Assembly: GCA_014763765.1 (NCBI GenBank)
Contig: JACXUT010000013.1
Location: 1-33,202 of the forward strand
Direction of reading: 5' to 3'
Length of the DNA: 33,202 nucleotides
Source of the DNA: Micrococcales bacterium
Lineage (GTDB): Bacteria; Actinomycetota; Actinomycetes; Actinomycetales; Cellulomonadaceae
Below are positions 1-33,202 of the stretch, piece by piece. The position numbers were made by a program, and so were the translations under genes. Each line of letters starts with the position of its first letter. The stretch's first letter is position 1. Below the pieces are notes generated by a model. The model was given only the letters and a program-made list of their open reading frames with translations. It made no database searches and was not told where the DNA came from.

Positions 1-2
1 GC

Positions 3-174
3 GGGCCGCGTGTCAGGCGCGCAGGCCGCGGCCCCGCCGCCCTCGGGGGCCGACCGAGGTCGTCAGTTGCGGCCGAGGTCGTCAGCTCGGCGTGACGACC
101 TCGGCCGCAACTGACGACCTCGGTCGGCCCCCGAGGGCGGCGGGGCCGCGTGTCAGGCGCGCAGGCCGCGGCCC
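3..174. repeat. 32-bp direct repeats flanking the hairpin (3-34 and 143-174)
   Basis: Positions 3-34 match 143-174 exactly, offset by 140 bp. Each copy is bounded by GGGCCGCG and CGCGGCCC, so it is itself an interrupted inverted repeat, and its outer parts overlap the hairpin arms. The right copy holds the last codons and stop of the LacI gene, so the 3' end of that gene is present twice, once on each side of the palindrome. This could be a target duplication or a palindrome-driven rearrangement; 32 bp is long for a transposon target duplication. Confidence 0.85.
27..150. repeat. 58-bp-arm perfect hairpin next to the lacI 3' end
   Basis: Positions 27-84 are the exact reverse complement of 93-150, leaving only an 8-nt loop (85-92). 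Each arm carries the 12/13-mer CCGAGGTCGTCAG twice, 19 bp apart (54-66 and 73-85, mirrored at 93-104 and 111-123). It lies just past the stop codon of the upstream-facing LacI gene, so it could end that transcript as a very stable hairpin, but there is no T-tract. The length and perfection exceed an ordinary terminator, so a dispersed palindromic repeat or small non-autonomous element is also possible. Confidence 0.9.
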
Positions 175-1163
175 GCGGGGCCCGTCGACCCGTGCTCGTG
201 CAGGACGGCCGGCAGCAGGTCCACCGCCCCGCCCGCGGCGCCCGCCAGCTCGTCCAGCGCGCGCTCGACCGCGCGGGAGACCATCGCCCGTCCCGGCAGG
301 TCCACGAGCGTGGTCCCCGGGTGCAGCGGCAGGAACTGCTCCGCCGGCGCCAGCGCCAGCACGGACACGTCGCCGGGCACCGAGCGGCCGCGCCGCGCGA
401 GCTCCGCCGTCAGGTCGTCGAACGACGCGAGGCCCAGCACCAGGACGCCGGTCAGGTCGGGGAGCTCGGTCAGCACCTCGTCCAGCCACCGGCCCGCCGC
501 CCCCGGACCGGGCAGGCACGACACGACGGCCCCGCGCAGGCCGAGCTCCGCGCACGTCTGCGCGAACGCCGTCCGGTACCGGTACCGGAACGCCAGCTCG
601 TCCACGTTGTCGTCGGGGTGCACCAGCACCGCGACCTCGCGGTGCCCCAGGGACGCCAGGTGGCGCACCATCACGCGGGCCGCCTCCGCGAAGTCCAGGT
701 CGACCGCGCTCATGCCCGCCGGGTCCGCGGGCCAGCCGATCAGCACCGTCGGCAGCCCCCGCTCCCGCAGCACCGGCAGCCGCCGGTCGTGCAGCCGGAT
801 GTCCATGACCACGAGGGCGTCGGCCAGCATGTCGCCCGCCAGCTCGTCGTCGCCGCGGCCCATCACGAGCACGTCGTAGCCGCGCGGCTGCGCCGTGTAC
901 ATCGCGGCGCGGACGAACCGCATGAACACGTCGACGTCCGGCTCCGGCGTCGCCGGGGAGTACGACGCGAGCATCCCGAGGATGTTCGTGCGGCCCAGCG
1001 CGAGCGCCCGCGCGGCCGGTGACGGCCGGTACCCGAGGCGCGCGACGCTCTCCAGCACGCGCTGCACGGTGGCGTCCGGCAGCTTCTTGCGGCCCGACAG
1101 GACGTAGGACACGGTGCTCGGCGCGACCCCGGCGTCCGAGGCGACGTCCCTGATCGTGGCCAT
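153..1163 (-). CDS. LacI-family transcriptional regulator
   Basis: This 336-aa protein has the usual length and layout of a LacI/GalR repressor. The N-terminal helix-turn-helix with hinge spans residues 1-60 (MATIRDVASDAGVAPSTVSY, then LGYRPSPAARALA), followed by a periplasmic-binding-protein-like effector domain. Family members bind palindromic operators as dimers and are released by a sugar or related ligand; the ligand cannot be read here. The ATG at 1163 is chosen because a TACGCT hexamer lies 6 nt upstream, giving a likely leaderless mRNA, and because the HTH begins at once. No sugar transporter or glycosidase is adjacent inside the window, so the target may lie left of position 1. The gene's 3' end is duplicated beside the palindrome at 27-150. 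Confidence 0.92.
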   Translation of the reverse strand: MATIRDVASDAGVAPSTVSYVLSGRKKLPDATVQRVLESVARLGYRPSPAARALALGRTNILGMLASYSPATPEPDVDVFMRFVRAAMYTAQPRGYDVLVMGRGDDELAGDMLADALVVMDIRLHDRRLPVLRERGLPTVLIGWPADPAGMSAVDLDFAEAARVMVRHLASLGHREVAVLVHPDDNVDELAFRYRYRTAFAQTCAELGLRGAVVSCLPGPGAAGRWLDEVLTELPDLTGVLVLGLASFDDLTAELARRGRSVPGDVSVLALAPAEQFLPLHPGTTLVDLPGRAMVSRAVERALDELAGAAGGAVDLLPAVLHEHGSTGPAGRGLRA

Positions 1164-1169
1164 GCGCCC

Positions 1170-1175
1170 AGCGTA
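1170..1175 (-). promoter_or_regulatory. Probable leaderless -10 (TACGCT) for lacI
   Basis: On the minus strand TACGCT ends 6 nt before the ATG at 1163, the geometry expected for an actinobacterial leaderless transcript. No convincing -35 hexamer was found. Confidence 0.45.
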
Positions 1176-1228
1176 GAGCGGCGGCCTGCCCCGCAGAGCG
1201 TGTCCGGGGGCCGGCCGCCGCCGCGCAC

Positions 1229-1927
1229 TCAGCCGAGCGCCACCTCCACGCCGCCCGAGAACGGCGAGTCGTGCAGCTCGAGCCGGGTCAGCGCCGCGTC
1301 GGCCGGGATGTCGAACACGACGGTGCCCGTCACGGAGTTGCCCGGGTTGATCTGGTTGAGGAACGAGTTCGCGTCCCCGAGGTACACCGCAGCGGTGCCG
1401 TCCGCGGACAGCTCGCGGCCCTGGGCGTCGAACGCCTTCTGCGAGGAGCCGTCGAAGTACTGGGCCTCCTCGCCGATGTTCGTCACGGTGAGGTGGACGA
1501 GCACGAACTGGCCCTGCGCGTCCTGCCCGAGCATGTCGTCGCCGATGCGGGCGACGCCGGGCTCGACGCCGGTGACGGTGAACTCGAACTTGCCGTCGCG
1601 GACCGGGGTGCCGATCCCGGCGGGCTGCTCGGCGGCGGGGGCGGCGTCGTCGCCCGCGTCGTCGCCCGCCGGGTCGTCGGCGGAAGCCGCGGGGTCGCCA
1701 CCGCCGCCGGCCGTGCTGCCACCGGCGGCCGGGGCGGAGGCGTCGGGCGCGTCGGAGCCTCCGGACGTGGCCGACGCGATCGCGACGACGGCGACGACCA
1801 GCACGCCGAGCGTGGTGAGCACCTTGTGGCGGGCGAACCACGACCGCTTCCGCGTCGGAGGCTCCGACGGGGGCGGCGTGGGCGCGCCGGGGACGGGGTA
1901 CGAGCCGGGCGGGGGGACCTGGGACAT
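1229..1927 (-). CDS. Membrane-anchored DUF4352-domain protein
   Basis: A 232-aa protein. A Pro-rich cytoplasmic N-terminus (residues 1-25) and a basic stretch (RKRSWFARHK) precede one transmembrane helix at about 36-52. A low-complexity Ala/Gly/Asp linker follows, then an extracellular beta-sandwich domain from about residue 105 that begins GTPVRDGKFEFTVTGVEPG and contains LTVTNIGEEAQYF, a pattern typical of DUF4352. Such domains occur on exported or lipoprotein-like actinobacterial proteins; their molecular role is not settled. The ATG at 1927 is preferred to a longer frame because a GAGGAG ribosome site sits 7 nt upstream and the upstream extension is Arg-rich shadow sequence. It is divergent from the histidine kinase gene at 2149, with a 221-bp shared promoter region. 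Confidence 0.85.
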   Translation of the reverse strand: MSQVPPPGSYPVPGAPTPPPSEPPTRKRSWFARHKVLTTLGVLVVAVVAIASATSGGSDAPDASAPAAGGSTAGGGGDPAASADDPAGDDAGDDAAPAAEQPAGIGTPVRDGKFEFTVTGVEPGVARIGDDMLGQDAQGQFVLVHLTVTNIGEEAQYFDGSSQKAFDAQGRELSADGTAAVYLGDANSFLNQINPGNSVTGTVVFDIPADAALTRLELHDSPFSGGVEVALG

Positions 1928-2135
1928 GGTGCTGCTCCTCGTGGGCGCCGCGGACGCGGACGGATCGGGTGGTGCGGACCGGCGGTGACGGGCACCGCCG
2001 TGACGTGCACCGACGCTCCCGGACCGGCCCGGGGCGCGGCGTCGGCCGGCCGGGCAGGACCGGTGTGCCCGATCGGGCAGCACCGACGCGGTCGGACCGC
2101 CCGGTCGGCGGACGTGGGGTGTCCCCGGTCGTCCG

Positions 2136-2141
2136 TACCCT
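2136..2141 (+). promoter_or_regulatory. Probable leaderless -10 (TACCCT) for the histidine kinase
   Basis: TACCCT ends 7 nt before the ATG at 2149, and no Shine-Dalgarno sequence is present. The same hexamer-plus-7-nt spacing recurs before the next two genes. Confidence 0.5.
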
Positions 2142-2148
2142 GTGCGGC

Positions 2149-3531
2149 ATGTCCCTGGTCCCCGGCCCGCAGCGCCCCGTGCCGTCGGGTGCCGTGTCGC
2201 CGGGTGCCGTGCCGTCGGGTGCCGTGCCGCCGGGCCCGGCCGCCGCGACGTGGTTCCCCGGCGCCCCGCCCGCGGGTGGGGCCCGCACCGCCGCGCCGCG
2301 CCCGGGTCGGCCGTGGTGGTCGCGGGCCGGGACGGTCGGTGCCGTGACCGTCGCCGCGTTCAGCGCGATGGTCGCGTCGTCGTTCAGCGGCAACGCCCGG
2401 GTGACGGACGACCCGCGCATCGCGCTCGACATCGTGGCGATGCTCGTCGGCCTGGTCGGGGCGGGGTTCCTGGTGGCCCGCCGTTCGGCCGCCGTGCCCC
2501 TCACGCTCGCCGCGTCCGCGCTGCCCGTGGTGCTGCCGCTCGACTCCGTCACCGCGCTGATCGCCCTGCCGTGGGTGTTCGCGACCGCGTCCCGCCGGGT
2601 CGCCTGGTGGTGCACCGCGGCCGTCGCCGCCGGGACCGGGGCGGCGCTGTGGCGGGACGCCGCACGGCCGCCGGAGCACCGGGTGCTGAGCCTCACCGAC
2701 CAGGTCACCGGGCAGATCTCGACCGCGAGCCCTCTCGGCATCGTCGTCGTGGGCGTGCTGTGCCTGTCCGCGTCGGTCGCCGCGGGGCTGGTCCGCGCGT
2801 CCCGGGCGCGTGCCGAGCGCGCCGTGGCGGACATGGAGGGGCAGGTGGCGCGGGCCGACACCCTGCGGGACCGGATGTCCCGCCAGGAGGAGCGTGAGCT
2901 GATCGCCCGCGAGGTCCACGACACCGTCGCCCACCACATCTCGCGCATCTCGTTGCAGGCCTCCGCGCTCGAGGTGCAGCGCGGCGCCACCGACGCGCAG
3001 GTGCAGGCCGCCGCCCAGCAGGTCCGCTCCTCCGCGCAGCAGGCGATCGCCGAGATGCGCGGCCTCATCTCCACGCTCCGCACGGGGGACGACCCGCACG
3101 CGCCCGGCGCGACGCTCGACGAGCTCGCCGGGCTGCTCGACGGCGCCCGGCGGCAGGGCCGGTGGGTCACCAGCACGGTGTTCGTCACCGACGGCCGCGA
3201 CGCCTCGCCGGCCCTCACCCGGGCGGCGTTCCGCATCGTGCAGGAGGGCCTGACCAACGCGCTCAAGCACGCCCCGGGCCGCCCTGTCGAGGTGACCGTC
3301 CGCGCGTCGCCCGCCGAGGGCGTCCACCTGCGCGTGGCGAACCCGGTCGTCCCCGGGGTGCGGCCGGCCGCGCCGGGCACCGGCTCCGGCCTGGTCGGCA
3401 TGCGGGAGCGGGCCGCGCTGCTCGGTGGCACCGTGCAGGCCGGCGTGCACCAGGGCTGGCACGTGCTCGACGCGCGCCTGCCCTGGCAGTCCCGGACGGA
3501 CGACGGCCAGGCCCTACGCTCGTCGGTGTGA
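2149..3531 (+). CDS. Two-component sensor histidine kinase (HisKA_3 family)
   Basis: A 460-aa membrane sensor kinase of the NarX/DesK/LiaS class. The N-terminus holds a short degenerate repeat (VPSGAVSPGAVPSGAVPPG, residues 11-29). Hydrophobic segments at about 62-78, 93-110, 115-147, 152-168 and 195-214 suggest four to six membrane helices without a large extracellular domain. A coiled linker leads to the dimerization/phosphoacceptor helix REVHDTVAHH with the predicted phospho-His at H257. The HATPase_c domain shows QEGLTNALKHA (N box, about 366-376) and GSGLVGMRERAALLGG (G box, about 412-427). It should phosphorylate the response regulator encoded immediately downstream, whose GTG start overlaps this stop by 4 nt. 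The signal is unknown. The ATG at 2149 is chosen because of the leaderless promoter; a longer reading from 1969 adds only shadow sequence. Confidence 0.93.
   Translation: MSLVPGPQRPVPSGAVSPGAVPSGAVPPGPAAATWFPGAPPAGGARTAAPRPGRPWWSRAGTVGAVTVAAFSAMVASSFSGNARVTDDPRIALDIVAMLVGLVGAGFLVARRSAAVPLTLAASALPVVLPLDSVTALIALPWVFATASRRVAWWCTAAVAAGTGAALWRDAARPPEHRVLSLTDQVTGQISTASPLGIVVVGVLCLSASVAAGLVRASRARAERAVADMEGQVARADTLRDRMSRQEERELIAREVHDTVAHHISRISLQASALEVQRGATDAQVQAAAQQVRSSAQQAIAEMRGLISTLRTGDDPHAPGATLDELAGLLDGARRQGRWVTSTVFVTDGRDASPALTRAAFRIVQEGLTNALKHAPGRPVEVTVRASPAEGVHLRVANPVVPGVRPAAPGTGSGLVGMRERAALLGGTVQAGVHQGWHVLDARLPWQSRTDDGQALRSSV
3515..3520 (+). promoter_or_regulatory. Possible internal leaderless -10 (TACGCT) for the response regulator
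   Basis: TACGCT lies inside the last codons of the kinase gene and ends 7 nt before the regulator's GTG at 3528, the same spacing as at 2136 and 4246. Confidence 0.35.
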
Positions 3532-4181
3532 TCCGGGTCCTCGTCGTCGACGACGACGCGCTGGTGCGCACGCTGCTCACGACGATCCTGGCCGCGCAGG
3601 ACCTCACGGTCGTCGCGCAGGCCGCCGACGGCGACGAGGTCGTCCCCGCGGTGCAGGCCCACCACCCGGACGTCGTGCTGCTCGACCTGCACATGCCACG
3701 CATGTCCGGGCTCGACGCGCTGGCCGCCCTGCGCGAGCTGCCGTCGCCGCCGGGTGTCATCGCGCTCACGTCCTTCGGCACCGACGAGACGGTGGTCGCC
3801 GCGGTCCGTGCCGGCGCCTCGGGGTTCCTGGCCAAGGACGCCGACCCGGCGCAGATCGCCGAGGCCGTCCGCCGCGTCGCCGACGGGGACGGCGCGCTCG
3901 GCCGGGCCGCCGCCGGGTCGCTGTTGCGGCACGTCGCCGCCGACCCCGACCGCGGCCGGCGCGAGGAGGCGCAGCGCGCCCTGGAGGTGCTGACCGAGGC
4001 GGAGCTCGAGGTCGCCGCGTACGTGCCCGCCGGGCTGTCGAACCAGGCGATCGGCGAGCTGACCTACCGCTCGGACTCCACGGTCAAAGCGCACCTCAGC
4101 CGCGCGATGGCCAAGCTCGGGGTGACGACGCGGTCGCAGCTCGCGGTCATCGTGGACCGGGCGGGTCTGCGGCCGGGCTGA
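3528..4181 (+). CDS. Two-component response regulator, NarL/FixJ (LuxR HTH) family
   Basis: A 217-aa response regulator of standard length. The receiver domain (1-120) shows the acidic triad in LVVDDD (residues 5-10), the phosphoacceptor D53 in VVLLDLHMPRMSG, T81/S82 in IALTSFG and the conserved K103 in GFLAKDA. The C-terminal LuxR-type helix-turn-helix runs from about 155 to 210 (LTEAELEVAA, then SNQAIGELTYRSDSTVKAHL). Its GTG start overlaps the kinase stop as GTGA, so the pair is translationally coupled and should act as one two-component system. The HTH lacks the more usual REREV sequence (TEAELEV instead), a common variation. The targets are unknown; the neighbouring LuxR-like gene and this operon itself are candidates. 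Confidence 0.94.
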   Translation: MIRVLVVDDDALVRTLLTTILAAQDLTVVAQAADGDEVVPAVQAHHPDVVLLDLHMPRMSGLDALAALRELPSPPGVIALTSFGTDETVVAAVRAGASGFLAKDADPAQIAEAVRRVADGDGALGRAAAGSLLRHVAADPDRGRREEAQRALEVLTEAELEVAAYVPAGLSNQAIGELTYRSDSTVKAHLSRAMAKLGVTTRSQLAVIVDRAGLRPG

Positions 4182-4245
4182 TGCGCGGCGCCCGCGCGGG
4201 AGACCGGAACGCACCAGCCACCGGGCCGCCCGGACCGCGCGTGGG

Positions 4246-4251
4246 TAGCGT
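4246..4251 (+). promoter_or_regulatory. Probable leaderless -10 (TAGCGT) for the large LuxR regulator
   Basis: TAGCGT ends 7 nt before the ATG at 4259, which has no Shine-Dalgarno sequence. This decides the start in favour of 4259 over the ATG at 4181 that overlaps the previous stop. Confidence 0.45.
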
Positions 4252-4258
4252 GGCGGGC

Positions 4259-6931
4259 ATGGGGGCGGGACCCGGGGACGACGACGCGGCGGACCAGGTC
4301 CTCGACGCGCTGCGCGCCGGGACCGGGGCGCTGCTGACGGGTCTCGCGGGGTCGGGGGCGGGCGCGCTCGCCGAGCGGGCCGCGGGTGCGCTCGCGGAGG
4401 ACGGCTGGCAGGTGCTCCGGGTGCCGGGTCGTCCGGGCGTCCGCGGACGGCCGCTCGCGGCGCTCGCGCTGGCCGGGTGGGCGGCGCGCCCGGCGCCGGG
4501 TGACCCGCTGGGGCCGGCGACCGCGCGCGTGCTGGAGGCCGTCGGTGCCGGCCGCGCGGTGCTGCTGTCACGCCGTGCGGACCTGCTGGACGAGGAGTCC
4601 CGCGCGGTCCTCGCGACGGTGGCCGAGCAGACCGGCTCGCTGCCGCTGCTGACCTCCCGGCCGGCCCGCGCGAACCGGGTCGCCGCGTCGCGGGTCGCCG
4701 GCGCGGTGCCGTTGGCGGGCGTCGCCGTGCCGCCGCTGCGGTTCGACGCGCTGCTGGCGGTGCTGACCGAGGAGCTCGGCGGGCCGCCGGCGCCGGACGC
4801 CGCCGCCCGGGTGTACGCCCTGTCGGCCGGGGTGCCGGGCGTCGCGCGCGCGGTGGTCGCGGGGGCGCGCCGGGCCGGGCGGCTGGTGCTCGTCGACGGG
4901 GTGTGGACGGCGGTGGCCGACCTGCGCACGCCGGGACTCGTGACGGTCGTCGACGCGCTGCTGGAGGGACTCGACGGGCCGGCGCGGTCGGCGCTCGCGG
5001 TGCTGGCGACGCTCGGGCCCGCGAGCCCTGCCGTCGTGCGCCGGGTGCTCGAGTGGGACGACCTGGCCGCGCTCGAGGACGCCGGCGTCGTGCGGGTGGT
5101 CGACGCGGGGGATCGGACCGAGGTGGTCGTGGTGCCGCCGCTCGTGGCCGAGCACCTGCTGGCGGTGGGTGGACGCGTCGAGGCGGCGCGGGCCCGTGAG
5201 CAGGTGGAGCGGGCGCTGGCCGCGACCCCGGGCGGCGCGGGTGCCGCCGCGGGGGACGCCCGGGTGGCCGCCCCGGTCAGCGGGGTCGCCGGGGTGGCCG
5301 CCCCGGCGTCCGTCCCCGCAGCCGCGCCCGTTCCCGCCCCCGGGGGCGTCCCCGCAGCCGGCGCGCAGCCCGACGGCCCCGCTGCGCGGCCCGACCGCCG
5401 CGGCGCGCAGCCCGACGGCAGCGGTGCGCGGTGGGCCGAGTCCCGGGAGGGCGTCGCGGTGCTGGGGCGCGCGCTGCGTCGCGCCGCCGCCACCCGGCTC
5501 GCGGTGCGAAGGGCCGAGTGGGAGGACGAGCCGGACGCGGGCACGGCGGTGCCGTTCCTCGACGCGCTCGCCCGCGCCGGCGCCGACCGGCGCGAGGTGG
5601 AGGCCGCCGTCGCCGCCGCCCGGGACCGGGTCGGGTCGGCCGGTCGCGCGGCCGTGGACGAGTGGCACGCGCGCTACCTCGGCCTGGCGTGCGGCGAGGT
5701 GGACGCGGCGCTCGCGGTGCCGGTGCCGCAGGACGCCGCGGGTCGGCGGTCGCGGCGGCGGCTCGAGCTGCTGCTGGGCGTGGGCGCCGGCGCGCAGCAC
5801 GCGGGCGAGGACGGGGACAGGGGTGGGGAGCGGCCCGACGGCTGGCTGCTGCTCGCCCGCGGCCGTGCGCTCGACGCGCTGGACGCCCTCGACGCGACCG
5901 ACCCGCCGGCCGGGCCCACCGCGCCCGACCCCGACGAGCACGCCGCCCGCTGGCTGGCGGTGCTGCTGGCGGGTCGCATCGACGAGGCGGTCCGTGACGC
6001 GTCCCGGGCGCTGGACGAGGCGCGCGCCGCGCTGGACGGTCCCGCGATCGAGCTGGGGGCGGCGGTCGTCGCGCTGGGGCTGGCGCTCGCGGGCCGGTCG
6101 CGGGAGCTGCGCGAGCACCTGCCGGGCGCCCTGGCGCTGGGGTCGACGGCCCCGTTGCAGCCGTGGGCGCGCGCCGGGCTGCTGTGCATCGGGTCGTCCC
6201 TGGCCGCGGCGGACGGCCGGGTGGTCGCCGCGCAGGCGCTGCGGGACGGCCTGGTCGCGATGCGGCTGCCGGTCGGGCCGGTCCCGCTGACGTCGGCGAC
6301 GCTGGCGAGCACGCGGGTCATGGTCGCGTCGGGCACCGACCCGCGGCGGGACGCGGAGGCGCTGTGGGCGGAGGTCGAGCTGGACCTGGACCGCGGGTTC
6401 GTCCCCGCCGCGGTGCTGTCCGGGTCCGCCGCCGCCGAGGTGCTGCCCGACCACCCGTCGGCCGCCCGGGTCGCGGCAGCCGCGTCGCAGGCTCAGGGGA
6501 CGCTGCTGCCGGTGCTCGGGCGCTACGTCGCGGCGCTCGCCTCCGGCAGCCCGGACGAGGCCGCGCGCGTCGCGCCGGAGCTGCGGGCGGCCGGGCTGCG
6601 CGTGCACGCCGTCCGCGCCCACGCGCGCGCCGCCTCGCTCGCGGCGCTCCAGGGCGACCCGGCCGCCGCGCGGGAGCAGCTCCGGGCCGCCGAGGCGGTG
6701 ATCGCGGAGGCCGGGGGAGACCTCGACCGGGCGCTGGACGCGGTCGGGCCGGTCGCCGGGCTCAGCGCCCGCGAGCTGGAGATCGCCCGGCTCGTCGCAG
6801 GCGGAGCCTCCAACCGGCAGGTGGCGGAGACGCTCGGCGTGTCCGTGCGGACCGTCGACAACCACCTGTACCGGATCTACCGGAAGGTCGGCGTCAGCGA
6901 CCGCGAGAGCCTGGCCCGCCGCATCCACTGA
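4259..6931 (+). CDS. Large LuxR-family regulator with degenerate P-loop (LAL/MalT-like)
   Basis: An 890-aa protein built like LAL regulators: an N-terminal nucleotide-binding region, a long helical-repeat middle and a C-terminal LuxR helix-turn-helix (about 835-888; LSARELEIARLVAGGASNRQ, then TLGVSVRTVDNHL and RIYRKVGV). The P-loop equivalent near residues 26-40 reads TGLAGSGAGALAE, with Ala where the Walker A Lys should be, and the Walker B-like strand is AVLLSRRADLL without paired acids. ATP hydrolysis is therefore doubtful. A Pro/Ala/Gly-rich linker with internal repeats (about residues 328-392) separates the ATPase-like part from the Ala-rich helical repeats. It follows the two-component pair on the same strand, 77 bp away, and may share its regulon. 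If the ATG at 4181 is used instead, the protein gains 26 N-terminal residues. Confidence 0.85.
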   Translation: MGAGPGDDDAADQVLDALRAGTGALLTGLAGSGAGALAERAAGALAEDGWQVLRVPGRPGVRGRPLAALALAGWAARPAPGDPLGPATARVLEAVGAGRAVLLSRRADLLDEESRAVLATVAEQTGSLPLLTSRPARANRVAASRVAGAVPLAGVAVPPLRFDALLAVLTEELGGPPAPDAAARVYALSAGVPGVARAVVAGARRAGRLVLVDGVWTAVADLRTPGLVTVVDALLEGLDGPARSALAVLATLGPASPAVVRRVLEWDDLAALEDAGVVRVVDAGDRTEVVVVPPLVAEHLLAVGGRVEAARAREQVERALAATPGGAGAAAGDARVAAPVSGVAGVAAPASVPAAAPVPAPGGVPAAGAQPDGPAARPDRRGAQPDGSGARWAESREGVAVLGRALRRAAATRLAVRRAEWEDEPDAGTAVPFLDALARAGADRREVEAAVAAARDRVGSAGRAAVDEWHARYLGLACGEVDAALAVPVPQDAAGRRSRRRLELLLGVGAGAQHAGEDGDRGGERPDGWLLLARGRALDALDALDATDPPAGPTAPDPDEHAARWLAVLLAGRIDEAVRDASRALDEARAALDGPAIELGAAVVALGLALAGRSRELREHLPGALALGSTAPLQPWARAGLLCIGSSLAAADGRVVAAQALRDGLVAMRLPVGPVPLTSATLASTRVMVASGTDPRRDAEALWAEVELDLDRGFVPAAVLSGSAAAEVLPDHPSAARVAAAASQAQGTLLPVLGRYVAALASGSPDEAARVAPELRAAGLRVHAVRAHARAASLAALQGDPAAAREQLRAAEAVIAEAGGDLDRALDAVGPVAGLSARELEIARLVAGGASNRQVAETLGVSVRTVDNHLYRIYRKVGVSDRESLARRIH

Positions 6932-7135
6932 CCGCGACCCCGCCGACCGGGGCGGGCCACGTGAGCACCGCCGCACGGGTCGCTCGCCGCCTCGCGCCCG
7001 GCTGCTCCACCGCGCCGCGCGCCCTGCTCGCGGGCGTCGCGCGGCCGGTGAGCACCACGCCCCGCGGAGGTCCGATGGGTGCACACCGCACCCGGTCCCA
7101 CCGACACCCGGGTGCCCGAGCGCCCGGAGGTCCCC

Positions 7136-8266
7136 ATGCCCACCGCACCCGCGCCCGCCCCGCACGGGACGCCGCAGCGGCAGACCGCACGCCGGTCCGT
7201 CGACCGCTCCCGGCTGGTGGTGCTGGTGCCCGCGCACGACGAGCAGGCCGCCCTGCCGGGCACCCTGCGCGCGCTGCGCCGTCAGACCGTGCGGCCGTCC
7301 GCGGTGACCGTCGTCGCCGACCGCTGCACGGACGCGACCCCGGAGGTCGCCCACGCGTTCGGCGCCCGCGTGCTGCGCACCCGCGACAACGCGGACCGCA
7401 AGGCCGGCGCCCTCAACCAGGCGCTCACCGCGCTCGCGGTCGCGCCGCCGGAGTACGTGCTGGTGCTGGACGCGGACACGCGGATCGCCCCGACGTTCGT
7501 CGAGACCGCCCTGGCGCACCTCGACTCCGACCCCGCGCTCGGCGCGGTCAGCGGCATCTTCCACGGCGACGGCGCGCACGGGATGGTCGAGCGCTGCCAG
7601 GCGAACGAGTACACGCGCTACGCGTCGAAGATCCTCACGACCGGCCGGGTGGCCGTCGTCACCGGCACCGCGTCGGTGTTCCGCCACCAGGCGCTCGCGG
7701 ACGTCGCGGAGCACCGCGGCGACGTCCTGCCGGGGACGCGCGGCGACGTGTACGACCGCGCCGCCGTCACGGAGGACTCCGAGCTGACGCTCGCGCTGCG
7801 GACCCGCGGCTGGCGGCTCGTCGCCCCGTCGGACTGCCGGTGCAGCACCGAGCTGATGCCGACGTTCACGACGCTGCACCGCCAGCGCGTGCGCTGGTAC
7901 GCCGGGATGCTCGACAACCTGCGCGCGTACGGCCTGACGCCGGTGACCGTGCGGTACCACCTGCAGCAGGCGGCCCTCACCCTGGGGACGCTGACCTGGT
8001 GGGCGATGCTGGCGATCATGCTGGGCGCCGCGCTCGCCGGCACGTTCGTGTGGCAGGCGTTCTGGCTGGCCGTCGGGGCCGTGTTCGTCGTCGAGCGGCT
8101 CGTCACCGTCTGGGACGGCGGCCCCCGCGCGCGGTGGCTGAGCGCCGCGGTGCTGCCGGAGCTCGTCTACGACACGGCGCTGCAGTGCGCCTACCTGCAT
8201 GCCTGGGTGACCCACCTGCGCGGCCGGCAGCCGAGCTGGGGTCATCTCGCACCCGCGCGCGCCTGA
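7136..8266 (+). CDS. Glycosyltransferase family 2, processive type
   Basis: A 376-aa inverting GT-A glycosyltransferase. The first Rossmann strand is RLVVLVPAHDEQ (27-37). The metal/nucleotide-sugar DXD motif is LDADTRI (111-117), the catalytic-base region is VTEDSELTL (211-219), and QRVRW (250-254) is the QxxRW motif of processive synthases. Two transmembrane helices follow at about 282-304 and 306-322. The set matches cellulose/hyaluronan-synthase-like enzymes that polymerise and move a sugar chain at the membrane; the sugar is not predictable. The ATG at 7136 is chosen for the GGAGG 5 nt upstream; a GTG at 7079 in frame has poorer support. A 53-aa membrane protein follows 51 bp downstream and is probably co-transcribed. 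The 204 bp upstream show no confident promoter or other gene. Confidence 0.88.
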   Translation: MPTAPAPAPHGTPQRQTARRSVDRSRLVVLVPAHDEQAALPGTLRALRRQTVRPSAVTVVADRCTDATPEVAHAFGARVLRTRDNADRKAGALNQALTALAVAPPEYVLVLDADTRIAPTFVETALAHLDSDPALGAVSGIFHGDGAHGMVERCQANEYTRYASKILTTGRVAVVTGTASVFRHQALADVAEHRGDVLPGTRGDVYDRAAVTEDSELTLALRTRGWRLVAPSDCRCSTELMPTFTTLHRQRVRWYAGMLDNLRAYGLTPVTVRYHLQQAALTLGTLTWWAMLAIMLGAALAGTFVWQAFWLAVGAVFVVERLVTVWDGGPRARWLSAAVLPELVYDTALQCAYLHAWVTHLRGRQPSWGHLAPARA

Positions 8267-8317
8267 GCGTGCACCGACCCGCGGCCGCGGCCGCACGACA
8301 CGAGAGGAGGGGGAACC

Positions 8318-8479
8318 GTGTACCAGATCACCGGACAGGGGGCGGGCGTGCTCGCCACGACAGGGCTCGCGCTCGCGAGCGGCTGGGTCGCCGCGTGGAC
8401 GCTGGCCGTCGCGGGCGTGGCCGTGTGGTCGGTCGCGCGCGTGCTGCGGCGGCGCGTGGCCGCCCGCGCGGGTCGCTGA
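8318..8479 (+). CDS. Small 53-aa membrane protein downstream of the glycosyltransferase
   Basis: A short frame of 53 codons plus stop. It starts with GTG behind a strong GAGGAGGGG ribosome site (8303-8311), which supports real translation. The product starts VYQITGQGAGVLATTG, continues with one or two hydrophobic stretches (about 10-42, rich in Ala, Val and Trp) and ends in a basic tail (RVLRRRVAARAGR). A hydrophobic span followed by Arg residues resembles a cell-wall sorting tail, and LATTG at 12-16 is reminiscent of LPXTG, but there is no exported domain in front of it. It may be a membrane subunit or stabiliser of the GT2 enzyme. No family is recognised with confidence; its existence as a gene is more certain than its role. 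Confidence 0.65.
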   Translation: MYQITGQGAGVLATTGLALASGWVAAWTLAVAGVAVWSVARVLRRRVAARAGR

Positions 8480-8488
8480 CCCGCACCG

Positions 8489-8536
8489 CGACGGGGTGTC
8501 GGTGGGATACCGACACCCCGTCGGTATGATCCCGAC
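8489..8536 (+). promoter_or_regulatory. Four-half-site operator and promoter of the ABC exporter operon
   Basis: Positions 8489-8503 and 8509-8523 are perfect 15-bp inverted arms, and 8507-8514/8520-8527 form a second perfect palindrome sharing the middle half-site. The hexamer GTCGGT/ACCGAC therefore recurs in alternating orientation at 8498, 8509, 8520 and (one mismatch) 8531, exactly 11 bp apart. The -10 hexamer TATGAT at 8525-8530 is embedded in the array. This is the layout expected for TetR-family repression, and a TetR gene closes this cluster at 10467-11117. Confidence 0.75.
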
Positions 8537-8582
8537 ATGACGTCGGAAAACCGGCGTCCGACCCGAACGGAAGAGGCCACCC

Positions 8583-9713
8583 GTGTTCCTCGCCCTGCGC
8601 GAGCTCGCCTTCGCGCGCACCCGCTTCGGACTCGTGGGAGCGGTGGTCGCCCTGATCGCCGTCCTCATGGTCCTGCTGTCCGGGCTGTCGTCCGGACTCG
8701 TCACCGACGGTGTCTCCGGCCTCCAGCGCAGTCCGATCGACGCGCTGGCCTTCGCCGAGGGCACCAGGACCGACTCCGCCTTCACGCGCTCCGAGGTCAC
8801 CACCGAGCAGCGCGACGCCTGGGCGGCCCGGGACGACGTTGCCGTCGCCGAGCTGCTCGGCACCGCGATCGTCAACGCCAAGAACGACGACGGCACGCCC
8901 GTCGACCTCACGCTGTTCGGCGTCCGGCCGGGCGGGTTCGTCGCGCCCGAGGCGGCGCAGGGACGCGAGGTCGCCGGGGACGGCGAGGTCGTCCTCAGCG
9001 CCACCGCGCGCGACGAGGGCGTCGAGATCGGCGACGTCATCACGCTCGACCGCCTCGGCACGCCGCTCGAGGTGGTCGGCTTCACGGCCGACCAGCGCAC
9101 GTTCGGCCACGTCGACATCGGCTACATCGCGCTGACCACCTGGCAGGAGGTGCACGCCGGCGTGTCCCCGGGGGACCCCGTGCCCGCCGACGCCTACGAC
9201 GTCGCGAGCGTCGTCGCCCTGCGGGGCGTCGGCGGCGACGGCATCGACCTGGCCGCCGGTGACGCCGCCGCCGGGACGTCCGCCCGCACGATCACCGAGG
9301 CGTACGACTCCTCGCCCGGCTACACCGCCGAGCTCATGACCATGCAGCTCATCCAGGCGTTCCTGTACGCGATCTCCGCACTGGTCGTCGGGGCGTTCTT
9401 CACGCTCTGGACCGTGCAGCGCACCCGCGAGCTCGCCGTCATGCGGGCCATCGGCGCCTCCACGCGCTACCTGCTGACCGACGGCCTGCTGCAGGCCGCG
9501 ATCCTCCTGGTGACCGCCACCGCCGCGGGCGTCGCGCTCGGACTGGGGGCCGGTGCGCTGCTCGACGGGACGGGCATGCCGTTCGCGCTCGAGGCCGCGC
9601 CCGTGCTCGGCGGCGCGGCGCTGATCGTCGGGCTCGGCCTCGTCGGTGCCGCCGTCGCGACCACCCGCATCGCCTCCGTCGACCCCGTCACCGCCCTGGG
9701 AGAGAACCGATGA
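8583..9713 (+). CDS. ABC transporter permease, FtsX/HrtB-like
   Basis: A 376-aa permease with the FtsX/MacB half-permease layout. One transmembrane helix lies at about 15-37, followed by a large extracellular domain (about 40-250) and three helices at about 258-278, 303-326 and 342-362. The N-terminus MFLALRELAFARTRFGLVG, followed by LMVLLSGLSSGL, recalls HrtB-type permeases that protect Gram-positive bacteria from heme or other membrane-active compounds; this assignment is from memory of the family. Two copies should pair with two copies of the ATPase encoded next, whose ATG overlaps this stop as ATGA. The start is the GTG at 8583 behind GAAGAGG. Transcription is probably driven from 8525 and repressed through the half-site array. 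Confidence 0.88.
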   Translation: MFLALRELAFARTRFGLVGAVVALIAVLMVLLSGLSSGLVTDGVSGLQRSPIDALAFAEGTRTDSAFTRSEVTTEQRDAWAARDDVAVAELLGTAIVNAKNDDGTPVDLTLFGVRPGGFVAPEAAQGREVAGDGEVVLSATARDEGVEIGDVITLDRLGTPLEVVGFTADQRTFGHVDIGYIALTTWQEVHAGVSPGDPVPADAYDVASVVALRGVGGDGIDLAAGDAAAGTSARTITEAYDSSPGYTAELMTMQLIQAFLYAISALVVGAFFTLWTVQRTRELAVMRAIGASTRYLLTDGLLQAAILLVTATAAGVALGLGAGALLDGTGMPFALEAAPVLGGAALIVGLGLVGAAVATTRIASVDPVTALGENR

Positions 9714-10456
9714 CCGCCACCACCGCCGGACCGTCCGGCACGCAGGGCACGCCGCGCACGCCCCGCCGGCGCGACGCCGAGCCGCGCATCCCGTCCGAGC
9801 TCGCGCTCACCGACGTCGTCCTGACGTTCGGCGACGGCGACCAGCTCGTCACCGCCCTGGACCACGTGGACCTCGTGGTCCAGCCGGGCGAGATCGTCGC
9901 GGTCGTCGGCCCCTCCGGCGCCGGCAAGTCCAGCCTGCTGGCCGTCGCCGGCGGGCTCACCCGCCCGACGGCGGGCTCCGTCGTGGTCGACGGCACCGAG
10001 CTCACGGACGTCTCCACCCGGGGCCTCGCCCGGTTCCGGCGCGACCACGTCGGGTTCGTGTTCCAGTCCGGCAACCTCGTGCCCGCGCTCACCGCGGTCG
10101 ACCAGATCCGCCTGGTGGAGAAGATCACCGGCCGCCCCCCGGCCCGCCCGCCGCTCGAGCTGCTCGACGCGGTCGGCATGGCCGAGCACGCCCACCGGCG
10201 CCCCGGGCGCCTCTCCGGTGGCGAGCGCCAGCGCGTCGGCATCGCCCGGGCGCTCGCGGCGACCCCGTCGGTGCTGCTCGTCGACGAGCCGACCGCCGCG
10301 CTCGACCGCCGGCGCAGCCACGAGATCGTCGAGCTGCTCGCCCGGCGCACGCACGAGTTCTGCGTCGCGACCGTCATGGTCACCCACGACCACGACGTGC
10401 TGGAGCACGCGGACCGCGTGGTGGAGATGGTCGACGGGCGGCTCCGGCCGGCGTGA
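9710..10456 (+). CDS. ABC transporter ATP-binding protein (MacB/HrtA-like)
   Basis: A 248-aa ATPase with every canonical motif intact: Walker A GPSGAGKSS (67-75), Q-loop Q119 in FVFQSGNLVPALT, signature LSGGERQRVGIARA (168-181), Walker B VLLVDEPTAALD (188-199) and H-loop H226 in VMVTHDHDV. The sequence is typical of the LolD/MacB/HrtA branch that powers FtsX-like permeases. The N-terminal 25 residues are a Thr/Pro/Arg-rich extension before the first strand. Translation is coupled to the permease through a 4-nt overlap. The gene converges on the TetR gene, with only 10 bp between the two stops and no clear terminator. Confidence 0.95.
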   Translation: MTATTAGPSGTQGTPRTPRRRDAEPRIPSELALTDVVLTFGDGDQLVTALDHVDLVVQPGEIVAVVGPSGAGKSSLLAVAGGLTRPTAGSVVVDGTELTDVSTRGLARFRRDHVGFVFQSGNLVPALTAVDQIRLVEKITGRPPARPPLELLDAVGMAEHAHRRPGRLSGGERQRVGIARALAATPSVLLVDEPTAALDRRRSHEIVELLARRTHEFCVATVMVTHDHDVLEHADRVVEMVDGRLRPA

Positions 10457-10466
10457 CCCGGGGCGG

Positions 10467-11117
10467 CTAGGACCGGTCGGGGGCGGTGCCGTCCGCGGGG
10501 GCGGCGTCCTCGGCGGTGCCGGTGCGCCCGCGCGTGCCGGCGCCGCCGAGGTACGGCTCCAGCAGCGCCGCCGTCGCCTCGTACGCCCGCTCCAGGTCAC
10601 CGGTCTGCTCGACCCGCCGCGACGCCGCGTGCACCAGGGCGTTCACCAGCTCGGCCGTCGTCTCCGGGTCCGGGACGCCCAGGGCCCGCAGCGCGTCCAG
10701 CACCGGCAGCAGCAGCTGCTCGTGGAACGCCCGCGACTCCCGCGCCAGGTCCTCCGCCGGTGCCACCACGGCGAGCGTCCGCGCCAGCGCGTGCTCGCCG
10801 TCCGCCACCAGCTGCAGGTTCCCGCGCACGAACGCCAGCACCCGCTCCGCCGGGTCCGGCGCCGCGCCCATCACCGCGTCGAGCCGCTGCTGCCACCGCG
10901 GGAACGAGTCGCTCACCACCGCGCGCAGCAGGTCGTCCCGCGACCGGAAGTACTCGTACACGCTCGACCGCGACAGCCCCGCGCGCTCCCCGACCTCCGC
11001 CAGCGACGGCAGCCGGTCGGGCTCCGCGGTCAGCGCGTCGCGGGCCGCGTCCAGCAGCGCCCGGCGCCGCGCGGCCCGGTGCTCCGCGACGGTGGGGGCG
11101 TCGATCCGCGGCACCAC
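10467..11117 (-). CDS. TetR-family transcriptional regulator
   Basis: A 216-aa TetR-type repressor. The N-terminal helix-turn-helix spans about 14-60, with LPSLAEVGERAGLSRSSVYEYF followed by RSRDDLL; the remainder is a helical ligand-binding/dimerization domain. It converges with the ABC exporter operon, and that operon's promoter carries ordered palindromic half-sites, so repression of the exporter is the natural inference. The start is one of two consecutive GTG codons (11117 or 11114); an AGGAGG 4-7 nt upstream fits the second slightly better. A 12-bp palindrome CCGACCGGTCGG at 11130-11141 lies over its own promoter/ribosome-site region and may serve autoregulation, although its half-site spacing differs from the exporter operator. 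Confidence 0.9.
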   Translation of the reverse strand: MVPRIDAPTVAEHRAARRRALLDAARDALTAEPDRLPSLAEVGERAGLSRSSVYEYFRSRDDLLRAVVSDSFPRWQQRLDAVMGAAPDPAERVLAFVRGNLQLVADGEHALARTLAVVAPAEDLARESRAFHEQLLLPVLDALRALGVPDPETTAELVNALVHAASRRVEQTGDLERAYEATAALLEPYLGGAGTRGRTGTAEDAAPADGTAPDRS

Positions 11118-11208
11118 AACCCCTCCTGTCCGACCGGTCGGCGGGCCCGGGCGGGCCCGGCGGCCACTCTAGGCCGAGCCGCTCGCGGCGGGAGGACACC
11201 GGGGCGCC

Positions 11209-11232
11209 GACCGGCCCGGTCCGGGACCGGTC
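11209..11232 (-). terminator. Possible hairpin terminator at the end of the sigma-linked membrane protein gene
   Basis: GACCGG (11209-11214) pairs with CCGGTC (11227-11232), and an inner palindrome CCGGTCC-G-GGACCGG covers 11216-11230. The structure overlaps the stop codon and has no T-run, so termination is uncertain. Confidence 0.3.
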
Positions 11233-12613
11233 AGTCCACGACGACCGTCGCCCTCGCGCTCACCACGTCCGACCACTGCGTGCCGTCACCGTCGGGCAGG
11301 ACGATCGAGGCGACCAGCGCCTCGTACCGACCGGGCGGGACGGGACTGCCGTCGCACAGCGTGAGCCCGGCCGAGGGCGGATCGAGCTCCGCCGCGGTCC
11401 CGGTGGCCAGCAGCGGACGCCATGTGGGTTCGTACGGGTACGGGGACGAGCCCACCACCTGGCCGTCGGAGAGCAGCAGCACCCACAGCGGGGTCGCGTA
11501 GAAGCCGAGCCGACCCTCGCCGGTGTAGCGGATCCGCGCGGACGTCGACGCGAGCTCGTCCGCTCCGACCGTGGTGCCCGCGGCCGACCACTCGAGCCCC
11601 AGCGGCGACGGAGGGTCGGCCGACGGCGTGACATCCGTGCGGCAAGCGACCGTGACCCCCGGCGCGGGGAGCGTCGCGGTGCCGCCGGCGCCGGGCACGG
11701 GTTCCATGCGGTCGGCGGCACCTGTGATCGTCAGGGGGACCGCGGCGCCCACGGCCGTCCCCGGCGTCCCGCCGCGCGCGAACGCCTCCTCGCCCGAGAC
11801 CAGCTCCCCACCCGGCCCGACCAGGCCCTCGCCGGACGTCCCGAGGTCGACGACGTCGGCCCAGGCGAGCACCTCGTACGAGCCGGCAGGCAGCGGGGCG
11901 CCCGTCGAGGTGCCGGACTGCCCCTCCGGCCCGCACACCGACAGCGGCATCCAGTCGGCGGCCCAGCGGTACTCGCCGAGGTAGTCGTTGCGCAGCTCCC
12001 ACGAGTCGTCGCCGCCCAGGGTCCCGGTCGCGACCACGACCCCGTCCCGCAGGACTGCGAGCTCGGGGCCGGAGGACGGCACGAGCGTGTACCGGGTCGA
12101 CGACCCCTCCAGGCGGTGCGCGACCGACCCGCGGACCTCGGCGTTGCCCCCGGCGGGCACCGACTGGCTGCCCAGCTCGAACCGCACCTCGAACGTGTCG
12201 GTCACGGGGTGCTGCGGCGTCGCGGACGCGAGCGACCCGCACGACCCGAACGGCAGGGCGGGATCCCCGGCCGGGAGGACCACGCGCGGCGTCGCCGGCT
12301 CCGCGTCCGCCGTGGGCGTGCCGGACGGGCTCGGCGCGGTTGTGGTGGACGGGCTCGGTGCGGGCGTGGTGGGCGTCGGTCCCGCGGGCTGCGGGGTCGG
12401 CTCCGGCGCCAGGGCGAACCCGCCGGCCACCAGGGCCGCGACGACCGCGAGCCCGCCGGTGGTCGCCGCAGCGCCCCGGACCCGCCGCCGCCGTCGCACG
12501 CGCCGGACGGTCGGGGCCAGCACGAGGCGGTCGTCGTCGGCGGCACGGGCGCGGTGCGCCGCCGCGGCGCCGGCGGCCAGGTCGTGCAGGGCGGCGTCGA
12601 GGTCGTGGTTCAT
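11231..12613 (-). CDS. Membrane-anchored protein with duplicated ectodomain, coupled to an ECF sigma factor
   Basis: A 460-aa protein. A short cytoplasmic N-terminus with an Arg-rich stretch (about 37-49) leads to one transmembrane helix (about 52-73), then a Pro/Thr/Ser-rich stalk (about 75-115) and a large extracellular part. That part seems to contain two related modules, each with a Cys and ending alike: APLPAGSYEVLAWADVVDL in the first and SPVPPGRYEALVASIVLPD in the second. No enzymatic motif is seen. Its ATG overlaps the sigma factor stop as ATGA, so both are made together; by analogy with other sigma operons it may be a membrane-bound regulator or sensor partner. It lacks a recognisable zinc-binding anti-sigma motif in the 50-residue cytoplasmic part. 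GGGAG supports the start. Confidence 0.75.
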   Translation of the reverse strand: MNHDLDAALHDLAAGAAAAHRARAADDDRLVLAPTVRRVRRRRRVRGAAATTGGLAVVAALVAGGFALAPEPTPQPAGPTPTTPAPSPSTTTAPSPSGTPTADAEPATPRVVLPAGDPALPFGSCGSLASATPQHPVTDTFEVRFELGSQSVPAGGNAEVRGSVAHRLEGSSTRYTLVPSSGPELAVLRDGVVVATGTLGGDDSWELRNDYLGEYRWAADWMPLSVCGPEGQSGTSTGAPLPAGSYEVLAWADVVDLGTSGEGLVGPGGELVSGEEAFARGGTPGTAVGAAVPLTITGAADRMEPVPGAGGTATLPAPGVTVACRTDVTPSADPPSPLGLEWSAAGTTVGADELASTSARIRYTGEGRLGFYATPLWVLLLSDGQVVGSSPYPYEPTWRPLLATGTAAELDPPSAGLTLCDGSPVPPGRYEALVASIVLPDGDGTQWSDVVSARATVVVD

Positions 12614-13146
12614 CGCGCGCTCCCGTTCGTGGTCGTCGGCAGGTCCTCGGAGGCCAGACCCGGCTGCGGTCCGAGCAGCGGGGCGAGCGTCCGGTTGGCG
12701 TCGTGCAGGTAGCGCTTCACCGCGCCGTCGCTCACGTCGAGCCGGGCGGCGATCTCCGCCACGGTCAGGTCCTCGTAGAACCGGAGCACGACGCATGCCC
12801 GCTGCCGCGGGCTCAGGTGTGTGAGCGCCGTCGCGACCAGGTCGCGGTCGTCCGTGCGCGTCGGCCCGTCCGCGGACCGCTCCGGCGTGGCGACCAGGTG
12901 CGACACGTCGCGCCACCGCCTCGCCCGGCGCCGCCCGTCGACGAACGCGTGCAGGATGCACCGCCGGACGTACGCCTCGAGCCACGTCACGTCGCCGTCG
13001 CGCCTCCGCCGGGTCCACGTCCGGACGAGCCCCTCCTGCACGAGGTCCTCCGCCGCGGCGAGGTCCCCTGTGAGCAGGTAGGCGTAGCCCACCAGCGCAT
13101 CCCCCCGCTCGCGCACGAAGCGCTCGAGCTCCCGCTCCCAGGCCAC
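12610..13146 (-). CDS. ECF RNA polymerase sigma factor, SigE-like actinobacterial family
   Basis: A 178-aa ECF sigma factor. Region 2 (about 12-80) contains LVGYAYLLTGDLAAAEDLVQ, the pattern common to the actinobacterial SigE-type group, and region 4 (about 110-160) contains LSPRQRACVVLRFYEDLTVA followed by EIAARLDVSDGAVKRYL. The GTG at 13146 is preceded by GGAGGGGG at good spacing. These factors direct RNA polymerase to a small regulon, often including their own operon. The only partner here is the overlapping membrane protein gene downstream. The next gene upstream is divergent, across a 220-bp gap (13147-13366). Confidence 0.92.
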   Translation of the reverse strand: MAWERELERFVRERGDALVGYAYLLTGDLAAAEDLVQEGLVRTWTRRRRDGDVTWLEAYVRRCILHAFVDGRRRARRWRDVSHLVATPERSADGPTRTDDRDLVATALTHLSPRQRACVVLRFYEDLTVAEIAARLDVSDGAVKRYLHDANRTLAPLLGPQPGLASEDLPTTTNGSAR

Positions 13147-13366
13147 GCCGCCCCCTCCGCTGTCCGGTCCCCACCACCTTGTCGCCCGCTCAGACGCCCG
13201 GGGGAGGTGCGACGTTGGGGGTGTCACCCGATCGGAGCAACCCGGATCGAGCGCCCGCCTCCGGTCGGCCCTGCGCGGGACCGGTGGCGCCCCGCGGCCC
13301 GCCCACGAGGGCGTCGACCCGGTCCCGCCCGCGGGGACGCCCGATGCCCCGGACGACCCGTCCGCC

Positions 13367-14035
13367 GTGCTCCGCGCGGACGGCCTCGGAATGCGCACGC
13401 ACGTCGGGTGGGTGTTCCGGCACGTCGACCTGCGGGCGGACGCCGGCGAGGTGGTCGAGGTCCGCGGGAGCGGCGGGACCGGGCGGTCGATGCTGCTCCT
13501 CACGCTCGCGGGCCGCGCGCGCCCGTCGGTCGGCACGCTGCGGGTGCTCGGGCACGACCTGCCGCGGGGCTCGCGCGCGGTGCGGCGCCGGTCGGCGGTC
13601 GCGCGGCTGGACCGCGTCATCGGGCCGGAGGAGCACCACACCGTGCGGATGACGTTCCGGGAGCGGGCGCGGTGGGAGCGGGTGCACCCGCCGGGGTCGG
13701 ACGGCCTGGGCTACCGGGTGGACGAGGTCCGCGAGCTGACGGGCCTCGTCGCCGACCCGGACGTCCACGTCGAGGGGCTGCCCGCCGTGCAGCGCACCCT
13801 GCTGGCGGTGGCGCTCGCGGCGCTGCCCCGGCCCGAGCTGCTGGTCCTGGACGACCTCGACGACGGCCTGCCGCCGGACGAGCAGGCGCTGGTCTGGGAG
13901 GCGCTCACGCGGGTGGCGGACGCCGACGGGTGCGTCGTCCTCGCGAGCACGGCCGGCGACCCGCGGACGCCGGCGCCGGACGATCCGCCGCGCACCGTCC
14001 TGGAGCTGCACCCGACGCACGTGGAGGAGTCGTGA
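13367..14035 (+). CDS. Degenerate ABC-type ATP-binding protein
   Basis: A 222-aa protein with an ABC ATPase fold by pattern, but the key motifs are eroded. The Walker A reads GSGGTGRSMLL, with Arg replacing the invariant Lys. The signature LSGGQ is replaced by LPAVQR. The Walker B reads LLVLDDLDDG, with no Glu after the Asp, and the H-loop position is in ASTAG, with no His. Canonical ATP hydrolysis looks unlikely; it may only bind nucleotide or act structurally. Its stop overlaps the GTG of the YhgE/Pip gene (GTGA), and a functional pair is likely. The GTG at 13367 is the first in-frame start found; the frame stays open upstream to about 13200, so a non-standard earlier start cannot be excluded. 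Confidence 0.75.
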   Translation: MLRADGLGMRTHVGWVFRHVDLRADAGEVVEVRGSGGTGRSMLLLTLAGRARPSVGTLRVLGHDLPRGSRAVRRRSAVARLDRVIGPEEHHTVRMTFRERARWERVHPPGSDGLGYRVDEVRELTGLVADPDVHVEGLPAVQRTLLAVALAALPRPELLVLDDLDDGLPPDEQALVWEALTRVADADGCVVLASTAGDPRTPAPDDPPRTVLELHPTHVEES

Positions 14036-15969
14036 CCATCCCGCTCGCGTGGTCGGAGCTGCGCCGCTACCGGATGCCGGTGCAGCGGGTGGCGCTGCTG
14101 TTCCTCGTCCTGCTGCCGTCGCTGTACGGCGGGCTGTACCTGTGGTCGAACTGGGACCCGTACGGGCACCTCGGCGACATCGAGGTGGCCGTCGTCGACG
14201 AGGACGAGCCCGTGGAGGTCGCCGGGCAGCGCGTCGACGCCGGGGCGCAGGTGGTGCGCGAGCTCCAGGCGGACCCCGTCGTCGCGTGGACGCCCACCGA
14301 CGCCCGGGACGCCCGCGAGGGACTCGCCGACGGCACCTACCTCATGTCCATCACGATCCCGCGCGACTTCTCCGCGAACCTGGCCGCCGTCCAGTCCGGC
14401 GAGCCGGAGGTCGCGGAGGTCGTGCTGCGCCGCGACGGGGCGAACGGGTTCATCGTCGGCGTCGCCGCCCAGGGACTCGCCCTCGAGCTCAAGGAGCGGA
14501 TCAACGCCGCGGCGACCTCCGCGTACTTCACGGTCGCGTTCCGCCAGCTCGCGGAGCTGCGCAGCGGGCTGCAGGACGCCGCCGACGGCGCGACCGAGCT
14601 GCGGGACGGCCTCACGACCGCGCACGACGGCGCCGCGACCCTCGCGTCCGGGCTCGCCGGGGCGGTGCAGGCGTCCGGCGAGCTCCGTGACGGCGCGGGC
14701 CAGGTCGCGGACGGCGACGAGCGGATCGCGGCGGTCGTCGACCCCCTGGTCGACCGCGTCGTGCCCGCGCTGCCCGGCGTCGCGCAGGCCGCCGACCAGG
14801 TCGCGGGCGGCGCGGCTGGGCTCGCCGGCCTGGTCGCGCAGGACGCCGAGGGGCTGCCCACCCGCACGGGGCAGCTCGTCGCCCTGCTCGACGGCTGGGC
14901 GCAGACCCACCCGGATCAGGCCGCCGACCCGGGCTTCCAGCAGATCCAGGAGGCCGCCCGCGCCGCCGACGCCCGCTCCGGCGAGGTCGTCGCCGCGGCG
15001 CAGGCCGTGAACGCGGCAGCCGCCGACGTCGCCGCCCGCGCGGACGCCGTCACCGCCGAGGTCCCCGCGATCCAGCAGCGCATCCGCGCGGCGCAGTCCG
15101 ACATCGACCGGCTCGCCACCGGCTCCCGCCAGGTCGCCGACGGCCTGGGCGAGCTGACCACCGGCCTCCAGACCGCCGCCGACGGCGCGGGCCGGCTCGC
15201 CGACGGCACGCAGCAGCTCCAGCAGGGCGCGGCCACGCTCACCGACGGGCTGACGTCCGCCGTGCAGCGTGTCCCCACCCTCGGCGCGTCCGACCCCGAG
15301 GGCACCGCCGACCAGCTCGCCGATCCCACGCAGGTGCGCGTCGAGTCGCGCAACGAGGCCCAGTACTACGGGCAGGGCCTCGCGCCGTTCTTCTTCGGCA
15401 TCGCGCTGTGCGTGTTCGGCGTCGCCGTCTTCACCGTGCTGCGGCCCGTCAACCCCCGCGGGCTGGCGTCCGCCGCCGGCTCCCTGCGGGTCGCGCTCGC
15501 CGGGTTCCTCCCCGTCGCGCTGATCGGCGTCACCGGTGGCCTCGTGCTGCTCGCGATCGTCCAGCTCGGCCTCGGCCTCGACCCCCACAGCTGGCCGCGC
15601 ACCCTCGGCCTCGTCGTCGTCGGGTCCCTCACGTTCACCGCCATCGCCCACGCGCTGCGCACCGCGTTCGGCGTCGTCGGGTCCGCGGTCGCCCTCGTCC
15701 TGCTCATGGTGCAGCTCACCAGCGCCGCCGGCATCTACCCGCCGCAGACCCTCCCGCTGCCCTTCCGCGTCGTCCACCCGCTGCTGCCCATGTCCCACGT
15801 GGTCGACGGTCTGCGCATCGCGCTCACCGGCGGGCCGCCCGAGCGGTACGTGGCTGACCTGCTGCTCGTGGGCGCGATCGGTGTCGGGGCGCTCGCGGCG
15901 GGGGTCGGGGCGACGGCGTGGCGGCGGCGGTGGCGGATCACGCAGGTGAAGCCGGTGCTGGGGGAGTAG
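14032..15969 (+). CDS. YhgE/Pip-family membrane protein
   Basis: A 645-aa membrane protein of the YhgE/Pip group. One transmembrane helix lies near the N-terminus (about 20-40), followed by a conserved first block (LFLVLLPSLYGGLYLWSNWD), and GTYLMSITIPRDFSANLAA. A long extracellular helical region (about 150-460) is made of imperfect repeats such as DGATELRDGL, ADGLGELTTGL and ADGAGRLADGTQQL, which predict coiled coil. About five transmembrane helices close the protein (about 465-630). Relatives include the Pip phage-infection protein of Lactococcus and EsaA of type VII secretion; many resemble ABC-2 permeases. Coupling to the degenerate ATPase suggests an ABC-2-like exporter or envelope complex. 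The substrate is unknown. Confidence 0.88.
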   Translation: MTIPLAWSELRRYRMPVQRVALLFLVLLPSLYGGLYLWSNWDPYGHLGDIEVAVVDEDEPVEVAGQRVDAGAQVVRELQADPVVAWTPTDARDAREGLADGTYLMSITIPRDFSANLAAVQSGEPEVAEVVLRRDGANGFIVGVAAQGLALELKERINAAATSAYFTVAFRQLAELRSGLQDAADGATELRDGLTTAHDGAATLASGLAGAVQASGELRDGAGQVADGDERIAAVVDPLVDRVVPALPGVAQAADQVAGGAAGLAGLVAQDAEGLPTRTGQLVALLDGWAQTHPDQAADPGFQQIQEAARAADARSGEVVAAAQAVNAAAADVAARADAVTAEVPAIQQRIRAAQSDIDRLATGSRQVADGLGELTTGLQTAADGAGRLADGTQQLQQGAATLTDGLTSAVQRVPTLGASDPEGTADQLADPTQVRVESRNEAQYYGQGLAPFFFGIALCVFGVAVFTVLRPVNPRGLASAAGSLRVALAGFLPVALIGVTGGLVLLAIVQLGLGLDPHSWPRTLGLVVVGSLTFTAIAHALRTAFGVVGSAVALVLLMVQLTSAAGIYPPQTLPLPFRVVHPLLPMSHVVDGLRIALTGGPPERYVADLLLVGAIGVGALAAGVGATAWRRRWRITQVKPVLGE

Positions 15970-16184
15970 GGCGGGGGCGGATCTTGCGCGGCTGGCGCTG
16001 TGCATCGCGTCGCGCTCTCGAACGCGGTCCAGTTCGCCGGTCGCACGCTGACCCGCTCACCACCGGTACCCTGGCGGGGCGTCGGTGCGGGCCTTCCGGC
16101 TCACGCCGACGACGCACGGGCCGCACGACGGGGCCGGACCTGCACGACACCGTTCGAGCCGGTTCCGCAGTCGCGTCGGCCCGG
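15970..16184. other. Gap upstream of tRNA-Arg with possible tRNA promoter
   Basis: No coding region is supported. A TACCCT hexamer at 16067-16072 could be a -10 for the tRNA, but it would leave a leader of about 100 nt and its -35 is unclear. Confidence 0.3.
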
Positions 16185-16257
16185 GCGCCTGTAGCTCAGT
16201 GGATAGAGCACCGCTCTCCTAAAGCGGGTGTCGGCAGTTCGAATCTGCCCAGGCGCA
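16185..16257 (+). tRNA. tRNA-Arg(CCU)
   Basis: The 73-nt sequence folds as a standard cloverleaf. The acceptor arm is GCGCCTG with CAGGCGC (16185-16191, 16250-16256), followed by discriminator A16257. The D arm contains GCTCAGTGGATAGAGC. The anticodon arm CCGCT/AGCGG encloses CTCCTAA with anticodon CCT at 16218-16220, and the T arm is GGCAG-TTCGAAT-CTGCC. CCA is not encoded. It should read the rare Arg codon AGG. Its 3' half is the apparent insertion site of the element to the right, which rebuilt the gene intact. Confidence 0.97.
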
Positions 16258-16378
16258 CAGAGTGTTGTTGCAGGTCAGGGCCAGTATGGGCGCCGGGGCC
16301 GCTATCGGGACTGTGTCCGATTTGCCGGGCATTGGTCAGCGTGTGGTCAGCGACTTGTCTCAGGACGTGGACGGCCTG
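16216..16378. other. Left attachment region (attL): tRNA 3' half plus putative integrase arm repeat
   Basis: The tRNA part 16216-16262 matches 27888-27934 at 36 of 47 positions without gaps. Downstream, 16331-16375 again resembles 28015-28059. Inside it, 16333-16352 is a tandem decamer (TGGTCAGCGT, then GTGGTCAGCG), and the same 20-mer recurs with one mismatch at 27786-27805. Tandem direct repeats at this distance from the core look like arm-type integrase sites. The stretch 16263-16441 holds no gene. Confidence 0.6.
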
Positions 16379-16441
16379 TCAAGAACGTGGACGGACGCCG
16401 GCGAACGCTGCATGGCAACAGCTGTTCGCTCCGACGAGTCG

Positions 16442-16822
16442 CTAGCGCGCCATCGCACGCGCGGCAAACCCCGCCCCGGCCGAGAGGGCGCCAAGCGCGA
16501 GGGCGACGACGAGCCACCACTCGCCTGCGCGAAACGGGTCGCCATCCAGGGCGACTGAGATGAGGCCTCCACCCGCTAGCCCGAAGATGGTGAGGCCCGC
16601 GTTGGTCGCCAGGTCGGCGAAGAGGGTTGACCTCTTCCCGAGTCGGAGGTGCCGGGCGGCGGTTTCGACGTGGCCCGCCGAGACGGTGTCTGCATCGGCC
16701 CGTGCCGCGACGCGCTCGGCCTCGGCGAAGAGAGCTTCCGCATCTGCCTGAAGGGTACGTTCGCCCGCAGCCGTAGCGCGGTCTGACCAGGCGAGCGCCT
16801 TCCGCTGCACCGCGTTCACCAT
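16442..16822 (-). CDS. Small membrane protein of unknown function (126 aa)
   Basis: A 126-aa protein. The N-terminal two thirds are amphipathic and helical (KALAWSDRATAAGERTLQAD, EALFAEAERVAARADAD). Two hydrophobic segments follow, at about 69-88 (LATNAGLTIFGLAGGGLISV) and 97-121 (WWLVVALALGALSAGAGFAA), with a short basic end (RAMAR). No family is recognised. Its ATG overlaps the stop of the upstream membrane protein gene (ATGGTGA), so the two are translationally coupled, and both probably sit in the membrane with cytoplasmic tails. It is the first gene of the element next to the tRNA. The frame stays open far upstream on this strand, but the overlap and the AAGG before the ATG favour this start. 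Confidence 0.65.
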   Translation of the reverse strand: MVNAVQRKALAWSDRATAAGERTLQADAEALFAEAERVAARADADTVSAGHVETAARHLRLGKRSTLFADLATNAGLTIFGLAGGGLISVALDGDPFRAGEWWLVVALALGALSAGAGFAARAMAR

Positions 16823-17202
16823 CCTTCGCGGCCCGGTGATTGTGGGCCGGCTTCGTGTGCCGAGAGCGTCGCTTGCCACACCCGGACGGCCATCCTGGAA
16901 GCTTCTGCGCGACGGCGTTCCCGTCGCCCTGCCGTCAAGCCCAGGCGCGCGAGTTGGCCCGCTACGGCAATGGCGGTGATGGTTACCAGGACTGTCGCGG
17001 CCGCAGTGAGCGAGTCCGCGCGGGACGCGCCGGGCGAAGCGGCTGGGAAGATGACGGCCAGGACGCCGGCCGCTGCGGACACGACGGCACCTATGACGCT
17101 GACCACAACCTCGCTCCGACGACGGCGCTCGATGTCCGCCCCCATGGCGTGAGCACGCAGCTCGGCCCGCGTGAGGCGCCCACGCGAGTCTTCCTGGTTC
17201 AT
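16816..17202 (-). CDS. Small membrane protein of unknown function (128 aa)
   Basis: A 128-aa protein. A charged N-terminus (MNQEDSRGRLTRAELRAHAM, then GADIERRRRSE) is followed by two transmembrane helices at about 32-54 (VVVSVIGAVVSAAAGVLAVI) and 63-87 (SLTAAATVLVTITAIAVAGQ), then a basic cytoplasmic tail with GRRERRRAEASRMAVRVWQA. The ATG at 17202 is favoured because TATCGT lies 6 nt upstream on the minus strand, a leaderless layout. Divergent from the DGQHR gene across 253 bp and overlapping the next membrane protein gene downstream. The function is not recognised. The pairing of two small two-helix proteins in a mobile element could suit a membrane effector or holin-like role, but that is speculation. 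Confidence 0.65.
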   Translation of the reverse strand: MNQEDSRGRLTRAELRAHAMGADIERRRRSEVVVSVIGAVVSAAAGVLAVIFPAASPGASRADSLTAAATVLVTITAIAVAGQLARLGLTAGRRERRRAEASRMAVRVWQATLSAHEAGPQSPGREGW

Positions 17203-17338
17203 GCGGCGACGATAGCGACCCGGACCCAGCGGTGGGCCGCTGACGCGATGGAGCTGAAGCCAGGTCGTGGCCGACCAGCTGACGCTGCCGCACGCCACCG
17301 CAGCAGTCAACCGCGGGAGACGAGCTTGCGCCCGCTAA

Positions 17339-17411
17339 AGATCTGATCAGCCAGATCTGGCTGCCAGATCTGGTTGACAGATCTCGTGGTTCAGATCTAT
17401 CGTCTTGATCA
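17339..17411 (+). promoter_or_regulatory. Periodic AGATCT palindrome array over the DGQHR gene promoter
   Basis: AGATCT occurs at 17339, 17353, 17366, 17379 and 17393, and TGATCA at 17406; the steps are 14, 13, 13, 14 and 13 bp. An extra TGATCA overlaps the first copy (17344-17349). Four of the five AGATCT copies are preceded by C. A promoter sits inside the array: TTGACA (17374-17379), 18 bp, TATCGT (17398-17403). Regularly spaced palindromes through a promoter suggest a cooperative operator, possibly bound by the encoded protein; an iteron role is the alternative. Confidence 0.8.
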
Positions 17412-17455
17412 GGCGGGGGCGCTGGGTCCCCAGGGATGACGGAGGTGCGGAAGAG

Positions 17456-18682
17456 ATGACCACGAGCAGCGAGACCCTCAAGCGGGTCACGACGAGTAAG
17501 GACCTTGTTCTGTCCGGGGCGCTCGCCGTTCAGCGCGGGGTGCCGATGATGCAGACGTTCGGGCGGGCCACCGAGGTCGTCGAGCGTTCCAAGGCGGACA
17601 CGTACGACCCCGTGCAGAAGACGGGGTACCAGAGGGACCGGCAGATGCCGCGCGTGCGGAAGGCGGCCGAGTATTACCGGAGCGGCGGGCGGATGCCGAA
17701 CCCTCTTCTCGTGAACCTGCGCGAGGCGGATCTGACCCGAATCGAGGTCAGGATCATCTCTGGCGACAAGGCCGCTTACGACGAGGCGGTCGAGAACGGC
17801 GGGGACTGGATCGGCGTCGCGGAGCTGGTCATTCCGCAGGGCGTCACCATCTGGGTGTTCGACGGTCAGCACCGCGAGGGGGCGGTCGAGGAGCTGCTGG
17901 ACGGTGGCGACTTCGGGGAGTTCCCCGTCCCCCTGTCCATCACCATCGGGCTGGACACGGCCGAGGAGATGAAGGAGTTCTACGAGGTCAACCAGAACGC
18001 GAAGGCCGTCAAGACGGACCTCGCCTGGGAGCTCCTGCGTCTCATGGCCGAGGAGGACCCGGAGCTCGCCGAGTTGCTCGAGATCAAGGGCCAGGACTGG
18101 AAGACCCGCGGTGCCGACGTCACCGACGAGCTCATTGACCTCGGTGGCGTGTGGGCGGAGAGCATCCAGTCCGCCAACGTCCGGAAGCTCCCGAGTGACC
18201 GGCTGACCTTGAACAAGGCGCAGTTCATCCGGTCGCTCCAGCCGGTCCTGGCCATGCCGGCGCTCTCGAAGGCACCCGCGAAGGACATCGCCAGGATCCT
18301 CCACGCCTACTGGAACGGCATCGCTCGTGTGATGCCTGAGCCCTTCGACCCCGCCAACGACCCGAAGAAGTGGGTGATCCAGAAGGGGCCGGGCGCCATC
18401 GCGTTTCACCGCGTCCTTCCTCAGATCATCGAGGTCCTCCGCGCGAAGGGCCTGCGGCTCGCTGATCCGGAGGCCTACGCCGACGTGCTGAAGGAGCTGC
18501 CCACTCTTTCGGGTGAGATCGTCTACGAGGACGGTTCGGCGGCGATGGTCTCCGGCGCCGACTTCTGGCGCGCCGGTCCGGAGGGCGTGGCGTCCCAGTG
18601 GACGGGCGACGCCGGCCGGAAGCGGCTCGCCGTGCGGATCCAGGCGCTGCTGCCGAGGCCGTCCGAGGCCCTGGCCCTCTAG
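17456..18682 (+). CDS. DGQHR-domain (DndB-like / ParB-related) protein
   Basis: A 408-aa protein with the diagnostic DGQHR motif at 136-140 (TIWVFDGQHREGAVEEL), preceded by LVIPQGV and followed by IGLDTAEEMKEFYEVNQNAK, the second conserved block of DndB-like proteins. DndB family members are linked to phosphorothioate DNA modification and can regulate transcription; related DGQHR proteins occur alone in many mobile elements with no known job. No dndA, dndC, dndD or dndE is visible here, so this copy is an orphan. The ATG at 17456 is used (GGAGG 10 nt upstream, GAAGAG nearer); a TTG at 17405 is possible but lies inside the operator array. The gene ends at a strong palindromic terminator and is convergent with the integrase. 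Confidence 0.85.
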   Translation: MTTSSETLKRVTTSKDLVLSGALAVQRGVPMMQTFGRATEVVERSKADTYDPVQKTGYQRDRQMPRVRKAAEYYRSGGRMPNPLLVNLREADLTRIEVRIISGDKAAYDEAVENGGDWIGVAELVIPQGVTIWVFDGQHREGAVEELLDGGDFGEFPVPLSITIGLDTAEEMKEFYEVNQNAKAVKTDLAWELLRLMAEEDPELAELLEIKGQDWKTRGADVTDELIDLGGVWAESIQSANVRKLPSDRLTLNKAQFIRSLQPVLAMPALSKAPAKDIARILHAYWNGIARVMPEPFDPANDPKKWVIQKGPGAIAFHRVLPQIIEVLRAKGLRLADPEAYADVLKELPTLSGEIVYEDGSAAMVSGADFWRAGPEGVASQWTGDAGRKRLAVRIQALLPRPSEALAL

Positions 18683-18685
18683 CCC

Positions 18686-18717
18686 ACGGGGCCCCGCCGA
18701 CGTCGGCGGGGCCCCGT
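18686..18717. terminator. Bidirectional terminator, 32-bp perfect palindrome
   Basis: Positions 18686-18701 are the exact reverse complement of 18702-18717. It begins 3 nt after the DGQHR gene stop and lies 18 bp before the convergent integrase stop. The stem is very GC-rich and has no T-tract, as often seen in high-GC Actinobacteria. Confidence 0.8.
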
Positions 18718-18735
18718 CGCATCAGCGTGGCCTCC

Positions 18736-19917
18736 TCAACGCCCCGAGGGGCCCCGGGGCGTTGGGGAGGGTCGGCCCAGCCGAAGACCGCGGGTATCGA
18801 CCCACGGTGCCTCGATCGCCCGCGGCGCCTGCATCAGCGGTATCACCGGCAGCCGTTCCATCGCCTGCCACGTGGCCTCGCTGAACAGGTGCCCGTATAG
18901 GTCCATCGTCATCGTCGCGGTGGAGTGCCCGAGGATCACCTGCACCGCCTTCACGTCCGCACCGGCCGCGATCAGCAGCGACGCCGCGGTGTGCCGCAGG
19001 TCGTGGATCGTCGTCCCCACCACACCCGCCCGCCGGGTCGCCTCCATCCACCCCGACCGCGCCCGGAAGTTGGTGTTCGTCCACACACCCCCAGTCGGGC
19101 TCGGGAACAGGTACCCACCCGGCGCGGTGAAGGCGACCCGCGTCCGCACGTACTCGTCCAGCGCCGCCGGCACCGGCACGGTCCGCGTCTGGTGCGTCTT
19201 CGTCGGCCCGAACACCGCCCCGCTGGTCCGCTTGGACTGGGTAGCGGCCCGGTGCACGCGCACGCCGAGCCCGTGCGGGGTCTGGACGACGTCGTCGACC
19301 CGCAGCGCGGCCATCTCGGAGAACCGGCACCCCGTGGTCCCGAGGAACAGCACGACCGGCTGGCATAGCGGCGGCACCGCCATGACCAGCCGGCCGAGCT
19401 GCTCGGGCCGCAGCCAGTGCGGCTCGCGCTTGGTCCCCCCGCGCGGCAGCGCGACCATCCGCGCGACGTTCACGCTCAGCCGCCGGTCGCGGATCGCGTA
19501 GTCGAACACCAGCCGCATCATCGACAGCGCCCGGCGTCGCGTCGCCGTCGCGAGGCCGCGCGCCGTCAGCGCGGACATCACCCGTTCGACGTCGGCCGCC
19601 GAGATCCCGGAGATCGGGTACGCGCCGATCTCCGGGATCACGTACTTGTCGAGCAGGAACCGCGTGGTCTCCTGGCTGCGCACCGCCAGGTGACCACGCG
19701 AGGCCTGCCACTCCTCGGCCAGCGCCGCGAACGTCATCCGCCCGCGCGCCGGGTCGATCCACGATCCGGCGTCCAGCTTGGCGAGCTGGTCGGCCTCCCA
19801 GCGCTTGGCGTCGACCCGGCGCCCGAACGACCGCTGCGTGATGACCCGGCCCTCGAAGAACACCTTCGCGCGCCAGGTCACCTTCCCCGTCGGGTGCGCC
19901 CGCCTGGTGACGGACAT
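18736..19917 (-). CDS. Tyrosine site-specific recombinase (integrase)
   Basis: A 393-aa phage-type integrase. An N-terminal arm-binding/AP2-like domain (about 1-60; VTWRAKVFFEGRVITQRSF) and a SAM-like core-binding domain (about 62-145) precede the catalytic domain (about 165-355). All catalytic residues are visible: R198 in TTGCRFSE, K240 in GPTKTHQTR, H305 and R308 in HDLRHTAASL, H331 in GHSTATM, and the nucleophile Y341 in MDLYGHL. It should integrate the element at tRNA-Arg and, with the excisionase, excise it. The tail after about 355 is Pro/Arg-rich and not conserved. The ATG overlaps the excisionase stop by 1 nt (TGATG). The gene is central in the element rather than beside the attachment site. 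Confidence 0.95.
   Translation of the reverse strand: MSVTRRAHPTGKVTWRAKVFFEGRVITQRSFGRRVDAKRWEADQLAKLDAGSWIDPARGRMTFAALAEEWQASRGHLAVRSQETTRFLLDKYVIPEIGAYPISGISAADVERVMSALTARGLATATRRRALSMMRLVFDYAIRDRRLSVNVARMVALPRGGTKREPHWLRPEQLGRLVMAVPPLCQPVVLFLGTTGCRFSEMAALRVDDVVQTPHGLGVRVHRAATQSKRTSGAVFGPTKTHQTRTVPVPAALDEYVRTRVAFTAPGGYLFPSPTGGVWTNTNFRARSGWMEATRRAGVVGTTIHDLRHTAASLLIAAGADVKAVQVILGHSTATMTMDLYGHLFSEATWQAMERLPVIPLMQAPRAIEAPWVDTRGLRLGRPSPTPRGPSGR
18737..18764 (-). terminator. Hairpin at the 3' end of the integrase gene
   Basis: CAACGCCCC (18737-18745) pairs perfectly with GGGGCGTTG (18756-18764) around a 10-nt loop. It overlaps the stop codon of the integrase gene and probably ends the relaxase-to-integrase transcript. 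Confidence 0.55.
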
Positions 19918-20129
19918 CAGCGCCGCTTGACCGGCATCGTCGGCTCACGCTCGACCCACGCGGCCGGGAGGAGGATCACCGTGCTGAGCCGCCGGTACGG
20001 GATCTGCTCGTGCTCGACCAGGTGGTACAGCGTCCGGGGCAGCACCCCGAGCACCCGCGCCGCGTCCTTCACGCGGTAGTACTGCCGGGCCGGGGTGGCG
20101 GGGACAGTGTGCTGTGCGGTGGTGGTCAT
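19917..20129 (-). CDS. Excisionase-like helix-turn-helix protein
   Basis: A 70-aa protein with a MerR-like winged HTH: YYRVKDAARVLGVLPRTLYH (17-36), followed by LVEHEQIPYRRL and the hydrophobic wing STVILLPAAWVERE. This is the standard pattern of small DNA-binding excisionases encoded beside tyrosine integrases in actinobacterial mobile elements. It likely bends DNA at the attachment sites and biases recombination toward excision. A good ribosome site (AAGGAGAAGG) precedes the ATG. The stop overlaps the integrase ATG, so the two are made together. It lies 36 bp downstream of the relaxase stop, probably in one operon. Confidence 0.85.
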   Translation of the reverse strand: MTTTAQHTVPATPARQYYRVKDAARVLGVLPRTLYHLVEHEQIPYRRLSTVILLPAAWVEREPTMPVKRR

Positions 20130-20165
20130 GACCTTCTCCTTCTGTTGGGTTGGGTGTGGCGGTGG

Positions 20166-23057
20166 TCAGCGACCGAGCACCGGTCCATCGGCGGACGACG
20201 ACGGCGGCGCGGTCAACGGGTGCAGTGCAGGCTGTGGAGGCCAGGCGTTCCACGGCTGCTGTGGATGCACGGGCGGCACGAGGGGCGCGGCCCGGCCGGG
20301 GTGGTAGGTGTCCCAGGTCTCGGTGGCGATGGGCTCGGCGTGGCTGGTCGCGAGGATCTGCTCGAGCACCTCTCGGCCCGACGACGGCGCCTGGCCCGGC
20401 AGGCACTCCGGGTCGCCCTGGTCGACGACGACGTAGGTCCGGTTGGTGTGGCGGCCGCGGCTCATCGCGACGTACAGGTCCTCGCGGCCCATGCCGGGGG
20501 TGGCGATGGTGTGGGTCTCGTCGACGGTCATGCCCTGGGTACGGGCGATGGTCGTGGCGTAGCCGAGCTCGACGTGCTCGGCGACGTAGTCGGCGGGCAG
20601 CCGGACGGTGGCCGCGTCGGCGCCGCTGGCAGGCTGGACGCGGAGGGACCCGTCGGGCAGGACGGCGGTGACGTTCCACAGGGCGCCGTTGCGGACGAAC
20701 CCGTCGGCGGTGGTCAGGCGGCGGTGGTTGCGCCGAGTGACGATCCGGTCGCCGACGCCGGCCGTCAGCCCGTCGTGCAGGCTCACGCCGGTGGGGCCGA
20801 CGTCGCCGGTGGTGATGCGGTCTGTGCGGATGCGGGCGTTGAGCTCGCGGACGGTCCGGTTGTCGACGGCCTGCAGCACCGCGACCCGGCCCTCGCTGCT
20901 CGCGTTGGTGACGGAGTCGATGGCGGCGTCGAGCATCGCGTCGTGCCCGCCGGAGGCGATCGCGCCGTGCGCCTCGTAGGCGTCGAGCGCCGACGGATGA
21001 CCGCGGCGCAGCTCGAGGCTCGCCCGAGCCTCCCAGGGGTAGGCGAACCGCCAGAGGCTGGTCAGCTCGGCGGTGGGCCCACGGCGGGCGAGCATGCCGA
21101 ACGCCCCGCCGGCGTCGACCGACCCACGCTGCAGGTGGTCCCCGACCAACAGGACCTTCGCCGTCGCTGCCCGAGCCTGCTCGACGATCGCAGCCAGGGT
21201 CCGGGTGTCGGCGAGGGAGGCCTCGTCGACGATGACCAGCTGGCCAGGGGAGAACCGCCACTGGTCCTGCTGGGCGCGGAGCCGCCAGTGCTCCTCGTTG
21301 GCTGCACGCATCTCGCGGTAGTCCCCGGGCGCCATGCGGGCGAGGGCGTCGGCGTAGCGCAGGGCGCGGGTGGCGGCGCCGTCGCCGGTGGACTCGTGCA
21401 GCCACTTCGCGGTCGTCTCGCACGGCACGCCGAGCGACCCCGCCAGCGCCCGGGCCGCGGTGGCCGACGGCGCCAGCCCGACCACGGACCCGATGCCGTG
21501 CCCCCAGAACGAGGTCAATGCGGCAAGGGTGGTGGTCTTGCCCGACCCGGCCGGCCCGACGAGCACGTCGAGGAGCCGGCCGGAGGTGATGACGGCCTCC
21601 GCGGCCGCGCGCTGGTCGGGGGCGAGGGCGCCGAGGTGTTGCTCGGTGCGCAGCGGGATGGCGCCGAGCATCTCCGCCGGCCTGTGCGGTGCGCCAGCGG
21701 TCTCGGCGGCGTCGATGAGCGCCTTCTCCGCGCCGAGCAGCTCGGTCGAGGTGAACAGCGACTCCCCGACACGGCGCGTCATCGGGTCGCGGTTGTCGTC
21801 CAGGTGCACGCACGCCGCGGCGGCGTCAGTGGTGACCTCGTTGAGCAGCGTCCGCCGCTCCACGGCGGAGGCCATCCGTAGCAGCTTCGAGGCGCGGACG
21901 GCAGCGGCGCCGAGGTTCCACGTCGTCCACACCGACCGCCGCGTCGAGACGTCATCGAGCACCTGGGCGACCATCGCCGCGCGCACCTCCGGGCCGACGT
22001 CGTGCGCGTGCAACGCCCGCCCGTAGGCGCCGGCCAGCGCGCGCGCCGCAAGGTCGTGCGGCTCGAGCCCGGTGAGCGCGCGGGCGCGGTTCGCCCAGTC
22101 GGCCAACACATCCGCGAGCGGCCGCACCGTCTTCGGCGGCCGCGTCGCCCGCGTCAGGTGCTGCCGTGCCCGGGTCGTCTCCACTCGGGTCGGCGCCCGG
22201 CCATGGGTGGCCTCGAACTCGGCGAGCCACTCCTGCTCGGCGCAGTGGATCGCCTCCGCGCGCGTCGAGAAGTGCGCGAGCAGGTCCTCGCCGATGCGGT
22301 CGACCTCGAACGCCGGGTTCCGGCGCGGGCCGCGGTCGCGCATCGACCACTCCACGGGCAGCCGCCGCGCCAGCTCGTCCGCGAGCAGCGCGTCATACAG
22401 CTCGGACACGGTGACGACCGCGGCATGCACCGTCCGCCCGTCCAGGCTGCGCCACGCGCCGTCGGGCCCCTGAACCTTGTTCGCGATGACCACGTGGGTG
22501 TGCAGGTTCGGGTCCCCGGCCCGGGTGTCCCAGTGGTCGAACGCCGCGGCGACCATCCCGCGGGTGCGGACCTGATGACGGCCCCCGTCGCCAATGCGCG
22601 TGCGGATGACGCGCTGCTCGACGAACTCCAGCGATGACGCCAACGCCGCCCGGTGCGCGTCATAGACGATCACGCGCGTCGCGTCATCGGCCAGCGCCCA
22701 CAAGACGGAGACGGACTTCGGCGCGGTGAACGTCAGGTCGTAGCCCACGACGGCGTGACGCTTTCCGTCATCGAAGCGGCTATAGGGCCGGCCGAGCGCG
22801 TCATCGGTGAGCGGGTCTGCGCCGTCGCGGAACACGGCCGTCATCGCCGCCTCGGTGACGACATCGCCAGCCCGGAGCCGCCGCCTCATGTCACCGAGGC
22901 CGGCAAGGCCTTCGCCGTACCAGCGGCCGGCCGGGTTGCCGGTCTGCTCGTAGTAGGCGGTCAGTGACGCACCCTGCTCGAGACCGGCGTCGCCCGCGGC
23001 GACGTGCCGGGTCAGGTAGGCGTACCCGTCCCCAGCCGTCAGCTTGTGCATCGACAT
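20166..23057 (-). CDS. MobF-family relaxase with RecD-like helicase domain (TraA-like)
   Basis: A 963-aa conjugative relaxase-helicase. The N-terminal TrwC-type relaxase domain (about 1-300) starts MSMHKLTAGDGYAYLTRHVA, with Y14 as a candidate nicking tyrosine. It shows YDLTFTAPKSVSVLWAL and the three-His metal motif HWDTRAGDPNLHTH. The C-terminal superfamily 1 helicase has Walker A GPAGSGKTTT, Walker B LVIVDEAS, VLLVGDHLQ and the late motif YVAMSRGRHTNRTYV. It would nick at oriT and unwind the transferred strand. ATG 23057 is chosen (GGGAGGTGG upstream; the protein begins directly with the relaxase motif). It is shorter than many MobF proteins, and the C-terminus is a Pro-rich tail. No secretion channel genes accompany it. 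Confidence 0.93.
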   Translation of the reverse strand: MSMHKLTAGDGYAYLTRHVAAGDAGLEQGASLTAYYEQTGNPAGRWYGEGLAGLGDMRRRLRAGDVVTEAAMTAVFRDGADPLTDDALGRPYSRFDDGKRHAVVGYDLTFTAPKSVSVLWALADDATRVIVYDAHRAALASSLEFVEQRVIRTRIGDGGRHQVRTRGMVAAAFDHWDTRAGDPNLHTHVVIANKVQGPDGAWRSLDGRTVHAAVVTVSELYDALLADELARRLPVEWSMRDRGPRRNPAFEVDRIGEDLLAHFSTRAEAIHCAEQEWLAEFEATHGRAPTRVETTRARQHLTRATRPPKTVRPLADVLADWANRARALTGLEPHDLAARALAGAYGRALHAHDVGPEVRAAMVAQVLDDVSTRRSVWTTWNLGAAAVRASKLLRMASAVERRTLLNEVTTDAAAACVHLDDNRDPMTRRVGESLFTSTELLGAEKALIDAAETAGAPHRPAEMLGAIPLRTEQHLGALAPDQRAAAEAVITSGRLLDVLVGPAGSGKTTTLAALTSFWGHGIGSVVGLAPSATAARALAGSLGVPCETTAKWLHESTGDGAATRALRYADALARMAPGDYREMRAANEEHWRLRAQQDQWRFSPGQLVIVDEASLADTRTLAAIVEQARAATAKVLLVGDHLQRGSVDAGGAFGMLARRGPTAELTSLWRFAYPWEARASLELRRGHPSALDAYEAHGAIASGGHDAMLDAAIDSVTNASSEGRVAVLQAVDNRTVRELNARIRTDRITTGDVGPTGVSLHDGLTAGVGDRIVTRRNHRRLTTADGFVRNGALWNVTAVLPDGSLRVQPASGADAATVRLPADYVAEHVELGYATTIARTQGMTVDETHTIATPGMGREDLYVAMSRGRHTNRTYVVVDQGDPECLPGQAPSSGREVLEQILATSHAEPIATETWDTYHPGRAAPLVPPVHPQQPWNAWPPQPALHPLTAPPSSSADGPVLGR

Positions 23058-23090
23058 CACGGGCTCCACCTCCCTCGCGACCCCGTCGCT

Positions 23091-23132
23091 ACCTGCAGGT
23101 GTGCGGCAGCGGGGGAGAAGATGCGCACCTGC
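23091..23132. other. Candidate oriT inverted repeat upstream of the relaxase
   Basis: Positions 23095-23104 and 23123-23132 are 10-bp inverted arms with one mismatch (GCAGGTGTGC versus GCGCACCTGC) around 18 nt, and ACCTGCAGGT at 23091-23100 is itself palindromic. Related AGGT/ACCT motifs continue to about 23185. MobF systems commonly carry oriT next to the relaxase gene. The nick site cannot be read. Confidence 0.35.
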
Positions 23133-23245
23133 CGCCGCAACGGCGTTCAGGTAGAGGTGTGCCAGCCGACCTACCAACGTGAGGTACCGCTCTGCGCCGC
23201 CGGCGCGTGGCCACCTCGAGACGGGGGATGCGGCACGATCGGCTC

Positions 23246-23701
23246 ATGGCGACTGTGCACGAAGCACCTCTGCCCGCGGACGGGATCACCGATGCTCTGC
23301 ATGCCTTCAGGGCTGAACTCGCTGCGACGCTTGGTGACGTCGCCAGCGTCACCTGGGACGGCGACCTCACCGTCGAGGGCTGCAACGTCGAACCGGCGGC
23401 CGAGTCGGCCGTCAGCGTCGGGTGGGTGCACTCGGCGGAGGACATCGTCGCCACCCTCGGACGTGCGCCGGGCTGGGACCTACCGCGGTCACCGGACGGT
23501 CTGAAGACTCTGCACGCCATCGTTGACGCGGCCGTTCACGGCGAGGTTGAGGTCGGCACCGGGCGTGGCCTGACCGTCTACCGTGTGCGGACGCCGGGCG
23601 GGACAGTGCTGGAGGACACGCACGAGGGACTCGCCGGATTCCTCATGTCGATGCCGTGGAAGCCGCGACTGCGATGGGCGACCGCCACGGCCTACAGGTA
23701 G
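23246..23701 (+). CDS. Hypothetical protein (151 aa)
   Basis: A 151-aa soluble protein, no family recognised. It is acidic in the first two thirds (TLGDVASVTWDGDLTVEGCN, WVHSAEDIVATLGRAPGWDL) and has beta-strand-like stretches later (GEVEVGTGRGLTVYRVRTPG), ending at a basic tail (WKPRLRWATATAYR). There is no signal peptide or membrane segment. The ATG at 23246 is preferred because CACGAT lies 6 nt upstream (leaderless layout) and no ribosome site is visible; the in-frame ATG at 23228 is an alternative. It is divergent from the relaxase and faces the SIR2-like gene convergently across a 316-bp gap. It could be cargo of the element. Confidence 0.6.
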   Translation: MATVHEAPLPADGITDALHAFRAELAATLGDVASVTWDGDLTVEGCNVEPAAESAVSVGWVHSAEDIVATLGRAPGWDLPRSPDGLKTLHAIVDAAVHGEVEVGTGRGLTVYRVRTPGGTVLEDTHEGLAGFLMSMPWKPRLRWATATAYR

Positions 23702-24017
23702 CGACAAGGCACCGGCGCAGAGCCCGCCTGCTCGATCCGCCAGACCTGGCACGCGACCCGGGTCACGACCCTGATGCCGGCCGGAGCACCGATGACGGAC
23801 CGCGACTCTTCTTGCATCTATGCGCTGTTGGTGGCGCCGGGTCGCTCCGAGGCCCCGCAGCGCCACCTCGACCCCCTGAATAGAAGACCAACCCGGATGA
23901 CCGCGACTCCGCAGAGCAGGGCACGCGACACCGCTTGTATGGGCGCCCGCTCGCTTCGATCGGTTGCACACCTCGTACTTCCGCACCGTGCCAGAGGACG
24001 ACGGACGTGCCCCTTGG
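23702..24017. other. Noncoding gap between the 151-aa gene and the SIR2-like gene
   Basis: Open frames here (for example the GTG/ATG frame from 23774) show no recognisable protein and run into the antisense of the SIR2-like gene. No clear repeat, promoter or terminator was found. It may be degraded former coding sequence. Confidence 0.4.
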
Positions 24018-27000
24018 TCAGTAGTGCCTGTCGAACCCGCTCTCGGTCGCCGCGGCGACGAGGGGCTGGACCGCGGCGTCTCCGAGCACTTCTCGCATAT
24101 TGTCGATCAGGTCCTGCACCTGATGCGGAACGAGATAGCCGGTGGGTGAAGAGTTCCGGATTCGTTGAACGTAGTGCTCAACGAGGGTCGGTCCGTGCTC
24201 GAGCAGCACCCCATCGGGAAAGTCGGGATCGAAGAACCGGTCGCCCAAGCCGATTCCCCGTCCACCAAGCACGCCCGATGCTTCCGGTATTGCCGCCCCA
24301 AGATGCGGCAATGCGTCCGCCCAACGAGCGAGTTCCTCCAGCTCTGCTGTTCGCGGAATCCCGGCGAGCCGAGCCCTCACGTGATCACCGAGCCAACGTT
24401 CCCATACTGCTGCCCCGTCGACGCGGTCGGACTGCAGCAGGCGAACAGCTGCTTCCGCGAACTCTGCGGCGTGTGCGCCGTCGTTGGCGAGGACGCTGCG
24501 GTCTAGGAGGGCCTGTCGCTCTTCGACGCTGATCCCGGCTACGGCGACTATCGATGCGACCAGCCCGAGGAACTGATCTCGCAATCGGTCATCAAGATCC
24601 CCAAGGCGATCCCATTCCGCCATCACGCCCTCGAGCAGCCCAGCGCCCAGCAACTTATCGTTGTATCGCGGGTGGTGCAGATACGGAGACCACGCGAGCC
24701 TCGCCGTTGCGTCTTCCAAGAACAAGGGGATGACGCGCTCGATTGCGAAATCGGGGTCGGCGGCGAACAGGAAAAAGAGCCCACTTGCAACTGCCGGTTG
24801 CGTGGCGTCGAGTGTGTCGTCGGTGCCTTGAAGCAACAGCCCCAGCGCGGCGCGTTCCTGTTCGCTGAGGCCCGACCAACCGTCTCGGTTGTGCCGCCAA
24901 CGGCGGTCGATCTCGCCTATCCAGTACTGCGCCAGCTCCCCCGGCCACGAATTAAGGTATAGGGGCGCAAAAGAGACAGGATCCAGATCCTGCGGGTGGG
25001 TGAAGGACGCGCTGTGCTCATGCCATAGCGCGAGCGCGACGTCGCGCATCGCGGCGAGCGCCGGTGTCTCATCGAAATCGGCCTGCGACCGCACCTGCTC
25101 GAAGAGGAACCGGCTGATCGTGCGTGCGGACTCTACATCTCCTACAAGTTCCGATACTCGCGCCACAGCCGTTTCGGCGTAGGCAGCCAAGTCCGCCTTT
25201 GCCCAGCCGCCGGCCAGGGCTCGCCGAATGTCAGCCGCTTGCTCATCGGCCCGCTCAGCGATCAGACGCCACATCTGTTCGCCCACATCGGGACGGGCCT
25301 CTGCGACCCGGCTGACGAGAGAAAGAGCGTCCTCCCATCTCGGCTGATCGAAGGCTCGCTCCGAGTAGTCGCGACTCACGAGGTCTTGGAGTGCATCTGC
25401 CGGGTCATTCTCGAACGACTGCACAAAGTCGTCCGGCTCCATGGGGAACTTCCCGCCCCAGGTTCCGCTTGACATCCAGCGGTCGAAGTCCGGGTGCTCT
25501 CGCGGCGCGAAATCAGGGTTTGCCTCTTGCGCGGCCTCAAGCTCGCTGGCCGCATCCCGCCATTCCGACGCGACGTCAGTGAGCCAGACCAGGGCGTTAT
25601 ATCTTGCGTACGCGATATGACGGTCGAGATCGGGTATTTCTTCGGACACTGATGGGCCTGCAAGGACGGCCGCCAGGAGTCGATCGCGGGCTGAGTCAGA
25701 GGCCAACGGGGTGGCGGCCTGCAGTACTTGGTATACCTCGTGCTTTAAGCCGGTCTTGTAGATCAGCGACCTGTCCAGCAACCATGAGATCTTCTCATCG
25801 GGGTCGCGAGACTGGTCTCGGGCCAGGAGGTGGAGTGCGAGACGCTGGAAGAGCTCCCGACCGAGTGACCACCACCGCTCCGGCAAGTCGGCGAGAACGG
25901 GCAGTGCCTTCTCGCCGTACGCTCGCAGTCCGTCGATCACGGCGTCGAGAGGGTCGGGGAACTCGTCCTGTGGGTGCGGTTCAATTGCTGAACGCCCGAA
26001 GCTCAGGCTGTCCCACTCCCTCGGCCCAAAGTATGCGCCGAGCAAGTCGTAGGCAGCGCTAAGGGCGTCTTCAAGAAGGCTCTCGAGCGCGGGATCGCCA
26101 GGCTCAGACGCCTCGATAATTCTCGAAATTTGGCTGGTGAGGCTCTCCGCCGCGGTGCTCCATCGGGCTTCGGCATCCGGAGGTGCAGTCGCTGATTCCG
26201 CCTCGCTGAGGAACCACCGTCGCTTCAACGCCAAGCGTGGCCGCAGCGCAGATCTCAACACGGAGACGTGCTCCGCGTGATCGCCGGGGACATATGCCAG
26301 CAACCAATCCGTTTCCACTGGAGCCGAGTGACCATGGATGGAGCTCGCAAGAAGCACCTTCCAGCGTCGCCCGGCGTCGGCGTCCTTCTTGCCTAGCTGG
26401 TCCGCCGCCCAGCAGGCACCTCGAAAGAGTGCGTCCGAGAACGCTTGTCCTAGGCGCTGCACGGTCTGTAAGGCCGCACCGTGTAGTTCGGGCGATGTGA
26501 TGAAGACGCTGCAGAACCAGTTGACAAGGGTTGGCTCCGCTTCGCCACCGCGCCCACCGGCGAAGATCGACCTAAACCCCGAGAGGTCCTCTGCCCATTG
26601 AAGCCAGGCCAACTTGTGGTCGAGGACGGCGTTTTCGACCGCCGCGGCGAAGTGGCGAGCGCCGTCTGTAGTCGCGAGCCGGTCAGCAAGATAATCACGA
26701 TCGACTGGGGTCATCTCCGGGCCGGCGTCGATGATTTCGATCATGCGCGACTGGTGGTCCGTCTGACCCATTCGGGCACGTACGTCCCACGCCTGAAGTG
26801 CCGCGACGAGGGCGGTATGATCATCGCCAACTACTGGATAACCAATCGTGCCCACGCCCAGTCGCTCCCATTTTGGGTCTGCTGCATGGTGTAGCGGCGT
26901 GAAGGCGAAGCGCAGCGTCCGCGGCGGAAGTCCGAGCGCAAGGTAGCGCATGATCGGGTCGTCGTGGCTGTATCCGACGAATACTACGGTGTACTCCTGG

Positions 27001-27557
27001 AACATCGGCAACAAGAACCGTGTGGCCCAGCCCCGAGTCAAGTAGGCTCGTCCAAAATCGGTATCGGTGAGGACGAGCTCGCGCGGATCTCGGCGCACCG
27101 AGCCGTGCAGGTGGACGAGGCCGATGAATTCGTCGCCGAGGGGAAGCGAGGGCCCGAACCACGTGTCGCGCACCTCCACCCCCGCATCGGCCGCCGCGGA
27201 AAGTAGGTGATCGTCGAAGTTCGTGGTAACGATGCGCACATCCCCGGTGGAAGATGCCAGTCGCACGAGCGCGGTGTGCGTGGCGTTGGGCAACGAACCA
27301 GCTCGGCCGATCAGATCGCGCGTGTGTGCGTGGGTGTCGAATCCGGCAGGTAGTTCTCCGAGGAAGGTGTCGAGGTTTGTGGTGTCCGCGAACGGAATCC
27401 GGGCCATGCTCGCCAACTCGCGAGCCAGGCCGGTGAACGATGGCAGGCTGGATGGCGGACCCATTGATGCACCGGCACCGACGAAGAAGACCAGGTGCCC
27501 CGCGGCATGCGCGTCGATGACGGCCTGCGGTAGCTCCACCTCACTGGTGATCCACAT
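24018..27557 (-). CDS. SIR2-like NAD-hydrolase-type protein with long C-terminal region (SIR2/DUF4020 type)
   Basis: A 1179-aa protein from the ATG at 27557 (GCGGAG just upstream), or 1194 aa from the ATG at 27602. Numbered from the longer form, the N-terminal SIR2-like domain shows the NAD-binding LVFFVGAGASMG (37-48), IVTTNFDDHL (124-133), the catalytic-type LVHLHGS (162-168) and VVFVGYSHDDPIMRYL (206-221). The remaining 900 residues are mostly helical and Trp-rich and match the layout of SIR2 proteins with a C-terminal DUF4020 region; this family name is from memory. SIR2-like effectors deplete NAD upon phage infection in several defence systems (DSR, Thoeris, SIR2-HerA, short pAgo). The gene has visibly more A/T-rich codons than the backbone, indicating transfer. 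No partner gene is obvious. Confidence 0.85.
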   Translation of the reverse strand: MWITSEVELPQAVIDAHAAGHLVFFVGAGASMGPPSSLPSFTGLARELASMARIPFADTTNLDTFLGELPAGFDTHAHTRDLIGRAGSLPNATHTALVRLASSTGDVRIVTTNFDDHLLSAAADAGVEVRDTWFGPSLPLGDEFIGLVHLHGSVRRDPRELVLTDTDFGRAYLTRGWATRFLLPMFQEYTVVFVGYSHDDPIMRYLALGLPPRTLRFAFTPLHHAADPKWERLGVGTIGYPVVGDDHTALVAALQAWDVRARMGQTDHQSRMIEIIDAGPEMTPVDRDYLADRLATTDGARHFAAAVENAVLDHKLAWLQWAEDLSGFRSIFAGGRGGEAEPTLVNWFCSVFITSPELHGAALQTVQRLGQAFSDALFRGACWAADQLGKKDADAGRRWKVLLASSIHGHSAPVETDWLLAYVPGDHAEHVSVLRSALRPRLALKRRWFLSEAESATAPPDAEARWSTAAESLTSQISRIIEASEPGDPALESLLEDALSAAYDLLGAYFGPREWDSLSFGRSAIEPHPQDEFPDPLDAVIDGLRAYGEKALPVLADLPERWWSLGRELFQRLALHLLARDQSRDPDEKISWLLDRSLIYKTGLKHEVYQVLQAATPLASDSARDRLLAAVLAGPSVSEEIPDLDRHIAYARYNALVWLTDVASEWRDAASELEAAQEANPDFAPREHPDFDRWMSSGTWGGKFPMEPDDFVQSFENDPADALQDLVSRDYSERAFDQPRWEDALSLVSRVAEARPDVGEQMWRLIAERADEQAADIRRALAGGWAKADLAAYAETAVARVSELVGDVESARTISRFLFEQVRSQADFDETPALAAMRDVALALWHEHSASFTHPQDLDPVSFAPLYLNSWPGELAQYWIGEIDRRWRHNRDGWSGLSEQERAALGLLLQGTDDTLDATQPAVASGLFFLFAADPDFAIERVIPLFLEDATARLAWSPYLHHPRYNDKLLGAGLLEGVMAEWDRLGDLDDRLRDQFLGLVASIVAVAGISVEERQALLDRSVLANDGAHAAEFAEAAVRLLQSDRVDGAAVWERWLGDHVRARLAGIPRTAELEELARWADALPHLGAAIPEASGVLGGRGIGLGDRFFDPDFPDGVLLEHGPTLVEHYVQRIRNSSPTGYLVPHQVQDLIDNMREVLGDAAVQPLVAAATESGFDRHY

Positions 27558-27642
27558 GGGTCTCCGCTCGTCTGGAACAAACTCGCGTGCGCGCCCGGCC
27601 ATGCGCGGAGTGAGCGCGTGGGAGGTACGACTGACCGCTTCA

Positions 27643-27671
27643 AGATCGCCTAGTCGCGCTCAAGTCGTCAA
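27643..27671 (-). promoter_or_regulatory. Possible promoter of the SIR2-like gene
   Basis: On the minus strand TTGACG (27666-27671) is followed after about 17-18 bp by CGATCT/GATCTT. The -35 is good and the -10 is poor. Confidence 0.3.
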
Positions 27672-27785
27672 CCGTTGGCCGGTGTGGCTCAGCACCGCAG
27701 CTCGCCCACCCGTGATTGCGCCTCCGGCCGTGGCTGGATCGCGTCTCGCCGGGGCCCGCCTGGCAGAGGGCTAGCGGGCGCCCCG

Positions 27786-28062
27786 TGGTCAGCGCGTGGT
27801 CAGCGGCCACCCCGGAACGGGGTCGCCGCACGGACTACCCGCATGTAATTCCGCAGGTCAGGGCGCTATCCACAGACCAAGATCGAACTCCAAGAGCGGG
27901 TGTCGACGGTTCATGTCTGTCTAGGCTTACAGAGGCGGGCCAGCGAGGCGTCATTACAGTTCAGGGGGACATCGGCGCCGCGTACGCCGCGGGGGCCATT
28001 TCCGTTTGGTGAGCGTTGGTCATCGGGTGGTCGGTGGCATGTCTCGAGATGTGGACGGGCCC
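27786..28062. other. Right attachment region (attR) with decayed tRNA-Arg 3' half and arm repeats
   Basis: The 20-mer at 27786-27805 matches the putative arm repeat at 16333-16352 with one mismatch. Positions 27888-27934 match the tRNA-Arg 3' half (anticodon loop to beyond the discriminator) at 36 of 47 positions; 8 of the 11 differences are transitions, and AGCGGGTGTCG (27895-27905) is intact. Similarity resumes at 27954-27980 and 28015-28059 with sequence downstream of the real tRNA. The copy cannot fold as a tRNA. The whole gene-free stretch 27603-28309 contains this and no supported gene. Confidence 0.65.
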
Positions 28063-28309
28063 GTCAAGGTCATTGCTGTGCGCCTCCGGGCGTCTGCGTT
28101 GACTGGAAGCGGCGCGGCGATTCGTCCTACGCGTAGCCCGCTGGATCGGTGAGGTCACGTCGCGGGACCTCTCGGCGGCGGACTGAGGCGAGCTCAGCGC
28201 GGGGTCTTGCTCGACCTGCAGGACCGGGCGCACGAATGAAGCGTCGGACTTAGCAGGTGGACTCCGTTCTCTGCCCCGCGCCGCATCTCGCGGTGCAAGA
28301 CTCACCGGC

Positions 28310-28885
28310 ATGGTCAACGTCCTGGATCTCGCCGTGGACGAGTGGGAGGGCCTCGCGACGCTGGTCCCGTCGGTCGACGGCACGGCTCTGGCCGACATGG
28401 TGCAGGCCTTCGAGCAGAGCCGGGGCTTCACGCCTGCCGGGGGTTACGCGGGTGTCGGGCCGACGCTCGTCGCATTCGACGACATCCCTGACTACTACCT
28501 CGGCGTCGCGAGACGGCAGTGGCCCCGGCGTGAGCGGGTCTGGCTTCTCGGGTGTGAGTGCGGTGAGGAGGGGTGCTGGCCGTTCGAGGCTGAGGTGACG
28601 CTCGCCGGCCAGTCGGTGACGTGGTCCAGCTTCTCCCAGCCGCACCGCCGGGCGAGGTCGTACGCGGGGTTCGGTCCGTTCGTGTTCGATCGGCGCCAGT
28701 ACGAGGACGCGGTCGTCGCAGCCGTGGCAGCGCTGCGCGCCGGAGGGTGGGGCCCGGCTCCTGACGTGGCGGTGAGTGCGTCGGCCCCGGCGCGCTGGTC
28801 TCGGTGGCCTCTGCGCCGTCGACCGCCCCACCCCGTCTCACCCCGACCCGGTCCTGCCGCGGCCCCGGGCGATCCTCACCGATAG
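28310..28885 (+). CDS. Hypothetical protein with CxCxxxxC motif (191 aa)
   Basis: A 191-aa protein of unknown function. The core (about 1-145) is well formed, with acidic N-terminal segments, strand-like GPTLVAFDDIPDYYLGVARR, and a Cys cluster LLGCECGEEGCWPF (about 79-92) that could bind a metal. VTWSSFSQPHRR and FGPFVFDRRQYEDAVVAAVA follow. Similar Cys-containing proteins occur widely in bacteria as unnamed families; I cannot give a function. The last 45 residues are Pro/Arg/Ala-rich and look like read-through into low-complexity sequence. AAGACT ends 7 nt before the ATG, consistent with a leaderless start. It is the first gene outside the decayed attachment copy. Confidence 0.65.
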   Translation: MVNVLDLAVDEWEGLATLVPSVDGTALADMVQAFEQSRGFTPAGGYAGVGPTLVAFDDIPDYYLGVARRQWPRRERVWLLGCECGEEGCWPFEAEVTLAGQSVTWSSFSQPHRRARSYAGFGPFVFDRRQYEDAVVAAVAALRAGGWGPAPDVAVSASAPARWSRWPLRRRPPHPVSPRPGPAAAPGDPHR

Positions 28886-28908
28886 GTCGTCGCGACGCTG
28901 CCCAGGGT

Positions 28909-29889
28909 TCACGCCGACGCCATCCCCGCGAGCCCCTGCCCGAACGTCACCCCCGGCACGTACCCGAGCTCCCTCCGCGCGGCCGTGATGTCGTACGCCC
29001 GGTCGCGCCCCGTGAAGCTCACCAGCCAGTTCGTCAGCGGCGGAGCGGTGCGCCGCCGCAGCACCCGCGCCGCCCGGTCCACCGCCGCAGCGAGCAGCGA
29101 GGCCACCGCGAGCGGGACGCTGCGGCTCCCCGACACGTCCACGCCCTGCGTCGCCAGCAGCGGCACCAGGAACTCGCGGATCGGCATCGGCGCGCCGTCG
29201 GTCACGTGGTAGACGCCGCCGGGCCGCCCGCGGGTGAGCGCGAGGACCAGGGCGGTGACGAGGTTGTCGACGTGGACCATGTCGACGGTGTGGCGGCCGT
29301 GGTCGATCCAGGCGAACCGACCCGTCCGCGCCGCCTCGACGAAGCCGTCGATCGTCGCCATCCCGCGTCCCCAGATGAACGGCGGCCGCAGGATCACGAG
29401 CTCGGTGCTCCCCGCAGGCGCGGCGAGGAGGGCGCGTTCGGTCGCGAGCTTGACCCGGCTGTAGGCGATGTTGGGCCGGCCCTCGGGGGTCGTCTCGTCG
29501 ACGACCGGGCGGCGCTGGCTGCCGGTGGAGACGGAGGCGGCGCTGACGAGGACGAAGCGGCGCACTCCGGCAGCGACGGCGGCGGCGTGCAGGGCGACGG
29601 TGGGCGCGTGGTTGAGGCGCTCGAACAGGGCGTCCGGTCCCCAGAACTCCATGTGCGCGGCCGTGTGCACGACGGCGTCGACGTCGGCGAGGCGTGCGAG
29701 CCACTCGGCGCCCGCCGCGTCCGCCAGGTCGGCGAGGTCCCCGCGCAGCGCGACGGCGCCGGCCGCGCGGACCCGCTGGGCGCTGGATTCCGACCGCGCG
29801 AGGGCGGTGACCTGGTGGCCCTCGGCGACGAGTCGGCGCACGAGCGAGCCGCCGACGAAGCCGCTGCCTCCGGTGACGAAGATCCTCAT
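28909..29889 (-). CDS. NAD-dependent epimerase/dehydratase (extended SDR)
   Basis: A 326-aa extended short-chain dehydrogenase. The NAD(P)-binding GGSGFVGG (7-14) begins the Rossmann fold. DAVVHTAA (71-78) and FVLVSAASV (112-120, with the catalytic Ser region) follow, and the active site YSRVK (Y143, K147) is intact. The C-terminal substrate half contains LRPPFIWGRG and VDMVHVDNLVTALV. Overall it resembles 3-beta-HSD/NAD-dependent epimerase proteins acting on sugars or steroid-like substrates; the substrate cannot be told. It is transcribed divergently from a MarR regulator across 149 bp, which probably controls it. The ATG at 29889 directly precedes the first strand. Confidence 0.9.
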   Translation of the reverse strand: MRIFVTGGSGFVGGSLVRRLVAEGHQVTALARSESSAQRVRAAGAVALRGDLADLADAAGAEWLARLADVDAVVHTAAHMEFWGPDALFERLNHAPTVALHAAAVAAGVRRFVLVSAASVSTGSQRRPVVDETTPEGRPNIAYSRVKLATERALLAAPAGSTELVILRPPFIWGRGMATIDGFVEAARTGRFAWIDHGRHTVDMVHVDNLVTALVLALTRGRPGGVYHVTDGAPMPIREFLVPLLATQGVDVSGSRSVPLAVASLLAAAVDRAARVLRRRTAPPLTNWLVSFTGRDRAYDITAARRELGYVPGVTFGQGLAGMASA

Positions 29890-29950
29890 GGCTGGTCCTC
29901 TCCGATCGACGTGCGTGGGCTGCGGGGGCGCGACGGCACCACTCGGGAGC

Positions 29951-30030
29951 GCATTGACACCAAACAGTTCGATATCAATACATCGGGATCAATGTAACCC
30001 GCCGTAGGATCAACTCGTCAAGGGAGGAGG
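29951..30030. promoter_or_regulatory. Divergent promoter/operator between the epimerase and marR
   Basis: This A/T-rich island contains ATTGAC, TCGATATCAA (a one-mismatch palindrome at about 29969-29978) and ATCAATG (29987-29993). A TAGGAT -10 for marR lies at 30005-30010, followed by AGGAGG at 30025-30030. MarR proteins usually bind such AT-rich palindromes between divergent genes. Confidence 0.5.
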
Positions 30031-30038
30031 CGGTGCTC

Positions 30039-30506
30039 ATGGCACGCAGGAGAGCGACGGTGACGGCCGCCGAGGTGGCGGACGAGTTCAGCCGCACGGC
30101 CAAGGTGCTGGTGCGGCGCCTGGACGAGCGGCTGGGCGAGCACGGCGTGTCGACGCCGCGGTCACGCCTGGTGGTCGAGGTGGCCCGGTCGCAGCCGGTC
30201 CGCCTCACCGAGCTCGCGCACGCGGTGGGCGTCGCGCAGGGCACGGCCTCGACGCTGGTCGACGGGCTCGTCCGCGACGGGCTGCTCGAGCGTCGGCCGA
30301 GCGCCGATGACCGCCGGTCCGTGCTGCTGCACGTCACCCCCGACGGCGCCGCTCTGGCCGACGTGTGGGTGCGCAGCTACGAGCGCGCGACGGACGAGCT
30401 GTTCGCGGTCCTCGACGACGACGAGCTGACGGCCCTGGCCGTGATGCTGCGCAAGCTCGGCGCCGCGCCCGCCGGCGACGCCCCCGGCCGCCCCGCCCCG
30501 GACTGA
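30039..30506 (+). CDS. MarR-family transcriptional regulator
   Basis: A 155-aa winged-helix regulator. Helices at 6-45 lead to the HTH (LTELAHAVGVAQGTASTLVD, about 57-76), followed by the wing with the family signature LERRPSADDRRSVLLHVT (about 84-101), including the conserved DxR. C-terminal helices form the dimer interface. The ATG at 30039 is chosen over the GTG at 30033 because the AGGAGG is 8 nt away rather than 2. Such proteins repress divergent genes and are released by phenolic or redox signals; the divergent epimerase gene is the likely target, along with itself. Confidence 0.9.
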   Translation: MARRRATVTAAEVADEFSRTAKVLVRRLDERLGEHGVSTPRSRLVVEVARSQPVRLTELAHAVGVAQGTASTLVDGLVRDGLLERRPSADDRRSVLLHVTPDGAALADVWVRSYERATDELFAVLDDDELTALAVMLRKLGAAPAGDAPGRPAPD

Positions 30507-30549
30507 TCCGGGCCGGAGCGCCCGAGGGCGCCGCCCTGCACGCGAGGGC

Positions 30550-31296
30550 TCAGCGCGCGGTCGCCCGCGCTGCCTCCTCGATCAGCTCCGCCACGACGCC
30601 GGGCTGCGACACGGTGACCGCGTGCGACGCGTCCACCTCGACCGCGTGCGACGACGCCCGCGACGCCATGAACCGCTGCGCCTCCGCGGGGACGGCCAGG
30701 TCGGCGAGGGTGACGAGCGTCCACGACGGGATCGTCTTCCAGGCGGCCCTGGTGGCCTTGTCGGCGAGCGCCTCGCCGATGATCGGCCGCTGGGTGACGG
30801 CCATGACGGACGCGACGTCCGCGGGGACGTCGCCGGCGAACACGGGCCCGAACTTGTCGAGCTGGATGTAGAGGTCGTCGACGGTGCGCCCGTCGGGGGT
30901 GCGCACGGGCACGGGCCGCAGAGCGCCGCCGAGCTCGTTGCCGGGGTAGCGGCCGGCGAGCTCGCCGGTGCTCTCGCCCTCCTCGAGCAGGAAGCTCGCG
31001 ACGTACACGAGCGCCCGGACGCCGGGGTGGCCGTCGGCGGCCTCGCTCATGACGGTGCCGCCGTAGGAGTGGCCGGCCAGGACGATCGGGCCGTCGATGC
31101 TGTCCAGGACGTCGCGCAGGAACCGGGCGTCGCCGTCCAGGGAGCGCAGGGGGTTGGCGACGGCGAGCACGGTGTAGCCGTCCTGGCGCAGCCGGGCGAT
31201 CACGTCGTTCCAGCTGGAGGAGTCGGCGAACGCGCCGTGCACGAGCACGACGGTGGGGGTGGAGGTGCCGGTGCTGTCGAGCGTGGTGTCGGTCAT
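30550..31296 (-). CDS. Alpha/beta hydrolase
   Basis: A 248-aa alpha/beta-fold hydrolase. The oxyanion-hole strand is VVLVHGAFADSSSW (about 16-29). The nucleophile elbow is LAGHSYGGTV with S77, the acid is probably D199 in TLADLAVP, and the catalytic His is H225 in DASHAVTVSQP. It resembles esterase/haloperoxidase-like hydrolases of unknown substrate. The start at 31296 is supported by GAGAGGA upstream; the longer frame to 31380 lies in the divergent promoter. It is divergent from the GntR regulator at 31436, which likely controls it, and its 3' end is convergent with the MarR gene. Confidence 0.9.
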   Translation of the reverse strand: MTDTTLDSTGTSTPTVVLVHGAFADSSSWNDVIARLRQDGYTVLAVANPLRSLDGDARFLRDVLDSIDGPIVLAGHSYGGTVMSEAADGHPGVRALVYVASFLLEEGESTGELAGRYPGNELGGALRPVPVRTPDGRTVDDLYIQLDKFGPVFAGDVPADVASVMAVTQRPIIGEALADKATRAAWKTIPSWTLVTLADLAVPAEAQRFMASRASSHAVEVDASHAVTVSQPGVVAELIEEAARATAR

Positions 31297-31360
31297 CGGA
31301 GTGTCCTCTCGGTGATCCGGGGCGGGCGGGTCCCGCTCCGGTCGGGATGAGTAACGCACG

Positions 31361-31393
31361 CGGTATCCGATATATTGCATCCAGCGATACGCT
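31361..31393. promoter_or_regulatory. Divergent promoter/operator between the hydrolase and gntR
   Basis: The intergenic region has an interrupted inverted repeat GTATC...GATAC around an A/T-rich core with ATAT and TGCAT. TACGCT at 31388-31393 is a likely -10 for gntR. A GntR dimer site in this position would control both genes. Confidence 0.45.
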
Positions 31394-31435
31394 CTGTCGA
31401 GAGCTCGACCCCCGCCGATCCGAGAGGACCCGCCC

Positions 31436-32086
31436 GTGCCCGTCCCGGCAACACCCCCCGGCGTGGACCGCCACCTGCTGCGCGACGACGTCTACCTGCG
31501 GCTGCGCGACGCGATCGTCGACGGGACGTTCGAGCCGGGGGAGCAGCTGCGGGACCAGGAGATCGCGGCGTGGCTCGGCGTCAGCCGCACGCCGGTGCGC
31601 GAGGCGCTGCTGCGGCTCGCGCAGGGCGGCCTCGTGCTCGCCCAGCCGGGGCGCTCCACGATCGTCAGCCCGCTCGACGCGCGCGAGGTCCGCGACGCCC
31701 GGGACGTGGTCGCCGCGATGCACGAGGTGGCCGTCCGCGAGGCGGTGCCGCTGCTCACGGAGGCGGAGGTCGCGGAGATGCGGGACGCGAACGTGCGCTT
31801 CGCCGCGGCGGTCGAGTCCGGGGACGTCGACGCGGCGCTGCGCGCGGACGGCGAGCTGCACGGCGTGCTGGTCGACGTCGCCGGCAACCGCGCGCTCGAG
31901 CGGGTGCTGGAGCTGTTCACCCCCGCGGTGCGGCGCGCGGAGCGGCTGCGGTTCGAGTCGGAGGCCGGCCGGCGCTCGGTCGCGCAGCACGACGAGCTGA
32001 TCCGGCTGTGCGCCGCGGGCGAGACCGACCGGGCCGCCGCCGTCGCGTACGACACGTGGCACAGCCTGGAGAGCACGCGGGAGTGA
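31436..32086 (+). CDS. GntR-family regulator, FadR/FCD type
   Basis: A 216-aa regulator. The N-terminal winged HTH (about 12-75) contains LRDAIVDGTFEPGEQLRDQE, then WLGVSRTPVREALLRL, the GntR signature. The all-helical FCD ligand domain (about 85-210) has the expected metal-site residues: an Asp in the RDVV segment and His in GELHGVLVDVAGN and AQHDELI. FCD regulators respond to organic acids or related metabolites. It starts with GTG behind GAGAGGA and is divergent from the hydrolase gene. The next gene downstream is an independent LacI regulator, 87 bp away with its own promoter-like sequence. Confidence 0.92.
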   Translation: MPVPATPPGVDRHLLRDDVYLRLRDAIVDGTFEPGEQLRDQEIAAWLGVSRTPVREALLRLAQGGLVLAQPGRSTIVSPLDAREVRDARDVVAAMHEVAVREAVPLLTEAEVAEMRDANVRFAAAVESGDVDAALRADGELHGVLVDVAGNRALERVLELFTPAVRRAERLRFESEAGRRSVAQHDELIRLCAAGETDRAAAVAYDTWHSLESTRE

Positions 32087-32114
32087 GCGCGGGTGCCGGG
32101 AGCGCATGAGGCCC

Positions 32115-32120
32115 TAACCT
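32115..32120 (+). promoter_or_regulatory. Probable -10 (TAACCT) for the second LacI gene
   Basis: TAACCT lies 53 nt before the GTG at 32174, giving a leader of about 45 nt that contains the ribosome site GAGGAG. No clear -35 was found. Confidence 0.35.
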
Positions 32121-32173
32121 GGGGCTCTGTCAGGGGGGTAGCGCCCTCCGGGGGCGAGGGACGAGGAGCCGCA

Positions 32174-33187
32174 GTGCCAGGAACGCGTCGGCGGGCGTCC
32201 TTGAAGGACGTGGCGCGGGAGGCCGGCGTCTCGTACCAGACGGTGTCGCGCGTCATCAACGACGGCGGCCGGGTCTCCACGGCCACCCGCGACCGGGTGC
32301 TCGCCGTGATCGCGGAGCTCGGGTACCGCCGCAACGACGCGGCGCGCGCCCTGGTGACGAGCCGCTCGCACACGATCGGTGTCATCGCCGACGCCTCGCC
32401 CAAGTACGGGCCCGTCAGCACGCTCGCCGCCGTCGAGTCCGCGGCCCGGGACGCGGGCTACACGGCACTCGTCACCACGACCAGCCACCCGTCCCCGCAG
32501 GAGGTGGCGGCGATCTTCCGCGCGTTCGTCGAGCGCGGGGTGGAGGGCGTCGTCGTGATCGCCCCACGGGTGTCCCTGTCGCACGTGACGCAGGAGGTCA
32601 CCGCCGGGCTCCCGGTCGTGCTGCTGTCGCCGGGGGAGACGAGCCACGAGGGCATCACGGTGTTCTACGAGGACCAGGAGCTCGGCGCCCGGCTGGCCAC
32701 CCGGCACCTGGTGGAGCTCGGCCACCGCGAGGTCGCGCACCTCGCCGGCAGCCAGGACTGGCTGGACGGTCAGGTGCGGCTGCGGGGCTGGCAGGCCGAG
32801 CTGCGCGCGCACGCGCTGCCGGCGCCGGCCGTGCAGTACGGGGACTGGACGGGCGAGAGCGCGTACCGGATCGGGCGCCGCATGGTCGCCGCCGGCCTGC
32901 CGACGTCGGTGTTCGTGGCCTCGGACCTCATGGCGCTGGGCTTCCTGCGCGCGCTGTACGAGGCGGGTGTCCGGGTGCCGCAGGACGTCTCGGTGGTCGG
33001 GTTCGACGACAACGAGTTCGCCGCGCAGGTGTTCCCGCCGCTGACGACAGTCCGCCAGTCGTTCGCGACGGTGGGGTCGCGCTGCATGGAGATCCTGCTC
33101 GGGCTGATCGAGGGCCAGGACGTGGACACGTCGCCGGCCGAGCCGTCGCTGGTCGTCCGGGCGTCCGCCGCCCGGCCCGCGCGCTGA
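32174..33187 (+). CDS. LacI-family transcriptional regulator
   Basis: A 337-aa LacI/GalR regulator. The HTH (ASLKDVAREAGVSYQTVSRV, about 8-27) and hinge (LGYRRNDAARALVTSRSHTI) are typical, and the effector domain contains VFVASDLMALGFLRALYEAG and the conserved end block DVSVVGFDDNEFA followed by PLTTVRQSF. Compared with the first LacI in this window it is closer to the family consensus. The GTG at 32174 follows GAGGAG at 7-8 nt spacing; a GTG at 32093 in frame lacks support and overlaps the promoter region. Its target, probably a sugar transport or glycosidase operon, is expected beyond the right edge. The gene is complete, with only 15 bases following. Confidence 0.93.
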   Translation: MPGTRRRASLKDVAREAGVSYQTVSRVINDGGRVSTATRDRVLAVIAELGYRRNDAARALVTSRSHTIGVIADASPKYGPVSTLAAVESAARDAGYTALVTTTSHPSPQEVAAIFRAFVERGVEGVVVIAPRVSLSHVTQEVTAGLPVVLLSPGETSHEGITVFYEDQELGARLATRHLVELGHREVAHLAGSQDWLDGQVRLRGWQAELRAHALPAPAVQYGDWTGESAYRIGRRMVAAGLPTSVFVASDLMALGFLRALYEAGVRVPQDVSVVGFDDNEFAAQVFPPLTTVRQSFATVGSRCMEILLGLIEGQDVDTSPAEPSLVVRASAARPAR

Positions 33188-33202
33188 CCTCCGCCCGCCG
33201 CC

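What the first reader, a model, noticed from the sequence alone, without database searches (positions are those of the whole stretch)
17339..17411. Regular AGATCT palindrome array over the promoter of an orphan DGQHR gene
Five AGATCT copies and a final TGATCA step through the promoter every 13-14 bp, overlapping both the -35 (TTGACA) and the -10 (TATCGT). The period is not an exact helical turn multiple, so adjacent sites rotate around the helix, which suits a wrapping oligomer. The array is absent elsewhere in the window. DndB proteins are known as transcriptional regulators, so self-binding by the DGQHR protein is a concrete hypothesis. The sites are also GATC-containing, so methylation-sensitive control is possible.
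Basis: partly seen in the sequence, partly recalled or inferred. Interest (0 to 1): 0.72.

Follow-up and report, generated by a model that had tools for sequence, protein, structure and literature searches.

The report
Operator array before orphan DGQHR gene
A bacterial gene related to the DNA-sulfur regulator DndB has its promoter covered by five evenly spaced copies of the same short DNA word, and a distant relative of the gene carries the same pattern at the same place, so this is most likely the landing strip by which the protein switches off its own gene.

Summary
Five AGATCT copies (17339, 17353, 17366, 17379, 17393; steps 14, 13, 13, 14) lie over the -35/-10 of a 408-aa DGQHR-domain gene (17456-18682). 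Chance does not explain them, and no other AGATCT pair at this spacing exists in the genome. It is the only such array in that genome, and the DGQHR gene is the only gene clearly shared by the two neighbourhoods. None of 50 loci of other DGQHR-family matches (some genes twice) has it. Best reading: an operator array bound by the DGQHR protein itself, an autorepressor working like Salmonella DndB but with another operator; the predicted N-domain resembles the ParB-CTPase fold. Binding was not tested. NCBI's cut-offs for DndB and DpdB are not reached and DndC was not found. GATC methylation is unsupported, not excluded. Main weakness: n = 2 loci.

The parts
17339..17344 (.). AGATCT site 1
17353..17358 (.). 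AGATCT site 2 (step 14); a counterpart lies at the same promoter position in Specibacter L002 (4867)
17366..17371 (.). AGATCT site 3 (step 13); counterpart L002 4881
17379..17384 (.). AGATCT site 4 (step 13), begins on the last base of the -35; counterpart L002 4894
17393..17398 (.). AGATCT site 5 (step 14), ends on the first base of the -10; counterpart L002 4907
17406..17411 (.). TGATCA in step (13) with the array, near the expected transcription start; no counterpart in L002, so possibly incidental
   Evidence: read
17344..17349 (.). TGATCA sharing its first T with site 1; not in step, possibly incidental
   Evidence: read
17374..17379 (+). -35 TTGACA
   Evidence: consensus match only
17398..17403 (+). 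-10 TATCGT, 18-bp spacer
   Evidence: consensus match only
17441..17445 (+). GGAGG, likely ribosome-binding site
   Evidence: read; inference
17456..18682 (+). DGQHR-domain protein, 408 aa (start codon inferred); DGQHR at residues 136-140 (GQHR fits the GxxR P motif of the ParB-CTPase fold)
   Evidence: TIGR03187 78.3 bits over cut-off 58.85; PF14072 38.2 over 29.1; PHROG ParB-like 1.2e-5

Best explanation
The array is a set of operators through which the DGQHR protein represses its own promoter. Shown by computation: the array exists, is unique in its genome, and is kept in the same promoter register in one diverged relative, together with the DGQHR gene and no other clearly shared gene. Inferred: each AGATCT palindrome, or each pair of neighbouring AGATCT read as half-sites 13-14 bp apart, is contacted by a DGQHR dimer; dimers add side by side along the 60-bp array and so cover the -35 and -10, shutting RNA polymerase out when enough protein is present. 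Several sites make the response steep. By analogy with DndB, nucleotide binding in the ParB-like N-domain could set when the protein holds or lets go.
Confidence: 0.6

Rival explanations
1. The array is an operator set, but for another regulator, encoded by the host or elsewhere on the element, that controls this gene.
For: Array and promoter geometry fit any multi-site repressor, and the trans factor is not identified by sequence. In S. lividans the repeat in the dndB promoter is thought to be bound by a protein other than DndB (PMC6186775, passages). Both hosts are high-GC (window 74% G+C; L002 65%), Specibacter being an actinomycete, so a shared host factor is conceivable.
Against: No other AGATCT pair at this spacing in either genome, so no visible multi-site regulon; only the DGQHR gene is clearly shared by the two neighbourhoods (first 40 rows).
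Confidence: 0.24
2. A methylation or other DNA-modification switch: GATC in each site is modified, which turns the promoter on or off.
For: All seven GATC of the region lie in the array words; one D12-class adenine methylase gene elsewhere in the genome, after a ParB-like gene (read by eye).
Against: The whole AGATCT is kept, not only GATC, and at fixed steps; methylase specificity unknown; DndC, needed for phosphorothioation, not found. The second genome was not tested for a methylase.
Confidence: 0.06
3. The array is a partition or replication site (parS- or iteron-like) of the mobile element rather than a promoter operator.
For: The gene lies between a tRNA-Arg and an integrase, on an insert with a TrwC relaxase; the N-domain is ParB-like.
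Against: In both loci the array sits in one fixed register with the DGQHR promoter; in 12 kb of the Specibacter contig tblastx gave no clear match to the relaxase or integrase (first 40 rows).
Confidence: 0.06
4. A tandem-repeat expansion without function.
For: Such arrays do arise as plain tandem repeats: 50 of 53 viral stretches with the triple pattern have near-identical spacers, and one other genome has one between two convergent genes.
Against: Here the spacers differ from each other and from those of Specibacter while the hexamers are identical.
Confidence: 0.04

Closest known systems
DndB of Salmonella enterica Cerro 87 (autoregulator of dndBCDE)
   Same: DGQHR motif; palindromic sites in its own promoter; half-site spacing of 14 bp against 13-14 bp here (PMC4507180, passages); ParB-like protein (PMC12704722, passages)
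   Different: Two TACGN10CGTA regions instead of five AGATCT; DndB sits in an operon with dndCDE; here no DndC was found in the genome and the DndB equivalog cut-off is not reached
DpdB (DGQHR protein of the dpd cluster; 7-deazapurine modification, recalled)
   Same: DGQHR domain; the only PADLOC match of the window protein
   Different: 39.1 bits against a cut-off of 300; integrase and relaxase beside it, and no dpd gene recognised among the seven proteins scanned
KorB of plasmid RK2 (ParB-fold repressor, CTP clamp)
   Different: No sequence relation shown; nucleotide and clamping unknown here; KorB reaches distal promoters and works with KorA (abstract)
MetJ-type tandem operator arrays
   Same: Short palindromes repeated in tandem across a promoter and bound by side-by-side dimers (recalled, no call)
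   Different: MetJ boxes are 8 bp apart and the protein is ribbon-helix-helix (recalled)

Membership tests
DGQHR-domain proteins (TIGR03187) | score over NCBI's curated cut-off 58.85 bits | tested here: met
   78.3 bits (window) and 87.8 (L002)
DndB (TIGR03233) | score over equivalog cut-off (328 bits) | tested here: not met
   window protein not listed at E 0.01; L002 protein 16.7 bits
DndB (TIGR03233) | dndC partner in the genome | tested here: not met
   0 matches to TIGR03183 at E 0.001 in the own genome, 99.87% complete (the 14 control genomes gave 5 sub-cut-off matches and none over the cut-off, so no strong positive control)
DndB (TIGR03233) | TACGN10CGTA operator in own promoter (S. 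enterica) | tested here: not met
   0 in window 17200-17460 and in L002 4700-4970
DndB (TIGR03233) | protein binds and represses its own promoter | not testable with these tools
   needs EMSA or reporter; the array is consistent with it
DpdB (NF041060) | score over equivalog cut-off (300 bits) | tested here: not met
   39.1 (window), 37.5 (L002)
ParB-CTPase fold | fold of the N-domain | tested here: inconclusive
ParB-CTPase fold | P motif GxxR (Box II) | tested here: met
   GQHR residues 137-140, identical in L002; motif definition from PMC12704722, passages
ParB-CTPase fold | NTP binding and clamp formation | not testable with these tools
   needs purified protein

The most novel reading that the evidence does not exclude
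The AGATCT array is a loading strip for a nucleotide-gated ParB-fold protein: the DGQHR protein nucleates on it, oligomerises or clamps along the promoter in one nucleotide state and lets go in another, so that its own expression reports the cell's nucleotide pool or an invader's depletion of it. Orphan DGQHR genes on mobile, defence-rich elements would then be self-limiting NTP-sensing switches with their own operator code, separate from DNA phosphorothioation.
Probability: 0.18. Interest if true: 0.75.

Novelty: new variant of a known kind. Interest (0 to 1): 0.5.

Why it matters
DGQHR/DndB-like proteins occur in defence and mobile loci (30 of 296 class genomes match the domain model), and how orphan members act is unclear. 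In the two full-length members of this branch that were found, protein and operator array were kept together through 50% divergence while no other neighbouring gene was clearly shared. That gives a ready, cheap substrate (about 70 bp of DNA and one 408-aa protein) for asking whether orphan DGQHR proteins are sequence-specific, nucleotide-controlled autorepressors like DndB, and whether the ParB-CTPase fold reads DNA as an array here.

Tried and rejected
Methyl or sulfur switch: DndC search negative; a D12 methylase is present but its specificity is unknown; left as a weak rival. Riboswitch or structured RNA: at gathering thresholds Rfam finds only the tRNA in 16100-18800.

Relatives on phages and plasmids: the window protein finds no phage record at E 1e-5 (50,697 records) and 16 plasmid records, all at 24-32% identity and under 80% coverage; the Specibacter protein finds 5 phage records at E 0.01 and 10 plasmid records at E 1e-5, none covering 80%. 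Of these 31 record hits I fetched and checked 8 (H1, H17, H18, H20, H22, H24, H26, H31): no array, one single AGATCT near H31's gene. In IMG/VR, the window protein's exact patterns gave nothing; the two alignments gave 2 and 3 distant loci, one of the three new, and a query with one of them gave 3 further loci besides itself.

The 53 viral stretches with a triple AGATCT are another thing: 39 share one spacer type by the script's pattern, 11 have other near-identical spacers, 3 differ, and none has a DGQHR relative by tblastn at E <= 1, with the positive controls L001, L002 and L078 found in the same run. G337's triple (the 1 hit among 267 other genomes) lies between the ends of two convergent genes and nearly repeats its spacers.

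Structure prediction: A1 (2 sequences) gave pLDDT 42.2 and was not used; A2 (6 sequences) gave 53.5, usable only for the N-domain. Solved-structure sequence search with the A1 profile: 0 matches at E <= 10. Literature: AGATCT with operator, repressor and direct repeats, 0 papers; with palindrom and ParB, one paper, apparently unrelated from its listing; DGQHR, 6 papers, seen as a listing only, except PMC4507180 of which passages were read. No paper on an AGATCT array before a DGQHR gene turned up in these three searches.

Dropped rows: 13 of 30 TIGR03187 loci had no open frame over 200 aa with the DGQHR-like motif and were not examined promoter by promoter. Upstream windows start from open-frame ends or from the first M or V and could miss a promoter, so whole loci were scanned afterwards: 50 loci, 199,429 bases (at least four are second copies of a gene already in the list, and the 13 without motif are included), and 8 more that I had left out (L003, L004, L074, L120, L123, L124, L125, L128). 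None has two AGATCT at 13 or 14 bp, nor a palindromic hexamer three times at 12-15 bp. In one search one unrelated, non-palindromic hexamer (GGCCGC) came three times at L091, and L088 has a single AGATCT.

Full report
What is there. Upstream of a 408-aa open reading frame (17456-18682, +) the word AGATCT stands at 17339, 17353, 17366, 17379 and 17393, that is at steps of 14, 13, 13 and 14 bp. A sixth word, TGATCA at 17406, is in step. The -35 TTGACA and -10 TATCGT (18-bp spacer) make the only promoter-like site the scan reports in 17200-17520; the last base of the -35 opens site 4 and the first base of the -10 closes site 5. The array is beyond chance (8 AGATCT in the window against 2.17 expected, 0 of 100 shuffles as many; 0 of 20,000 simulated stretches with a palindromic hexamer three times in step), and no second AGATCT pair at 13 or 14 bp exists in the 4.07-Mb genome.

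The gene. The protein has a DGQHR domain over NCBI's cut-off (78.3 against 58.85 bits) but is far below the cut-offs for DpdB and DGQHR_dnd_1, and is not listed for DndB. Pfam gives DndB PF14072 over its gathering score, PADLOC DpdB at 2e-11, PHROGs a ParB-like partition family at 1.2e-5. It lies next to a tyrosine integrase (18736-19917, -) and a TrwC relaxase (20166-23177, -), on an insert beside a tRNA-Arg (16185-16258). The same-species genome G078 has about 11 kb of mostly different DNA at that place (one 118-bp stretch matches window 27780-27897 at 79%) and no match to the DGQHR protein. So the gene is part of a mobile element (inference).

The test that counts. A scan of genome contigs (84,980 species genomes by its description; the window's own genome may be left out) with six exact peptide patterns gave 20 stretches, one of them a relative: Specibacter cremeus, L002, 50% identity over residues 19-408, E 9e-125. 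Its promoter reads AGATCT at 4867, 4881, 4894 and 4907, steps 14, 13, 13. If the transcription start is put 7 nt after the -10 in both, the site centres fall at about -54, -41, -28 and -14 in both loci, within 1 bp; the window has one more site upstream. In both, the last T of the last AGATCT is the first T of the -10, and the -35 to -10 spacer is 18 bp. The hexamers are identical; the spacers (GGCTGCC, GGTTGAC, CGTGGTTC against CATGTAGC, GTTGATT, GCAGTGA) are not. The Specibacter -35/-10 is weaker: 8 of 12 consensus matches counted by hand, and the scan did not report it. In that genome too the array is the only one. Specibacter is in Micrococcaceae; no call names the window's host, but it should be in another family, as its family search covered 221 genomes without subsampling while that of Specibacter was drawn from more than 395 (inference).

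What is shared between the two loci. tblastx of the insert region (window 16259-28900) against 12 kb of the Specibacter contig gave strong matches only in the DGQHR gene; the other rows among the 40 printed are short pieces of 30 bits or less. Array and DGQHR gene therefore travelled or were kept together while the neighbourhood changed. This is the main reason to name the DGQHR protein as the factor that binds the array; it is an inference.

How widely it holds. Relatives are rare: at E 0.001 the window protein found 3 of 221 family genomes (own included; the two others are a 54-residue C-terminal match and a weak one) and 6 of 396 order genomes (own included); the two-protein profile found 4 of 395 genomes of the Specibacter family (Specibacter included) and 5 of 394 of the class (own included). 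These sets overlap. The other matches are distant (30 bits or less). The DGQHR domain model itself matched in 30 of 296 class genomes, 16 over its cut-off (own included). In all, 50 loci of other DGQHR-family matches, 199,429 bases, were scanned whole (some genes twice, some without the DGQHR letters): 0 of 50 has two AGATCT at 13 or 14 bp, or any palindromic hexamer three times at 12-15 bp steps (promoter-wise), and 8 further loci gave the same. So the array marks this branch, 2 of 2 full-length loci, and not the DGQHR family at large. The triple pattern turned up in 1 of 267 other order genomes, between two convergent genes with nearly repeated spacers, and in 53 viral stretches that are mostly plain tandem repeats (50 of 53 with near-identical spacers) without a DGQHR relative.

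Against this reading. Two loci are few. The factor is not shown. In Streptomyces lividans, DndB is a negative regulator of dndB, yet the inverted repeat in that promoter acts positively and may be bound by another protein (PMC6186775, passages). PMC10853773 (passages) keeps open that DndB is an NTPase or nuclease effector. No DNA-binding domain was identified. The Salmonella operator is absent and DndC was not found, so nothing ties it to a Dnd system. A conserved host regulator remains possible.

Verdict.

Noticed in passing
window 24018-27602 (-): 1194-aa protein with a SIR2_2 domain, related to the anti-phage sirtuin Dsr1 but below NCBI's cut-off (202 against 1400 bits; PADLOC Dsr1 3.5e-45): likely defence cargo of the same insert.
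   Followed up: partly
window 16442-17202 (-): Two small genes, divergent from the DGQHR gene, that read as membrane proteins by eye; the nearer one has no Pfam, NCBIfam or PHROG match, the other was not tested. The array lies about 140 bp upstream of the nearer one.
   Followed up: partly
window 16185-16258 and G078:C1:1570380-1581708: tRNA-Arg insertion hot spot: the same-species genome G078 carries about 11 kb of mostly different DNA there.
   Followed up: partly
L120 4747-4863 (genome G085, same genus): A 39-residue stretch 51% identical to the C-terminus of the DGQHR protein, without the rest of the gene and without an array: perhaps a remnant of a lost relative.
   Followed up: partly
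L002 4272-4574 (-) and 6281-6841 (+): The Specibacter gene is flanked by a piece like the Cap12 NAD+ hydrolase of CBASS and a possible NYN-domain protein, both below NCBI's cut-offs: another defence-like setting.
   Followed up: no
L014-L066, e.g. L018 5619-5704: Viral contigs (39 of 53 stretches by the script's pattern) share a 13-bp tandem repeat AGATCTTAGTCTT or its reverse, many beside ACGCGCACGCGTATATGAAG or a variant of it; function unknown.
   Followed up: no
L129, L130, L131 (Rhizobium and Mesorhizobium plasmids): The same gene order in all three: helicase, ParB N-terminal protein, DGQHR protein, radical SAM protein, ATP-binding protein.
   Followed up: no
L121 80-2373 (G000:C340): A D12-class adenine methylase directly after a gene that looks ParB-like by eye; could be a small modification module.
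   Followed up: no
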